Positions 1 through 54,765 of a DNA stretch of 54,765 nucleotides are shown one piece after another. The stretch is taken from the IMG/VR virus record IMGVR_UViG_3300048927_000815, positions 1 to 54,765 of that record. One strand, written 5' to 3'. Positions within the stretch are counted from its first letter, which is position 1; each line of letters begins with the position of its first letter. Source of the stretch: a virus. Below the pieces are notes generated by a model. It searched no databases. It had not been told where the DNA came from and saw only the letters and a list, made by a program, of their open reading frames with translations. A program made the translations under genes and the position numbers.

Positions 1-1050
1 TTATGCATCTTCTGCCGCCACATTGCCGCCATTAAACGCCGCCAGCGGGTTGAGCGTCACCGCCTCTTCGAGGTGATCGGGAGCGAAGTGGGCATAACGC
101 ATGGTTTCACGAATATTGGCATGGCCAAGGATGCGCTGCAGCACGAGGATATTGCCGCCATTCATCATAAAGTGCGAGGCGAAGGTGTGGCGCAAAACGT
201 GGGTTTTCTGCCCCTCGGCAAGAGCCAGAGAGGTGGTGGCCAGCATGCGGGTAAAGTCGGGATAACAGGGCTGAAACAGCGCCCCCTCGAGCGGAGCCAG
301 CTCGTCGAACAGCCACTGCGGGATCGGCACGGTGCGGTTCCTGCCGCCTTTGGTTTTGACAAAGGTGAGCTTATTGGGTGACAGCTGCGTGCGGGTGAGG
401 GATTCAGCTTCGCGCCAGCGCGCGCCGGTGGCGAGACAAATTTTCACCACCCGCGTTAAATCGACATTGCCGAAACGGACACAGGCCGCCAGCAGTTCGG
501 CGATCTGCGCCTGCGTCAGCCAGCTCATCTCGCGCTCTTTTTCGCGAAACGGACGCACGCTCTCCAGCGGATTGGGCAGCGACCACTCACCCAGCCGCGT
601 AAGCTCGTTAAACACCGCGCTGAGATAGTGCTGCTCGCGATTGACGGTGATGGGCTTCACTTTCCACTTTGCCGGGTCCGGCGTGTAGCCATTGTCGATC
701 TCACCGCTCAGGCGCTTATCACGGTAGTGCGCCCAGGCTTTCGCCGTCAGCTGCGCGGCGATGGGATCGCCCAGCCCGCGGCAGACAATCTCCAGCTTCG
801 CCAGCCGCGATTTGCTCGCCGCCAGCGACTGACCGTGCAGCTTGTACCACAGCGCAATCAGCTCGCTTAAGCGGCGGCGGTCGGCCTTCTCGCCGAGCCA
901 GGGTTTCTCCTCCGCTTCCCGCTTCGCCCACGTCTCAAAGGCTTCCGCTTCGCCTTTGGTGGCGAACTGTTTGCGGATGCGCCGCCCGTCGCGCCCCTGG
1001 GGATAGACTTCGCAGAGCCACTTTCCGCTCTTTTGTTTACTGACCGTCAT
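1..1050 (-). CDS. int: P2-type tyrosine integrase (prophage A)
   Basis: Site-specific tyrosine recombinase that integrates and, with Cox, excises the prophage. The protein has 349 residues, close to P2 Int. The N-terminal arm-binding region (about 1-60) contains a DGRRIRKQFATKGEAEAFE stretch like P2 Int. The catalytic residues are visible: R211 in ATGARWRE, H284 and R287 in HVLRHTF, H310 in LGH, and nucleophile Y319 in MRYAHF. It lies 6 bp downstream of the repressor gene on the same strand, as in P2, so both are probably one lysogenic transcript. It resembles the second integrase (22558-21527) with all catalytic residues at identical positions. The 3' end carries an 11-bp repeat that recurs at the other end of the prophage. 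Confidence 0.96.
   Translation of the reverse strand: MTVSKQKSGKWLCEVYPQGRDGRRIRKQFATKGEAEAFETWAKREAEEKPWLGEKADRRRLSELIALWYKLHGQSLAASKSRLAKLEIVCRGLGDPIAAQLTAKAWAHYRDKRLSGEIDNGYTPDPAKWKVKPITVNREQHYLSAVFNELTRLGEWSLPNPLESVRPFREKEREMSWLTQAQIAELLAACVRFGNVDLTRVVKICLATGARWREAESLTRTQLSPNKLTFVKTKGGRNRTVPIPQWLFDELAPLEGALFQPCYPDFTRMLATTSLALAEGQKTHVLRHTFASHFMMNGGNILVLQRILGHANIRETMRYAHFAPDHLEEAVTLNPLAAFNGGNVAAEDA
11..32. repeat. Imperfect tandem 11-bp repeat at int 3' end, candidate Int arm site
   Basis: TCTGCCGCCAC at 11-21 is followed directly by a near copy (ATTGCCGCCAT) at 22-32, inside the last codons of int. The same 11-mer occurs twice in tandem at 21317-21338, just beyond the ogr terminator. Finding the same tandem motif at the two ends of one prophage fits arm-type binding sites of the integrase flanking the att core. 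Inference from position and repetition only. Confidence 0.5.
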
Positions 1051-1056
1051 TGCCGC

Positions 1057-1902
1057 TTACACATGCTTTTCCAGCGTAGAGAGCACCACGCCGAACGGCG
1101 CGATCTCCGCTACGCCACACTCAAAATCGACCGCGTTATTGCTCAGGCGCACTTTGCCACCGGGCAAGCGCACGACATCAAAGACATCCAGCGCGTCATC
1201 AATGCCAATCACCCAGCGCCCGTTGCCAATCTTCTGCGCAGCGGTATCCACCAGCCAGCCGGCATGCAGCCCGTCAATAAAGCGCAGGCTATCGGTAGCG
1301 GCAGGAGCCAGCGAGGGATCTAATGTCCAGACGCCCGCCTCTTTCAGCTCGCCCGACTCATGGCGGAATTTCGGAATGGTAATAACAGCATCGTTCTGCG
1401 CAGCAGCCGGTGCCGGGTACATCTCTCCCTGCCCGGTTGCCAGCCACTTCAGCGAGACGCCGGTATCCAGCGCGCAGGTGACGACCACATCACCGGGGAA
1501 GAAGTCGCGGCGCACCCAGGTGCTGATGGTGCCTGAAGAGATATCGAGCAAATCGCCCAGATCTTTTTGCATCTGGAAGCCATAGGCATCAAGAATGCGA
1601 CGCAGCACCGGGCGTCCGCCCGCCGAGAGGATCTCCTCATACAATGCCTTGCCTTTTACCTGCGGCTTCTCAACCAGATTCGCATTTGCAAACTCGCCAT
1701 TCACCAGCCAGTGCAGATCCGCGCCGGTATCGAGCGCACATTTGACCACCGCTTTATAGGGCACGCTTTCCCGCTGGATCCAGCTGCTGATATTGTTCGC
1801 CGGCACATCCAGCGCCTCGGCAAGCGCTTTCTGACTGGATACGGAGTAGGACGACGCAATGCGATCCACCACATCCTGAACACTCATCTTGTTTTCACTC
1901 AT
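1057..1902 (-). CDS. CI-type phage repressor with two tandem HTH domains (prophage A)
   Basis: Lysogenic repressor that should keep early lytic genes silent. Two consecutive copies of the phage CI-repressor helix-turn-helix family are visible: one around residues 5-65 (ISSWIQRESVPYKAVVKCAL) and a second around 85-150 (ISTWVRRDFFPGDVVVTCAL), each ending in ALDTG-x-x-LxWL. The C-terminal ~90 residues are probably the oligomerisation region. 186 CI has one such domain in about 192 residues, so this is a duplicated version. I chose the ATG at 1902 (281 aa) because it aligns with the start of the homologue in prophage B and has a GGTG element upstream; an in-frame ATG at 1914 would add four residues. 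It lies directly upstream of int. Confidence 0.88.
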   Translation of the reverse strand: MSENKMSVQDVVDRIASSYSVSSQKALAEALDVPANNISSWIQRESVPYKAVVKCALDTGADLHWLVNGEFANANLVEKPQVKGKALYEEILSAGGRPVLRRILDAYGFQMQKDLGDLLDISSGTISTWVRRDFFPGDVVVTCALDTGVSLKWLATGQGEMYPAPAAAQNDAVITIPKFRHESGELKEAGVWTLDPSLAPAATDSLRFIDGLHAGWLVDTAAQKIGNGRWVIGIDDALDVFDVVRLPGGKVRLSNNAVDFECGVAEIAPFGVVLSTLEKHV

Positions 1903-2017
1903 GGACACCAACATCGAAAAAGTGATTTACACAATCGCATTTGCGATTTATATTGCTGTTCATCGACCAAAATGCACAGCAGTGCACTACATTTCAAACA
2001 ACAGGAGATAATGCGAT
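1903..2017. promoter_or_regulatory. Divergent repressor/cox control region with candidate operators
   Basis: The 115-bp gap between the leftward repressor and the rightward cox-like gene should hold the lysogenic and early lytic promoters. It contains a 16-bp palindrome, AATCGCATTTGCGATT at 1933-1948, and a second dyad, TGCAC-AGCA-GTGCA, at about 1973-1986. Both are plausible CI or Cox operators. The cox-like start is set by AGGAG at 2003-2007. Promoter -10/-35 boxes cannot be assigned with confidence. Confidence 0.55.
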
Positions 2018-2386
2018 ATGTCAGATGCAAAATCAATGCCGTCGCATCCGTTATCCGGCTCTCAAATGCAATTCAGCACCTTTTCACATGGGCAGATGGA
2101 TGAGTTGATGTCCGCCCTGCTGCCGGCGCTGCAAACCCTGATCCGCTCGGCGATGTCCGATGCGATGACGGTGAAGGATTTCGCCGCAATGCGCGGTATC
2201 AGCGAGCGTCTGGTGTGGCAGTGGCTCGATGAGGGGGTGCTGCTCAAAGCGCCAACCCGCGAGCATACCGACGCCGGTAAACGCAGCCGCACGCTGATTA
2301 ACGTCAAAGCCTGGCGCGATAAATTAACGCAGCAGGCTATCGACTGCCGTTACATCGACCGGCGCTCCGCCACCTCATTCGGTTAA
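2018..2386 (+). CDS. cox: Cox/Apl-like excisionase and early regulator (prophage A)
   Basis: Position and sequence fit the Cox/Apl role: a small DNA-binding protein that represses the lysogenic promoter and directs excision. The 122-aa product has a winged-HTH-like core around residues 48-100 (MTVKDFAAMRGISERLVWQW followed by a short basic turn and INVKAWRDKL). The homologue in prophage B is only 75 aa; here about 45 N-terminal residues precede the shared core. AGGAG lies 10 nt before the ATG at 2018; a nearer ATG at 2011 is in another frame and only 3 nt from the SD. It is divergent from the repressor gene. The assignment is by position and weak similarity. Confidence 0.7.
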   Translation: MSDAKSMPSHPLSGSQMQFSTFSHGQMDELMSALLPALQTLIRSAMSDAMTVKDFAAMRGISERLVWQWLDEGVLLKAPTREHTDAGKRSRTLINVKAWRDKLTQQAIDCRYIDRRSATSFG

Positions 2387-2424
2387 TTTTGCATTTGCGA
2401 GTTCACGCTCACGCAGGAGGATCT

Positions 2425-2763
2425 ATGGCGATCACCTCACCTGCCGCCAGCGCACCGCTGAGTGCCGGCGAGCGGCTTACCGGGTTAAACCACATCAGCG
2501 AGCTTCGCGGTCGCCACTGGGGCGACAGCTGGAGCGAGGTGGCGCGCTTTATCGACGATATGCGCGACAGACGCGACGAGCAGTATGAGGCAAATGCCCG
2601 GGCGCTGGCGGCGATCTTCTTTCTCGCCCGCGTACCCACTGCCCGCCAGGCGCTCGACCCGCAGCAGCTCACCCTCGAGGAGAAGCGCGCACTGATCGCT
2701 GCCATGAACCACTTTCGCGTCGTTGTCAGCCTGTTTCCGAAACGGCTAACCATGCCGCTTTAA
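2425..2763 (+). CDS. Early protein of unknown function, DUF5347-like (prophage A)
   Basis: A 112-aa early gene product without known function, in the place occupied in prophage B by the DUF5347-like 124-aa gene. Both proteins end in a similar layout: a hydrophobic helix, then a basic helix ending in a KRLTM or RRISI element. Acid/base-rich helices dominate and no catalytic motif is visible. I chose the ATG at 2425 because a strong GGAGG lies just upstream (2416-2421); a longer in-frame start at 2389 lacks one. Prophage A has no CII or Fil genes between this gene and cox, unlike prophage B. Confidence 0.65.
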   Translation: MAITSPAASAPLSAGERLTGLNHISELRGRHWGDSWSEVARFIDDMRDRRDEQYEANARALAAIFFLARVPTARQALDPQQLTLEEKRALIAAMNHFRVVVSLFPKRLTMPL

Positions 2764-2795
2764 CCCCAACTTTCAAACCAAGACGTCAACCCGTC

Positions 2796-2811
2796 GGGCA
2801 TCCCTTTGCCC
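2796..2811 (+). promoter_or_regulatory. Short hairpin before the DUF2732-like gene
   Basis: GGGC (2796-2799) and GCCC (2808-2811) can pair across an 8-nt loop, just upstream of the CAGGAG ribosome site of the next gene. Prophage B has the same arrangement at 24926-24943, with a slightly longer CGGGC/GCCCG stem and different flanking bases. Conservation of the stem suggests an RNA element acting on translation or transcript stability. It is short, so evidence is modest. Confidence 0.35.
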
Positions 2812-2829
2812 AAATTCAGGAGAATTACC

Positions 2830-3057
2830 ATGAGAAAGACCGCGATTCACTCCCCCGCCCGCAGTGGCGATGAAGTCACGCTGCTGCTGGCTGAAGCCCG
2901 CAATAACGAACGCCTGCGCTGCGCCGGTGCCGTTTCTGCCCGCCTTGATACGCTGGCGAGCTTTATTGCCTCCCAGCGCCTCGACTGGAGCGACGCCGCC
3001 GAGCTGTTGCGCCAGGAGGCGACTCATATCGATAACCAGGCGCTGGAGCTGCACTGA
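2830..3057 (+). CDS. DUF2732-like early protein (prophage A)
   Basis: A 75-aa helical protein that matches by position and pattern the DUF2732 family found just before the zinc-finger gene in P2-like phages. Its homologue in prophage B (24962-25195, 77 aa) shares the ending, in which a LL-x-QEA/SE-x-x-I-x-x-QA-x-E-x-H pattern is visible. The start ATG at 2830 follows CAGGAG. The stop codon overlaps the start of the zinc-finger gene (TGATG), so the two are translationally coupled. The function is unknown. Confidence 0.75.
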   Translation: MRKTAIHSPARSGDEVTLLLAEARNNERLRCAGAVSARLDTLASFIASQRLDWSDAAELLRQEATHIDNQALELH

Positions 3058-3278
3058 TGGCCGATGAAATGGATGGCGTTCAACAACGCGAAATGGAGGA
3101 GCGCGAGCGGCATATCCTGCACGCCCGCCGCCGTTTACTCCTCCCCTCTCGCTTAACCTGCGAATGCTGCGACATGCCGATCCCCGAGGCGCGTCGCATG
3201 GCGCTGCCGGGCGTGACCTGCTGCGTCAGCTGCCAGCAGATCGCCGAACTGAAAGATAAGCACTTCAGGAGAACATAA
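3057..3278 (+). CDS. DksA/TraR-type C4 zinc-finger protein (prophage A)
   Basis: A 73-aa protein with an acidic/basic N-terminal helix and a four-cysteine zinc finger: C35 and C38 in the TCECC stretch, C56 and C59 in the CVSCQ stretch, followed by QIAELK. This is the TraR/DksA-like zinc finger seen in P2-type phages (P2 orf82 position). TraR-type proteins act on RNA polymerase through the secondary channel; whether this one does is unknown. It is coupled to the upstream gene by TGATG and abuts the GTG start of gene A. Confidence 0.88.
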   Translation: MADEMDGVQQREMEERERHILHARRRLLLPSRLTCECCDMPIPEARRMALPGVTCCVSCQQIAELKDKHFRRT

Positions 3279-5318
3279 GTGGCTGTCAGCCTGGCTTACC
3301 CCTGGAACGCGCCGCGCAGCGCTATCGCCAGCCCCTACCTGACTCACGCCGAACAGCACCGCCGCAATCAGCATATTGCGGCGGTGCTGCAGGCGCGTCA
3401 CGCACTGGCGCTGCAACCCGCCTGCGTGCGCCTCTCCATCAGCCGCACAGAGCAAGCGCTGGAAAAGGCGCATGGCGCGGCGCGGGCGCACGCCTTTCTG
3501 CTGCGCTTCGCCAGGCAAACCCTGCCACGCCTGAAGGCCGTGAATGCCCGCTACCAGATCGATTGTTTGCAATCACGCATCTCAAAGGCACTTTTCAATG
3601 GCCATTTTGATACCGCTTTCCAGCAGGCGCTGGCTGGCCGGCTGGTCGATTTGGTTAACCGCTACAACCAGTTCGCGGACTGCAATCGGGCCAGCGTCGA
3701 CCGGCTGGCGGAAGATATCGCCCACTTTATCCGTAGCGAGCTGGCGGATATTGATGCCGATGAGCAGACCGAGCTGAAAACCCTGCACCGCTGGTATCAC
3801 CACGCTGGTCTTATCGCCCTGCAATTTAACGTCACCCCGCCGCACTGGCAGCGCGTGACGCAACACCGCGTCTGCGCGGACGATCTCGCCCCGGCGGTGA
3901 TCCGTCTTTTCAGCGAGCAGTGGTGGCGCGGTCATCTTCGCCGCGCCGCCGCCCAGTGGCGCGAACATCTGCACATCGCGCTAGGGCTGGTGAGCCGGAA
4001 AACGCAGCCCTACGCCAGCCGGGACTGCATCACCACCTGGCGCGAGCAGAAGCGCCGCCACCGGGCATTTCTCAAAAGCATGGAGCTGGAGGATGAAGAG
4101 GGAAACCGCATCAGCCTGATTGATAAGCATGATGGGTCGATAGCCAACCCGGCGATCCGCCGCTGCGAGTTGATGACGCGCATTCGCGGTTTCGAAACTA
4201 TCTGTCAGTCCCTTGGCTACGTCGGCGAGTTTTACACGCTGACCGCGCCTGCCGCCTTTCATGCCACCTCTCATACCGGGCATCGTAATCTGAAATGGAA
4301 CGGCGCCAGCCCGGCGCAAACCCAGGGATACTTCACCCGCCTGTGGGCGCGCATTCGCGCCAGGCTACACCGCGACGGCCTGCGCATTTTCGGTATTCGC
4401 GTTGCGGAGCCGCATCACGATGGCACCCCGCACTGGCATCTGCTGCTGTTTATGCAACCGCAGGACCGAGAGAAGGTGCGCGAGATCCTGCGCGATTTTG
4501 CCCACCAGCAAGATAGTGAAGAGTTACGCAACGACAAGGCGCGAAAAGCCCGTTTTCATGCCGAAGCGATCGATGCGCAAAAGGGGAGCGCAACGGGGTA
4601 TGTGGCGAAGTATATCGCCAAGAATATTGACGGCTACGCGCTGGATAATGAAACCGACCACGAAACGGACACGCCGCTGAAAGAGAGCGCCTGCGCGGTC
4701 TCCGCCTGGGCGGCGCGCTGGCATATCCGCCAGTTTCAGTTTGTCGGCGGCGCGCCGGTCACCGTCTACCGGGAATTACGCAAAATGGCCGACAGCGCCA
4801 CGGCCAAAGGGCTGAGCGTGGAGTTCGCCGACGTCCACGATGCCGCCGATAACGGCGACTGGGCCGGCTACGTCAATGCTCAGGGCGGCCCGTTTGTCCG
4901 CCGTGACGATCTGCAGGTACGCACCCTGTATAAAGCAGAGGGTGAATTTAACCAGTACGGTGAACCGACGGTTCGTATTCGCGGCGTGTATGACACGGTA
5001 ATCGGTAGCGGTTCGCCGGTACTGACGCGCCTGAAGAAGTGGACCATCGTGCCGAAGCGCGCGGCGGCGGTTTTTCAGGGCGCGGCGGCGCCCGCTTGGA
5101 GTTCTGTCAATAACTGTACGCCCTTCGAGCCGGGTAAACCGCTAACAGATTACCAGCGGCGGCAACTCACCCACCGGCTGCGGGAAGGGATCCTCAGTGA
5201 ACGAAACGGGAGGTTAAAAACCGATCTCAACATCATTAAGAATAATGACTTTTTGGCAAGCAATAGATGGTCAGAATATTTGTCACTTCACAATACTGTT
5301 TTTTTATCAGCGACATAG
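3279..5318 (+). CDS. A: Replication initiation endonuclease gpA, altered C-terminus (prophage A)
   Basis: HUH-family rolling-circle replication protein that nicks the phage origin and becomes attached to the 5' end. The HUH motif is at H385-W-H387 (TPHWHLLLF) and the paired active-site tyrosines at Y441 and Y445 (GYVAKYIAKN), matching Y450/Y454 of P2 gpA. The start is GTG at 3279 directly after the preceding stop codon. The protein is 679 residues against 738 in prophage B. The two align closely to about residue 635, after which this one switches to an unrelated AT-rich tail of about 40 residues. The catalytic core is intact, so nicking may persist; the replaced end may affect replication. 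Its retention in a headless element is odd. Confidence 0.92.
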   Translation: MAVSLAYPWNAPRSAIASPYLTHAEQHRRNQHIAAVLQARHALALQPACVRLSISRTEQALEKAHGAARAHAFLLRFARQTLPRLKAVNARYQIDCLQSRISKALFNGHFDTAFQQALAGRLVDLVNRYNQFADCNRASVDRLAEDIAHFIRSELADIDADEQTELKTLHRWYHHAGLIALQFNVTPPHWQRVTQHRVCADDLAPAVIRLFSEQWWRGHLRRAAAQWREHLHIALGLVSRKTQPYASRDCITTWREQKRRHRAFLKSMELEDEEGNRISLIDKHDGSIANPAIRRCELMTRIRGFETICQSLGYVGEFYTLTAPAAFHATSHTGHRNLKWNGASPAQTQGYFTRLWARIRARLHRDGLRIFGIRVAEPHHDGTPHWHLLLFMQPQDREKVREILRDFAHQQDSEELRNDKARKARFHAEAIDAQKGSATGYVAKYIAKNIDGYALDNETDHETDTPLKESACAVSAWAARWHIRQFQFVGGAPVTVYRELRKMADSATAKGLSVEFADVHDAADNGDWAGYVNAQGGPFVRRDDLQVRTLYKAEGEFNQYGEPTVRIRGVYDTVIGSGSPVLTRLKKWTIVPKRAAAVFQGAAAPAWSSVNNCTPFEPGKPLTDYQRRQLTHRLREGILSERNGRLKTDLNIIKNNDFLASNRWSEYLSLHNTVFLSAT

Positions 5319-5365
5319 TGATTAGACAAAATAATCTTCGCTTCCCATAAATATCCAGCCTATGA

Positions 5366-5385
5366 TACTGTATATACATACAGTA
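5366..5385. promoter_or_regulatory. LexA (SOS) box upstream of 61-aa gene, prophage A
   Basis: TACTGTATATACATACAGTA is an almost perfect LexA box (CTGT-N8-ACAG, AT-rich centre) and lies 22 bp before the ATG of the 61-aa gene. It should keep that gene silent until DNA damage. The equivalent position in prophage B has a box too (27706-27725). In 186 and Fels-2 the SOS-controlled tum gene induces the prophage, so this box is the likely induction switch. Confidence 0.93.
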
Positions 5386-5407
5386 AGAGAATTCATGAGA
5401 GGAATTC

Positions 5408-5593
5408 ATGGTCTTTGAACGACTAAATAAGACTCAGCACAAATGGGCATGCGTGCAATTCATTGCCGAGGTGTCGCTTATCGCCAACTGCAAGCCTTCC
5501 GACCTGAAGCTGGCCTTAAGCCTGATCGCGGATCTGGCAGAGAGCGAGAACACTACTCCCGATGATGAGGATATTTATTACAAAGCCGAATAG
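5408..5593 (+). CDS. Small SOS-controlled protein, candidate antirepressor (prophage A)
   Basis: A 61-aa protein directly behind a LexA box. It shares a clear core with the 60-aa protein of prophage B (27748-27930): KW-x-x-VQFIA-x-V, then C-[KR]-PSDLKLAL-x-LIA-[DE]-LA, and an acidic EDIxYxAE end. The family is not known to me by name. In 186, LexA controls the Tum antirepressor that inactivates CI; by analogy this protein could bind the CI-like repressor and induce the element. The start follows AGGA 4 nt upstream of the ATG. The promoter logic is strong; the antirepressor role is inference. Confidence 0.7.
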   Translation: MVFERLNKTQHKWACVQFIAEVSLIANCKPSDLKLALSLIADLAESENTTPDDEDIYYKAE

Positions 5594-5635
5594 CCCGCCG
5601 AACGCCATTCCGGCCACTCTCTTTACCGTACTCTT

Positions 5636-5679
5636 ACGCACCGGCTAGCGTTTCCCTCGCCCGGTGCGTCGCTTTTTCC
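5636..5679 (+). terminator. Rho-independent terminator after the SOS-controlled gene
   Basis: ACGCACCGG (5636-5644) pairs with CCGGTGCGT (5661-5669) over a 16-nt loop, followed by CGCTTTTTCC. It separates early transcription from the tail/lysis operon that begins at the late promoter just downstream. Confidence 0.7.
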
Positions 5680-5688
5680 TCCCCGTTG

Positions 5689-5749
5689 TTGTACCAGCCA
5701 CGCGCCAGCACCAATTCATAGCCCTTAGCCTCTCTGTTGCGGAAACTTA
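5689..5749 (+). promoter_or_regulatory. Ogr-type late promoter of the X-lysis-R operon (prophage A)
   Basis: TTGT-N12-CCAG at 5689-5708, followed about 33 nt later by a GGAAACTTA -10 region. Spacing matches the other late promoters in the window, and the -10 resembles that of the capsid-operon promoter of prophage B (GGGAAACTA). Here it feeds gene X directly, consistent with removal of the O-N-M-L genes from between the promoter and X. Confidence 0.6.
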
Positions 5750-5790
5750 ACCATGGAAAAAACCTTCCGGATGGTAAGAGACGCAAAACG

Positions 5791-5994
5791 ATGAATGCGA
5801 TAACACAACAGGGCGACACCCTCGATCTGATCTGTCTGCGCTACTACGGGCGAACGGCGGGCGTCGTCGAACGCGTGCTGGCCGCCAATCCTGGACTTGC
5901 CGAGCTGGGGGTGGTTCTCCCGCACGGCACCGCCATCACCCTGCCCGATGTCGCGGTGCAGACTATGCAGGAGACGGTAAATCTATGGGCGTAA
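5791..5994 (+). CDS. X: Tail protein gpX, LysM-like (prophage A)
   Basis: A 67-aa tail protein of the Phage_tail_X family, with a LysM-like fold: QQGDTLDLIC, RYYGRT, and NPGLAELG-x-VLPHGT-x-I-x-LP. It is a small baseplate or tail-completion component needed for P2-type tails. It is nearly identical in layout to the prophage B copy (39550-39753). In P2 it follows the head gene L; here it is the first gene of the operon. The start at 5791 aligns with the homologue. Its stop overlaps the holin start. Confidence 0.9.
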   Translation: MNAITQQGDTLDLICLRYYGRTAGVVERVLAANPGLAELGVVLPHGTAITLPDVAVQTMQETVNLWA

Positions 5995-6206
5995 GTATCG
6001 AGAGAATCAGCTCGTCGCTGGCCTACTGGATTAGCGTCGCCCTGACCTTTTTTGGCGCCATGACGCCACAAGACTTTGCTGCTTACTTCGGCGCACTCGG
6101 CGTCGCCATGACCGTCGGCGTGAACTGGTATTACCGCCGTAAAAGCTATCTGTTCCTCAAATCCTGTGCGGTGAGCCAGGAGGTGGTCAATGGGCTTACC
6201 CGTTAA
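5985..6206 (+). CDS. Holin, HP1/186-type (prophage A)
   Basis: A 73-aa membrane protein with two hydrophobic segments: one around 13-30 (SLAYWISVALTFFGAM) and one around 34-50, followed by a basic NWYYRRKS. It fits the HP1-family holin that forms the membrane lesion or depolarises the membrane to activate the SAR endolysin encoded next. It overlaps gpX at its start and the endolysin at its end, indicating coupled translation in the lysis cassette. Confidence 0.85.
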   Translation: MGVSIERISSSLAYWISVALTFFGAMTPQDFAAYFGALGVAMTVGVNWYYRRKSYLFLKSCAVSQEVVNGLTR

Positions 6207-6699
6207 ACGCTGTAGCGCGGCGGCCGTGTTGGCGCTGGCGCTGCTGCTGCCCGATTTTCATCTGCTGCACACCTCACAGGCGGGGCTGGCGCTGATTACC
6301 GATCTCGAAGGCTGTCGTCTGCGCCCCTATCAGTGCAGCGCGGGAGTCTGGACCTCGGGGATTGGCCACACGGCGAAAGTGATTCCCACGCGCGATATCA
6401 GCGAAAAAGAGGCCGCCGTCAACCTGGTTGCCGACGTGCTGAACGTTGAGCGCCGCCTGGCGCACTGCGTGCCGGTGGAGATGCCGCAACCGGTCTATGA
6501 CGCGGTAGTCAGTTTCACCTTTAACGTCGGCAGCGGCGCGGCGTGCGCCTCAACGCTTGCCTGGCACCTGCGCCAGAAGGCGTGGAAACAGGCCTGCGAT
6601 CAGCTGCCGCGCTGGGTCTATGTCGATGGCGTACGCAACCGCGGGCTGGAAAACCGCCGCCAGCGTGAGCGCGACTGGTGCCTCCGGGGGGTGAAATGA
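6190..6699 (+). CDS. SAR endolysin, GH24 lysozyme with catalytic Cys (prophage A)
   Basis: Muramidase that degrades peptidoglycan. An uncleaved signal-anchor (SAR) segment lies at about 9-28 (AAAVLALALLLPDFHLL). The GH24 triad is E40-x8-C49-x5-T55 in EGCRLRPYQC-SAGVWT, with cysteine in place of the usual aspartate as in phage P1 Lyz. Cysteines at 8, 42 and 49 match the P1 arrangement, in which a disulphide caging the catalytic cysteine is swapped for one with the SAR cysteine on membrane release. It is thus probably held inactive until the holin acts. 169 aa. P2 itself uses an unrelated endolysin (gpK). Confidence 0.9.
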   Translation: MGLPVKRCSAAAVLALALLLPDFHLLHTSQAGLALITDLEGCRLRPYQCSAGVWTSGIGHTAKVIPTRDISEKEAAVNLVADVLNVERRLAHCVPVEMPQPVYDAVVSFTFNVGSGAACASTLAWHLRQKAWKQACDQLPRWVYVDGVRNRGLENRRQRERDWCLRGVK

Positions 6700-7127
6700 G
6701 CACCCGCCTGATGATAGTGGCCGCGCTCCTGGCGACGCTGACCGGGCTGTGGTTGTTTGAGCAAAACCACGCTCTGCGTGCGTCTTTAGCCAACGCGCAG
6801 CAACTGGCGCAGGAGCAGAACGCCACGCTGACGCGCCTTAAAACTGCCCTCAATGCCACCGCCGAACTGGCGGCAAAGAACCAGCAGGCGCAGGTCACGC
6901 TGCGACAGCAGCTCGATGCCGCCAGCGCGCAGGCGCTGCAACGAGAAAACGCGATCGCGAGGTTATTAAATGAGAACGAGGCTTTTCGCCACTGGTATCG
7001 CACTGAGTTACCTGATGCTGTGCGCCGGGTGCACCAGCGCCCCGCCTGCCCCTCCGCCGCTCATTGTCTACAACAGCTGCCCGCAGGTCAGCCTCTGCCC
7101 GATGCCGGCAAGCACGCCGCAAACTAA
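6696..7127 (+). CDS. lysB: LysB-like i-spanin (Rz-type), prophage A
   Basis: Inner-membrane spanin subunit. The 143-aa protein has an N-terminal membrane anchor (about 5-20, MIVAALLATLTGLWLF) and a long periplasmic coiled coil rich in A, Q, L and E (about 25-90). It works with the nested lipoprotein LysC to fuse inner and outer membranes in the last step of lysis. I chose the ATG at 6696, overlapping the endolysin stop (ATGA), with GGGGG upstream. Confidence 0.85.
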   Translation: MSTRLMIVAALLATLTGLWLFEQNHALRASLANAQQLAQEQNATLTRLKTALNATAELAAKNQQAQVTLRQQLDAASAQALQRENAIARLLNENEAFRHWYRTELPDAVRRVHQRPACPSAAHCLQQLPAGQPLPDAGKHAAN

Positions 7128-7260
7128 CGGCGATTTGAGCGCCGATATCCGCCAGCTTGAGCACGCGCTGGTGCAGTGCGCGCTGCAAGTTGAAACCCTT
7201 AAACATTGCCAGGATGAGATCAATGCTAAAACCCAACTCTCTGCGCAGCGCCCTGATTAA
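6970..7260 (+). CDS. lysC: LysC-like o-spanin lipoprotein (Rz1-type), nested in lysB, prophage A
   Basis: Outer-membrane spanin lipoprotein. The 96-aa protein starts inside lysB in the +1 frame. The signal peptide ends in a lipobox LMLCAGC (lipidated Cys near residue 18-21), followed by a proline-rich PAPPPL element, the usual Rz1 mark. It extends past lysB and overlaps gpR. Nested Rz/Rz1 is typical of this group. Confidence 0.85.
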   Translation: MRTRLFATGIALSYLMLCAGCTSAPPAPPPLIVYNSCPQVSLCPMPASTPQTNGDLSADIRQLEHALVQCALQVETLKHCQDEINAKTQLSAQRPD

Positions 7261-7690
7261 CGCCGTCCCGGCGCTGCACGATACCCCCTCGATGCTGCGC
7301 CTGTGGGTCGATAAAGGCAGCAATATCGCCACGCTCGCCAGCTCCTTATCGTTTGAAAAACTGTTCAGCCTCAACGTCACCATCACCGGTTTCAGCGGCG
7401 ATATCGACACGCTGTTTGTGCCGGTAATGGCGTGGCTGCGCGATAACCAGCCCGACATTCTCTCCGTCGAAGCGGGGCAGAAAGGCGGCTTTAGCTGGAC
7501 GCTGCTGACCAATGCCGACGGTACCCAGGATGTGACGATGGTGCTCCAGCTGACCGAGCGCACCCAGGTGAAAGAGCTCAACGGCGCGCTGATTGCCGAA
7601 ACGCTGCCGGAGCCGCTGCCGCCGGCCTTCGTCACCCGTCCGAAAGAGCTCTATATCAACGGCGAGCTGGTGAGCCGCTGGCAGGCGTGA
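7223..7690 (+). CDS. R: Tail completion protein gpR (prophage A)
   Basis: P2 gpR family tail-completion protein of 155 aa. Signature parts are the LKPNSLRSAL start, ASSLSFEKLFSLN, VMAWLRDNQPDI and an ending ELYINGELVSRW. It closes the head-proximal end of the tail. The ATG at 7223 aligns with the prophage B start. The expected next gene, S, is absent; a 7-bp-stem hairpin (GCAGGCG-TGAT-CGCCTGC, 7681-7698) sits at the stop codon where S would begin. Confidence 0.9.
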   Translation: MLKPNSLRSALINAVPALHDTPSMLRLWVDKGSNIATLASSLSFEKLFSLNVTITGFSGDIDTLFVPVMAWLRDNQPDILSVEAGQKGGFSWTLLTNADGTQDVTMVLQLTERTQVKELNGALIAETLPEPLPPAFVTRPKELYINGELVSRWQA

Positions 7691-7718
7691 TCGCCTGCGC
7701 CATACGCCACGGGCTGCG

Positions 7719-7779
7719 TTGTGCCAAAAGCCGGACAGCCTTGTTCAATTTTCAAAACCGGGGACGCATAGCATCATTT
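7719..7779 (+). promoter_or_regulatory. Ogr-type late promoter of the V-W-J-I operon (prophage A)
   Basis: TTGT-N12-ACAG at 7719-7738 is the closest match here to the P2 late-promoter activator site TGT-N12-ACA. A -10 region around 7771-7779 (GCATCATTT) lies at the standard distance, just before the gpV start. The equivalent region of prophage B is 42675-42735. Confidence 0.6.
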
Positions 7780-7784
7780 CGCTT

Positions 7785-8420
7785 ATGAACAGACAACTTT
7801 CGCTTCACGAGCTGGCCCGCCAGCTTCGCAATATGATCCGCACCGGAATTATCGTTGAGGTCGACCTGAAAGCCGGGCGCTGCCGGGTGCAGACCGGCGG
7901 TATGGTGACCGACTGGCTACAGTGGTTAACCCACCGCGCCGGGCGTTCGCGCAGCTGGTGGGCCCCCTCCGTCGATGAGCAGGTGTTACTGCTTGCGGTC
8001 GGCGGCGAGCTGGAGACCGCCTTCGTGATGCCGGGGATTTATGCCAACGATCATCCGGCACCCTCCGCCTCGGCGGACGCCTGGCACGTCACTTTTCCCG
8101 ATGGCGCGATGTTTGAATATGAACCACAGACCAGCGCCCTGAAGGTGAGCGGCATTAAAACCGCCGATATCACCGCCTCCGAGTCGATTACCGCCAGCGT
8201 GCCGCAAGTGCTGGTGAAAGCCTCGACGCGCATCACCCTCGATACGCCGGAAGTGGTCTGCACCAATAAGCTGATCACCGCCACGCTGGAGGTGCAAAAA
8301 GGCGGCACGATGAGCGGCAATGTGACGCACAGCGGCGGCTCGCTCACCTCGAACGGCAAAGTGCTGCATAGCCACCAACACCCCGGCGACAGCGGCGGCA
8401 CCACAGGAGCACCTTTATGA
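7785..8420 (+). CDS. V: Baseplate spike protein gpV (prophage A)
   Basis: Membrane-piercing spike at the tip of the contractile tail. The 211-aa protein has the N-terminal OB-type region (about 1-95, RCRVQTGGMVTDWLQWLT), then the beta-helix part (TPEVVCTNKLITATLEVQKG) and the tip with the histidine cluster HSHQHPGDSGG, which in P2 gpV binds a metal ion at the spike apex. The start at 7785 aligns with P2 and prophage B; no S gene precedes it. Confidence 0.95.
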   Translation: MNRQLSLHELARQLRNMIRTGIIVEVDLKAGRCRVQTGGMVTDWLQWLTHRAGRSRSWWAPSVDEQVLLLAVGGELETAFVMPGIYANDHPAPSASADAWHVTFPDGAMFEYEPQTSALKVSGIKTADITASESITASVPQVLVKASTRITLDTPEVVCTNKLITATLEVQKGGTMSGNVTHSGGSLTSNGKVLHSHQHPGDSGGTTGAPL

Positions 8421-8764
8421 CAGCACGTTATTTCGGCCTCGATCGCACCAGCGGGCGCAGCCTGACCGACGTCGACCATATCCGCCAGAGTATCAGCGAT
8501 ATTCTGCGCACGCCGGTGGGCTCGCGCGTGATGCGCCGCGATTACGGTTCGCTGCTGTTCGATATGCTCGATCAGCCGCAAACCCCGGCGCTGGCGCTGC
8601 AAATTCAGGTGGCCTGCTACATGGCGCTGCTGCAATGGGAGCCGCGCATCACCCTCAGCGCGGTGACGGCCGAACGTCAGTTCGACGGCAAGATGGTGGT
8701 CAATCTGACCGGTCAGCTTGCCAGCACCGGCGAGTCCCTCTCTTTAACCCTTCCTGTGAGTTGA
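8417..8764 (+). CDS. W: Baseplate wedge protein gpW (prophage A)
   Basis: A 115-aa gp25-like baseplate wedge protein (GPW/gp25 family), with the characteristic SISDILRTPVGSRVMRRDYG stretch near residues 24-43. It initiates sheath assembly at the baseplate. It overlaps gpV by 4 bp (ATGA) and is followed after 4 bp by gpJ. It is intact and very similar to the prophage B copy. Confidence 0.95.
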   Translation: MTARYFGLDRTSGRSLTDVDHIRQSISDILRTPVGSRVMRRDYGSLLFDMLDQPQTPALALQIQVACYMALLQWEPRITLSAVTAERQFDGKMVVNLTGQLASTGESLSLTLPVS

Positions 8765-8768
8765 TACC

Positions 8769-9677
8769 ATGCCGATTATCGATCTGAGCCAACTGCCCGC
8801 GCCCGATGTCGTCGAGGCGCTGGATTATGAGCGCATCCTGGATGAGCGCAAAACCACTCTTGTTTCACTCTTTCCCGCCGATCAGCAGGAGGCCATCGCC
8901 CGTACGCTGGCGCTGGAGTCCGAGCCGCTGACCAAGTTTCTCGAAGAGAATGCTTACCGCGAAGTGATGTGGCGCCAGCGCGTCAACGAAGCGGCCCGCG
9001 CGGTGATGCTCGCGTATGCTTCCCGCAGCGATCTCGATGCCATCGCGGCGAACAGCAACACCGCGCGGCTGGTGATCGCCCCTGCTGATGAGAGCACCAT
9101 ACCGCCCACGCCGGCAGTAATGGAGTCCGATACCGATTTACGCCTGCGCGCGCAGCAGGCTTTTGAAGGGCTAAGCGTGGCCGGGCCGGTGGGTGCGTAT
9201 GAGTATCACGGCCGCAGCGCCGATGGTCGCGTGGCGGATATCTCTGCCGTCAGCCCGTCCCCCGCCTGCGTCACCATCTCTGTGCTCTCCCGCGAAGGCG
9301 ACGGTACCGCCAGCCCTGAACTGCTGGCGATTATCGATAAAGCACTTAACGCGGAGGATGTGCGCCCGGTCGGCGATCGCGTGACGGTACAGAGCGCTAA
9401 AATTGTGCCCTACCAGATTGATGCCACGCTTTTTCTCTATCCCGGACCTGAATCGGAGCCGATTCGCCAGGCGGCTGAGCAGAAGCTGAAAGCCTATATC
9501 ACCGCCCAGCGCCGACTGGGGCGCGATATTCGCCTGTCGGCAATCTACGCAGCGCTCCACGTTGAGGGCGTGCAGCGGGTGGTATTGAACGCACCGCAGC
9601 AAGATATTGTGCTCGATCAGAGCCAGGCCTCCTGGTGTACGGCGTGGAAAATCACCACCGGAGGTACCGATGAGTGA
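8769..9677 (+). CDS. J: Baseplate assembly protein gpJ (prophage A)
   Basis: A 302-aa baseplate wedge subunit of the P2 gpJ (Baseplate_J) family. It begins PIIDLSQLPAPDVVE and contains AGPVGAYEYHGRSADGRVADIS and the EGVQRV element near the end; these blocks match the copy in prophage B closely. It is full length. It overlaps gpI, whose start lies 8 bp inside its end. Confidence 0.95.
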   Translation: MPIIDLSQLPAPDVVEALDYERILDERKTTLVSLFPADQQEAIARTLALESEPLTKFLEENAYREVMWRQRVNEAARAVMLAYASRSDLDAIAANSNTARLVIAPADESTIPPTPAVMESDTDLRLRAQQAFEGLSVAGPVGAYEYHGRSADGRVADISAVSPSPACVTISVLSREGDGTASPELLAIIDKALNAEDVRPVGDRVTVQSAKIVPYQIDATLFLYPGPESEPIRQAAEQKLKAYITAQRRLGRDIRLSAIYAALHVEGVQRVVLNAPQQDIVLDQSQASWCTAWKITTGGTDE

Positions 9678-10281
9678 CGACCGTCTGTTGCCTGTTGGCT
9701 CATCGGTTCTTGAGGTGGCGACAGCACACGCGGCGGCGCAGATTGAATGCGTACCGGTGCCGCTGCGCACGCTGTGGGATCCGCTAACCTGCCCGGCCGA
9801 GCTGCTGCCCTATCTCGCCTGGGCACTCTCCGTTGACCGCTGGGATTTTAACTGGCCGGAAGCGACCAAACGTAAGGTGATCGCCTCCTCCTTTTTCGTC
9901 CATCAACATAAAGGGACGCGCAGCGCCATTCACCGGGTGGTTGAGCCGCTCGGCTTCCTGATTGAGCTGCGTGAGTGGTGGCAGGATAACGCCGAACCCG
10001 GCACTTTCCGGCTGGTGATCGGCGTCCAGGAGAACGGCATTACCGAGGAGACGTACCAGGAGCTGGAGCGGCTGATTAATGATGCCAAACCGGCAAGCCG
10101 CCATTTGACGGAGCTGAATATCAGTCTCAGCAGCCAGGGCGAGTGCTACGTTGGCGCGGCCTGCTACCTTGGCGAGGAGCTGACGGTCTACCCTTACAGC
10201 CCGGAAGAGATTGTTGTCGGTGGTGAAAGCTATGCCGCATCGGCAATCCACCTGATTGATAGCCTCACTATCACGGTTTAA
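9670..10281 (+). CDS. I: Tail protein gpI (prophage A)
   Basis: P2 gpI-family baseplate protein linking the wedge to the tail fibres. The 203-aa protein has LLPVGSSVLEVA at its start, TLWDPLTCPAELLPYLAWAL and the SVDRWD element. It is 27 residues longer than the prophage B version (176 aa) because of an extra C-terminal region (ELTVYPYSPEEIVVGGESYA). The ATG at 9670 follows GGAGG. In prophage B the fibre gene follows within 11 bp; here the operon ends in a terminator. Confidence 0.93.
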   Translation: MSDDRLLPVGSSVLEVATAHAAAQIECVPVPLRTLWDPLTCPAELLPYLAWALSVDRWDFNWPEATKRKVIASSFFVHQHKGTRSAIHRVVEPLGFLIELREWWQDNAEPGTFRLVIGVQENGITEETYQELERLINDAKPASRHLTELNISLSSQGECYVGAACYLGEELTVYPYSPEEIVVGGESYAASAIHLIDSLTITV

Positions 10282-10291
10282 CCCTCCCCTT

Positions 10292-10313
10292 CGGGCTACG
10301 GCCCGTTTTTTTT
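10292..10313 (+). terminator. Terminator after gpI (prophage A)
   Basis: CGGGC-TACG-GCCCG followed by eight T residues just after the gpI stop codon. It isolates the baseplate operon from the first fibre cassette. Confidence 0.88.
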
Positions 10314-10323
10314 ATCTACCCTG

Positions 10324-10384
10324 TTGTGTGCCCCTCAGACCAACGCCGCCGCGTGGCGTCCGCCAGGTGCTGAACGGAAAATAT
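10324..10384 (+). promoter_or_regulatory. Ogr-type late promoter of fibre cassette 1
   Basis: TTGT-N12-CCAA at 10324-10343 with GGAAAATAT at 10376-10384. The sequence CTGAACGGAAAATATC and its spacing recur before fibre 2, showing that terminator, promoter and gene were duplicated as a unit. Confidence 0.7.
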
Positions 10385-10422
10385 CCCTACCGTTCACTGC
10401 TCAACAAACCTGAGAGAATCCC

Positions 10423-11385
10423 ATGTCTGTAAAATATTTCGCGATTTTGACCCATCAGGGCGCGGCGAAGCTGGCGAACGCCACCGCGCTTGGCACGACG
10501 CTTAACCTCACGCAGTTGGCCATCGGGGATGGCAACGGCACGCTGCCGGTACCGGACGCGGCGCAAACCCGGCTCATTAATCAGACACGCATCGCGCCGC
10601 TCAATGCCCTGTCGGTCGACCCGGAGAACCCAAGCCAGATAGTAGCGGAGCAGATTATCCCGGAGAATGAGGGCGGGTACTGGATCCGCGAGCTGGGTCT
10701 GTTCGATGACGCAGGGGTCTTGATTGCGGTGGCGAACTGCCCGGAGACCTACAAACCGCAGCTACAGGAGGGCAGTGGACGCACGCAGACCATTCGCATG
10801 GTGGTGGTGGTCTCCTCAACAGCAGCCGTGACGTTGAAAATCGATCCATCGGTGGTGCTGGCAACGCGTAAATACGCCGACGATCTGCTGGCCGGACACC
10901 TGAAGGCGCCGAATCCCCATCCGCAGTATCTACAGATTGCCGATATCGCCTCCTTCACCCCGGTCGGCGTGCCGCTGCCCTACCCGTCTGCCACTCCGCC
11001 TGACGGCTGGCTAAAATGCAACGGCGCGGCCTTTAATAAAGGGCAGTATCCAAAGCTGGCGGCCCTGTTTCCCTCAGGCAATTTGCCGGATCTGCGCGGC
11101 GAGTTTATTCGCGGCTGGGATGATGGACGCGCAGTGGATAGCGGGCGTGCCCTTTTAACCAGTCAGGCTGATGAGATAAAGAAATTCACGCTTAAATATC
11201 TAGGCCCAGGAGCGGGAACAGGTTCAACGACAGTTTTTGCATTGCAAAGCGGTATGAACCCGATCTATACCAGCGGGATTAGCCAGGCGGTAAACAGTTC
11301 TACTGCCGATGCGTTTCAGATTCCGGGTGGGAATGAAACCCGACCGCGCAACGTCGCCTTTAACTACATCATCAGAGCAGCGTAA
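10423..11385 (+). CDS. Tail fibre protein 1 (gpH-like), prophage A
   Basis: A 320-aa short tail fibre. The N-terminal ~150 residues are the P2 gpH attachment domain (KYFAILTHQGAAKLANA, then EGGYWIRELGLFDDAGVLIA), which docks on the baseplate. A phage tail-collar element follows at about 180-240 (GVPLPYPSATPPDGWLKCNG, LPDLRGEFIRGWDDGR), then a variable tip, ending NVAFNYIIRAA. It is about half the length of the prophage B fibre (608 aa) because the repeat shaft is missing. The tip should determine receptor specificity. No chaperone gene follows it. Confidence 0.9.
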   Translation: MSVKYFAILTHQGAAKLANATALGTTLNLTQLAIGDGNGTLPVPDAAQTRLINQTRIAPLNALSVDPENPSQIVAEQIIPENEGGYWIRELGLFDDAGVLIAVANCPETYKPQLQEGSGRTQTIRMVVVVSSTAAVTLKIDPSVVLATRKYADDLLAGHLKAPNPHPQYLQIADIASFTPVGVPLPYPSATPPDGWLKCNGAAFNKGQYPKLAALFPSGNLPDLRGEFIRGWDDGRAVDSGRALLTSQADEIKKFTLKYLGPGAGTGSTTVFALQSGMNPIYTSGISQAVNSSTADAFQIPGGNETRPRNVAFNYIIRAA

Positions 11386-11401
11386 TCCTCTCTATATCCC
11401 A

Positions 11402-11423
11402 ACGGGCATCGCCCGTTTTTTTT
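11402..11423 (+). terminator. Terminator after fibre 1
   Basis: ACGGGC-ATC-GCCCGT followed by a run of T residues, 16 bp after the fibre 1 stop codon. It closes the single-gene cassette. Confidence 0.88.
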
Positions 11424-11432
11424 CCAGCCCTG

Positions 11433-11493
11433 TTGTGTGAGTTCACAACCAACGCCCCTTAATGGTGTTTGCCTGCGGCTGAACGGAAAATAT
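11433..11493 (+). promoter_or_regulatory. Ogr-type late promoter of fibre cassette 2
   Basis: TTGT-N12-CCAA at 11433-11452 with GGAAAATAT at 11485-11493. It is identical in spacing to the fibre 1 promoter and nearly identical around the -10 box, but diverged between them. Confidence 0.7.
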
Positions 11494-11535
11494 CGCCATC
11501 GTTCACTTCTCAACAAACAACCTGAGAGCGTATGC

Positions 11536-12639
11536 ATGACCGCAAAATATTTCGCTATTTTGACTAACCTGGGGGCGGCAAAGCTTGCAAATGCCGCCGC
11601 GCTGGGCACGCAAATCAACCTGACGCAGATGGCAGTCGGCGATGCCAATGGCCAGCTACCTACACCCGATCCGGCGCAGACCCAACTGATTAACCAGAAG
11701 CGTATCGCGCCGCTAAACCGGCTCTCGATTGACCCGAAAAATGGCAACCAGATTGTTGCTGAACAGGTGATTCCGGAAACTGAAGGTGGCTTCTGGATCC
11801 GTGAAATTGGCCTCTATGACGATGCTGGCGTGCTGATTGCGGTGGCGAACTGCCCGGAAACCTATAAACCGCAGCTGCAGGAGGGTAGCGGACGCACGCA
11901 GACCATCCGTATGGTGGTGCTCGTCTCCTCAACGGCGGCGGTGACGCTGAAAATCGATCCGTCGGTGGTGCTGGCCACCCGCCAGTATGCTGATGACCTG
12001 CTGAGTAATCATCTCAAGGCCGCCAATCCACATCCGCAATATGCACCGCTCGCCAGCCCAGCGTTCACGGGGATCCCGACGGTTCCGGACACGCTGGTGA
12101 GTAATTACGGTCAGCAGATTGCCAATACCAAATATGTGCGTGATGTGGTGGCAAATGATGCCTACATTCTGCCGGTAGGTGTGCCGGTCGCCTGGCCGCT
12201 CGCGGAGCCACCACTAGGCTGGCTCATCTGCAACGGCGCCACGTTCGACAAAACAAAGCTTCCGCGCCTGGGGGCAGCTTACCCGGCCGGTTTACTGCCG
12301 GATCTGCGCGGGGAGTTTATTCGCGGTTGGGACGCTGGGCGCGGAGTGGATCCTGCACGTGCGTTACTAAGCTGGCAGAAAGGGACCATTAATATCAACG
12401 ATCCTTCACTCAGCTCGGTAAACCTGGCCAGCCCAATTCATGCCAATGACAACGTGGCCACTGCCAGGAGTGACTTCGGATTAGACCCTGTGATGAAAAG
12501 CGATTATGCAAATGTGATGAATGCGCTTTTTGTCACCCAGGATGCCGCAATTGATATGGATGCCGGCGGGTTTGCCGGAGGCTATGGCAGCACCCGTCCA
12601 CGCAACATTGCCTTTAACTACATCGTGAGAGCCGCATAA
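11536..12639 (+). CDS. Tail fibre protein 2 (gpH-like), prophage A
   Basis: A 367-aa fibre with almost the same N-terminal attachment domain as fibres 1 and 3 (AKYFAILTNLGAAKLANA). It differs in the middle (ASPAFTGIPTVPDTLV is a tail-fibre repeat element) and tip, with a collar domain around 215-275 (AEPPLGWLICNG, LPDLRGEFIRGWDAGR), ending [12 protein letters not shown] chose ATG at 11536, which aligns with the other fibres; upstream in-frame codons run through the promoter. Its stop overlaps the start of the chaperone gene (TAATG), so this fibre is the chaperone's likely main client. Confidence 0.9.
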   Translation: MTAKYFAILTNLGAAKLANAAALGTQINLTQMAVGDANGQLPTPDPAQTQLINQKRIAPLNRLSIDPKNGNQIVAEQVIPETEGGFWIREIGLYDDAGVLIAVANCPETYKPQLQEGSGRTQTIRMVVLVSSTAAVTLKIDPSVVLATRQYADDLLSNHLKAANPHPQYAPLASPAFTGIPTVPDTLVSNYGQQIANTKYVRDVVANDAYILPVGVPVAWPLAEPPLGWLICNGATFDKTKLPRLGAAYPAGLLPDLRGEFIRGWDAGRGVDPARALLSWQKGTININDPSLSSVNLASPIHANDNVATARSDFGLDPVMKSDYANVMNALFVTQDAAIDMDAGGFAGGYGSTRPRNIAFNYIVRAA

Positions 12640-13235
12640 TGACCACCGCAATTTTGAACGAAAACCACCTGGCCAGCCAGGCGGGCACTGTCACCGTCTA
12701 TAACTTTGACGGGGGAAGCCGCGAATATCTCGGCAGCACCGTCGAGTATCTTGCCGTCGGCGTCGGTATTCCGGCGAACGCGGCGCTTGATAAGCCTTTA
12801 GCAGCGAAACCGGATTTCGCGGTGCGCCGCAACGCAGCGCTGGATGGCTGGGAGTATGCTCCTGACCATCGCGGCAGCGAGGTGTATGACAAAATCACTG
12901 GCGAGAAAAAGACGCTGGCGCAGCTGGGCGATTACCCGGATGATGTCACCCCCCTTGCCCCCGCCACACCCTATGACGTCTGGAATGGCAGCGGCTGGGT
13001 AACGGATGAGGTCGCACAGCAGGCCGCGCATATCGCGCAGGCAGAGCAGACCAAGACCCGTCTGCTCAACAATGCGAAAAACACCATCAGCCTGTGGCAG
13101 ACCGAACTGCAGCTCGGCATCATCAGCGATGATGATAAAACGCAGCTTATCGCCTGGATGCGCTACATTCAGGCGCTGCAGAAAGTCGATACGGCAACCG
13201 CGCCCGATATCGCCTGGCCTGAACAGCCGCAATAA
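12639..13235 (+). CDS. Tail fibre assembly chaperone Tfa (gpG-like), prophage A
   Basis: A 198-aa member of the caudoviral tail-fibre-assembly family, required for folding and trimerisation of fibre tips. Family marks are the central DHRGSEVYDKITGEK and the C-terminal AQTE-rich helices ending in a proline-rich PDIAWPEQPQ. It is coupled to fibre 2 by TAATG. It is the only clear gpG-like chaperone in prophage A, so it may also serve fibre 1, whose end resembles that of fibre 2. Confidence 0.9.
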   Translation: MTTAILNENHLASQAGTVTVYNFDGGSREYLGSTVEYLAVGVGIPANAALDKPLAAKPDFAVRRNAALDGWEYAPDHRGSEVYDKITGEKKTLAQLGDYPDDVTPLAPATPYDVWNGSGWVTDEVAQQAAHIAQAEQTKTRLLNNAKNTISLWQTELQLGIISDDDKTQLIAWMRYIQALQKVDTATAPDIAWPEQPQ

Positions 13236-13241
13236 AAGATG

Positions 13242-13260
13242 ACGGGCTGCGGCCCGTTTT
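13242..13260 (+). terminator. Terminator after Tfa
   Basis: ACGGGC-TGCG-GCCCGT followed by TTT, directly after the chaperone gene. The same stem sequence recurs after gpI and fibre 1, so it is part of the duplicated cassette boundary. Confidence 0.75.
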
Positions 13261-13340
13261 GCCGGGTGGCACTGCGTTTACCCGGCCTACAACATCCCCT
13301 GGCCTGATAACGCGACGCCGCATCAGGCTTTACCGTTGGG

Positions 13341-13402
13341 TTGTCCCGCCTGGCAGCCAACCGCATTCGATAGCCCCTTCCCCAAAATGCCCACGACAAT
13401 AG
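13341..13402 (+). promoter_or_regulatory. Ogr-type late promoter of fibre cassette 3
   Basis: TTGT-N12-CCAA at 13341-13360 with ACGACAATAG at 13393-13402, at the spacing shared by all late promoters here. The rest of the 206-bp gap between Tfa and fibre 3 (13236-13441) holds only the terminator, a GCCGGGT-rich stretch and the ribosome site (CTGAGAG). Confidence 0.65.
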
Positions 13403-13441
13403 CGTTTACTCAATCGCAAACCTGAGAGTGAACGCCTGACT

Positions 13442-14977
13442 ATGAAATATTTTGCCATTCTGACTAACCAGGGTGCCGCGAAGCTTGCGAACGCCGCCGC
13501 GCTCGGCACGCAGCTGAAGCTGACCCATATGGCCACCGGCGACGGTAACGGCAGCCTGCCAACGCCCGATCCCGCACAAACGAAGCTGGTTAACCAGAAA
13601 CGTATTGCGCCACTGAATATGCTGTTCGTCGACCCTGGTGACGCGAACCAGATTATCGCCGAACAGGTCATCCCCGAGAATGAAGGCGGTTTCTGGATCC
13701 GCGAAATCGGCCTTTATGACGCCGATGGCACGCTGATTGCCGTTGCTAACTGCCCGGAGACCTATAAACCGCTTCTGCTGGAGGGCAGCGCCCGCACACA
13801 AACCCTGCGTATGGCGCTGGTGGTCTCTGCTACCTCGGCGGTAAGCCTGAAAATCGATCCGGCTGTGGTGCTGGCGACGCGTAAGTATGTCGATGACAGA
13901 GCGCTTGGAGTACAGGTCTATGCTGATGAGGTAATGAAAAAACACCTGGCTACCGATAACCCACATGCGCAGTACGCATCTGTGAAAGCAATGGCAGCCG
14001 AACTGGAGAAGAAGCTGGATAAGGGCGTTACAGGGATAACACTGCCGGCCGGATATAACATCCCCTTTCATATCCGCAATACGCAGGGTCTGATCTACAC
14101 CGCAACATCGCCTGGCACTTACACTAACGAGCCGGAGTTTGACAGCGAGTTTTTCGATGTCATGGCCATGCGGCACTCAGAAAACAACGGCGGTGAAGTC
14201 ACGTTTATTGCCGTAAGCAAGTCGGGAAAAATCGCGACCGCAGCGCTTTCCGGTGATGATTTCTCCGGCTGGAATCCTCTTCTTGACTTTACACATACCA
14301 CCCCGGCAGGGCGCCAACTTATTGGCAAAAATAACGCCGGTGAGATGGTGGAATACCTTGGCCTCAATTCTATCCCCGGACGTTTATTGAATTTCCGAAA
14401 AATAACTACTTCTGGGATCTACACGCCTACGGCGGGAACCCGCTGGATTATTGTTGAACAGACGGGCGCGGGCGGCGCAAGCGGCAATCTAACCGCAACC
14501 AGCACAGGTGAGAATGCGATTAGCGCAGCAGGTTCAAACGGTACGTATGCAAAAGCGCTTATTACGGCAGGTTTCAGCTCAGTTAATGTGACTATCGGCT
14601 CCGGTGGCCAGCCTAATGGCGGCGCAGGTGGCAATGGTGGCAATGGCGGAACAACTTCATTTGGCTCGCTGGTGATTTGCCCTGGCGGCAAAGGCTCTGG
14701 CGTGGGGTACTCAAATTTGCCGCCCTTTAACAACGGCGGTGCAACAGGCTCTGCCCAGCCTACTGGGGTCGGTATTCTTTACTCCCTTTATGGCATCAGT
14801 TCCCCCTGGCCGACTGTAGTAGCCGTCGGTCAGGGCAGTAATTTTACGGCGACCACACCCACGCCGCTGGGGCGATACGGTATGGGTGGTGATGGGCTGG
14901 TAAGTAATGAAGCTGAGAAGGCAAAAACCGGTAATGCAGGGACTTCAGGTTACGTAATTGTTTGGGAGTACGCGTAA
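13442..14977 (+). CDS. Tail fibre protein 3 with glycine-rich tip, prophage A
   Basis: A 511-aa fibre. The first ~155 residues repeat the gpH-type attachment domain (KYFAILTNQGAAKLANA, EGGFWIREIGLYDADG). A middle section around 185-290 (TLPAGYNIPFHIRNTQG, GWNPLLDFT) resembles pyocin-knob type receptor modules. From about 330 the C-terminus is glycine-rich (GAGGNGGNGGTTSFG), recalling polyglycine adhesin tips, and ends GYVIVWEYA rather than the usual FNYIVRAA. It therefore probably recognises a different receptor from fibres 1 and 2. A small gene follows with TAATG overlap. Confidence 0.88.
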   Translation: MKYFAILTNQGAAKLANAAALGTQLKLTHMATGDGNGSLPTPDPAQTKLVNQKRIAPLNMLFVDPGDANQIIAEQVIPENEGGFWIREIGLYDADGTLIAVANCPETYKPLLLEGSARTQTLRMALVVSATSAVSLKIDPAVVLATRKYVDDRALGVQVYADEVMKKHLATDNPHAQYASVKAMAAELEKKLDKGVTGITLPAGYNIPFHIRNTQGLIYTATSPGTYTNEPEFDSEFFDVMAMRHSENNGGEVTFIAVSKSGKIATAALSGDDFSGWNPLLDFTHTTPAGRQLIGKNNAGEMVEYLGLNSIPGRLLNFRKITTSGIYTPTAGTRWIIVEQTGAGGASGNLTATSTGENAISAAGSNGTYAKALITAGFSSVNVTIGSGGQPNGGAGGNGGNGGTTSFGSLVICPGGKGSGVGYSNLPPFNNGGATGSAQPTGVGILYSLYGISSPWPTVVAVGQGSNFTATTPTPLGRYGMGGDGLVSNEAEKAKTGNAGTSGYVIVWEYA

Positions 14978-15168
14978 TGGCAATTTATGCAGTAGTTGAA
15001 AAAGGTGTCGTGACAAATATCGTCGAATGGGATGGGCAATCTGCATGGAAACCCGACGCGGGGGATGTTATCCATCCCGGCGTTCCGGTAAGCCCGGGCT
15101 GGTTATATGACGGACATAATTTTACTGCGCCGGAGAGCGATGGAATGCCGCCCTTTAACCTCAAATAG
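14977..15168 (+). CDS. Small tail-fibre-linked protein (prophage A)
   Basis: A 63-aa protein (MAIYAVVEKGVVTNIVEWDG, later PGWLYDGHNFTAPE) of the small type often found after phage tail fibre genes, possibly a fibre accessory or chaperone for fibre 3. It starts in the fibre stop codon (TAATG), so it is translationally coupled. I do not recognise a named family. A strong terminator follows it. Confidence 0.7.
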   Translation: MAIYAVVEKGVVTNIVEWDGQSAWKPDAGDVIHPGVPVSPGWLYDGHNFTAPESDGMPPFNLK

Positions 15169-15185
15169 TGAATTACATGACAACG

Positions 15186-15216
15186 ACGCCGTGGAAAACC
15201 CACGGCGTTTTATATT
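15186..15216 (+). terminator. Terminator after fibre cassette 3
   Basis: ACGCCGTGG (15186-15194) pairs with CCACGGCGT (15200-15208) across AAAAC, followed by TTTATATTA. It ends the third fibre cassette before the sheath operon. Confidence 0.88.
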
Positions 15217-15240
15217 ATGCATCCCAGAGGCCATCACCGG

Positions 15241-15301
15241 TTGTGCCATCCTTTAGCCAATCCTCTCCGCTCGCACCCGCTCTTCAGACACTCGAAAATA
15301 G
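15241..15301 (+). promoter_or_regulatory. Ogr-type late promoter of the FI operon (prophage A)
   Basis: TTGT-N12-CCAA at 15241-15260 with CGAAAATAG at 15293-15301. From the -10 box to the FI start the sequence is nearly identical to that of prophage B (48088 onward). Confidence 0.72.
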
Positions 15302-15331
15302 CACTCACCCCAACACCACGGAGTTAAACGG

Positions 15332-16513
15332 ATGAGTGATTATCATCATGGCGTTCAGGTCGTCGAAATCAACGATGGCACGCGCGTCATTTCCACAGTC
15401 TCAACGGCCATTGTCGGCATGGTTTGTACCGCCAGCGATGCAGACGCGGGGATGTTCCCCCTCAATGAACCGGTTCTGATCACCAACGTGCAGAGCGCGA
15501 TTGCCAAAGCGGGCAAACAAGGCACGCTGGCAGCTTCGCTGCAGGCGATTGCTGACCAGGCGAAACCGGTGATTATTGTTGTTCGCGTTGCCGAAGGCAG
15601 CGGTGAGGATGCCAAGGCGCAGACCCTCTCCAACATCATCGGCACCACCGACGAAAATGGTAAATATACCGGCCTGAAAGCGCTGCTGACCGCCGAAGCG
15701 GTGACCGGCGTGAAACCGCGCATTCTCGGCGTACCGGGTCTTGATAGCCTCGAAGTCGCTACCGCGCTGGCACCGATCTGCCAGAAGCTGCGCGCCTTCG
15801 GTTATGTCAGCGCCTGGGGCTGCAAAACCATTTCTGAAGCGATCAAGTATCGCGAAAACTTCAGCCAGCGCGAACTGATGGTCATTTGGCCAGATTTCCT
15901 CGCCTGGGATACCGCCAGCAACAGCTCTTCTGTCGCTTACTCGACGGCTCGCGCGCTGGGTCTGCGTGCGGCGATCGACCAGTCCGCCGGCTGGCATAAA
16001 ACCCTCTCCAATGTCGGCGTCAATGGCGTTACCGGCATCAGCACCCCGGTGTTCTGGGATCTGCAGGAGTCGGGCACCGATGCCGATCTGCTGAACGAAG
16101 CGGGCGTTACCACGCTGATTCGCAAAGATGGCTTCCGTTTCTGGGGCAACCGCACCTGCTCCGACGATCCGCTGTTCCTGTTTGAAAACTACACCCGTAC
16201 CGCGCAGGTGATTGCCGACACCATGGCTGATGCGCATATGTGGGCAGTGGACAAACCGATCACCGCATCGCTGATTCGCGACATCATCGACGGCATCAAT
16301 GCCAAATTCCGCGAACTGAAAAGCAATGGCTACATCATCGATGCCACCTGCTGGTTCGATGAAGAGGCTAACGACGCCGCATCGCTGAAGGCGGGCAAGC
16401 TCTATATCGATTACGACTATACGCCGGTGCCGCCTCTGGAAAACCTGACCCTGCGCCAGCGCATCACGGATAAGTATCTGGCGAACCTGGTCTCCTCAGT
16501 TAACAGCAAGTAA
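15332..16513 (+). CDS. FI: Tail sheath protein gpFI (prophage A)
   Basis: The contractile sheath subunit, 393 aa, of the P2 FI family. It begins SDYHHGVQVVEINDGTRVIS and includes GFRFWGNRTCSDDPLFLFEN and the ending LRQRITDKYLANLVSSVNSK. It is very similar to the prophage B protein (396 aa), differing by a short indel near residue 90. Full length, so a working contractile sheath is expected. It is followed after 11 bp by the tube gene. Confidence 0.97.
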   Translation: MSDYHHGVQVVEINDGTRVISTVSTAIVGMVCTASDADAGMFPLNEPVLITNVQSAIAKAGKQGTLAASLQAIADQAKPVIIVVRVAEGSGEDAKAQTLSNIIGTTDENGKYTGLKALLTAEAVTGVKPRILGVPGLDSLEVATALAPICQKLRAFGYVSAWGCKTISEAIKYRENFSQRELMVIWPDFLAWDTASNSSSVAYSTARALGLRAAIDQSAGWHKTLSNVGVNGVTGISTPVFWDLQESGTDADLLNEAGVTTLIRKDGFRFWGNRTCSDDPLFLFENYTRTAQVIADTMADAHMWAVDKPITASLIRDIIDGINAKFRELKSNGYIIDATCWFDEEANDAASLKAGKLYIDYDYTPVPPLENLTLRQRITDKYLANLVSSVNSK

Positions 16514-16524
16514 GGAACAGATAG

Positions 16525-17043
16525 ATGGCAATGCCGCGAAAACTTAAATATATGAACGTGTTCCTCAATGGCTTTAGCTATCAGGGGATCGCCAAATCCA
16601 TCACGCTGCCGAAGCTGACCCGCAAGCTGGAGAACTACCGTGGCGCAGGCATGAACGGCGTAGCACCGATTGATATGGGTCTCGATGACGAAGCCCTGTC
16701 GATGGAGTGGTCGCTGGGCGGCTTCCCGGATGCTGCCATCTGGGAACTCTATGGTGCCACCACCGCGGATGCGGTTCCGATTCGCTTTGCCGGCTCCTAC
16801 CAGCGCGATGACACCGGCGAGACGGTTGCCGTTGAAGTGGTCATGCGTGGTCGTCAGAAAGAGATCGACACCGGTGAGAACAAGCCGGGCGAAGATACCG
16901 AGTCCAAAATCTCCGTGGTCTGCAGCTACTTCAAGCTGACGATGGATGGCAAGGAGCTGGTGGAAATCGACACCGTCAACATGGTGGAGAAAGTGAACGG
17001 CGTCGATCGCCTTGAGCAGCACCGCCGTAACATCGGCCTGTAA
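16525..17043 (+). CDS. FII: Tail tube protein gpFII (prophage A)
   Basis: The inner tube subunit, 172 aa, P2 FII family. It starts AMPRKLKYMNVFLNGFSYQG and ends DRLEQHRRNIGL; it is almost the same as the prophage B copy. The tube is what a tailocin drives through the target envelope. It is intact and co-transcribed with FI. Confidence 0.97.
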   Translation: MAMPRKLKYMNVFLNGFSYQGIAKSITLPKLTRKLENYRGAGMNGVAPIDMGLDDEALSMEWSLGGFPDAAIWELYGATTADAVPIRFAGSYQRDDTGETVAVEVVMRGRQKEIDTGENKPGEDTESKISVVCSYFKLTMDGKELVEIDTVNMVEKVNGVDRLEQHRRNIGL

Positions 17044-17049
17044 TAACCG

Positions 17050-17071
17050 CCCGGTCAGCCTGCTGGCCGGG
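17050..17071 (+). terminator. Conserved hairpin between FII and E (attenuator-like), prophage A
   Basis: CCCGGTCAGC pairs with GCTGGCCGGG right after the FII stop codon. The same stem with a different loop is present in prophage B (49856-49877). It has no strong T tract, so it may stabilise the abundant FI/FII mRNA or reduce downstream expression rather than fully terminate. Confidence 0.45.
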
Positions 17072-17105
17072 TACCTTTTCCCGCGAAGAAGAGAGTGAGG
17101 ATGCC

Positions 17106-17387
17106 ATGAGCAACGAAACTGACAACGTGATTACCCTGGAAACGCCGATTAAGCGCGGTGAGCAGCTGATTAACAGCGTGACGCTGATGAAACCCAACGC
17201 CGGTACGCTGCGCGGATTGAGCCTGGCGTCGGTGGCGAATGCCGATGTCGATGCGCTGATCAAAGTGCTGCCGCGCATCACCTCCCCGTCGCTGACGGAG
17301 CAGGAAGTGGGCGCTCTCGACCTGGTCGATATGGTTGCGCTGGCGGGCAAGGTGGTCGGTTTTTTGTCACCGGCTTCGGCACAGTAA
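17106..17387 (+). CDS. E: Tail assembly chaperone gpE (prophage A)
   Basis: A 93-aa tail assembly chaperone of the P2 E type (ENA/TLETPIKRGEQLI, LRGLSLASVANADVDALIKV). It helps fold or wrap the tape-measure protein during tail assembly. Its 3' end contains the TTTTTTG slip site at 17360-17366 used to make the longer E+E' product. Confidence 0.93.
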   Translation: MSNETDNVITLETPIKRGEQLINSVTLMKPNAGTLRGLSLASVANADVDALIKVLPRITSPSLTEQEVGALDLVDMVALAGKVVGFLSPASAQ

Positions 17388-17539
17388 CTTTTCCGGCCTC
17401 TCTGTCGGTTGACGATCTGATGGCGGATATCGCGGTGATCTTTCACTGGCCGCCGTCAGAACTCTACCCCCTGAGCCTGACAGAACTCATCACCTGGCGC
17501 GAGAAAGCGCTACAGCGAAGCGGAAACAGATATGAGTAA
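17106..17539 (+). CDS. E': Frameshifted tail assembly chaperone gpE+E' (prophage A)
   Basis: Product of a -1 frameshift at T-TTT-TTG (17360-17366). Ribosomes slipping back continue GFGTVTF...SVDDLMADIAVIFHWPPSE to a TAA at 17537-17539, giving about 144 aa. The same slip site and extension exist in P2 (E') and in prophage B. The extension ends 8 bp inside the tape-measure gene start at 17532. The frameshift mechanism is established for P2; its use here is inferred from the conserved site and extension. Confidence 0.88.
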
Positions 17540-19394
17540 CAGCGCAAAATTAGAGGAATTGCTCACGGCTGTTGATCAGGCGACGCGCCCGTTTCAATCG
17601 TTGCAGACAGAGAGTCTCTCTCTGTCTGACAGCGTGAAAGGAACGGAGAAAAACCTGCGCGGCTTGTACACCCAGCTTGCGCAGGTCGACGACATCATGC
17701 GCGCGGAAAAAGCCCTTGCCTCCGTCAATGCGCAGCTGAGCGACATCAAACAGAACAGGCAAAATGCCGCCAACGGCACAGCAGCGCCAGCGATTGTCGA
17801 TCCCTGGAGCGGAAAACCTAAGTCGGAGAAAGCGCTTAAGAAGGAACGTCTTACCCTGCGCAGAACGATCAAAGCTAATAAGACCTCCCTGAAGACAGCC
17901 GGTATTGAGGCGAGAACGCCGTTATCCGCGCGACTCCAGCTCAATAGCCGTATCAGCGATGAGTCGGCACAGTTGATCACCCAGCGCCAGGCGCTCAAAC
18001 AGGAGCAGCACCAGAAGCGCCAGCTACGTGCGGCAAAAATCCAGGCCGTGCAGCAGCGCATTCTGGGCGCAGGCGAAAAGGTCTCCGCCATTGGCGAGAG
18101 AGGCAAGTCGATTGCCACCACCGGCTTTGAACTCGGCAAAAAAATTATGCAGCCGGGCTATGAAGCCTCGCTGAAAAACAGCCCGCTTGCGCCGGCTGCG
18201 GCGTCCGATAACGCAGAGCCCGGTGCACAGAACAGTACCCCCGCCTCCGGAACAGCGGTCGCTACGCTGCAAAATGGCTCGGGAACAGCCGTTGCTACCC
18301 TGCAAAACAGTACCGGAGCTCCGGGAACGGCGGTCGCAGCACTGCAGAATAGCGCTGCCGGCCCCGCCGCGGCGATGCAGAGCAGTGTCGGCAACCTGGG
18401 TACCGATCTTGAGGCGCTGCAGGCGGCTTATCAGTCCCTGAGCGTTGATATTTTCAGTACCCAGGAGTCATCCCTGCGCTCGCTGGTGCAGACTGCGACC
18501 CGCTATGTCGGGAAGCTGCAGGAGTGGGTGCAAAACAACCAGGGGCTGGTGCAGAGCTTTGGGCTTATTGCTACGGTCGTGGTGGGCATTGCAGGCGCTG
18601 TCGGCACCGTAGCGGGCGTTATCGCGCCGGTGTTCACCGGCATCAGCACGCTTATCACCATCGCGACGACGCTCGGCAGCGTATTTACCACTATTTTCGG
18701 CGGGATAGCGGCAGTGATTGGCTCACTCACGCTACCGATTGTCGCCACTATTGCCGGCATCGCGGCAGCTGCGCTGCTGATATATAAGTACTGGGAGCCG
18801 GTTAGCGCCTTCTTTGGCGGTGTCATTGAAGGCATCAAAACGGCGTTTGCCCCCATCGCCGAGTTGTTTGCGCCGTTCCAGCCGCTTTTCGAAGGTATCG
18901 GCCAGGTGATAAGTAACATTGCAGGGTGGTTCGGCGATCTGCTCACCCCCGTCAAATCCAGCCAGCAAACCCTTGAGAGCTTCGGTAACGCCGGAAAGAT
19001 TTTCGGTCAACTGCTGGTTGAGGCACTGACACTGCCTTTCAAACCGCTAAAACTGCTGATCGAGGGCGTCACCTGGTTGCTGGATAAGCTTGGCGTTATT
19101 AACAAACAATCCGCTGATGCCAGCCCGGATAAGCAAACCCAACCGACCACTGGCGGTGCAGCGTTTGGCATGGTGCAACCTCCACGCTTAGACAATTATC
19201 AGGCGGCGCGCCCTGCGACCGGCGGATCCTATGTCGATCAAAGCAAGAGCGAATACAACATCACTCTGCAGGGAGATATGTCATCCGGCGGCGATGGCAC
19301 GCGCCAGTTAAGAGATCTGCTGGCGCAGCACGAGCAGGAGAAACGCACTAACTCCCTTTCACAATTCAGCGCGGCAGGAGGATTTGCCTCATGA
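17532..19394 (+). CDS. T: Shortened tape-measure protein gpT (prophage A)
   Basis: Tape-measure protein, 620 aa against 821 in prophage B and about 815 in P2. Both ends match: an N-terminal coiled coil (1-200), and from about 286 the QESSLRSLVQTATRYV block, two hydrophobic stretches (about 342-418) and a C-terminal helical region. The central core (prophage B residues about 217-485, a TP901-type tape-measure domain) is replaced by about 70 residues rich in A, P, G and S with three GTAVA[TA]LQN repeats (240-273). Tail length scales with this protein, so the tail should be about a quarter shorter. The reading frame is intact. Confidence 0.93.
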   Translation: MSNSAKLEELLTAVDQATRPFQSLQTESLSLSDSVKGTEKNLRGLYTQLAQVDDIMRAEKALASVNAQLSDIKQNRQNAANGTAAPAIVDPWSGKPKSEKALKKERLTLRRTIKANKTSLKTAGIEARTPLSARLQLNSRISDESAQLITQRQALKQEQHQKRQLRAAKIQAVQQRILGAGEKVSAIGERGKSIATTGFELGKKIMQPGYEASLKNSPLAPAAASDNAEPGAQNSTPASGTAVATLQNGSGTAVATLQNSTGAPGTAVAALQNSAAGPAAAMQSSVGNLGTDLEALQAAYQSLSVDIFSTQESSLRSLVQTATRYVGKLQEWVQNNQGLVQSFGLIATVVVGIAGAVGTVAGVIAPVFTGISTLITIATTLGSVFTTIFGGIAAVIGSLTLPIVATIAGIAAAALLIYKYWEPVSAFFGGVIEGIKTAFAPIAELFAPFQPLFEGIGQVISNIAGWFGDLLTPVKSSQQTLESFGNAGKIFGQLLVEALTLPFKPLKLLIEGVTWLLDKLGVINKQSADASPDKQTQPTTGGAAFGMVQPPRLDNYQAARPATGGSYVDQSKSEYNITLQGDMSSGGDGTRQLRDLLAQHEQEKRTNSLSQFSAAGGFAS

Positions 19395-19840
19395 TGCTGG
19401 CACTTGGGCTTTTTGTATTTATGCGGCAGACGCTGCCTTACCAGAGCATGAAAAGGGAGAGCAACTTTAGCTGGGCCAGCAACGCGCGGGTCGGTAAGCG
19501 CGATGCCTATCAATTCACCGGCCCCGGGAGCGAGACTATTGATATTACTGGCGAACTCTTCCCGGAGCTCACTGGCGGTACGCTGTCGCTCTCGGCGGTA
19601 CGTCTGATGGCGGAGCAGGGCAAGGCCTGGCCGCTGATTGATGGTACGGGCATGATTTACGGGATGTTTGTGATTAATAGCGTCAGCGAAACCGGCACCC
19701 TTTTTTACCCGGACGGATCGCCGCGCAAAATCAACTTCACCTTGAAGCTGACCCGCGTCGATGAGTCGCTGAAAGCGATGTTTGGCGATATTTATGACCA
19801 GGGTAAGCAGCTGGCGACCAACATGCTGGAGAGGTTCTGA
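19391..19840 (+). CDS. U: Tail protein gpU (prophage A)
   Basis: A 149-aa P2 gpU-family tail protein (MMLALGLFVFMRQTLPYQSM, then FYPDGSPRKINFTLKLTRVD). It is a tail terminator or assembly factor. It overlaps the tape-measure stop by 4 bp and the gpD start by 1 bp. It is similar to the prophage B copy, which is 9 residues longer at the C-terminus. Confidence 0.95.
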   Translation: MMLALGLFVFMRQTLPYQSMKRESNFSWASNARVGKRDAYQFTGPGSETIDITGELFPELTGGTLSLSAVRLMAEQGKAWPLIDGTGMIYGMFVINSVSETGTLFYPDGSPRKINFTLKLTRVDESLKAMFGDIYDQGKQLATNMLERF

Positions 19841-20979
19841 TGCTTAATGCATTCACAAACGGCTTAGCACGGGTAAAAACGCCGGCATTTTCATTAAAGC
19901 TCGGGAAGAAGGATATTACGGGCAATATTCAGTCCCGGTTGATTGCCCTGACGGTGACGGATAACCGGGGGTTCGAAGCGGATACGCTTACGCTGACACT
20001 TGATGATGCTGACGGGCAAATCGAGATGCCCGAGCGGAGCAATGTCATCACGCTGGCCATCGGCTGGCAGGGTGCTGCGCTGACTGAAATGGGCACCTTT
20101 ATTGTCGACCAGGTAAGCCACAAAGGCACACCGGATCAGGTTAGCGTCACCGCTAAAAGCGCAGATTTTCGTGGCAGCCTGAACAGCCCACAGGATAGCT
20201 CCTGGCATGATACGACGCTCGGCGCCATCGTTGAGGAAATTGCTAAACGTAATAAGCTGGACACCAGTCTGCCACCCTCGCTGGCGCAGATTAAGATTGC
20301 GCATATCGATCAGTCGAATGAGTCCGACGCAAACTTTCTGACGCGCCTGGCGCGGCGTAACGGTGCCGAGATCGCCGTCAAATCGGGCAAACTGTTTTTC
20401 ATCGTCCCGGGCATGTGCGTAGTAGGCGGCGAAACAATGCCCTCCGCCACGATAGCCCGTAGCGATGGCGACAGCCATGATTTCTCGGTTGCCGATCGCA
20501 TCAACTACTCTGGCGTCACGGCGCATTGGCAAGATACCGCCATGCCAAAAAACCAGAACACGATTCAGCTACAGAGAACATCATCGCAACAGAAGGTCAC
20601 GCCGATTTCCCATCCGCAGGCGGTCAGTAGCCAGGCAGCCTCAAATGGGAAAAGCGAGCCGACAGACTACACAGCAGGCTCAAAAGAAAACGTTCTGATT
20701 CTCTCCACCACGTTCGCGAATAAAGAGGAGGCGAAGCTGGCAGCTGAAGCCCAATGGAGCGAGATCCAGCGCAACGCGGCGAAATTTTCAATTACCCTTG
20801 CGCAGGGCAGAGCAGACCTGCGTCCCGAAACGCCGGTGATAGTGACTGGGTTCAAAAATGTGATTAACGCCAGGATGTGGGTCGTCAAAAAAGTGACCCA
20901 TACCATGAACACGCAGGGTTTTGTCAGCAGCGTGAAGCTGGAGGTTCGCATCAATGATGTTGAGTATGAAGCAAAATAA
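19840..20979 (+). CDS. D: Baseplate hub protein gpD (prophage A)
   Basis: Late control/hub protein gpD, 379 aa (gp27-like hub). Marks: LTVTDNRGFEADTLTLTLDD, SADFRGSLNSPQD and IDQSNESDANFLTRLARRNG. It sits under the tube at the centre of the baseplate and carries gpV. It is intact and the last structural gene before ogr. Confidence 0.95.
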   Translation: MLNAFTNGLARVKTPAFSLKLGKKDITGNIQSRLIALTVTDNRGFEADTLTLTLDDADGQIEMPERSNVITLAIGWQGAALTEMGTFIVDQVSHKGTPDQVSVTAKSADFRGSLNSPQDSSWHDTTLGAIVEEIAKRNKLDTSLPPSLAQIKIAHIDQSNESDANFLTRLARRNGAEIAVKSGKLFFIVPGMCVVGGETMPSATIARSDGDSHDFSVADRINYSGVTAHWQDTAMPKNQNTIQLQRTSSQQKVTPISHPQAVSSQAASNGKSEPTDYTAGSKENVLILSTTFANKEEAKLAAEAQWSEIQRNAAKFSITLAQGRADLRPETPVIVTGFKNVINARMWVVKKVTHTMNTQGFVSSVKLEVRINDVEYEAK

Positions 20980-21060
20980 AAATCACAAATGCATTATTTA
21001 ATTTGTATTTGCAAGATTGGAGGCTATCATAGCTAGCATAAACACGAAGGAGACCCCATT

Positions 21061-21255
21061 ATGATGCATTGTCCGGTATGCCAGCAGGCCGCGCATGCGC
21101 GCTCAAGCCGCTACCTCAGTACCGAAACCAAAGAGCGTTATCACCAGTGCCAGAACGTTGAGTGTGGTTGTACGTTTGTCACCCATGAATCGCTGGCACG
21201 CTATATTGTCCGGCCTGTGGCAGCGCCCACCGCTTCGCCTGCCAGCCTGCGCTAA
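21061..21255 (+). CDS. ogr: Late gene activator Ogr/Delta (prophage A)
   Basis: A 64-aa zinc-finger transcription activator of the Ogr/Delta family. Zinc ligands C4, C7, C30 and C35 are present in HCPVCQ and HQCQNVEC, with the family sequence TKERYHQCQN. It activates RNA polymerase at the TGT-N12-ACA-type late promoters. P2 Ogr is 72 aa; this one is shorter at the C-terminus. It closes the prophage and is followed by a terminator. The homologue in prophage B is close enough that each might serve both elements. Confidence 0.95.
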   Translation: MMHCPVCQQAAHARSSRYLSTETKERYHQCQNVECGCTFVTHESLARYIVRPVAAPTASPASLR

Positions 21256-21270
21256 CGTCGCACCTCATTA

Positions 21271-21294
21271 AGCCTGCATCCGCAGGCTTTTTTT
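21271..21294 (+). terminator. Terminator after ogr (prophage A)
   Basis: AGCCTGC-ATCC-GCAGGCT followed by seven T residues. It ends the late tail/ogr transcript before the attachment region. Confidence 0.9.
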
Positions 21295-21316
21295 ATGCCT
21301 GTAGATCGCCCGTTTT

Positions 21317-21338
21317 TCTGCCGCCACTCTGCCGCCAC
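21317..21338. repeat. Perfect tandem 11-bp repeat, candidate Int arm site of prophage A
   Basis: TCTGCCGCCAC occurs twice head-to-tail (21317-21327 and 21328-21338). The same 11-mer is at 11-21, followed by a near copy, in the 3' end of the first int gene. Together these look like integrase arm sites at the two ends of prophage A, so prophage A extends at least to here. Confidence 0.55.
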
Positions 21339-21519
21339 AGACAACAAAAAAGGGGTTAGCATTACGCTAACCCCTTGTTTTATAACACGCTTTGGATGTA
21401 GCGCGTGCGCAATCTTAGTTAAGACGCTTTCAATTTACATTAAATAAAATCAATCATTTATAAATTTTTCAATAAGTTACGCACATCCTAAATATGCTTT
21501 AGACCAACCTGGCACATCC
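21339..21519. other. Prophage A/prophage B junction (att core region)
   Basis: This stretch lies between the repeats assigned to prophage A and those assigned to prophage B, and should hold the att core. It contains a perfect hairpin, AAGGGGTTAGC (21350-21360) with GCTAACCCCTT (21366-21376), possibly a host or phage terminator overlapping the core. It also contains GCACATCCT twice (21481-21489, 21512-21520). The rest is AT-rich with no gene. The exact core needs the sequence outside the window. Confidence 0.5.
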
Positions 21520-21541
21520 TCTGTGGTCATTCAGTGGACAT
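21520..21541. repeat. Tandem 11-bp repeat at second int 3' end, candidate Int arm site
   Basis: TCTGTGGTCAT (21520-21530) is followed by TCAGTGGACAT (21531-21541), 9 of 11 bases alike, spanning the int stop codon. The half AGTGGACA resembles the TGTGGACA arm-site consensus I recall for P2 Int. The layout (two 11-bp units at the int 3' end) is the same as in prophage A but with a different sequence. Confidence 0.5.
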
Positions 21542-22558
21542 TGCCGCGCTAAGGGGATTCAGCTCGACAGCTTGCTCTAAATGATCAGGGGCAAAATGCG
21601 AATATTTCATAGTTTCGCGGATGTTGGCGTGCCCAAGAATTTTTTGCAAAACCAAAATGTTCCCGCCCTGCATCATAAAATGTGCGCCAAACGTGTGACG
21701 TAGAACGTGAGTTTTTTGCCCCTCTGTGAGCTCGATATTGGTCAGCAGAAGCATTTTCTTAAAATCCTGATAGCAGGGCTTGAACATACGACCCTGCCGG
21801 TTGACCAGCTCCTCGTATAGATATTTAGGGATAGGGACAGTGCGGTTTTTTTTGCCTTTGGTTTTGGTGAACGTGAGTTTGCAGGGCGACAGCTGCGAGC
21901 GAGTTAACCTTTCGGCCTCACTCCATCGCGCCCCGGTAGCCAAACAGACCCTCACTATCATCGTCAGATCTTCTTTGCCATATCTTTTACAGGCATCAAG
22001 GAGTTGCGGGATCTGTTCAAGGGTGAGCCATGACATTTCCTTTTCGGCTTCCTTAAATATGCGAATCCCCTCAAGCGGGTTAGGTAAACTCCACTCCCCT
22101 AGCCTTTTAAGCTCGTTAAATACGGCGTCTAGATAGTGCTGCTCACGGTTCACCGTTATCGGCTTTGCGATCCATTTGTTTTTGTCTTTATGAAAACCGT
22201 TGTCGATTTCACCTCGTAAACGCCGGTCACGATAGTGCGCCCAATCCTTGGGGGTAATTTGCGATGCAATAGGATCACCCATCCCGTTGCAGACTATTTT
22301 CAGCTTTGCCAGTCTCGACCTATTAGCCACCAGGGCTTGTCCGTGGAGATTATGCCAAAGCATTATCAGCTCGCTTAATTTGCGTCTGTCTTCTTTCTCC
22401 GAAAGCCAGGGCTTATTCTGCGCTTCATCGCGATAGTACTGCTCATAAGCAACGGCCTCGCCTTTGGTTGCAAAGCGCTTACGCACTCGACGACTATCGC
22501 GGCCGTCAACGCGAAAATCACAGAGCCATTCACCTGACGGGAGTTTTTTTACGGCCAT
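21527..22558 (-). CDS. int: P2-type tyrosine integrase (prophage B)
   Basis: A 343-aa tyrosine recombinase similar to the first integrase over its whole length. Catalytic residues are at the same positions: R211 (ATGARWSE), H284 and R287 (HVLRHTF), H310 (LGH) and Y319 (MKYSHF). The C-termini and the flanking 11-bp repeats differ, so the two enzymes may use different arm sites. It lies 2 bp behind the repressor gene on the same strand. Confidence 0.96.
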   Translation of the reverse strand: MAVKKLPSGEWLCDFRVDGRDSRRVRKRFATKGEAVAYEQYYRDEAQNKPWLSEKEDRRKLSELIMLWHNLHGQALVANRSRLAKLKIVCNGMGDPIASQITPKDWAHYRDRRLRGEIDNGFHKDKNKWIAKPITVNREQHYLDAVFNELKRLGEWSLPNPLEGIRIFKEAEKEMSWLTLEQIPQLLDACKRYGKEDLTMIVRVCLATGARWSEAERLTRSQLSPCKLTFTKTKGKKNRTVPIPKYLYEELVNRQGRMFKPCYQDFKKMLLLTNIELTEGQKTHVLRHTFGAHFMMQGGNILVLQKILGHANIRETMKYSHFAPDHLEQAVELNPLSAAMSTE

Positions 22559-22560
22559 GT

Positions 22561-23421
22561 TTAAATATTTTTACTCAGTGTTAGAAAAACCATGCCTGCA
22601 CAATTGATCTCATCGACCTTGCATTCAAACTGTGAGGTGTTGTTTTTAACAATCAACTTATTGCCTGGCAGGCGAGCTATGTCATAAACATCGCAGGTAC
22701 CGTCAACATCAATAAGCCAACGGCCATTAGCAACATTTTTAACATCAAGATCAACAAGCCATCTCAAGCCGTTTTTCTCGATAAGAGCAGGATTAAGGAT
22801 ATTTTGCTCAATTATTGATTCGTCGCTAAACCACAATCCTGACTCGACCATTTTTCCGGTGTGGATAGTGTATTTTGGTAGCTGCTTTAAGCCAGTAGGT
22901 AGAGCAGCCCCCTCTTCTGTCTTTTTCTCACTTACACCACCATTTCCAGTAGCAAGCCAGTACAAAGATGCACCAGTATCAAGCGCGCAAATTACTACTA
23001 CATCCCCAGGGAAATGATCTCGGCGAACCCATGCGCTCATTGTTGCTGAAGGTATACCAAGATGATCGCCGAGTTCTTTCTGCAAAGTGAATCCGTATGC
23101 CTGCATAATGCGCTGCAAAATATTTTTGCCGCCTGAGCTCTTCATAACCTCCATCAGCTTCTTACCCGCCAACGGATATTTTTCCGAAGAGTAACTTACA
23201 TTTGTAAGATCGGTTCCTTCAACAAGCCACTTGAGATCAACGCCGGTATCAAGGGCGCACTGTACCAAGTAATCTCCTGGTACATTTCCACGTGCAACCC
23301 AGTTACTAACGGTCGAAAGAGGAACTTTTGTTATTTCTGAGTAAGCGTAGCGGCTCTTAACTCCGTAAGAAACAAGAATCCTTTCAATGACTTGCTTAAC
23401 ATCACCCGAACCATTACTCAT
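22561..23421 (-). CDS. CI-type repressor with two tandem HTH domains (prophage B)
   Basis: A 286-aa repressor with the same duplicated architecture as in prophage A: HTH copy one around 5-68 (PLSTVSNWVARGNVPGDYLV) and copy two around 90-155 (TMSAWVRRDHFPGDVVVICA), each ending ALDTG-x-x-LxWL, then a C-terminal domain with NGRWLIDVDGTCDVYDIARL. The specificity helices differ from those of prophage A, as expected for separate immunity. The start at 23421 follows AGGTG. Its coding sequence is less G+C-rich than the late genes. Confidence 0.88.
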   Translation of the reverse strand: MSNGSGDVKQVIERILVSYGVKSRYAYSEITKVPLSTVSNWVARGNVPGDYLVQCALDTGVDLKWLVEGTDLTNVSYSSEKYPLAGKKLMEVMKSSGGKNILQRIMQAYGFTLQKELGDHLGIPSATMSAWVRRDHFPGDVVVICALDTGASLYWLATGNGGVSEKKTEEGAALPTGLKQLPKYTIHTGKMVESGLWFSDESIIEQNILNPALIEKNGLRWLVDLDVKNVANGRWLIDVDGTCDVYDIARLPGNKLIVKNNTSQFECKVDEINCAGMVFLTLSKNI

Positions 23422-23547
23422 GTGAGCACCTATAAATATCGCATTTCGGCATTTACATAAGCCTCATATGGGATTAATCTTTGCCTCAGCACACCGCAAA
23501 TGTGCCAAAACGTACTAAAAAACATAGTTAACCGGAGATAGTCACCG
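23422..23547. promoter_or_regulatory. Divergent repressor/cox control region (prophage B)
   Basis: A 126-bp gap between the leftward CI gene and the rightward Cox-like gene. It contains repeated GCATTT units (TCGCATTTCGGCATTTAC) and CGCAAATGTGC farther on, candidate repressor or Cox contacts. The palindrome of prophage A is not present, consistent with different immunity. The ribosome site of the cox-like gene is CGGAGA. Confidence 0.5.
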
Positions 23548-23775
23548 ATGAATCTTCAAATTGCAATCCCTTCAGGCCCCGACTTCCTCTCATATGACGA
23601 GTTTGCAAAGCAATACGGTTGCAGCTTGAACACTGTTAAAGAGATGGTTAAGCGCGGCGAATTGCTCCTTGTGCCGCGCACCCGCGAGGGTGGCCTTGGT
23701 CGCATCAACATGATTGCCTTTCGTGCAAAGTTGTTAGCTCAGGCAATGAATTCACGCTACGCCGTGTTTCAGTAA
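23548..23775 (+). CDS. cox: Cox/Apl-like excisionase and regulator (prophage B)
   Basis: A 75-aa protein with an HTH core (SYDEFAKQYGCSLNTVKEMV) and a wing-like VPRTREGGLG followed by INMIAFRAKLLAQAM. It matches the Cox/Apl position: first rightward gene opposite the repressor. Apl of 186 acts both as excisionase and as a repressor of the lysogenic promoters. The assignment is by position, size and HTH pattern. Confidence 0.78.
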   Translation: MNLQIAIPSGPDFLSYDEFAKQYGCSLNTVKEMVKRGELLLVPRTREGGLGRINMIAFRAKLLAQAMNSRYAVFQ

Positions 23776-23806
23776 CTTAATTTTGTAAGATAAAAGGATT
23801 TACTGC

Positions 23807-24316
23807 ATGTTAGATTTTCGTGTTTCCTCACATGATCACTTTGATGACGCCTGTCGGAAATTCTCTGCATCACATAACGTCCGAGAGCTGGCAGTTAAAG
23901 CGGGCATCAAGCCGCACACTCTTTGGAATAAGCTCAACCCTGAACAACCGCACCAGTTAACGCCCCGCGAAATCTGGACGCTTACAGACCTGACCGAAGA
24001 CTCAACTCTCGTTGATGGTTTTCTCGCGCAGATTCATTGTCTGCCATGCGTGCCGGTTAATGAGCTGGCTCAGGAAAAGCTGCAAACCTATGTAATGCGC
24101 GCCATGAGTGAGCTCGGCCAACTGGCCGGCAATGCGGTTTCGCAAGAGCGCCTTACTCCATCACGTAAAAACAGCATGATAGAAAGCGTTAACTCGGGCA
24201 TTCGCATGCTTTCGCTGACCGCACTGGCATTGCAGGCGCGCCTCCAGGCTAACCCGGCTATGTCGAGCATGGTTGATGCAGTAAACGGCCTTGGTGCTTC
24301 TTTAGGGTATATGTGA
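23807..24316 (+). CDS. cII: CII-type lysogeny establishment regulator
   Basis: A 169-aa protein of the 186 CII family, the same length as 186 CII. It starts MLDFRVSSHDHFDDACRKFS, has an HTH around 22-45 (VRELAVKAGIKPHTLWNKLN) and a C-terminal helical part. CII activates the promoter that establishes CI synthesis. Prophage A lacks this gene. It has AAGGA 10 nt upstream. Confidence 0.9.
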   Translation: MLDFRVSSHDHFDDACRKFSASHNVRELAVKAGIKPHTLWNKLNPEQPHQLTPREIWTLTDLTEDSTLVDGFLAQIHCLPCVPVNELAQEKLQTYVMRAMSELGQLAGNAVSQERLTPSRKNSMIESVNSGIRMLSLTALALQARLQANPAMSSMVDAVNGLGASLGYM

Positions 24317-24320
24317 GGCG

Positions 24321-24524
24321 ATGATGAGTAATGAACCGTCGTTCGCGTCCCTCCTGGTTAAGCAAAGTCCTTCCATGCATTACGGGCATGGCTGGATCGC
24401 AGGAAAAAACGGTAAGCGCTGGCACCCGTCACATGGTCAGTCAGAACTGTTAAATAGTTTACAGACGAAGCGCAAACCGTCAGCGGTTGAAATTTTGCTG
24501 AGAATTATTAAGAGGTCAAAATGA
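24321..24524 (+). CDS. fil: Phage filamentation protein Fil-like
   Basis: A 67-aa protein of the 186 Fil family (DUF2724), with EPSFASLLVKQSPSMHYGHG and GKNGKRWHPSHGQSELL. In 186, Fil causes host filamentation after induction. Two adjacent ATGs are possible starts (24321 or 24324). It lies 4 bp after cII and overlaps the next gene by 4 bp. It is absent from prophage A. Confidence 0.85.
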   Translation: MMSNEPSFASLLVKQSPSMHYGHGWIAGKNGKRWHPSHGQSELLNSLQTKRKPSAVEILLRIIKRSK

Positions 24525-24895
24525 ACGGATTAAATAGCTCTGCTGGAAATATTCCGGCGACAAAGTTATTTAACAATTCTGATTGCACAAAGGCAGAGCC
24601 GCAGACAATGAGCGGCGAAGAATGCCTCGCCCGCTTTCATCAGAAATTAAAAATGACTGAGAATCGTGCGCTGCGTAATTTTAATAAACTTGATGACAAT
24701 TTTAAATTCGTCGTTATGACACTGGCTAATCGCGCTAATCCCTGCGCATTTCGTACTGAGGAGATCGGCAAACCGTTTGAATATTTCGACGTTAACCGCC
24801 GCAAAATGATAATTATCGCTATGAATGAAATCGCGCGCTGGGGAAGCATCCTGCCCCGCCGAATTTCAATTCATGAATGCATCTTAGCTAAATAA
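24521..24895 (+). CDS. Early protein of unknown function, DUF5347-like (prophage B)
   Basis: A 124-aa early protein similar in layout to DUF5347 members of P2-like phages. It has an acidic N-terminal half and a helical half with LARFHQKLKMTENRALRNF and a basic LPRRISIHE end. The prophage A equivalent is 2425-2763. It overlaps fil by ATGA. Function unknown. Confidence 0.65.
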   Translation: MNGLNSSAGNIPATKLFNNSDCTKAEPQTMSGEECLARFHQKLKMTENRALRNFNKLDDNFKFVVMTLANRANPCAFRTEEIGKPFEYFDVNRRKMIIIAMNEIARWGSILPRRISIHECILAK

Positions 24896-24925
24896 ATAAA
24901 CCCGAAATTAATGGCGTAAACCCGC

Positions 24926-24943
24926 CGGGCTTCTCATTGCCCG
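24926..24943 (+). promoter_or_regulatory. Conserved short hairpin before the DUF2732-like gene (prophage B)
   Basis: CGGGC (24926-24930) pairs with GCCCG (24939-24943) over an 8-nt loop, 8 nt before the AGGAGAG ribosome site. Prophage A has the equivalent at 2796-2811. Confidence 0.35.
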
Positions 24944-24961
24944 AAATCAGGAGAGTCAATT

Positions 24962-25195
24962 ATGTGTAATATCACTACTCGTACCACTAAAACCGCACTT
25001 GATAAGTCTGGCCTTAACCAGTTGCTGACGGACGCGCGGATGCAAGAGCGCCGTGCGCGTGCGGAAGTTATGGCAAGCCGTATGGTTAACCTTGCTAACC
25101 ACATTAAAACCAACCAACTCGACATTAACGAAGCGCTGGAACTGTTGTTGCAGGAAAGCGAAATTTATCGCCATCAGGCTATGGAGATCCACTAA
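24962..25195 (+). CDS. DUF2732-like early protein (prophage B)
   Basis: A 77-aa helical protein (LLTDARMQERRARAEVMASR, then ALELLLQESEIYRHQAMEIH), matching the prophage A gene at 2830-3057. The stop codon overlaps the start of the zinc-finger gene (TAATG). Function unknown. Confidence 0.75.
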   Translation: MCNITTRTTKTALDKSGLNQLLTDARMQERRARAEVMASRMVNLANHIKTNQLDINEALELLLQESEIYRHQAMEIH

Positions 25196-25416
25196 TGGCC
25201 GATGCAATGGATCTCATTCAGCAACGCGAGCAGGAGGAACGCGAGCGCCTTATCAGCATCGCGCGCAGCCGTGTCTCTGCACCTTCCCGCTTTACCTGCG
25301 AGGATTGCGACGCACCAATCCCGAAAGCCCGCCGTATGGCGATACACGGCGTCGCACTCTGCGTGACCTGCCAGCAGATAGCAGAGCTCAAAACCAGACA
25401 TTACCGGGGCGTGTAA
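25195..25416 (+). CDS. DksA/TraR-type C4 zinc-finger protein (prophage B)
   Basis: A 73-aa protein with C35/C38 (TCEDCD) and C56/C59 (LCVTCQ) zinc ligands and a charged N-terminal helix. It is the direct counterpart of the prophage A gene, with the same spacing to gene A. It probably acts on RNA polymerase, by family analogy. Confidence 0.9.
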   Translation: MADAMDLIQQREQEERERLISIARSRVSAPSRFTCEDCDAPIPKARRMAIHGVALCVTCQQIAELKTRHYRGV

Positions 25417-27633
25417 GTGGCAATTTCTTACGCTTACGCCTGGAATGCTCCTCGCTCAGCAATAGCCAGCCCGTATCTGACCTATTCAGAACAGCATCGC
25501 CGCGATCGCATGATTGCGGCGTTGCTGCATGCGCGCAAAGCATTATCCCTCCAGCCTGAATGTGTGCGCTATGACGTGATGCGCACTGCTGCCACGCTGG
25601 AGCAACATTACGACAGTCAGCGAGCCAATGCCTTTTTAATCAGCTTCTGCAAAAAAGCATTGCCGCGCCTTGAACTGGTCGCAAGAAAATACCAGGCCTC
25701 CGGCATCAGGAGCGACGTTTCTGCCGCTGTATTCAACGGACATTTCGACACGAAAGATCAGCAGTATATGGCGTCGCGTCTGGTGAATATGGTTGCGCGT
25801 TACAACCGGCTCCCGGATATGTCTAAAGCCGATATCGATCTGCTGTCGGCTGATATCGCCAACTTTATCCGCTCAGAACTGGCAGACAATGACGACACCG
25901 AAGCCGGTGAGCTGAAAACGCTGTATCGCTGGTATATGCGCGCCGGAATGATTGCGTTGCAGTTCAACGTAACGCCGCCCCACTGGGAGCGCGTGACAAA
26001 GAAATATGCAGGCCAGGACGAAATCGCCCCGGCTGTCATGCGCATGTTTAACGAAACGTGGTGGCGTGGCCGGTTGCGCCGGGTCGCAGCTGCATGGCGT
26101 GAACATCTGCAAATTGCCGTCGGTAACGTCAGCAAGAAAAAGCATGTTTACGCGAGTAAAAACTGCGTGACTGACTGGCGCGAGCAGAAGCGCCGCACCC
26201 GCGAATTTCTGAAAGGGCTGGAGCTTGAGGACGAAGACGGGAACCGCATCTGCCTCATCGATAAATATGACGGCTCGGTGGCTAATCCGGCCATTCGCCG
26301 CTGCGAGCTGATGACCCGTATCCGTGGCTTTGAAAATATCTGCAACGAGCTGGGCTATGTGGGTGAGTTCTACACGCTGACCGCGCCATCGAAATATCAC
26401 GCCACAACAAAAGCGGGCTACCGTAACCACAAGTGGAATGGGGCGAGCCCCTCCGACACGCAGGGCTATTTAACCTCACTCTGGGCGCGCATCCGCGCCA
26501 AACTCCATCGGGAAGATATCCGCATATTTGGCATCCGCGTTGCGGAACCACACCACGACGCTACCCCACACTGGCACATGCTGATGTTTATGCTGCCGGA
26601 AGATGTTGAGCGCGTGCGTAAGATCATCCGTGATTATGCGTGGCAGGAAGATGAAAGTGAGCTCAGGAGTGACAAGGCGAAAAAGGCGCGTTTTCATGCT
26701 GAAGCCATCGATCCGGAGAAGGGAAGCGCAACGGGCTATGTTGCTAAATACATCTCAAAAAATATTGATGGTTACGCTCTCGATAGTGAGAAAGATGATG
26801 AAAGCGGTGAGCTACTGAAAGAGACGGCTCCCGCAGTTTCTGCCTGGGCGGCTCGCTGGCACATCCGTCAGTTTCAGTTTATCGGTGGCGCGCCGGTGAC
26901 CGTATACCGTGAATTACGCCGTCTGGCTGATACCGAGACCGCCCACGGTCTGAGTGTCGAATTTGCAGCGGTACATGATGCCGCTGACGCGGGTGACTGG
27001 GCAGGCTATGTCAATGCGCAGGGCGGCGCGTTTGTGCGCCGTGACGAATTGCAGGTGCGCACGCTTTATGAGCCGCGCGCTGAGTTTAACCAGTACGGTG
27101 AGGAGACTGTCTGCATTCGTGGCGTCTACGACGTAACGGTCGGCGCTGCCTCCCCTATTCTGACCCGCCTCACGCAGTGGAAAATTGTTCCGAAGCGTGC
27201 CGTTGATTTGGCTGTTGACCTTAAGGGCGCGACCGCGCCCTCTCGGAGTTCTGTCAATAACTGTACGGGAAGCGAAGGTGATCTAACGCAGCTGGATTTA
27301 GCTAAGCCCCTGAATCGATACCAGAGGCGACAGCTAACGAACCGTTTAAGGGGTGAAAAAACAGAGGCGGGGCGTAAATTTATCCATGGAACGACAGAGC
27401 AGGATGGGGCAATATCCAGGACAATTGAAGAGATTCAACTTTTAACCGGGATCACCTTTACTCGGGGCGAGGCGCTACACCTTATAGCGCACGGCAAAAG
27501 TCGCATCGGTGGAAAATGGTATCGTGGGTCTGCTAATGGGGACATTTTCCCAGCATCACCTGCACACGATGAACGTAAAAGAAAGATTTTAGGTCGCATA
27601 GTGTCACTAGCTCGTAACAACATCAATGCGTAA
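25417..27633 (+). CDS. A: Replication initiation endonuclease gpA (prophage B)
   Basis: HUH-family rolling-circle replication initiator of 738 aa. HUH at H385-W-H387 (TPHWHMLMF); active tyrosines Y441 and Y445 (GYVAKYISKN). The P2 GPA family runs over most of the protein. Unlike prophage A it keeps the full C-terminus, including LTGITFTRGEALHLIAHGKS and RKRKILGRIV. In P2 the origin lies within gene A. The start is GTG directly after the zinc-finger stop. Coding quality is good throughout. Confidence 0.95.
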   Translation: MAISYAYAWNAPRSAIASPYLTYSEQHRRDRMIAALLHARKALSLQPECVRYDVMRTAATLEQHYDSQRANAFLISFCKKALPRLELVARKYQASGIRSDVSAAVFNGHFDTKDQQYMASRLVNMVARYNRLPDMSKADIDLLSADIANFIRSELADNDDTEAGELKTLYRWYMRAGMIALQFNVTPPHWERVTKKYAGQDEIAPAVMRMFNETWWRGRLRRVAAAWREHLQIAVGNVSKKKHVYASKNCVTDWREQKRRTREFLKGLELEDEDGNRICLIDKYDGSVANPAIRRCELMTRIRGFENICNELGYVGEFYTLTAPSKYHATTKAGYRNHKWNGASPSDTQGYLTSLWARIRAKLHREDIRIFGIRVAEPHHDATPHWHMLMFMLPEDVERVRKIIRDYAWQEDESELRSDKAKKARFHAEAIDPEKGSATGYVAKYISKNIDGYALDSEKDDESGELLKETAPAVSAWAARWHIRQFQFIGGAPVTVYRELRRLADTETAHGLSVEFAAVHDAADAGDWAGYVNAQGGAFVRRDELQVRTLYEPRAEFNQYGEETVCIRGVYDVTVGAASPILTRLTQWKIVPKRAVDLAVDLKGATAPSRSSVNNCTGSEGDLTQLDLAKPLNRYQRRQLTNRLRGEKTEAGRKFIHGTTEQDGAISRTIEEIQLLTGITFTRGEALHLIAHGKSRIGGKWYRGSANGDIFPASPAHDERKRKILGRIVSLARNNINA

Positions 27634-27705
27634 TAACTTGCGATTTCAAGCACCTACAAATAAAGGTCTTGTAAATTTTCTTCACAATTTTTAAGAATAC
27701 ATGCA

Positions 27706-27725
27706 TACTGTATATGCATACAGTT
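27706..27725. promoter_or_regulatory. LexA (SOS) box upstream of 60-aa gene, prophage B
   Basis: TACTGTATATGCATACAGTT keeps the CTGT-N8-ACAG core of the LexA box. It lies 22 bp before the next ATG, the same distance as in prophage A. It should make the downstream gene, and so prophage induction, respond to DNA damage. Confidence 0.93.
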
Positions 27726-27747
27726 AAAGAGATATTGTGAGGATTTA

Positions 27748-27930
27748 ATGTTTAGTGTGCAAAGCAGCCGGACTGAGCTGAAATGGTCTTTTGTGCAATT
27801 CATTGCAGATGTGGCAATAAATGCAGATTGCCGCCCATCAGACTTAAAGCTTGCGCTTGCTCTGATTGCTGAATTAGCGAACGGCGAACACCGCAAACGA
27901 GAAGAAGACATTTTTTATAATGCTGAATAA
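27748..27930 (+). CDS. Small SOS-controlled protein, candidate antirepressor (prophage B)
   Basis: A 60-aa protein sharing VQFIA, C-x-PSDLKLAL and an EDIFYNAE end with the prophage A counterpart. Given the LexA box and the 186/Fels-2 precedent of LexA-controlled Tum, it may inactivate the CI repressor. The N-terminal halves of the two differ (QSSRTELKWS versus NKTQHKWACV), which could set repressor specificity. The role is inferred. Confidence 0.7.
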   Translation: MFSVQSSRTELKWSFVQFIADVAINADCRPSDLKLALALIAELANGEHRKREEDIFYNAE

Positions 27931-28055
27931 GTTATGTTTGGACGACGCTGAAGATGCCAAGAAAGAAACTTAGATTATTAACGCTGCAATGCGATGACTT
28001 ATTTATCATGTTGCGGTTGTGGGCAGCGAGCACAGCAAGGCGATAGGAGGAAAGC

Positions 28056-28328
28056 ATGGGCGTTAAAGATAGCAATTATCAGGTAGTTAAACGCGGCGAA
28101 TGCCTGCCACGATTTGTTGATGGCGGATGGGTCTTTTTCCAGCGGCTGAAAGAATATGGCGGTGGATTTTGGGTTGGTCGAACCTTTACGGATGCTTTCA
28201 TTTTCGGCGTAGAAAGGCCGGTTTCGCTAATAGAGGGTATGCAGTTTATGATTGCAGTGAATTCCGCTGAATCAAGATATATGGAATTTTTGACAACAGA
28301 AGAAGATCCTAACTTATCTTTATTCTGA
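28056..28328 (+). CDS. Hypothetical protein right of gene A
   Basis: A 90-aa protein I do not recognise. It is aromatic- and glycine-rich in the middle (WVFFQRLKEYGGGFWVGRTF) with an acidic end (TTEEDPNLSLF), suggesting a compact beta-rich fold. It has a strong AGGAGG 6 nt upstream of the ATG. It follows the SOS-controlled gene in the same direction, so it may be SOS-induced too. It lies in the region between A and the cos end, where P2 carries tin and old. Confidence 0.6.
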   Translation: MGVKDSNYQVVKRGECLPRFVDGGWVFFQRLKEYGGGFWVGRTFTDAFIFGVERPVSLIEGMQFMIAVNSAESRYMEFLTTEEDPNLSLF

Positions 28329-28333
28329 CAAGA

Positions 28334-28376
28334 GCAAGCAAGAAAGCTCTTAAAAATCAACAGCTTTCTTGCTTGC
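28334..28376. terminator. Bidirectional hairpin between convergent genes
   Basis: A perfect 15-bp inverted repeat, GCAAGCAAGAAAGCT (28334-28348) and AGCTTTCTTGCTTGC (28362-28376) with a 13-nt loop. It separates the rightward 90-aa gene from the leftward membrane miniprotein. T tracts are weak on both strands. Confidence 0.65.
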
Positions 28377-28378
28377 AT

Positions 28379-28555
28379 TTAGAACCAGCGATTATATTTT
28401 ACGTTAAGATAAGTGACGATAATAATCCATAAAAAAGTTAAAATCCCAAAATAGTCAGGTATGAATCTCGCAAATAGATAAGCACCTACAGCGATTAATG
28501 CAAGAGGAATTAGGTAAACATATGACTGAAGGAACCATAACACAGGCTTCTTCAT
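28379..28555 (-). CDS. Two-TM miniprotein downstream of the 236-aa gene
   Basis: A 58-aa membrane protein. It starts MKKPVLWFLQSYVYLIPLAL and has two hydrophobic segments, about 5-27 and 33-50, ending in a basic VKYNRWF. Its ATG overlaps the TGA of the upstream gene (ATGA at 28552-28555), a sign of translational coupling and of a joint function. Candidates are an immunity-type partner or a membrane effector for the 236-aa protein. No family recognised. Confidence 0.6.
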   Translation of the reverse strand: MKKPVLWFLQSYVYLIPLALIAVGAYLFARFIPDYFGILTFLWIIIVTYLNVKYNRWF

Positions 28556-29262
28556 TTCTTCAATAACTCGTATAAAGCATCACCAATTATCTCCTCATTA
28601 TTCCCGCCAGACTCTATCTGATATATTATCTTAGTCATTTGTGGTTCAATAAGAAAATAAAGCATTTCAAGATTTTCTTTGTAAAGAGCTTGATAATAAG
28701 CAGCATCCTGAAACTTGAGTTTGTTGGCAGCCATCGAAGCTATTTGAGCTTTAGAATAAATAACAGCACCGTTAACAAACATCGATGATAACCTGCTCAC
28801 CATTCTCACATGAGATTCATGAAAATCGCCGCTACTAATGATCAACTTTGCGATAGTTAGGGAGATGGCAAGTTTACTGGATTTCTCAGCGTACTCATAA
28901 GCCTTATCACCTACAGCTTTCTTGAGATATTCCACTAGGCTTATACTCTTTTGCTCACCGAGTCTTTTCAGGGTTTTCCTAAAATATATCTCTACCATAT
29001 CCAGAGCAACATCATTTCTATTGTAAATTTCGGCAAGAGACAATGCGAGTCGGCGATCCTCATTAATGAGTTCACGGCATGTGTTCCGATAGTATTCATC
29101 GGGCACTAAACATGAACCATAATTAATCATACGTTCAGAGCCGAGCTTCACACTTTCAATCGTGCTCTTGGTGGTATTGTTTATCTCTCGCAATGCTCTT
29201 GTTAATGCGATAGCTAAGTTTCTTTGTGCCTTCGCCTGCATTTTGGCGTAACCTTCTGCCAT
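28552..29262 (-). CDS. Helical protein of unknown function, paired with a membrane miniprotein
   Basis: A 236-aa, largely alpha-helical protein. It has helices rich in Lys, Ala and Leu, for example MAEGYAKMQAKAQRNLAIAL and EYAEKSSKLAISLTIAKLII, and an acidic C-terminus. I see no catalytic motif. I chose the ATG at 29262, preceded by AAGGAG at 8 nt; an in-frame ATG at 29334 would collide with the divergent gene's start. It runs opposite to the phage early genes, so it is probably expressed in the lysogen as a moron. Its pairing with a 2-TM miniprotein suggests a two-component exclusion, toxin/immunity or defence unit. Confidence 0.6.
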   Translation of the reverse strand: MAEGYAKMQAKAQRNLAIALTRALREINNTTKSTIESVKLGSERMINYGSCLVPDEYYRNTCRELINEDRRLALSLAEIYNRNDVALDMVEIYFRKTLKRLGEQKSISLVEYLKKAVGDKAYEYAEKSSKLAISLTIAKLIISSGDFHESHVRMVSRLSSMFVNGAVIYSKAQIASMAANKLKFQDAAYYQALYKENLEMLYFLIEPQMTKIIYQIESGGNNEEIIGDALYELLKK

Positions 29263-29332
29263 TACTATTCTCCTTGTTGTAACATTACCCATCAATAATT
29301 GATCATCATCGTCATAGGGAGCAAGGAAGATC

Positions 29333-29587
29333 ATGAAAAAAGGTGGTAGAAGAGTAATTTATGTTTTAGTCGTAATTATTTTCTTTCTAACTATTCCTGA
29401 AATAGTGATACGTGTACTGACGCCTGAGCAGTTCGCTCGGCTGAGCGACTTTACAAGCCTAGGCGGGATCTTTAGCCATATTCTCTCTGTGCTGATTTTT
29501 CTTGGTTTAACGTCTGCTTTACTCGGTGCGCTTGCCATTTTCTTAACGAAAAAAATCTACCGTTATCTATCCCGATCGCGTGGTTGA
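29333..29587 (+). CDS. Small two-TM membrane protein near cos
   Basis: An 84-aa membrane protein with two hydrophobic stretches, about 8-28 (VIYVLVVIIFFLTIPEIVI) and 47-70 (HILSVLIFLGLTSALLGALA), basic at both ends (KKGGRR; KKIYRYLSRSRG). It is divergent from the 236-aa gene with 70 bp between starts and stops just left of the cos region. The size and place suggest a superinfection-exclusion-type protein, but that is inference. Confidence 0.6.
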   Translation: MKKGGRRVIYVLVVIIFFLTIPEIVIRVLTPEQFARLSDFTSLGGIFSHILSVLIFLGLTSALLGALAIFLTKKIYRYLSRSRG

Positions 29588-29603
29588 TCAAAAATCAGTA
29601 ATA

Positions 29604-29752
29604 GCGCCTCAGCTTGATTCAACTGGCTCGCATGCATGAGGCGCATTATTTTGCATGCAGAAGGCTATTTTTTTGATCCTCTCCAGAGCCAATGCTGGCA
29701 AGGCTCTGGTGACCCAATGCAACTGCATTGAAACCGACACGTGAAGCGGGCA
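29604..29752. other. Palindrome-rich segment flanking cos
   Basis: The bases between the 84-aa gene and cos hold three dyads: GCGCCTCA/TGAGGCGC (29604-29644), CCAGAGCC/GGCTCTGG (29683-29709) and AATGCA-AC-TGCATT (29716-29729). The first, followed by ATTATTTT, may terminate the upstream gene; the others may be terminase recognition elements beside cos. No gene is seen in 29588-29844. Confidence 0.45.
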
Positions 29753-29771
29753 GGCGAGGCGGGGAAAGCAT
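29753..29771 (+). other. cos site (P2-type cohesive end)
   Basis: GGCGAGGCGGGGAAAGCAT matches 18 of 19 bases of the P2/P4 cos single-strand end as I recall it (P2 ends in C). It lies between the early region and gene Q, where P2 cos should be. It marks the virion DNA ends: genes to the right up to Q are the left end of the packaged DNA. Prophage A has no similar sequence that I can see. Confidence 0.85.
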
Positions 29772-29844
29772 TGCGCGCCAATACTTTTGGCTTATAATGA
29801 ATGCAAGATACAAAAAACAAAGCGAAATGTAACTGGAGAATAGG

Positions 29845-30315
29845 ATGTCTATAGAAGAGAAATATTTTAAGGATATTGACTTATCCGATTCTTTTTTCGA
29901 TTCGCTCCGGGCTGACTATGAGGGATTCGACAAATGGTTTCATTTAAAGTCAGATAATAAAGCTTTTGTCTCTACTAATGATGATGGCCTTATTGATGGT
30001 TTTCTTTATCTAAAAGTTGAAGATGAAGCTATCCAGGACACTACTCCTTCATTTGAAAGAAAGAAAAGAGTTAAACTTGGCACTTTCAAAATAAACGCAC
30101 ATGGCACAAAGTTAGGTGAAAGATTCATTCGTATCATGTTTAAGTATGCAATGAGTAACAGGATATTAGAAATTTATGTTACAATATTTGATAAACATGC
30201 AGGATTAATAAAACTGCTTACCAAATACGGTTTCGAGCTTAAGGCTAGGAAAAATGCCCAAACTAACAACGGCTTGGAAGGTGTTTACTTTAAAAACCTT
30301 GAGTGGAAGGAATAA
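29845..30315 (+). CDS. GNAT-like acetyltransferase, first gene of cargo operon
   Basis: A 156-aa protein with a GNAT-type pattern in its C-terminal half: a strand VKLGTFKINAHGTKLGERFI, a helix, then LEIYVTIFDKHAGLIKLLTK and YGFELKARK, the usual acetyl-CoA binding to C-terminal order. Substrate unknown. The gene is AT-rich compared with phage genes. It is 3 bp from the next gene, which overlaps the third, so the three form an operon. GNAT proteins occur as tRNA-modifying toxins and as ordinary acetyltransferases; which applies is not known. Confidence 0.65.
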   Translation: MSIEEKYFKDIDLSDSFFDSLRADYEGFDKWFHLKSDNKAFVSTNDDGLIDGFLYLKVEDEAIQDTTPSFERKKRVKLGTFKINAHGTKLGERFIRIMFKYAMSNRILEIYVTIFDKHAGLIKLLTKYGFELKARKNAQTNNGLEGVYFKNLEWKE

Positions 30316-30318
30316 TTT

Positions 30319-30900
30319 ATGAGCTATAAAAACTATCCTCTTATCAAAATGCAAGACAGGAATTACCTCCTAAGCATTTACCCTTCTTGGCATACGAGAC
30401 TTTTTCCTGAGTCTAAGCTACATAATGAAAGTCCAAGTGTCATTGGAGACGTTTCTCACACTAACAGTATCGAGAAAGTTTATCTAACAAAGATGGCAGG
30501 CGTCACCTCACTTAGACCCGGTGACAATTTATTAATATACCGAACTTCTGATGGGCAAGGCCCGGCTAGATATCGTTCAGTCGCCACTTCCGTTTGTGTT
30601 GTTCAGGAAGTAAGAGACATCCGAGAATTTGATTCGTATGATAAGTTTGTAAACTATTGCGGCCCCTATAGTGTTTTTGATACAGATGAGTTAGAGCTTT
30701 TATATCGTAAGAAAAACTACCCATATATAATTAAGTTCACATATAACTTCCCTCTTGAGAAGCGAGTCATTCGAGATGACATTATGAATATCACTGGTTA
30801 TAATGACAATGACTATTGGGGATTCCTGAAGCTTTCAGACGACCATTTTAAAAATATTGTTAAACTTGGAGGGGTTGATGAGAGTTTTATTATCAATTAA
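30319..30900 (+). CDS. PUA/EVE-like domain protein in cargo operon
   Basis: A 193-aa protein with a central GDNLLIYRTSDGQGPARYRS and SVATSVCVVQEVRDI, a pattern of PUA/EVE-type beta-barrels that bind modified bases or RNA. The N-terminus (YPSWHTRLFPESK) and C-terminus (DYWGFLKLSDDHFKNI) are not recognised. It is in one operon with the GNAT-like gene (3 bp) and the ASCH gene (23-bp overlap). The three may act as a modification-sensing or RNA-targeting module. Confidence 0.55.
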   Translation: MSYKNYPLIKMQDRNYLLSIYPSWHTRLFPESKLHNESPSVIGDVSHTNSIEKVYLTKMAGVTSLRPGDNLLIYRTSDGQGPARYRSVATSVCVVQEVRDIREFDSYDKFVNYCGPYSVFDTDELELLYRKKNYPYIIKFTYNFPLEKRVIRDDIMNITGYNDNDYWGFLKLSDDHFKNIVKLGGVDESFIIN

Positions 30901-31249
30901 GCCAGAATTTGCAGAAAGAATACTCTCAGGCGAAAAGAAATTTGAATTCCGCAAAAGTATTTTTAAAAACAATAGTGTAGACACTGTTGTTATTTATGCA
31001 ACTATGCCTGTCGGAAAGGTGATAGGTGAGTTTAAAATTGGGACTATACTTTCATCGTCGCCATCTGAAATTTGGGATAAGACAAAAAAACATGCTGGAA
31101 TATCACATGGATTTTTCAAAGAATATTTTGAAAAGAAAGAGAGGGCTTTTGCAATTTCAGTTAAAAGCCCTGTCAGATATGAGCAGCCAATTGATTTAAG
31201 AGATATGGTTCCTAATGGGGTACCTCCGCAGTCTTATCGCTACTTATAG
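30878..31249 (+). CDS. ASCH-domain protein 1
   Basis: A 123-aa single-domain ASCH protein (PUA superfold). The N-terminus MRVLLSIKPEFAERILSGEK followed by KFEFRK matches the ASCH pattern G-x-K-x-x-E-x-R, and KVIGEFKIG forms a core strand. ASCH proteins bind RNA; some have ribonuclease or nucleoside amidohydrolase activity. The start at 30878 has GGAGG 7 nt upstream and lies 23 bp inside the preceding gene. Confidence 0.78.
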   Translation: MRVLLSIKPEFAERILSGEKKFEFRKSIFKNNSVDTVVIYATMPVGKVIGEFKIGTILSSSPSEIWDKTKKHAGISHGFFKEYFEKKERAFAISVKSPVRYEQPIDLRDMVPNGVPPQSYRYL

Positions 31250-31259
31250 TCTATTTAAT

Positions 31260-31287
31260 GGTGTGAGTGCTATTTTGCTCTCACACC
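31260..31287. terminator. Bidirectional terminator between convergent cargo genes
   Basis: GGTGTGAG (31260-31267) pairs with CTCACACC (31280-31287). It lies 10 bp after the ASCH 1 stop and overlaps the last codons of the leftward kinase-like gene. Confidence 0.6.
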
Positions 31288-31797
31288 TAACGCTAAAAGT
31301 TTGTTTATGAAATCTTCGCTCGATGGCGCATTTAGCTTTGTAAAAGGAATTTTAAGTTCAGATGTATTTTTGATGGCATTTTGGATTTCGCGTTCAATTA
31401 ATTCTTTCAAATTATAATTTATTTCAATGCCATCTCTAGATCTTATACGCTCCTTGATAACATCTTCTGACTCAGATATAAGTAATACATGATCGATGTT
31501 CATCCCTGAGAAAGTTTCCTGAGGGATATCTTTTATTCTACCCTCTTTATCCAGTAAGACAAAGTGCCCATCTAAAAGTAAATCTAGTTCTTTATTCTTA
31601 TATTTATTTAATGCTTTAATAAGTGTTATTTGGTTCCCATCAACGTTATCAGTATACTTATCTTTAGAAAGGGTAGCGTCAGAATTTTCTTTAATTAAAT
31701 CACTCGCACTTTTATGCTCAATATCACAAAACTCTATAGCCTTTTTGCAAAGATAGCCTTTGCCTACGCCATGGACACCCGCAACAAAGATTAACAT
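31270..31797 (-). CDS. P-loop kinase/NTPase-like protein
   Basis: A 175-aa protein with a Walker A motif GVHGVGKG at residues 7-14 after a beta strand (MLIFVA), typical of adenylate-kinase-type P-loop kinases. DLLLDGHFVLLD (about 71-82) could be the Walker B-like strand, and an Arg-rich IKERIRSRDG (about 114-123) a lid. Such small kinases in defence loci can modify nucleotides or RNA. It is transcribed toward the ASCH 1 gene and divergently from ASCH 2 (64-bp gap), so it may be a regulated partner. Substrate unknown. Confidence 0.72.
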   Translation of the reverse strand: MLIFVAGVHGVGKGYLCKKAIEFCDIEHKSASDLIKENSDATLSKDKYTDNVDGNQITLIKALNKYKNKELDLLLDGHFVLLDKEGRIKDIPQETFSGMNIDHVLLISESEDVIKERIRSRDGIEINYNLKELIEREIQNAIKNTSELKIPFTKLNAPSSEDFINKLLALGVRAK

Positions 31798-31861
31798 AAG
31801 AATAGCCCTCGATGGTTTTTACATGATAAAATAGCTATGGTCATACAATAGAGAATATGTT

Positions 31862-32236
31862 ATGAAGTATCAAGCCTTATCAATTATGAAGCCTGCGGTT
31901 GAAAACATCATTAATGGTTCAAAAATCAATGAGATAAGATCATGGGTACCCGATACCATACCTCTCTATGACGTCTTAATTGTTCAGAATAACAATTATT
32001 TGCTCAACGATGATGACATTGATGAGGGAGTTGCTATGGCATTAGTGGATTTTACAAGTGTAAGCCCATGGACCCATGAAATATATTTGAATCAAAATAA
32101 TGAAACGATCTTAGATAAACAATGGAAGCCTGGATATTTCATTTGGAGAATTGAAAATGTTCGCCCTCTAGTGAAGGCTATACCATGTGTGGCAAAGAAA
32201 GGAATTTATATTTTAGATTTAGATATTATATTATAG
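31862..32236 (+). CDS. ASCH-domain protein 2
   Basis: A 124-aa protein with ASCH marks: YQALSIMKPAVENIINGSKI, NEIRSW, a GVAMALVDFTSV core strand and W-x-PGYFIW near the end. It differs considerably from ASCH 1. It is 64 bp from the start of the divergent kinase-like gene and is followed within 25 bp by the AbiC-like gene, so it is probably co-transcribed with it. Its role may be RNA or nucleotide binding. Confidence 0.72.
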   Translation: MKYQALSIMKPAVENIINGSKINEIRSWVPDTIPLYDVLIVQNNNYLLNDDDIDEGVAMALVDFTSVSPWTHEIYLNQNNETILDKQWKPGYFIWRIENVRPLVKAIPCVAKKGIYILDLDIIL

Positions 32237-32261
32237 GAATCATTTTAAAATGAGGGGCATG

Positions 32262-33053
32262 ATGAATAGGTTCTTCAATGCAATAAAAAATGAATTTAGT
32301 GTTATATTATTATTTTTATTTTCAGTTTTTTTGATTTGCTTTGCTTTGGGTGTTTACTGGATAATATTCGGCAAGCTACCAATAAGTCATGCTGTGGAAA
32401 AATGGGGGCAATTTGGAGATTACGTTGGCGGTGTACTAAACCCTAGCCTTAGTTTTATTTCAATAATTTTAGTATGCCTAACGTTACTTGCGACTTCAAA
32501 ACAGTCTGCAATTCAATCTTTTGAGTCAATTTTATTTGAGCTAATTAGGTTTCACAAAGAAAACCTAATGAATATTAAAGTAAGTTATAATGGCGGGGGT
32601 GAGTACCTCCAAGGCCGCGAAGCATTAAAATCATATATTACAGAAGTCAAGTTGATATTGTTCGGCATTGTGGAGGATGAACTCCCAGTAGAAGTTAGAA
32701 TAAAACTAGCCATCGATGAAGTATATTTGAACGATGAGACATTTTCAAATGTTGGCCACTACTTTAGAAATATATATCACATTTTCAAGCATATTGATGA
32801 ATCCCATTGCTTAAGCAAAAAAGAGAAAAAGAAATATGCCAAACTTGTAAGAGCACAATTATCCTCCATTGAATCCGGCGCGTTACTGCTAAATGGATTA
32901 TCCAGTCAGGGATTCGCTTCAAAAGCTTTAATTGAAAAGTATTCCTTACTGCAAGAATTCAGGTTAACCGATCAATTCAAAGAGCGACTTGAAACAATTG
33001 GCGCTCTGAAACTCTATGCTGACGGAGCTTATAGTGATAACGAAAGTGATTGA
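32262..33053 (+). CDS. putAbiC-type membrane protein, putative abortive infection factor
   Basis: A 263-aa protein matching the putative phage abortive infection (putAbiC) family in layout: two N-terminal TM segments (about 13-33 VILLFLFSVFLICFALGVYW and 58-76), WGQFGDYVGGVLNPSLSF between them, and a cytoplasmic helical part with YFRNIYHIFKHID and YAKLVRAQLSSIESGALLLN. AbiC-type proteins abort phage infection by an unknown route. The start at 32262 has AGGGG 5 nt upstream; ATG 32250 and 32259 are alternatives. It is the last cargo gene before Q. Confidence 0.8.
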   Translation: MNRFFNAIKNEFSVILLFLFSVFLICFALGVYWIIFGKLPISHAVEKWGQFGDYVGGVLNPSLSFISIILVCLTLLATSKQSAIQSFESILFELIRFHKENLMNIKVSYNGGGEYLQGREALKSYITEVKLILFGIVEDELPVEVRIKLAIDEVYLNDETFSNVGHYFRNIYHIFKHIDESHCLSKKEKKKYAKLVRAQLSSIESGALLLNGLSSQGFASKALIEKYSLLQEFRLTDQFKERLETIGALKLYADGAYSDNESD

Positions 33054-33124
33054 GGTTTTTACCGTGCATGATATTTCTTGATTAAATGGATGATTTTGAA
33101 AGAAATTTAACTTGAGACTGCATT

Positions 33125-33146
33125 AAAGCCGCCAAATGGCGGCTTT
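33125..33146. terminator. Bidirectional terminator between cargo and gene Q
   Basis: AAAGCCGCC-AAAT-GGCGGCTTT: a 9-bp perfect stem with A and T flanks. It ends both the rightward AbiC-like gene and the leftward Q-P operon, shielding the phage genes from the cargo. Confidence 0.88.
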
Positions 33147-33153
33147 GCAAAAA

Positions 33154-34188
33154 CTAGAAATCTTCAAGCTCCATGGAATATTTTCTAAATTTCACGATAT
33201 CCTCTCCCGCCCACTCGTTTAGTTCCTGGAAACGCGCCTGCAACGGAATCAGCTCGTTGCGCACAAATACCTTTGCCACCTTCTCCACATCTCCGATTGA
33301 TCCCGCATTCTCAGGCTTGCCTCCCATCAACTGAAACGGGATGCGGTGGGCATCGAGCAGGTCGGCCGCACTTACCTTTTTGATATTGAAAAAATCGTCT
33401 TTCGTGGCGACCTCGCTCAGCGGCACAATTTTAATGCCGTCGGCCTTTCCGTTCGGCGCGTAGAAAAACAGGTTCTTGAAATTGCCGAGCCCTTTCGAGT
33501 CTCGCATTGCCTTGCGCAGCGCCTCAACGTCAGTACTGCTTTGCGCTGCGTCGGTGACGTACATGATGTAACCGGCGTGCGCACCGTTCTGGTAATACTT
33601 GCGACGAAACAGCGTGGCGCTCTCGTTAAGCCAGGCCGAGTTTAGTGCGCTCAGGTATTCCGGCACACCGTAAAGCTCCTGATTAATATCCGGCTCAAGC
33701 AGGTGAAACACCGAACCGGGCGCAAACTGGTGCGGCGTTGTGAAGTTCTGAATATACCAGTAGGTGTCCTGTTCTACGCCGCGCCGGGTGTATTTCGCCG
33801 GGGAGGTTTCATACTTCACCGGCTTGCCTGTGACGCTCAGGCGCTCCTCAATAAACGCATTCCCGAACACCATGTAATCAAGCGCGAAGCGGCTGAAATC
33901 CTGCCGGGACAGGCGCGGGTGCGGGATATAAGTCGACACCAGAATATTACGCTTCACGTAAATCGGTGAGCTGTGGTGAACGGCGGCGCGCATGCTTTTC
34001 GCCAGCCCGGAGAAGCTGACCGGCGGCTCGTACCACTGGCCGTTATCGATGCACTCAACGTAATCCAGAATGTCGCGCTTATCGAGCACCGGAACCGGCT
34101 CGCCGAAGGTAAATGCCTCCATGCTCTGTGTGGGTGCGGCGGCTTGCGGGCGCGGTTTCGGTGTGTATTTCTTTTTATTTTTGCTCAT
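33154..34188 (-). CDS. Q: Portal protein gpQ
   Basis: Capsid portal vertex protein of the P2 Q family, 344 aa, through which DNA enters the head. Marks: AFTFGEPVPVLDKRDILDYV, GNAFIEERL and the ending EDIVKFRKYSMELEDF. It is the first capsid gene right of cos and, with gene P, forms the leftward operon. The start overlaps the stop of P. It has no counterpart in prophage A. Confidence 0.95.
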   Translation of the reverse strand: MSKNKKKYTPKPRPQAAAPTQSMEAFTFGEPVPVLDKRDILDYVECIDNGQWYEPPVSFSGLAKSMRAAVHHSSPIYVKRNILVSTYIPHPRLSRQDFSRFALDYMVFGNAFIEERLSVTGKPVKYETSPAKYTRRGVEQDTYWYIQNFTTPHQFAPGSVFHLLEPDINQELYGVPEYLSALNSAWLNESATLFRRKYYQNGAHAGYIMYVTDAAQSSTDVEALRKAMRDSKGLGNFKNLFFYAPNGKADGIKIVPLSEVATKDDFFNIKKVSAADLLDAHRIPFQLMGGKPENAGSIGDVEKVAKVFVRNELIPLQARFQELNEWAGEDIVKFRKYSMELEDF

Positions 34189-35957
34189 CAGTTGAAGTCC
34201 AGAATGGAGGATGACGGCTGGCCGGTTGCGGCGGTCAGCGGCTCGTTAATCAGTACGTGCATGGTTGCCCAGGCTAAATCTGCGTGGCTGGCTTCCTCGG
34301 TGCGGCTGGCTTCGTAGGTGGCGCTGCGCCCGCTGCTGGTCATGGTTTTGCGAATCGACATAAACGACTGCGTGATGTCGGTTGCGCTGACGTCATACTC
34401 CAGGCAACCGCGCGTGATGGTGTCTTTTGCCTTCAGCACCATGGCGGTTTTCATTTCCGGGGTGTAGCGGATATCACGCGCCGCCGGGTAGAACGAACGC
34501 ACAAGCTGAAACACGCCCTGACCGAGACCGGTCGAGTCGATGCCGATGTATTCCACGTTATATTTCTGCGTCAGGGCGCGGATGGACTCGGCCTGGGTGG
34601 CAAAGTCCATGCCTTTCCACTGATGGCGCTCCAGGATGCGGAACTTGCCCCCGGCAACCACCGGCGGCGCGATAACCACGCACCCGGCACTGTCGCCCCG
34701 GTGCGACGGGTCGTAACCAATCCACACGACGCGCTGACCAAATGGCCGGTCGGCAAACGGCGCGTAGTCCTGCCACTCCTCCATGCTGTCGACCATGCAG
34801 CGTTGCAGCTCCTCGAACGGGAATACCGACGCCTTGTCGTCGACAAATTCACACATAAACAGATTGCGAAAGTCGTCAGCGCTGTTTTCCCGGCGCAGCG
34901 TGTCCAGGTCAAACAAGGTACAGCCCCCGGCGAGTGCGTCCTCGATGGTCACAATCTGCCGCCACTGACCATCCGCACACGCCACACCGCGCGCGAGTGC
35001 GGCGTGACTGATATCAATCTCGACCCGCTCGCTGGCGCTGGCGCGCCCGCGGTTAAACAGGTCGCCTGACCAGAACGGGTAAGCGCCGTGTCCGAGTGAA
35101 GACGGGGTCGAAAAATAGGTGGTGCGCAGGTGTTTTTGTGACGCCATGCCGGAGGCGACTTTTCGTAATTTCTGGAAGTTGGGTATCCAGAAAATCTCGT
35201 CGACATACAGGTCGCCGTTATGACTCTGCGCGGTGTTGCTGTTGGTGCCGAGGAAAAGCAGCTCTGCGCCGTTGTTGCCGATGACAATCGGATCGCCGCT
35301 CAGGTCAACATCAACCAGCCTCGCAAACGCGATGATGTATTTGCGGAACACATACGCCTGTGTTTTCGATGCCGATAAAAATATCTGGTTCTGGCCGGTC
35401 GCAAGGGCGCGCAGCAGCGCCTCGCGGGCAAAATAAAATGTCGCACCAATCTGGCGGGATTTCAGGATGTGGCGAATACGGTGCTCAAGCCCCGCCTTGT
35501 GCCAGTTGAGCTGATACTCAAATGACTGGTCGAAAAAAATCTCCTGTAATTTCCCGATCGCCTCCTCGCTGAAATAGTTCTTTTTCGGCTTCTTACGCTC
35601 GCCCTTGTTACGGTTCGCCACCCTGGGATTGAGATCCGCCTCGTTGCCGGTCTGGCCGTAACGGTTGATGCGGGCGAAGCGCTCCAGCTGGCGCGCGAGA
35701 AAATCAGCAACCTTGAAATCATGCGCAGTGAGGTCGGGCTTGGCGTAAAGCTGAATCAGGCGTGCCTCAAGCGTGTTCCCCACCCGGTCTAGCGGGGCGG
35801 TATCGTCCCATCCGTCGCGCTGTTTCCAGCTCTGCACCGTCGGGCGTTTGGTCTGCAACATTTCCGCGATTTGCGGCACGGAAAACCCCTGCCAGTAGAG
35901 CAGCGCGGCCTGCCGTCGCGGATCGTTTAAGAGTGTGGTGTCGGTGGTGATGGTCAT
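34188..35957 (-). CDS. P: Terminase large subunit gpP
   Basis: Packaging ATPase and nuclease of the P2 gpP family, 589 aa (P2: 590). An HTH at about 25-45 (FSVPQIAEMLQTKRPTVQSW), the Walker A-like SRQIGAT (167-173), Walker B YVDE (251-254) and the RNase H-type nuclease start VVWIGYDPSHRGDSAG are visible. It cuts cos and pumps DNA through gpQ. I chose the ATG at 35957, which follows GAGG and matches the P2 start; one at 35987 would add 10 residues. Confidence 0.96.
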   Translation of the reverse strand: MTITTDTTLLNDPRRQAALLYWQGFSVPQIAEMLQTKRPTVQSWKQRDGWDDTAPLDRVGNTLEARLIQLYAKPDLTAHDFKVADFLARQLERFARINRYGQTGNEADLNPRVANRNKGERKKPKKNYFSEEAIGKLQEIFFDQSFEYQLNWHKAGLEHRIRHILKSRQIGATFYFAREALLRALATGQNQIFLSASKTQAYVFRKYIIAFARLVDVDLSGDPIVIGNNGAELLFLGTNSNTAQSHNGDLYVDEIFWIPNFQKLRKVASGMASQKHLRTTYFSTPSSLGHGAYPFWSGDLFNRGRASASERVEIDISHAALARGVACADGQWRQIVTIEDALAGGCTLFDLDTLRRENSADDFRNLFMCEFVDDKASVFPFEELQRCMVDSMEEWQDYAPFADRPFGQRVVWIGYDPSHRGDSAGCVVIAPPVVAGGKFRILERHQWKGMDFATQAESIRALTQKYNVEYIGIDSTGLGQGVFQLVRSFYPAARDIRYTPEMKTAMVLKAKDTITRGCLEYDVSATDITQSFMSIRKTMTSSGRSATYEASRTEEASHADLAWATMHVLINEPLTAATGQPSSSILDFN

Positions 35958-36025
35958 GCGTGCCTCGCCGTAGTCAGTACAGGGCAAGGCTACTGAAGCG
36001 CGGGCAGCGATTCGCTAAGGGGCTG

Positions 36026-36085
36026 ATGTGCAGGCGGCAAGCCATCTGTGACTGATGGCGAACCAGCGGACGAGTCGGGAAACTA
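36026..36085 (+). promoter_or_regulatory. Ogr-type late promoter of the O-N-M-L operon (prophage B)
   Basis: ATGT-N12-CCAT at 36026-36045 with GGGAAACTA at 36077-36085, the spacing shared by all late promoters here. The site is dyad-like, so it may also serve the divergent P-Q operon. The -10 resembles the one left behind before gene X in prophage A (GGAAACTTA). Confidence 0.55.
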
Positions 36086-36130
36086 CACCCCGACAGAACG
36101 CAATCCTTCACACAATCAGGACTCCTGACG

Positions 36131-36988
36131 ATGGCAAAAAAAGTATCAAAATTCTTTCGTATCGGCGTAGAGGGCGACACCTGCGACGGGCGTGTAATCA
36201 GCGCAACGGATATTCAGGAAATGGCCGATTCATTCGACCCGCGCGTTTACGGTTGCCGCATCAACCTTGAGCACCTGCGCGGGCTTCTGCCGGATGGCGC
36301 GTTTGCCCGTTACGGCGATGTGATCGAGCTGAAAGCGGAGACAATTGAGGACGACTCCGCGCTTAACGGCAAGCTGGCGCTCTACGGCAAAATCGCACCG
36401 CTCGACACCCTGGTCGATATGGTGACCAAAGGCCAGAAGGTTTACACCTCCATGGAAATTCAGCCGAACTTTGCCAACAGCGGCAAGTGCTATCTGGTCG
36501 GCCTGGCCGTCACTGATGACCCGGCAAGCCTCGGCACTGAGTATCTGGAGTTCTGTAGCAAGGCGAAACATAACCCGCTACAGCGTTTCAAGATGAGCCC
36601 GGAGAATCTCTTCTCTGTCGCCTCCCTTGCCGAGCTGGAATTTGAGGACGTGCCCGACACCCTACTTAACAAACTGACCGACTCGGTTAAATCCATTTTC
36701 AGCCGCAAACAGACCAGCGACGACGCACGTTTCAGCGACGTGCATGAAGCGGTAACCACCATCGCCGAGCGTGTGCAGACCAGCACCGACAGCGCTGAGA
36801 CGCGCTTTTCATCTCTCGAAAGCGAAATCGCCACGCTGAATCAGCGCCTGACTGACCAGGCCACCACAACCGGCGCGAAGCTCAGTGCGATCACCGCTAC
36901 CCTGGACAAAACACCGGATGGGACGCAGCCGCGCCGCACGCTCAGCACCGGCGGCGAAGGGGCATCCGTCACCCTGACCGACTGCTAA
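36131..36988 (+). CDS. O: Capsid scaffold/protease gpO
   Basis: Internal scaffolding protein and maturation protease, 285 aa (P2: 284). The N-terminal serine protease shows the P2 triad at identical positions: D19, H48, S107 (CDGRV, NLEHLRG, YTSMEI). The C-terminal half is a coiled-coil scaffold. It processes N and itself during head maturation. It starts the rightward head operon. Absent from prophage A. Confidence 0.96.
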   Translation: MAKKVSKFFRIGVEGDTCDGRVISATDIQEMADSFDPRVYGCRINLEHLRGLLPDGAFARYGDVIELKAETIEDDSALNGKLALYGKIAPLDTLVDMVTKGQKVYTSMEIQPNFANSGKCYLVGLAVTDDPASLGTEYLEFCSKAKHNPLQRFKMSPENLFSVASLAELEFEDVPDTLLNKLTDSVKSIFSRKQTSDDARFSDVHEAVTTIAERVQTSTDSAETRFSSLESEIATLNQRLTDQATTTGAKLSAITATLDKTPDGTQPRRTLSTGGEGASVTLTDC

Positions 36989-37017
36989 TCCGACCATTTT
37001 CATAACAGGAAAACACT

Positions 37018-38190
37018 ATGCGCAAAGAGACCCGTTTCAAGTTTAACCAGTACCTGACCCGCCTCGCCGAGCTGAACGGCATCGGGGTTGAAGACCTGAA
37101 TAAAAAATTCAGCGTTGAGCCGTCAGTGACGCAGACGCTGTTTGAAAAAATCCAGCAGTCGTCCTCCTTTCTGCAACAGATCAACATGGTGGTGGTGCGC
37201 GAACTGACCGAGGAGAAAGTCGGCATCGATGTTAACGGCACCATTGCCAGCACCGCCGACACCGACAACGGTGTTAAACGCCAGACCGCCGACTTTTCGA
37301 AGATGGACGCCTATCGCTATTTCTGTAAGCCGGTGAACTTCGATTACCACCTGAAATATAACAAGCTTGATTTGTGGGCGCGCTTTCAGGACTTCCAGAC
37401 CCGCATCCGCGACGCGATCGTCAAACGTCAGGCGCTGGATTACATCACCATCGGCTTTAACGGCGTGAGCCGTGCGGCAACCTCTGACCGCCAGAAGAAT
37501 CCGCTGCTTCAGGATGTGGCGGTCGGCTGGTTGCAGAAATACCGCAACGACGCGCCGCAACGTGTCATGAGTAACGTAACTGATGACTCGGGCGCAGTGA
37601 TCTCCTCTACCATCAAGGTCGGTAAAAAGGGTCACTACAAAAATCTCGACGCACTGGTTATGGATGCGCATGAGTCCCTGATTGCTGAAATCCACCGCGA
37701 AAACCCGGAAATGGTTGTCGTATGCGGTCGTCGCATCCTGACCGACAAATATTTTCCGATGATCAATAAATTCCAGCCCAACACCGAGCAGCTCGCCGGT
37801 GAGCTGATTATCAGCCAGAAAACCATCGGGCAGTTGCAGGCCGTGCGCGCACCGTTCTTCCCGGCTAACGCCATTCTGGTCACTACGCTGGATAACCTCT
37901 CTATCTATCTGTATGAAGACGGTCATCGCCGCCACATTATCGAAAACCCGCAGCTCGACCAGGTGGAAAACTACGAGCAGGTAAAAGTCGATTTCGTTAT
38001 CGAGGATTACGAAGCCGGGTGCCTGATTGAAAACATCGAGCTCCTTGAGCCGGAAGAGGTGGAAACCCCGGAAGGCACCAGCGCAGACGTGTTTGCGGCG
38101 GCAATGGTCAACGCCATGAAATCCATGATGGCCGGTAATGCCGGCCTGGCAGAAAGTGGCGGAGCATCAACTACCGGCGAAGGAGCGTAA
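37018..38190 (+). CDS. N: Major capsid protein gpN
   Basis: P2-family HK97-fold capsid protein, 390 aa. It starts MRKETRFKFNQYLTRLAELN, with NYEQVKVDFVIEDYEAGCLIEN near the end of the conserved part. It is about 30 residues longer than P2 gpN (357) because of a low-complexity tail (NAMKSMMAGNAGLAESGGAS). Such extra tails may be surface-exposed or removed at maturation. It is missing in prophage A. Confidence 0.96.
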   Translation: MRKETRFKFNQYLTRLAELNGIGVEDLNKKFSVEPSVTQTLFEKIQQSSSFLQQINMVVVRELTEEKVGIDVNGTIASTADTDNGVKRQTADFSKMDAYRYFCKPVNFDYHLKYNKLDLWARFQDFQTRIRDAIVKRQALDYITIGFNGVSRAATSDRQKNPLLQDVAVGWLQKYRNDAPQRVMSNVTDDSGAVISSTIKVGKKGHYKNLDALVMDAHESLIAEIHRENPEMVVVCGRRILTDKYFPMINKFQPNTEQLAGELIISQKTIGQLQAVRAPFFPANAILVTTLDNLSIYLYEDGHRRHIIENPQLDQVENYEQVKVDFVIEDYEAGCLIENIELLEPEEVETPEGTSADVFAAAMVNAMKSMMAGNAGLAESGGASTTGEGA

Positions 38191-38193
38191 CCA

Positions 38194-38952
38194 ATGGCGA
38201 CCCCCGCGCAACGTCATGCGATGCGGGTCTCTGCCATGCTGGCCTCGCAGCGGGATAACGCCCCGCTGCGTCATGCCACGCCTTACGAGCAGATGCTCGT
38301 CAAGCTGGCCGCAGACCGCAGAACGCTGAAAGCAATCCACTCGAAAGAGACCAAGGCAGAGAAAAAACGCGACCTGCTGCCGTTTTACCTGCCGTGGGTA
38401 ACTGCCGTGCTGGAGAACGGCACCGGTGCGCAGGATGAGATTCTGGTGACGGTGATGCTGTGGCGTCTCGATGCAGGTGATCTCCCCGGCGCGCTGGAAA
38501 TCGCCCGTTACGCCCTGCGCTACAGCCTGTCGATGCCGGAGAAGCACGCCCGCACCGTGCCTTACATGCTGGCCGAAGAGGTGGCGCTGGCGGCACTGCG
38601 CGCCCGCGATGCCGGTCAGCCGGTGAGCGCGGCGATCCTGCTGGAGACCCTTAGCCTGACGGCGCAGTCGGATATGCCTGATGAGGTACGCGCCCGCCTG
38701 CATAAAGTCACCGGCCTGACGCTGCGTGATGCGGGTCAGCTTCATGACGCGATGACCCATTTGCAGCGCGCCGTGCAGCTCGACCGCAATGCCGGAGTGA
38801 GAAAAGACATTGAGCGCCTCACGCGGGAATTAAATCCGAAGCCCGTCGCCGCAAAGCCTTCGCCGAAAGTGCCAGCGAAAGCCGCACAAGCGAAAAAAAC
38901 AACCACGCCGGTGAAGCGTGGGCGGGGTCGCCCGCGCAAGGTCACCGGTTAA
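38194..38952 (+). CDS. M: Terminase small subunit gpM
   Basis: DNA-recognition subunit of the terminase, 252 aa (P2: 247), Phage_term_smal family. It starts ATPAQRHAMRVSAMLASQRD, has an Ala/Leu-rich helical core and a very basic C-terminus (KKTTTPVKRGRGRPRKV) resembling an AT-hook (RGRPRK). It binds near cos and stimulates gpP. It lies 3 bp after N. Confidence 0.93.
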   Translation: MATPAQRHAMRVSAMLASQRDNAPLRHATPYEQMLVKLAADRRTLKAIHSKETKAEKKRDLLPFYLPWVTAVLENGTGAQDEILVTVMLWRLDAGDLPGALEIARYALRYSLSMPEKHARTVPYMLAEEVALAALRARDAGQPVSAAILLETLSLTAQSDMPDEVRARLHKVTGLTLRDAGQLHDAMTHLQRAVQLDRNAGVRKDIERLTRELNPKPVAAKPSPKVPAKAAQAKKTTTPVKRGRGRPRKVTG

Positions 38953-39046
38953 AAGAATGCGCCCCGCGCCAGGGCGGCACGCCGGTCAATGAGGGAGTTT
39001 CCTTCTCTGCGACCGGCGTCCACCGCCCACTCTTTCTGAGGTAGTC

Positions 39047-39550
39047 ATGACGACGCTGATTATTAAAAACGATGTACCGCAGCCGGGCAGAACGGTTGTT
39101 ATCCCGCCGAACGCGGACAGCGAGCCGGTGATTGAAAACACCTTTTTCTTTCCCGCCATCGACCCGAAGCGCGTGCGAGAACTGATGCGCCTTGAGCAGA
39201 CCATCGCCCCGGCACGGCTGCGCAACGCCATCAAAACCGGCATCGCCGAGACCAACGCGGAGCTTTACGACTGGCGCGAGAACCAGATTAAGGCCGGGTT
39301 TGCCCGCCTCGCGGATGTGCCGTCGGACTCGCTCGAAGGTGAAAGCGTGCGTGTTTTTTATTACGAGCGCGCCGTGTGTGCGATGGCAACCGCCACGCTG
39401 TACGAGCGTTATCGCGGTGTGGATGCGAGCGCCCGTGGTGACAAGAAAGCTGACAGCATCGACACCACGGTCGATGAGCTGTGGCGGGACATGCGCTGGT
39501 CAGTGGCACGCATCCAGGACAAACCCCGCTGCATCGTGGGGCAGATCTGA
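39047..39550 (+). CDS. L: Head completion protein gpL
   Basis: P2 gpL-family head completion/stabilisation protein, 167 aa (P2: 169). Marks: FFFPAIDPKRVRELMRLEQT and YYERAVCAMATATLYERYRG. It connects capsid and tail. Its stop overlaps the gpX start. In prophage A this gene and all the head genes before it are gone, while X onward is kept. Confidence 0.93.
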   Translation: MTTLIIKNDVPQPGRTVVIPPNADSEPVIENTFFFPAIDPKRVRELMRLEQTIAPARLRNAIKTGIAETNAELYDWRENQIKAGFARLADVPSDSLEGESVRVFYYERAVCAMATATLYERYRGVDASARGDKKADSIDTTVDELWRDMRWSVARIQDKPRCIVGQI

Positions 39551-39753
39551 TGAAAGCCATCGCGCACCAGGGCGACACGCTCGATGTTATCTGCGCCCGG
39601 TATTACGGGCGCACGGCGGGCATCGTCGAAACCGTCCTCGCGGTTAATCCGGGTCTGGCAGAGCTCGGGGCTGTGCTGCCGCACGGCACACCCGTCGAGT
39701 TGCCGGACATTCACACTTCACCTGTCGCGGAGGCCGTCAACCTGTGGGACTGA
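39550..39753 (+). CDS. X: Tail protein gpX, LysM-like (prophage B)
   Basis: A 67-aa tail protein with HQGDTLDVICARYYGRT and NPGLAELGAVLPHGT. It is the counterpart of the prophage A gene at 5791-5994. Start chosen by TGATG overlap with gpL. Confidence 0.92.
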   Translation: MKAIAHQGDTLDVICARYYGRTAGIVETVLAVNPGLAELGAVLPHGTPVELPDIHTSPVAEAVNLWD

Positions 39754-39977
39754 ATATGGAACGCATCACCTCTTTTATCGCCTACTGGCTGAGTGCCGCA
39801 CTGGCGGCGTTTGGCGCGGTCACCCCGCAGGATTTCGCGGCTTACGCCGGTGTGATCGGCGTGGCGCTGACGGTGGGCGTTAACTGGTATTACCGCCGGA
39901 AAAGTTATGCCCTTCTGGCTCAGCTCGGACAACGCCCCCTCAGCGGTAAGGAGATCGGTAATGTCATCAGTCGTTAA
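39744..39977 (+). CDS. Holin, HP1/186-type (prophage B)
   Basis: A 77-aa holin with two hydrophobic segments (about 9-24 and 34-52), followed by NWYYRRKSY as in prophage A. I used the GTG at 39744 because it aligns with the ATG start in prophage A and has GGAGG about 10 nt upstream; ATG at 39756 would remove four residues. It overlaps gpX and the endolysin gene. Confidence 0.83.
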   Translation: MGLNMERITSFIAYWLSAALAAFGAVTPQDFAAYAGVIGVALTVGVNWYYRRKSYALLAQLGQRPLSGKEIGNVISR

Positions 39978-40470
39978 GCGTTGCAGTGTGGCCGCCGTGC
40001 TGTTACTGGCGGTACTGGTGCCGGATTTTCGTCTGCTTCACACCTCGCAGGACGGTCTCGCCCTGCTGTCTGACCTCGAGGGGTGTCGCCTGCGTCCCTA
40101 CCAGTGCAGCGCCGGGGTGTGGACGTCAGGCATCGGACACGCTGCCGGGGTCACGCCTGCGCGTGACATTACCGAACGGGAGGCGGCGACAAACCTTGTC
40201 GCGGATGTGCTCGGCACCGAGCGCCGTCTCGCGGTCTGCGCGCCGGTTGAGATGCCTCAGCACGTTTATGACGCTGTGGTCAGCTTTGCCTTTAACGTCG
40301 GAACCGGCGCGGCGTGCCGGTCAACACTGGTGTATTTCCTCAACGAAAAAAAATGGAAACAGGCATGTGACCAGCTCCCGCGCTGGGTCTATGTCAGGGG
40401 CGTGAAAATCACCGGGCTCGAAAACCGGCGACAGCGCGAGCGCGAATACTGCCTGAAGGGGGCGCAATGA
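39961..40470 (+). CDS. SAR endolysin, GH24 lysozyme with catalytic Cys (prophage B)
   Basis: A 169-aa SAR endolysin like that of prophage A. SAR segment about 9-28 (SVAAVLLLAVLVPDF); E40, C49, T55 catalytic residues; cysteines 8, 42 and 49 consistent with disulphide caging as in phage P1 Lyz. The two prophages share it almost exactly, so the lysis cassette was kept in the headless element. Confidence 0.9.
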   Translation: MSSVVKRCSVAAVLLLAVLVPDFRLLHTSQDGLALLSDLEGCRLRPYQCSAGVWTSGIGHAAGVTPARDITEREAATNLVADVLGTERRLAVCAPVEMPQHVYDAVVSFAFNVGTGAACRSTLVYFLNEKKWKQACDQLPRWVYVRGVKITGLENRRQREREYCLKGAQ

Positions 40471-40880
40471 AAACACTGATTATTTTGCTGGTTCTGGCTG
40501 TGACCGGGGTGCTGTGGATACGCCAGGAAAACAACACGCTGCGCGGGTCGTTCGAGCGCGCAAACCGGGTTGCCGGTGAGCAAAAAAACACGATCGGGAT
40601 GCTGAAAATTCAGCTCAGTGTCGCCCGTGACCGGGCGGACAAAAACGAACGGGCGCAGGTGGATTTGCGCCAGAAGCTTGACGCTGCCAGCGTGCGGGAA
40701 GCCCGCCGCGAGCAGACCATAACGAGGTTACTCAATGAAAATGACGCCTTTCGCCGCTGGTACAGCGCTGACCTGCCTGATGCTGTGCGCCGGTTGCACC
40801 ACCGCGCCGCCTGCGCCAGTGCCGGTGACTGTTTACAACGCCTGCCCGAAAGTCAGCCTCTGCCCGATGCCGGGAAGTGA
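40467..40880 (+). CDS. lysB: LysB-like i-spanin (Rz-type), prophage B
   Basis: A 137-aa inner-membrane spanin with an N-terminal anchor (TLIILLVLAVTGVLWI, 3-18) and periplasmic coiled coil. It overlaps the endolysin gene by ATGA. It pairs with the nested lipoprotein that follows. Confidence 0.85.
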   Translation: MKTLIILLVLAVTGVLWIRQENNTLRGSFERANRVAGEQKNTIGMLKIQLSVARDRADKNERAQVDLRQKLDAASVREARREQTITRLLNENDAFRRWYSADLPDAVRRLHHRAACASAGDCLQRLPESQPLPDAGK

Positions 40881-41025
40881 TCCGCAGACCAACGGCGACT
40901 TAAGCGCTGACATACGCAACCTTGAGCGCGCGCTGGAAAACTGCGCGCTCCAGGTCGAAACCATCAAACACTGTCAGGACGATATTGATGCTGAAACCCG
41001 AGAGCCTGCGAAAAGCCCTGGCTGA
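40735..41025 (+). CDS. lysC: LysC-like o-spanin lipoprotein (Rz1-type), nested, prophage B
   Basis: A 96-aa outer-membrane lipoprotein in the +1 frame of lysB. Lipobox LMLCAGC and a proline-rich PPAPVPV follow the signal peptide. It overlaps gpR by 38 bp. Together with LysB it bridges the envelope to complete lysis. Confidence 0.85.
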   Translation: MKMTPFAAGTALTCLMLCAGCTTAPPAPVPVTVYNACPKVSLCPMPGSDPQTNGDLSADIRNLERALENCALQVETIKHCQDDIDAETREPAKSPG

Positions 41026-41455
41026 TGCCGTGCCGGTGCTGGCAACAAACCCGGAAATGCTGCGCCTGTATGTGGATGGCGGCAATATCGCCGCCACGCT
41101 GGCGAGCTCGTTATCCTTCGAAAAGCAGTACAGCCTGAATGTGGTGGTGACCGATTTTACCGGCGATTTTGACCTGATCCTCGTCCCGGTGCTGGCGTGG
41201 CTGCGCGAGCATCAGCCGGATATTCTCAGCACCGACACCGGGCAGAAAAAGGGCTTTACCTTTGAGGCGGATATCAACAACGACAGCAGTTTCGATATCA
41301 GCATCAGCCTCTTAATGACTGAGCGCACGCTGGTCAGGGAGGTGGGCGCGGCGCTGCATGTGGAGAACATTCCCGAACCGCCACCGCCGGAGCCGGTTAC
41401 GCGTCCGACAGAGCTTTATGTGCGCGGTGAGCTGGTGAGTCAGTGGAATGAATGA
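40988..41455 (+). CDS. R: Tail completion protein gpR (prophage B)
   Basis: A 155-aa P2 gpR-family protein (LKPESLRKALADAVPVL, ASSLSFEKQYSLN, ELYVRGELVSQW). It completes the tail together with gpS. Start aligned with the prophage A copy. It overlaps gpS by 8 bp. Confidence 0.92.
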   Translation: MLKPESLRKALADAVPVLATNPEMLRLYVDGGNIAATLASSLSFEKQYSLNVVVTDFTGDFDLILVPVLAWLREHQPDILSTDTGQKKGFTFEADINNDSSFDISISLLMTERTLVREVGAALHVENIPEPPPPEPVTRPTELYVRGELVSQWNE

Positions 41456-41903
41456 GTTTAAGCCGTTCGACGATAAACTCGCGGGGCTGCTTGATTCCCT
41501 TTCGCCCGCCGGTCGTCGCCGTCTCACTGTGAAAATTGCGAAGAAGCTGCGCCAGAGTCAGCAGCAGCGCATTAAATCGCAGAAAGCGCCCGACGGCACC
41601 GCATATGCCCCGCGCAAACCCCAGCGCATCAGGGAAAAGAAAGGCCGGGTTAAGCGGCAAATGTTCGCAAAGCTGCGAACCGCCCGTTATCTGAAGGCCA
41701 GCGGCAATGACAGCGCGGCGGTGGTGGAATTTACCGGCAAAGTGCAGCGCATTGCCAGAGTTCATCAGTCAGGGCTAAAAGATAAACCAGCGCGAAACAG
41801 TGCCGAGGTACAGTATCCTGCTCGTCAATTACTAGGATTTGATAAAGGCTCTATGCAATTGATCGAAGACGAGATATTACTAATACTATCTAAAAAAGTA
41901 TGA
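41448..41903 (+). CDS. S: Tail completion protein gpS, cargo-edge C-terminus
   Basis: A 151-aa protein of the P2 gpS/virion morphogenesis family (LSPAGRRRLTVKIAKKLRQS, RKPQRIREKKGR). P2 gpS is about 150 aa, so it is full length. From about residue 110 the DNA becomes AT-rich (QLLGFDKGSMQLIEDEILLI), marking the left border of the cargo that follows; the end of the gene probably came in with that cargo. This gene is absent from prophage A. Confidence 0.88.
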   Translation: MNEFKPFDDKLAGLLDSLSPAGRRRLTVKIAKKLRQSQQQRIKSQKAPDGTAYAPRKPQRIREKKGRVKRQMFAKLRTARYLKASGNDSAAVVEFTGKVQRIARVHQSGLKDKPARNSAEVQYPARQLLGFDKGSMQLIEDEILLILSKKV

Positions 41904-41916
41904 GAATGATGAGACT

Positions 41917-42672
41917 ATGGAAAAGAAATTTAGACTTTTACGAGCCAGAATAAAAAAATCACAAAAAATAGTAATGGATATAATTATCAAACATCATCAG
42001 GCTGATTTATGTCTCTTGTGTGGCAGCGAAGTTGAGATAACTCGTGAACATGTTATTCCTCAATGGGCATTTGAGGCAGCACCAGACAAAGAGTTACTTA
42101 GCACCAAGAACAATCAATATACAAGTTATATTAAAACTACTATCCCAGCATGTAGAAGTTGCAACTCTGAGTTGCTTGGAGTATTTGAAGATTATTTAAA
42201 GAGGATGCTACTTAATAAGAAGCCTGAGAGTATAAGCGGACCAGATTATGATATCATTATTTGGTGGTTACAATACCTTGGTTTCAAACTACAGGTGATG
42301 GATCTTCGTAATCGTTTCCTGAGATATAGGGGGGGAGAATACATACCCTATTTAGCGCAAATTCCAGTTGCAATGTTCTGGGGGGATATTGACACGACGC
42401 CGAATAAAGTTTTCCGAACAATAAGAAAATCCCGAAGAAATCTAACTTCAAAATGGAAGGATGCAAAACACAACTCTCTAATGATCTTTAAGAGTAAAAA
42501 TGAAGGCTTCTCTTTTTTTCATAAAGTGAATGAATTTATTTTTATTCAGATGCCTCAAATGAAAATTGCCTTTTTCTTTTTCTTCGATAAAGAATTTGAA
42601 AAACATGAACAAGCACATGCAGAGTGTATGCAGATAATCAAGTATGTTTGGGAGAATGACGAAAAATCATAA
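41917..42672 (+). CDS. HNH-type endonuclease-like cargo protein
   Basis: A 251-aa protein with a treble-clef HNH-type N-terminal domain: C32-x-x-C35 (CLLC), EHVIPQW at 44-50 (H45) and C79-x-x-C82-N83 (CRSCN). The remaining ~160 residues, rich in aromatic and basic residues, are unrecognised and may be a recognition or effector part. The gene is strongly AT-rich and sits between S and V, where P2 has no gene. It may be a homing-type nuclease or a defence effector. It lies 13 bp behind S and is probably expressed late with it. Confidence 0.72.
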   Translation: MEKKFRLLRARIKKSQKIVMDIIIKHHQADLCLLCGSEVEITREHVIPQWAFEAAPDKELLSTKNNQYTSYIKTTIPACRSCNSELLGVFEDYLKRMLLNKKPESISGPDYDIIIWWLQYLGFKLQVMDLRNRFLRYRGGEYIPYLAQIPVAMFWGDIDTTPNKVFRTIRKSRRNLTSKWKDAKHNSLMIFKSKNEGFSFFHKVNEFIFIQMPQMKIAFFFFFDKEFEKHEQAHAECMQIIKYVWENDEKS

Positions 42673-42674
42673 GG

Positions 42675-42735
42675 TTGTGTCACGTCCTAAATAACTTCCC
42701 CTAATTGCCGCTGCTTTTGCTTGGCGGCATTCTTC
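42675..42735 (+). promoter_or_regulatory. Candidate late promoter of the V operon (prophage B)
   Basis: TTGT-N12-ATAA at 42675-42694 with GCATTCTTC at the standard -10 distance, in the same place as the V promoter of prophage A. The right half of the site is weak. A hairpin TGCCGC/GCGGCA (about 42706-42729) overlaps and may also end the cargo transcript. Confidence 0.45.
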
Positions 42736-42740
42736 GTTGT

Positions 42741-43376
42741 ATGAACATACCAGCAAACATCAATGAACTTGCCCGCGCACTCCGCAACATGGTACGCACC
42801 GGCGTTGTGGTCGAAACCGATCTCATTACCGGGCGCTGCCGTGTGCAGACCGGCGGTATTGTTACCGACTGGCTCCAGTGGCTGACGCAGCGCGCCGGTC
42901 GCGCCCGCACATGGTGGGCACCCTCCATCGGCGAGCAGGTGCTTATTCTGGCCGTGGGCGGCGAGCTCGATACCGCCTTTGTGTTGCCGGGCATTTTTTC
43001 CGACGGCAACCCCGCCCCGTCTGCCTCAGCCGATGCGTGGCATGTTGCATTCCCCGATGGCGCGGTAATTGAGTACGAACCGAAAGCCAGCGCCCTGACC
43101 GTCAGCGGCATCAAAACCGCCACGGTAACCGCCTCTGAATCCCTGACCGCCACGGTGCCTGTGGTGACCGTTAAAGCGTCTTCACGCATCACGCTCGATA
43201 CGCCGGAAGTGGTCTGCACCAGGAGGCTCATCACCGGCTCGCTGGAAGTGCAGCAGGGCGGCATCATGCGCGGCAACATCGAGCACACCGGCGGCGAACT
43301 CTCCTCTAACGGCAAGGTACTGCACACCCATAAACACCCCGGCGACAGCGGCGGAACAACCGGAGCGCCACTATGA
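42741..43376 (+). CDS. V: Baseplate spike protein gpV (prophage B)
   Basis: A 211-aa spike protein (ANINELARALRNMVRTGVVV; RCRVQTGGIVTDWLQWLT), with the histidine-rich tip HTHKHPGDSGG that binds metal in P2. Start at 42741 as in P2. It is close to the prophage A copy. Confidence 0.96.
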   Translation: MNIPANINELARALRNMVRTGVVVETDLITGRCRVQTGGIVTDWLQWLTQRAGRARTWWAPSIGEQVLILAVGGELDTAFVLPGIFSDGNPAPSASADAWHVAFPDGAVIEYEPKASALTVSGIKTATVTASESLTATVPVVTVKASSRITLDTPEVVCTRRLITGSLEVQQGGIMRGNIEHTGGELSSNGKVLHTHKHPGDSGGTTGAPL

Positions 43377-43720
43377 CCGCGCGTTATATCGGTATGAGCC
43401 GCAGCACCGGCAGGGCGCTGACGGATGCGGAACACATCAGCCAGAGCCTCAGCGATATCCTGCGCACGCCTGTAGGCTCGCGGGTGATGCGCCGTGATTA
43501 CGGCTCGCTGTTGTCCTCCCTGATTGACCAGCCCCAGACCCCGGCGCTTGAGCTGCAAATTAAGGTGGCCTGCTATCTTGCCGTGCTGAAGTGGGAGCCG
43601 CGTATCACCCTGAGCGCGGTAACGACCGAGCGTCTGTCTGATGGCCGTATGGTGGTCAGCCTGACCGGCGAGATTGCCACCACCGGCGACCCCCTTTCGT
43701 TAACCATCCCTGTGAGCTAA
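43373..43720 (+). CDS. W: Baseplate wedge protein gpW (prophage B)
   Basis: A 115-aa gp25-like wedge protein with LSDILRTPVGSRVMRRDYGS. It overlaps gpV by ATGA and is 3 bp from gpJ. Confidence 0.96.
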   Translation: MTARYIGMSRSTGRALTDAEHISQSLSDILRTPVGSRVMRRDYGSLLSSLIDQPQTPALELQIKVACYLAVLKWEPRITLSAVTTERLSDGRMVVSLTGEIATTGDPLSLTIPVS

Positions 43721-43723
43721 CCC

Positions 43724-44632
43724 ATGCCGATTGTTGATTTAAGCCAGCTCCCCGCGCCTGATGTGGTCGAGCAGCTCGATTACGAAAGCATTCTGACTGA
43801 GCGCAAGGCGACGCTTGTTTCGTTGTTTCCGGCAGAGCAACAGGAGGCGGTCGCCCGCACGCTGGCGCTCGAATCGGAGCCGCTGACCAAATTCCTTGAG
43901 GAAAATGCCTACCGGGAAGTTGTCTGGCGTCAGCGTGTTAACGAGGCCGCACGCGCAACCATGCTCGCCTTCGCTGCCGGTAACGACCTTGATGTGATCG
44001 GGGCGAATTACAACGTCTCGCGTCTGGTGATCACCCCGGCAGATGAAGAGGCATTCCCGCCCGTGGCGGCGGTGCTGGAATCCGACAGCGATTTTCGTCT
44101 GCGCATCCAGCAGGCGCTCGAAGGGCTTAGCGTGGCCGGGTCTGTCGGCGCGTATGAATTTCACGGGCGCAGCGCTGACGGGCGGGTCGCTGATATCTCC
44201 GTGACCAGCCCGCAACCGGCCTGTGTCACGGTCTCGGTGTTATCCCGCGAGGGCAACGGCGCGGCCTCTGATGAGCTCCTGACCGTGGTGCGTAATGCCC
44301 TCAACGACGAGGACGTCAGGCCGGTGGCTGACCGCGTGACGGTACAGTCGGCCAGCATTGTTGATTACCGGATTAACGCCACCCTTTATCTTTACCCTGG
44401 CCCCGAAAGTGAGCCGGTGCGCAGCGCCGCCGAAGCAAAGCTCAGCGCATACATCACCGCGCAGCACCGGCTCGGGCGCGATATCCGCAAATCCGCCATT
44501 TATGCCGCCCTGCACGTTGAGGGGGTGCAGCGGGTCGAGCTCGCCGCGCCGGTCACTGACATTGTTCTGGACAGCACCCAGGCCTCTTACTGCACGGATT
44601 ATGAGATTGTGATCGGGGGTTCTGATGAATGA
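43724..44632 (+). CDS. J: Baseplate assembly protein gpJ (prophage B)
   Basis: A 302-aa Baseplate_J-family protein, the same length as in prophage A (IVDLSQLPAPDVVEQLDYES; YEFHGRSADGRVADIS). It overlaps gpI by 8 bp. Confidence 0.96.
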   Translation: MPIVDLSQLPAPDVVEQLDYESILTERKATLVSLFPAEQQEAVARTLALESEPLTKFLEENAYREVVWRQRVNEAARATMLAFAAGNDLDVIGANYNVSRLVITPADEEAFPPVAAVLESDSDFRLRIQQALEGLSVAGSVGAYEFHGRSADGRVADISVTSPQPACVTVSVLSREGNGAASDELLTVVRNALNDEDVRPVADRVTVQSASIVDYRINATLYLYPGPESEPVRSAAEAKLSAYITAQHRLGRDIRKSAIYAALHVEGVQRVELAAPVTDIVLDSTQASYCTDYEIVIGGSDE

Positions 44633-45155
44633 ATCGCGCCTGTTGCCGGTCGGCTCGTCCCCGCTTGAGGTGGCGGCGGCGCGTGCCTGTGCCGATATCG
44701 AAAACACCCCGATACCGTTGCGGCGTCTGTGGAATCCCGACACCTGCCCGGTGCAGCTCCTGCCGTGGCTGGCCTGGGCATTTTCGGTCGACCGGTGGGA
44801 TGAGAAATGGCCGGAGGAAACGAAGCGCGATGTGATCCGCAGCGCGTATTTCATCCACTGCCACAAGGGCACCATAGGGGCGGTGCGTCGTGTCGTTGAG
44901 CCGCTCGGCTATGTCATCAACATTATCGAGTGGTGGGAAAACAACGAGCCGCCAGGCACATTCCGGCTTGATATTGGCGTCCTCGAAACCGGCATTTCGG
45001 AGGAAATGTATCAGGAGATGGAGCGGCTTATTGCCGATGCGAAACCGGCCAGCCGCCATCTTATCGGGCTCAATATTATTCAGGATGTTGCGGGATATCT
45101 CTTCGCCGGTGGGGCGGGTTACGACGGCGACATTATTACGGTTTATCCGGGTTAA
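44625..45155 (+). CDS. I: Tail protein gpI (prophage B)
   Basis: A 176-aa P2 gpI-family protein ([34 protein letters not shown]). It connects the wedge to the fibre and is followed after 11 bp by H, with no terminator, unlike prophage A. Confidence 0.95.
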
Positions 45156-45166
45156 GTGAGAAAAGC

Positions 45167-46993
45167 ATGACTGCAAAATACAGAACGGTGGTCACCACCG
45201 CAGGCGCGGCAAAATTTGCCGCCGCGCTCACACCGGGCAGTAAGAAAGTGAACATTACCGCGATGGCCGTCGGCGACGGCGGCGGAAAACTTCCCCAGCC
45301 CGACGCTGGTCAGACAAAGCTGATTAATGAAGTCTGGCGCAATAAGCTGAATAAAATCAGCCAGGACAATAAAAACAAAAATTACATCGTGGCCGAGCTG
45401 GTTATCCCGCCGGAGACGGGCGGGTTCTGGCTGCGTGAAATGGGGCTCTATGACGACACCGGCACGCTGGTTGCCGTCAGCAATATGGCTGAGAGTTATA
45501 AGCCAAAACTCGAAGAGGGTTCCGGGCGGGCGCAGACCCTGCGCATGGTTATCGTTCTGTCGGATCTGGCGTCCGTTGAGCTGAGTATCGACGCCACAAC
45601 CGTGATGGCCTCGCAGGATTACGTTGACAGCAAGCTCCTTGAGCATGAGCAGTCGCGCCGCCACCCTGATGCGACGCTCAGCGCAAAAGGGTTTACCCAA
45701 CTGAGCAGCGCGACCGACAGCCCGTCGGAGACGCTCGCCGCCACACCGAAAGCTGTTAAGGCGGCGTACGACCTTGCCCGCGCCAAATACACCGCGCAGG
45801 ACGCCACCACGACGCAAAAAGGTATCGTGCAGCTCAGCAACGCAACCGACAGCGAGTCAGAAGCGCACGCCGCCACCTCAAAAGCGCTTAAAGCCGTGGT
45901 TGATTATGCGAGCTCAAAATATGTTGCGCAGGACGCCACCACGGCGCAGAAAGGCATTATCCGTCTTTACAGCGGTACCGACAGCAACACGGAGGCGCTT
46001 GCCGCGACGCCAAAAGCGGTCAAAACAGCCTACGATACGGCAGTGAGAGCGAATGAGAATGCCGAGGGACGCGTCCCGAAAGGGGCTGGGCTCAATACCT
46101 ACGCTGAGCTTATCGGTGATGTTGCGGTTGAGCTGCGCCAGCGTTCAGGTTTTTTTAATTCGCCCTCCGCGTTAAACGGGATGCCCGGCGGTCACCCCTG
46201 GAAGCATTACATCAATTCTGCTCACGGCAACAGCGTCGGTTACAACACGACAATCGGGATTGATTTCTACGGCAAATACATCGGTTTTGCCGCTGTCTGC
46301 GACGGTAAATTCAACGGCTGGAAAATGATCCATCACGACGGTTATAACACCTGTCCGGTGGGTACCCCGATCCCGTGGCCGTCCGACATCATCCCCGAAG
46401 GTTATGCCCTGATGGCGGGTCAGTCGTTCAATAAAGCCGCGTATCCGTTTCTGGCGGCGGCGTATCCGTCAGGTGTGATCCCGGATATGCGCGGCTGGAC
46501 GGTCAAAGGTAAACCGGCAGGGGGGCGCGCCGTGTTATCTCAGGAACTGGACGGCATTAAATTTCATGCCCACAGCGCCAGCGCCTCAAGCACCGATCTC
46601 GGGACGAAAGCGACCAGCGCATTTGACTATGGCACCAGGGCGACGAGCACGTTTGATTACGGAACGAAGTCAACCAACACGGCGGGCGAACATACGCACG
46701 TTTCGGGGGTGAGGACGCCGCCGGATGTGGCGCTTTACGGGGTGGTGGCTGCCTCCGCAGGGAATTACACGGCGGGTAGTCGCAGTGCCGCAACATCGGC
46801 ATTGACAGGTGCCGCAGGCGCACATGCGCACAGTGTTCCCATCGGTGCACACAGTCACACCTTAGCCCTGGGGGCGCACTCGCACACCGTGGCGATTGGT
46901 GCGCACAGCCACACCGTGACGGTCGCGGGGGCGGGCAATGATGAGAACACCGTTAAAAACATCGCATTTAACTACATCGTGAGGCTTGCATAA
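45167..46993 (+). CDS. H: Tail fibre protein gpH (prophage B)
   Basis: A 608-aa fibre. The N-terminal attachment domain (about 1-155, [35 protein letters not shown]) differs noticeably from that of the three prophage A fibres. Three tail-fibre repeats of the kind [17 protein letters not shown] lie at about 180-290, a tail-collar region ([20 protein letters not shown]) at about 400-455, and a histidine-rich tip with repeated GAHSHT, a metal-binding fibre feature. The receptor is unknown. Confidence 0.93.
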
Positions 46994-47565
46994 TGTTCAG
47001 AATGTCCGACCAACCGAGGACAATCACCGTGTATAACCTGAGCGCGGAAACCGGGGAATTTATCGGGAAAGGAAATGCGTATATCCCGCCGCAGACGGGT
47101 CTGCCCGCGCACTGTACCAATATCCGCCCCCCGCAGACGTCTGCCGGTAAAGTGGCGGTGTTTGACGCTGAAGCCGCGAAATGGAATGTCATGGACGATC
47201 ACCGGGGCGCGACGGTGTTTGATACTGTCACAGGGGAGCAGATCCATATTACTGCACCGGGCGCACTGCCTGAAAATGTCACCCTGCTTTCACCCGACGG
47301 TAATTACCAGAAGTGGGACGGCGATAAATGGGTTGATGACCCTGACGCAGCGCGCGCGGCCAGAATGGCAGAAATCACTGAGCTGAAAAACATGCTGATG
47401 ACGCAGGCCAGCACAGCCATTGCGCCGCTGCAGGACGCCGTCGAGCTGGAGATTGCCACCAGTGAGGAGCAGGCGCAGCTCGCCGCGTGGAAAAAATACC
47501 GGGTGCTTCTCAGCAGAACAGCCCCCGAAGCTCCGGACATTATCTGGCCTGAAAAACCTGCCTGA
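46993..47565 (+). CDS. G: Tail fibre assembly chaperone gpG (prophage B)
   Basis: A 190-aa Tfa-family chaperone (RTITVYNLSAETGEFIGKGN; DDHRGATVFDTVTGEQ; ending PEAPDIIWPEKP). It starts in the stop codon of H (TAATG). Similar in layout to the prophage A chaperone. Confidence 0.92.
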   Translation: MFRMSDQPRTITVYNLSAETGEFIGKGNAYIPPQTGLPAHCTNIRPPQTSAGKVAVFDAEAAKWNVMDDHRGATVFDTVTGEQIHITAPGALPENVTLLSPDGNYQKWDGDKWVDDPDAARAARMAEITELKNMLMTQASTAIAPLQDAVELEIATSEEQAQLAAWKKYRVLLSRTAPEAPDIIWPEKPA

Positions 47566-47578
47566 TGCACGAAAAAAA

Positions 47579-47595
47579 GCCCTCCAGGTGAGGGC
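47579..47595 (+). terminator. Terminator-like hairpin after gpG (prophage B)
   Basis: GCCCTC-CAGGT-GAGGGC, followed by AGTCATTTT. The T tract is weak, so termination may be partial. Confidence 0.5.
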
Positions 47596-47599
47596 AGTC

Positions 47600-48035
47600 A
47601 TTTTGCGTCGATTCTTGTTATCACGATATGGCATGTGTAATGACTCATCCGTGAGTCTTGTACCCTGGGTTGGGCGTGTATCCTTTCGGAGCCGCTCTAA
47701 GCATGGCCTGGATATGATAAACAGCAAGCGTAAGCGGTAAAATAAAGTGAAAAATATATTCAGGAAAAACGCTGCGCGGCATTTACGGAACATGAGGAGT
47801 GGTTATGTTGAGAAAGCAGCAGGCGAAAAAGTCCCCTTTCGAAGTGAAATCCAGGCCTTCGAAAGGGTAATCAGGAGGCCAATTTATACAAGGATGGATT
47901 GAGATTAGTTGAGTTCAATTTAATTACTATCTGCATAAGTAAAAAAGCTTAAATCGCCAAATCACAGCGAAACGCTAATACCCTGAAAACCTCCCCATAA
48001 CAGGCGGATAAAGGCCGTTTTTTCCCTGTCCGTTG
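47600..48035. other. Long non-coding stretch between gpG and FI with dyads and a mini-ORF
   Basis: About 440 bp without a convincing gene, in the spot where P2 carries the accessory Z/fun gene. It contains a perfect 11-bp inverted repeat, CCCTTTCGAAG (47834-47844) and CTTCGAAAGGG (47857-47867), and a dyad GACTCA-TCCG-TGAGTC around 47641-47656. A 21-codon frame at 47805-47870 has a GAGGAG ribosome site and overlaps the first dyad. This may be a scar of lost cargo or an RNA element. Confidence 0.5.
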
Positions 48036-48096
48036 TTGTCCAGCACGGCACCCATCCCGGATAAATAGCCCCGCCCCCGCGCACCCCGGAAAATAG
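48036..48096 (+). promoter_or_regulatory. Ogr-type late promoter of the FI operon (prophage B)
   Basis: TTGT-N12-CCAT at 48036-48055 with GGAAAATAG at 48088-48096. From there to the FI start it matches the prophage A sequence closely (AGCACTCACCCCAACACC). Confidence 0.72.
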
Positions 48097-48126
48097 CACT
48101 CACCCCAACACCACGGAGTTAAACGG

Positions 48127-49317
48127 ATGAGTGATTATCATCACGGCGTGCAGGTCGTCGAAATCAACGACGGCACGCGCGTTATTTCCACCGTCTCAAC
48201 GGCGATTGTCGGCATGGTCTGCACGGCCAGCGATGCCGACCCGGCAACGTTCCCCCTCAATGAGCCGGTACTGATTACCAGCGTCCAGAGCGCCATCGCT
48301 AAGGCCGGGAAAAAAGGCACCCTTGCCGCCTCGCTACAGGCCATCGCCGACCAGTCAAAACCGGTGATTGTCGTTGTACGCGTTGCCGAGGGCACCGGCA
48401 CCGATAAGGAGGCCGCATTCGCACAGACGATTTCCAACATCATCGGCACCACGGATGAAAACAGCAAATACACCGGCCTGAAAGCACTGCTGACCGCCGA
48501 AGCGGTGACCGGCGTCAAACCGCGCATTCTTGGCGTGCCGGGTTACGACACGCATGAGGTGGCGAGCGCCCTTGCGCCTGTCTGTCAGAAGCTGCGCGCG
48601 TTTGGCTACATCAGCGCGTGGGGCTGCAAAACGGTATCAGAGGCCATCGGTTATCGTGACAATTTCAGCCAGCGCGAGCTGATGGTCATCTGGCCGGATT
48701 TTCTCGCCTGGGACACCGTGACCAGCACCACCGCCACGGCTTACGCCACCGCCCGCGCGCTCGGCCTGCGCGCCGCTATCGACCAGTCAGTCGGCTGGCA
48801 TAAAACCCTCTCTAACGTTGGCGTGAACGGCGTCACCGGCATCAGCGCGAGCGTGTTCTGGGATTTACAGGAGCCCGGCACCGATGCCGACCTGCTCAAC
48901 GAGGCGGGCATCACCACGCTTGTCCGCAAGGATGGTTTCCGCTTCTGGGGTAACCGCACCTGCTCCGACGATCCGTTATTCCTGTTTGAGAACTACACCC
49001 GCACCGCACAGGTTATCGCTGACACGATGGCGGCGGCGCATATGTGGGCGGTCGACAAGCCGATCACCGCGACGCTCATCCGCGACATTGTTGATGGCAT
49101 CAATGCCAAATTCCGCGAGCTGAAAACTAACGGTTACATCATCGATGCGACCTGCTGGTTTGACGAGGAAGCCAACGACAAGGAGACCCTCAAGGCCGGA
49201 AAACTGTATATCGATTATGACTATACGCCGGCTCCCCCTCTCGAAAATCTGACCCTGCGCCAGCGCATCACCGATAAATATCTGGCGACGCTGGTCTCGG
49301 CCGTCAACAGCAAATAA
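48127..49317 (+). CDS. FI: Tail sheath protein gpFI (prophage B)
   Basis: Contractile sheath subunit, 396 aa, P2 FI family (SDYHHGVQVVEINDGTRVIS; GFRFWGNRTCSDDPLFLFEN). Very similar to the prophage A sheath. Confidence 0.97.
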   Translation: MSDYHHGVQVVEINDGTRVISTVSTAIVGMVCTASDADPATFPLNEPVLITSVQSAIAKAGKKGTLAASLQAIADQSKPVIVVVRVAEGTGTDKEAAFAQTISNIIGTTDENSKYTGLKALLTAEAVTGVKPRILGVPGYDTHEVASALAPVCQKLRAFGYISAWGCKTVSEAIGYRDNFSQRELMVIWPDFLAWDTVTSTTATAYATARALGLRAAIDQSVGWHKTLSNVGVNGVTGISASVFWDLQEPGTDADLLNEAGITTLVRKDGFRFWGNRTCSDDPLFLFENYTRTAQVIADTMAAAHMWAVDKPITATLIRDIVDGINAKFRELKTNGYIIDATCWFDEEANDKETLKAGKLYIDYDYTPAPPLENLTLRQRITDKYLATLVSAVNSK

Positions 49318-49330
49318 GGAGCCTGATTAC

Positions 49331-49849
49331 ATGGCCATGCCGCGCAAGCTCAAATACATGAATGTGTTTCTCAATGGCTTCAGCTATCAGGGGATCGCCA
49401 AATCCATCACCCTGCCGAAGCTCACCCGCAAGCTGGAGAACTATCGCGGGGCGGGGATGAATGGCGTCGCGCCGGTTGATATGGGACTCGATGATGATGC
49501 CCTGTCGATGGAGTGGTCGCTCGGTGGCTTTCCCGATTCCGCTATCTGGGAGCTCTACGGTGCAACCGGCGTTGATGCCGTGCCGATCCGTTTTGCGGGC
49601 TCCTACCAGCGTGACGACACCGGCGAAACCGTGGCCGTTGAGGTGGTCATGCGGGGGCGTCAGAAGGAAATCGACACCGGCGAGGGCAAGCAGGGCGAAG
49701 ACACCGAGTCGAAAATCTCGGTTATCTGCACCTATTTCCGCCTGACGATGGACGGTAAAGAACTCATCGAAATCGACACCCTCAACATGGTCGAGAAGGT
49801 GAACGGCACCGACCGCCTCGAACAGCACCGCCGCAATATCGGCCTGTAA
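49331..49849 (+). CDS. FII: Tail tube protein gpFII (prophage B)
   Basis: Tube subunit of 172 aa (AMPRKLKYMNVFLNGFSYQG; DRLEQHRRNIGL), almost identical to prophage A. Confidence 0.97.
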   Translation: MAMPRKLKYMNVFLNGFSYQGIAKSITLPKLTRKLENYRGAGMNGVAPVDMGLDDDALSMEWSLGGFPDSAIWELYGATGVDAVPIRFAGSYQRDDTGETVAVEVVMRGRQKEIDTGEGKQGEDTESKISVICTYFRLTMDGKELIEIDTLNMVEKVNGTDRLEQHRRNIGL

Positions 49850-49855
49850 TGCGCA

Positions 49856-49877
49856 CCCGGTCAGCGCCGCTGGCCGG
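49856..49877 (+). terminator. Conserved hairpin between FII and E (attenuator-like), prophage B
   Basis: CCGGTCAGC and GCTGGCCGG around a GCC loop, 7 bp after the FII stop. The stem is the same as in prophage A (17050-17071). No T tract follows, so it is more likely an attenuator or mRNA-stability element than a full terminator. Confidence 0.45.
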
Positions 49878-49910
49878 TTAACCCTGAAACCTGATTAAAA
49901 CGAGAACACC

Positions 49911-50186
49911 ATGACAAACGACAACGTAATCACCCTGGAAAACCCGGTTAAACGCGGCGAGCAGATTATCGATCACGTCACCCTGATTAAACCCACCGCC
50001 GGAACGCTGCGCGGTGTCAGTCTGGCCTCGGTCGCAAACTCTGACGTCGATGCACTGATTAAGGTGCTGCCGCGCGTGACGTCCCCGTCGCTGACCGAGC
50101 ATGAGGTCGCGGCGCTGGAGCTGCCTGACCTTGTGGCGCTCGCCGGTAAGGTGATCGGTTTTTTGTCGCCGAGTTCGGCGCAGTAA
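49911..50186 (+). CDS. E: Tail assembly chaperone gpE (prophage B)
   Basis: A 91-aa tail assembly chaperone (VITLENPVKRGEQIIDHVTL; LRGVSLASVANSDVDALIKV). It contains the TTTTTTG slip site at 50159-50165 near its end. Confidence 0.93.
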   Translation: MTNDNVITLENPVKRGEQIIDHVTLIKPTAGTLRGVSLASVANSDVDALIKVLPRVTSPSLTEHEVAALELPDLVALAGKVIGFLSPSSAQ

Positions 50187-50338
50187 CCTTCCCGAAAAAT
50201 CTGTCGGTTGATGACCTGATGGCGGATATCGCGGTGATTTTCCACTGGCCGCCATCAGAGCTTTATCCCATGAGCCTGACCGAGCTCACCACATGGCGCG
50301 AAAAAGCGCTCCAGCGAAGCGGAAACACCAATGAGTGA
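49911..50338 (+). CDS. E': Frameshifted tail assembly chaperone gpE+E' (prophage B)
   Basis: A -1 shift at T-TTT-TTG (50159-50165) continues through EFGAVTF and SVDDLMADIAVIFHWPPSE to TGA at 50336-50338. It matches the extension in prophage A and P2 E', and overlaps the tape-measure start at 50331. Confidence 0.88.
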
Positions 50339-52796
50339 TGTAAAACTTCAGGTATTGCTCAAGGCCGTTGACCAGGCGACCCGCCCGTTAAAATCCATCG
50401 ACAAGGCCAGCAAAGCGCTGGCCGGGGAGATCAGGGGGACGCAGGACACGCTGCGCGGCCTCAACAACCAGGCATCCAGAATTGATGGCTTTCGCAAAAC
50501 CAGCGCACAGCTTGCGGTCACCGGTCAGGCGCTGAAAAAAGCGAAACAGGAAGCCGCCGCGCTGGCGCTCCAGTTCAGAAATACCGACAAGCCGACCCGC
50601 GCACAGGCCGCTGCGATGGAGGCTGCGCGTAAAAGTGCCGCCGCGCTCCAGGCGAAACATAACAGCCTGCGTGAGTCGGTGCAGCGCACCCGGCAGGCGC
50701 TGAGCCAGGCCGGGATTAACACGCGCACACTGGCGGCTGATGAGCGTCGCCTGAAAAACAGTATCGGGGAAACCACCGCACAGCTTAACCGGCAACGTGA
50801 GGCGCTGGCGCGGGTCAGTGCGCAGGAGGCAAAGCTCAGCGCGGTAAAAAACCGTTATCAGGCCGGGAAAGCACTTGCCGGGAAATCGGCGGCGCTCGGT
50901 GCTGCCGGTGTGGGCATCGCAACCACCGCCACGCTTGCCGGAACGGCGTTACTCAGGCCGGGATATGAGTTCGCGCAGAAAAACTCTGAGCTCCAGGCGG
51001 TTCTCGGCGTGAAGAAAGACTCGGCAGAAATGACTGCCCTGCGCAAACAGGCGCGCCAGCTCGGGGACAATACTGCCGCTTCAGCCGACGATGCCGCCGG
51101 GGCGCAAATCATCATCGCCAAAGGCGGCGGCGATGTGGCGGCGATTCAGGCCACGACGCCTGTCACACTGAATATGGCGCTGGCGAACAGGCGCACGATG
51201 GAGGAAAACGCCGGGCTGCTGATGGGCATGAAATCCGCCTTTCAGCTCTCAAACGATAAGGTCGCCCACATCGGGGATGTGCTCTCGATGACCATGAACA
51301 AAACCGCCGCGGATTTTGACGGGCTGAGTGATGCGCTCACCTATGCCGCGCCGGTGGCGAAAAATGCCGGGGTGAGCATCGAGGAGACCGCCGCCATGAT
51401 TGGCGCGCTGCACGATGCCAAAATTACCGGCTCAATGGCGGGTACAGGGAGCCGTGCGGTGCTCAGCCGTTTACAGGCACCGACAGGCCGGGCGTACACC
51501 GCCATAAAAGAGCTTGGCGTCAGAACGGCTGACAGCAAAGGTAATACCCGCCCGATATTCGCCATCCTGAAAGAAATCCAGGCCAGCTTTGAGAAAAACA
51601 GACTCGGCACCGGCCAGCGCGCCGAGTACATGAAAACCATCTTTGGTGAGGAAGCCAGCTCGGCGGCACAGGTGTTAATGACCGCCGCGTCAACGGGCAA
51701 ACTCGACCAGCTCACTGCCGCGTTTAAAGCCTCGGACGGCAAAACGCAGGAGCTCGTTGAGGTCATGCAGGACAACCTCGGCGGCGACTTTAAAGCGTTC
51801 CAGTCGGCTTACGAAGCGGTCGGTACTGACCTGTTTGACCAGCAAGAGTCCTCCCTGCGTAAGCTGGTCAAGACTGCCACAGGGTATGTGCTCAGACTCG
51901 ACGGCTGGATCCAGAAAAATAAAGGGCTGGCGCAGACGCTCACCACCATCGGGGCGGTTGCCGCCGGGGCTATCGGGCTGGTCGGGGCGATTGGCCTCGT
52001 TGCGTTCCCGGTTATCAGCGGCATTAACGCGATTATCGCCATTGCCGGTGTGCTCGGGACGGTCTTCAGCGTGGTCGGCGGCGCGATCATGACGGTACTC
52101 GGCGCGCTCACCTGGCCGATTGTCGCCATTGGTGTTGCCATCGTCGCCGGGGCGCTGCTCATCCGCAAATACTGGGAGCCCATTTCCGCCTTTTTCGAAG
52201 GAGTGATCGAAGGGCTTAAGGCTGCATTCGCCCCGGTCGGGGAGCTGTTTTCCCCCCTTAAACCGATGTTTGACTGGCTGGGCGAAAAGCTTAAGGCCGC
52301 GTGGGACTGGTTTAAAAATCTGCTTGAGCCGGTGAAATCCACGCAGGAACAGCTCAACTCCTGCCGGGATGCGGGCAAGCGGTTCGGGCAGGCTCTGGCT
52401 GATTCGCTGATGCTGCCGCTTAAGGCATTTAACAAGCTGAAAGCAGGCATTGACTGGGTACTTGAAAAGCTCGGCGTGATTAACAGGGAGTCGGGTGATA
52501 TTGACCAGGCCGCAGAGAAAGCCAGTGCTGCCCGGAGCGCTGCCGCTGCGCCGGTAGGTATCGGGAGTACCTATATTCCCGCGACCAGCACCTACGGTGG
52601 GTATCAGGCTTATCAGCCGGTGACTGCACCAGGCGGGAAATCTTATGTCGACAACCGCCAGAGCAATTACACCATCACGATGCATAACGGTGGTGCGCCG
52701 GGTGGCGATCTCGGGCGACAGCTACAGGACGCCATCGAGAAAGCCGACCGGGACAAGCGCGCCCGCGAACGCTCCAGCATGCGACACGACGGATAA
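50331..52796 (+). CDS. T: Tape-measure protein gpT (prophage B)
   Basis: Tape-measure protein of 821 aa (P2: about 815). N-terminal coiled coil, a TP901-type core from about 217 to 485 (KNSELQAVLGVKKDSAEMTA to KTQELVEVMQDNLGGDF), then hydrophobic segments around 543-620 and a C-terminal helical part. It sets tail length. Comparison with prophage A shows exactly what that copy lost. Confidence 0.96.
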   Translation: MSDVKLQVLLKAVDQATRPLKSIDKASKALAGEIRGTQDTLRGLNNQASRIDGFRKTSAQLAVTGQALKKAKQEAAALALQFRNTDKPTRAQAAAMEAARKSAAALQAKHNSLRESVQRTRQALSQAGINTRTLAADERRLKNSIGETTAQLNRQREALARVSAQEAKLSAVKNRYQAGKALAGKSAALGAAGVGIATTATLAGTALLRPGYEFAQKNSELQAVLGVKKDSAEMTALRKQARQLGDNTAASADDAAGAQIIIAKGGGDVAAIQATTPVTLNMALANRRTMEENAGLLMGMKSAFQLSNDKVAHIGDVLSMTMNKTAADFDGLSDALTYAAPVAKNAGVSIEETAAMIGALHDAKITGSMAGTGSRAVLSRLQAPTGRAYTAIKELGVRTADSKGNTRPIFAILKEIQASFEKNRLGTGQRAEYMKTIFGEEASSAAQVLMTAASTGKLDQLTAAFKASDGKTQELVEVMQDNLGGDFKAFQSAYEAVGTDLFDQQESSLRKLVKTATGYVLRLDGWIQKNKGLAQTLTTIGAVAAGAIGLVGAIGLVAFPVISGINAIIAIAGVLGTVFSVVGGAIMTVLGALTWPIVAIGVAIVAGALLIRKYWEPISAFFEGVIEGLKAAFAPVGELFSPLKPMFDWLGEKLKAAWDWFKNLLEPVKSTQEQLNSCRDAGKRFGQALADSLMLPLKAFNKLKAGIDWVLEKLGVINRESGDIDQAAEKASAARSAAAAPVGIGSTYIPATSTYGGYQAYQPVTAPGGKSYVDNRQSNYTITMHNGGAPGGDLGRQLQDAIEKADRDKRARERSSMRHDG

Positions 52797-52810
52797 GGAG
52801 GATAACTAAC

Positions 52811-53287
52811 ATGATGCTCGCACTTGGGTTTTTCGTCTTCATGCGCCAGACGCTGCCGTTTCAGAGCATGCAGCGGGACGCGGAATATCGCTGGCAATCA
52901 AACAGCCGTATCGGCAAGCGTGACGCCTTTCAGTTTCTCGGCGTCGGGGAAGAGAAAATCACCCTCAGCGGTGAGCTTTACCCGGAGATCACCGGCGGCA
53001 AACTGACCCTGACGGCGGTCAGGCTGATGGCTGAAGAGGGGCGAGCGTGGCCGCTCCTGTCGGGCAACGGGATGATTTACGGGATGTACGTTATCAACAG
53101 CGTCAGCGAGACCGGCGCGGAGTTTTTCACGGACGGCTCGCCGCGAAAAATCACGTTTAATCTGGCGCTGACCCGTGTTGATGAGTCACTCGCGGCCATT
53201 TATGGCGACCTGAATAAACAGGCCGGTGAACTGGCCGGCAAGGCCAAAGACACCGCAACCAAAATCACATCGTCGCTGGGGTTCTGA
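52811..53287 (+). CDS. U: Tail protein gpU (prophage B)
   Basis: A 158-aa P2 gpU-family protein (MMLALGFFVFMRQTLPFQSM; FFTDGSPRKITFNLALTRVD). Its stop overlaps the gpD start by 1 bp (TGATG). Confidence 0.95.
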   Translation: MMLALGFFVFMRQTLPFQSMQRDAEYRWQSNSRIGKRDAFQFLGVGEEKITLSGELYPEITGGKLTLTAVRLMAEEGRAWPLLSGNGMIYGMYVINSVSETGAEFFTDGSPRKITFNLALTRVDESLAAIYGDLNKQAGELAGKAKDTATKITSSLGF

Positions 53288-54438
53288 TGACTGATGCCCT
53301 TTACAGCTCGCCGGGGAGCACACTCACCCCGGCTTATATGCTGAAAATCGAGAGCAGGGATATTACCGGCAATATCAGCGATCGCCTGATAAGCCTTACG
53401 ATGACTGACAACCGGGGTTTTGAGGCTGACCAGCTCGACCTTGAGCTCAATGACGCCGACGGGCGCGTCGTGCTGCCGGTGCGCGGTGCAGTGCTGACGC
53501 TGTGGCTCGGGTGGAAAGGGTCGGCGCTTATCGAGAAAGGCCGCTTTACCGTGGATGAGGTCGAGCACCGGGGCGCACCTGATACGGTGACCATCCGCGC
53601 CCGCAGTGCGGATTTTCGGGGTTCGCTCAATTCCCGGCGGGAAGAGTCATGGCATGACAAAACCCTCGGCATGGTTGTTGAGGCCATTGCAAAGCGTAAC
53701 AAACTGGAGGCCGCAGTTGCGCCTGAGCTCGCCCGGATTGTAATCCCGCATATCGACCAGTCGCAGGAATCCGACGCCAAATTTCTGACGCGGCTGGCTG
53801 ACCGGAACGGCGGCGAGGTGTCGGTTAAATCCGGGAAACTGCTTTTCCTCCAGGCCGGTAAGGCACTTACCGCCAGCGGCAAGCCGATTCCGCAGGTCAC
53901 GATTACGCGCAGTGATGGCGACCGGCATCAGTTTTCCATTGCTGACCGGAGCGCTTACACCGGCGTAACGGCGCAGTGGCTGCACACCAGAGAGCCAAAG
54001 CCGAAAAAAGTGAAAGTGAAGCGCAGGACAAAAGAGCCACACCTGCGCGCCCTGGAACACCCCAAGGCGAAGGCAAAAAAGAAAGAGGCGAAAGTACCGG
54101 AGGCGCGAAAGGGTGAGTACATGGCCGGTGAGGCGGATAATGTCTTTGCCCTCACGACCGTCTTTTCGACAAAAGCCCAGGCGATGCGGGCAGCTCAGGC
54201 GAAATGGGACAAGTTACAGCGCGGTGTGGCCGAGTTCTCAATCACGCTCGCGCTTGGCCGTGCCGATCTTTATCCCGAGACACCGGTCGCGGTATCAGGA
54301 TTTAAGAGCATCATTGACGGTCAGGCGTGGATAATTACTAAAGTGACCCATGCGCTTAACAGCAATGGATACACCACCTCGTTAGAACTGGAGGTAAAGC
54401 TTGCAGACATAGATTATGAGGCAGGCGAAGATGAATAA
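53287..54438 (+). CDS. D: Baseplate hub protein gpD (prophage B)
   Basis: A 383-aa hub/late control protein (LTMTDNRGFEADQLDLELND; SADFRGSLNSRREESWHDKT). It has a lysine-rich segment around 235-270 (KKVKVKRRTKE, KAKAKKKEAKV) where the prophage A protein has a Gln/Ser-rich linker. Otherwise similar. Confidence 0.95.
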   Translation: MTDALYSSPGSTLTPAYMLKIESRDITGNISDRLISLTMTDNRGFEADQLDLELNDADGRVVLPVRGAVLTLWLGWKGSALIEKGRFTVDEVEHRGAPDTVTIRARSADFRGSLNSRREESWHDKTLGMVVEAIAKRNKLEAAVAPELARIVIPHIDQSQESDAKFLTRLADRNGGEVSVKSGKLLFLQAGKALTASGKPIPQVTITRSDGDRHQFSIADRSAYTGVTAQWLHTREPKPKKVKVKRRTKEPHLRALEHPKAKAKKKEAKVPEARKGEYMAGEADNVFALTTVFSTKAQAMRAAQAKWDKLQRGVAEFSITLALGRADLYPETPVAVSGFKSIIDGQAWIITKVTHALNSNGYTTSLELEVKLADIDYEAGEDE

Positions 54439-54546
54439 AGCGAACCAAGATAAGTCAAATGATGGTTTTTTAAGATTGATCTTGCAAATGTAAGATTAGG
54501 GTTTATTATCGCGCTCATATCAGCAAACGAGGCGGGATAAAAAATC

Positions 54547-54765
54547 ATGATGCATTGCCCAATTTGTATGGAAGCGGCTCACGCTCGTACAAGCCGCTAT
54601 CTCAGCAAAGAAACCAAAGAGCGGTATCACCAGTGTCAAAACATCAACTGCGGGTGCACATTCGTTACACATGAAACGCTAGCACGTTTCATCATGACCC
54701 CGGGCAAGGTTGACCCCGCCCCGCCGCATCCCACACAAAAACATCAGCACCAACTCTGGTTTTGA
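54547..54765 (+). CDS. ogr: Late gene activator Ogr/Delta (prophage B)
   Basis: A 72-aa Ogr-family activator, the same length as P2 Ogr. Zinc ligands C4, C7, C30 and C35 (HCPICM, HQCQNINC). It should drive the late promoters of both prophages. Upstream lies a palindrome ATCTT-GCAAATGT-AAGAT (about 54479-54496), a possible regulator site. The window ends at its stop codon. Confidence 0.95.
   Translation: MMHCPICMEAAHARTSRYLSKETKERYHQCQNINCGCTFVTHETLARFIMTPGKVDPAPPHPTQKHQHQLWF

Follow-up and report, generated by a model that had tools for sequence, protein, structure and literature searches.

The sequence under study is an IMG/VR virus record of 54,765 bases, hereafter called the window. The closest named relative of its tail gene I is that of Kosakonia cowanii (99%). 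Two directly adjoining elements were recognised. Element A (1-21500) carries int, a repressor, replication gene A, X, lysis genes, V, W, J and I, followed by the fibre region and then by FI, FII, E, T, U, D and ogr. A second rep gene lies after this ogr and is also present in one other genome, G756. Prophage B (21527-54765) has the gene order of element A, together with Q, P, O, N, M and L, a single fibre gene and its own ogr. In element A, the contractile tail module is complete (X, lysis, R-S, V-W-J-I, fibre, FI-FII, T, U, D; ORFs 5737-20979). No capsid, portal or terminase gene was found in element A, and tblastn searches with Q, P, O, N, M and L of prophage B matched prophage B only. The Kosakonia loci covering this stretch also pass directly from replication gene A to X, without Q, P, O, N, M or L. 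The first-pass annotation had taken element A for a prophage and had not remarked on the missing capsid genes. Because it lacks any capsid or packaging gene, element A is, judged from its genes, better read as a P2-derived R-tailocin locus than as a complete prophage.

Between tail genes I and FI, element A contains three full-length fibre genes of the Phage_tail_fib family (Table 1), each of which starts with the PF12571 attachment domain. As had been proposed from a first look at the sequence, two of the tips are of the collar type and one is glycine-rich. The Collar domain of fibres 1 and 2 corresponds to PF07484. The Gly-rich C-terminus of fibre 3 gave no family match in Pfam or NCBIfam, and no match was obtained when fibre 3 was searched by sequence against the PDB. 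The attachment domains had been described as nearly identical; the domain is indeed common to the three fibres, but its identity is 82% between fibres 1 and 2, 75% between fibres 1 and 3, and 78% between fibres 2 and 3. The accessory genes also differ: fibre 2 is accompanied by a Caudo_TAP chaperone gene, fibre 3 only by a small downstream ORF and fibre 1 by none, so that not every fibre may fold.

Table 1. Features of the fibre region of element A and reference features elsewhere in the window.
Feature	Position	Strand	Remarks
PV-type late promoter	7719..7738	+	TTGT-N12-GACA site, 66 nt 5' of V; motif reference; conserved in Kosakonia loci
Tail gene I	9670..10281	+	Tail_P2_I, PF09684; final gene ahead of the fibre region
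Terminator-like hairpin after gene I	10292..10313	+	CGGGC-TACG-GCCCG, stem-loop 10292-10305, U8 tract
Ogr-type site of fibre 1	10324..10343	+	TTGTGTGCCCCTCAGACCAA; -10-like GAAAAT at 10377-10382
Fibre 1	10423..11385	+	320 aa; PF12571 attachment domain and Collar tip
Terminator-like hairpin after fibre 1	11401..11423	+	CGGGC/GCCCG, stem-loop 11401-11417, U8 tract
Ogr-type site of fibre 2	11433..11452	+	TTGTGTGAGTTCACAACCAA; -10-like GAAAAT at 11486-11491
Fibre 2	11536..12639	+	367 aa; PF12571 and Collar tip
Tail fibre assembly chaperone	12639..13235	+	Caudo_TAP, PF02413; fibre 2 cassette
Terminator-like hairpin after chaperone	13242..13261	+	CGGGC/GCCCG, stem-loop 13242-13257, weak U4 tract
Ogr-type site of fibre 3	13341..13360	+	TTGTCCCGCCTGGCAGCCAA; -10-like GACAAT at 13395-13400
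Fibre 3	13442..14977	+	511 aa; PF12571 and Gly-rich C-terminus
Small ORF	14977..15168	+	63 aa; overlaps the stop of fibre 3; matches no family
Terminator-like hairpin after fibre 3 cassette	15185..15209	+	unlike the other three hairpins
Ogr-type site, PF promoter of the sheath operon	15241..15260	+	TTGTGCCATCCTTTAGCCAA; -10-like GAAAAT at 15294-15299
FI	15332..16513	+	tail sheath
ogr	21061..21255	+	late-gene activator of element A; PF04606; Cys pattern CX2CX22CX4C
Prophage B single fibre	45167..46993	+	no promoter of its own (contrast)

A TTGT-N12-CCAA site lies ahead of each of the three fibre genes and ahead of FI, and a -10-like hexamer follows each of the four sites 34-35 nt downstream, in line with the fixed spacing read by the first-pass annotation. 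Within the window, the composite site (TTGT-N12-CCAA plus -10-like box) occurs only at these four places, as compared to 0.075 occurrences expected from shuffles of the 54.8-kb sequence; its frequency per gap in 20,000 dinucleotide shuffles was 5e-5 to 2e-4. Upstream of the prophage B fibre gene no such site was found, and the claim that this fibre has no separate promoter therefore stands. Sigma-70 promoters for the fibres were rejected, as the scan gave 3 hits versus 3.4 in shuffles, none of them at a fibre start. No sigma-70 consensus match overlaps the Ogr-type sites, which have a -10 box without a -35 box. Transcription usually starts 7 nt after the -10 box and Ogr sites are known near position -55. 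If transcription in element A begins some 7 nt beyond the -10 hexamer, the centre of its sites falls at about -55.

The sites were compared with those of phage P2, whose late promoters have the consensus TGT-N12-ACA and whose Ogr activator carries the motif CX2CX22CX4C (PMC3931495). The four sites of element A fit the TGT-N12-[A/C]CA core of the P2 promoters. The PF promoter of P2 itself (KC618326) reads TTGTGTCATCCCTTAGCCAA and stands 92 nt ahead of FI, GAAAAT following in the same register; it agrees with the PF site of element A in its TTGT-N12-CCAA core and in how far it lies from the -10 box and from FI. The Ogr protein of element A (76.5 bits against PF04606) belongs to the family of the P2 activator, with the same Cys spacing, and its gene occupies the same place after D. 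Since P2 PF shares their core, spacing and -10 box, the four sites of element A are predicted Ogr-class late promoters. This match in core, spacing and position, and the conservation across the genus described below, favour the earlier reading of promoter-terminator cassettes. The arrangement nevertheless departs from that of P2, where the one fibre gene, H, is located inside the PV operon without a promoter of its own, whereas in element A the promoter is repeated at three fibre genes. A separate fibre promoter as a general P2 trait was ruled out, being absent in P2, EtG and prophage B.

Each fibre gene of element A has a terminator-like hairpin upstream. The view that terminators bound the cassettes was borne out, with a CGGGC/GCCCG stem common to three hairpins, the third of which has only a U4 tail, and with a different fourth hairpin. 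Taken alone, the terminator scan is weak evidence, with 10 hairpins found versus 6.9 expected from shuffles. The hairpin after gene I would separate the fibre genes from PV transcription, so that each fibre cassette would be a separate, parallel transcription unit made of a promoter, a full-length fibre gene, sometimes a chaperone gene, and a terminator. We propose that the self-encoded zinc-finger Ogr would bind and switch on PV, PF and the three fibre promoters at once, with roughly equal induction and expression across the cassettes. With a common attachment domain and differing tips, particles incorporating different or mixed fibres would be expected; the cell would release them together, covering several receptors and widening the killing range. 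Simultaneous production of three fibres with a wider target range is the most plausible interpretation of the sequence. The reading as a whole, a P2-derived R-tailocin whose Ogr-driven parallel fibre cassettes cover several receptors, appears to us probable. DNA inversion as the source of the fibre alternatives was rejected: the ORF list of element A contains no Hin/Pin-type invertase, and no long inverted repeats were found across the fibre region, where only four short inverted-repeat pairs, none suitable, are present.

The study of conservation covered seven genomes that represent the Kosakonia clade, together with 27 IMG/VR loci. In this sample, TTG-N14-CAA, in practice TTGT-N12-[CA]CAA, is present 93-103 nt upstream of 84 of the 88 fibre genes. 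Over 65 distinct sequences, the G-TTGT and CAA-C positions carry about 2.0 bits each and the first C of CCAA 1.67 bits, as compared to an average of 0.67 bits in the 12-nt spacer and to 0.63 bits in the flank upstream of the site. An invariant core with a drifting spacer and flank points to selection on the site and not to shared ancestry alone; the pattern thus argues for selection on the promoter site in Kosakonia fibre loci. The four exceptions are the two fibres each of L012 and L050 (K. oryzendophytica). In both loci fibre 1 abuts gene I, and the downstream half-site of fibre 2, inspected in L012 only, is degenerate and reads TAAA. In K. cowanii loci, attachment domains from the same slot are 97-98% identical, as compared to a mean identity of 48-67% over the final 130 residues. 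One and the same tip was found in slot 1 of one K. cowanii strain and in slot 2 of another, and likewise in slots 2 and 3. The comparison of fibre loci in related strains that the first-pass annotation had suggested thus yielded a retained site and tips that vary from strain to strain and change slots.

Recurrence of the tips in different slots is also what would be predicted if a single fibre were used and the others were kept only as a silent stock of tips available for recombination, with promoters that are hitchhiking copies of PF; the absence of cassette 1 from L029, L030 and L035 fits this idea as well. We find it unlikely, however, in view of the invariance of the promoter core when spacer and flanks vary. 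Moreover, the intact K. cowanii fibres all keep full-length frames and attachment domains, whereas in Xenorhabdus the extra fibre genes that serve as a reservoir have no attachment domain and are apparently exchanged by inversion (PMC13280938). Alternatively, the fibres might come mainly from PV read-through, the extra promoters only tuning the fibre dose relative to the baseplate. Several fibre trimers per baseplate could require such a boost and the fibre gene is co-transcribed with I in most relatives, but a U8 hairpin immediately follows gene I and a second one follows fibre 1, which makes this explanation quite improbable. It is very doubtful that element A is a decayed, functionless prophage with the cassettes as remnants: the loss of the capsid genes and the persistence of integrase and replication genes would suit recent decay, but the capsidless layout with intact tail genes recurs in seven genus-wide Kosakonia representatives and in many IMG/VR loci, and Kosakonia particles (kosakonicin) are reported, as cited from Patz 2019 in PMC10598620. 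Finally, that the fibres of element A are chiefly extra host-range modules for the adjacent intact prophage B, through the Ogr of B, is scarcely credible, for although B adjoins A with its own ogr and the second rep gene after the ogr of A recurs in G756, the attachment domains of A are only 51-56% identical to that of the B fibre and K. cowanii L006 has element A and no second fibre locus.

Fibre cassettes were also found apart from any tail locus. Four genomes (G711, G651, G480 and G581) carry one to four of them at cpxP-fieF. The loci L111 (G480), L114 (G711) and L118 (G651) contain as many as four fibre genes, accompanied by chaperones, between cpxAR/cpxP-like genes and NUDIX-fieF-pfkA; the gene order was read in L111 and L114, and L118, part of which is masked, is described by its hits only. 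G581 has one such fibre and a fragment. No tail, capsid or integrase genes were found in the 20 kb read around the L111, L114 and L118 arrays. For most of the intact array fibres, a site of the same promoter type as in element A stands 150-184 nt upstream and is followed, at exactly 34-39 nt, by CATAAT or by a variant of it with one base changed. A single ogr gene, adjoining a sheath gene, is present in each of G711, G651 and G480, and two clear ones in G581. In G711 and G651, the tail locus with this ogr has no recognisable capsid genes and is separated from the array by about 1.8-1.9 Mb; the fibre gene of that locus likewise has an Ogr-type site. The remote tail locus of G711 also contains a Pin-like invertase and an inverted spare tip, showing that inversion and parallel cassettes coexist in this genome. 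The orphan arrays probably rely on trans-activation by Ogr from elsewhere in the genome. With stand-alone arrays and a distant capsidless tail locus bearing ogr, one tailocin would draw on remote fibres. We see an even chance that the promoter-fibre-chaperone-terminator units are portable modules read in trans by the tailocin Ogr, a remote arsenal thus feeding one tailocin.

Where Kosakonia loci lack the capsid genes, they contain two or three fibres (L046 ends after one), as compared to one in the capsid-bearing relatives analysed alongside, and nearly all capsid-bearing relatives examined have a single fibre. Several fibres and capsid loss are thus strongly, though not absolutely, associated in the loci sampled, as L018 is capsidless with one fibre and the capsid-bearing P2 relative L112 (G410) has two; the latter also breaks a one-fibre rule for all capsid-bearing phages. 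Within Kosakonia, the association may stem from a single ancestral event. The second fibre of L112 has its own TTGT-N12-ACAA site with CATAAT. A survey of PF12571 genes, covering 395 genomes from the order and 392 from the family, revealed further fibre clusters. In the tail loci L109 and L110 (G558, G442), which have three fibres, no capsid genes were recognisable. There, fibre 1 has a TGT-N12-ACA site 96 nt upstream, fibre 2 has a full site, located at 184 nt and followed by CATAAT in the same register, and fibre 3 has no site within 220 nt. Several fibres do not always go with Ogr promoters: in G395 (nine fibres), G267 and G526, no strict site was found at the position seen elsewhere. The strict CATAAT composite gave 40 matches in 32 of the 392 genomes and a similar number in the reversed control, and is therefore unspecific by itself outside fibre loci.

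A multi-fibre Kosakonia tailocin is already known. Kosakonia radicincitans makes the R-tailocin kosakonicin (Patz et al. 2019, as cited in PMC10598620 and PMC12090994). The presence of more than one fibre gene is given as a feature of rhizosphere tailocins, and both the production of several fibres at once and a broader target range have been suggested for those of Kosakonia and Pseudomonas (PMC10598620, PMC12090994). As these reviews present it, kosakonicin resembles element A in its genus, its capsidless P2-type tail locus, its more than one fibre gene and the broader range proposed; per-fibre Ogr promoters are unmentioned in the two reviews. The R-tailocin of Pseudomonas chlororaphis 30-84, by its description in PMC12090994 (citing Dorosky 2018), has three fibre genes and is reported to form distinct particles, and to this extent resembles element A in obtaining several full fibres from one locus. 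Carotovoricin and xenorhabdicin are P2-related tailocins that, like element A, have several alternative tips. These are swapped by DNA inversion, whereas the Kosakonia fibres are full length with their own promoters, and element A has no invertase. In the open-licence literature searched, which does not include the primary kosakonicin paper, we found no description of per-fibre late or Ogr promoters in tailocins, that is, of the repeated PF-type promoter, or of stand-alone fibre arrays.

Overall, the data suggest a simple wiring for multi-fibre tailocins, in which a copy of the P2 late promoter at each full-length fibre gene would provide joint induction instead of inversion. The same wiring would explain how fibres may be gained, lost or relocated off the tail locus with coordinated expression kept. 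The composite site may thus serve as a DNA signature for finding unannotated or orphan tailocin fibres.

The window holds element A, which has no capsid genes, and the intact P2-like prophage B in a head-to-tail arrangement; the integrases of the two are related. The Kosakonia cowanii locus (L006) carries element A and lacks a second fibre locus; in genome G756 (L117), a second rep gene is found directly after the ogr gene of element A.

Fibre-chaperone arrays were also observed away from tail loci, at cpxP-fieF. No tail genes are present in these arrays (L111, L114, L118, L128), and an ogr gene with a matching capsidless tail locus lies at another position of the genome. As judged from the promoter motif, the majority of their intact fibres are preceded by putative Ogr-type promoters.

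The P2-type tail locus of genome G395 (L105/L106, G395:C1:96001-133000) contains nine PF12571 fibre genes within about 19 kb. Their leader sequences are near-identical, and no TTGT-N12-[AC]CAA site was found at this locus. Separately, the genome that carries locus L119 has both inversion, at that locus, and parallel cassettes.

Coordinates of the features described
Feature	Location	Remark
Non-structural cargo genes, prophage B	window 28552-33053	between rep gene A and capsid genes
Inserted gene, prophage B	window 41917-42672	between S and V
Tape measure, element A	window 17532-19394	620 aa
Fibre-chaperone array	L111 6908-13948	cpxP-fieF
Fibre-chaperone array	L114 7987-14733	cpxP-fieF
Fibre-chaperone array	L118 7441-15327	cpxP-fieF
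Fibre-chaperone array	L128 (G581:C11:160306 on)	cpxP-fieF
Capsidless tail locus	L119 10615-18198	promoter-bearing fibre
Pin-like invertase	L119 16265-16834	
Spare tip	L119 15656-16240	inverted

In prophage B, the cargo genes form a block and are possibly defence or moron genes. On visual inspection, the inserted gene resembles an HNH-type endonuclease. The stretch immediately upstream of V in prophage B showed no late-promoter site. The tape measure of element A is shorter than that of prophage B (821 aa), has no PF10145 match and matches TIGR01760 only at the end of that model, which suggests that element A would have a shorter tail.
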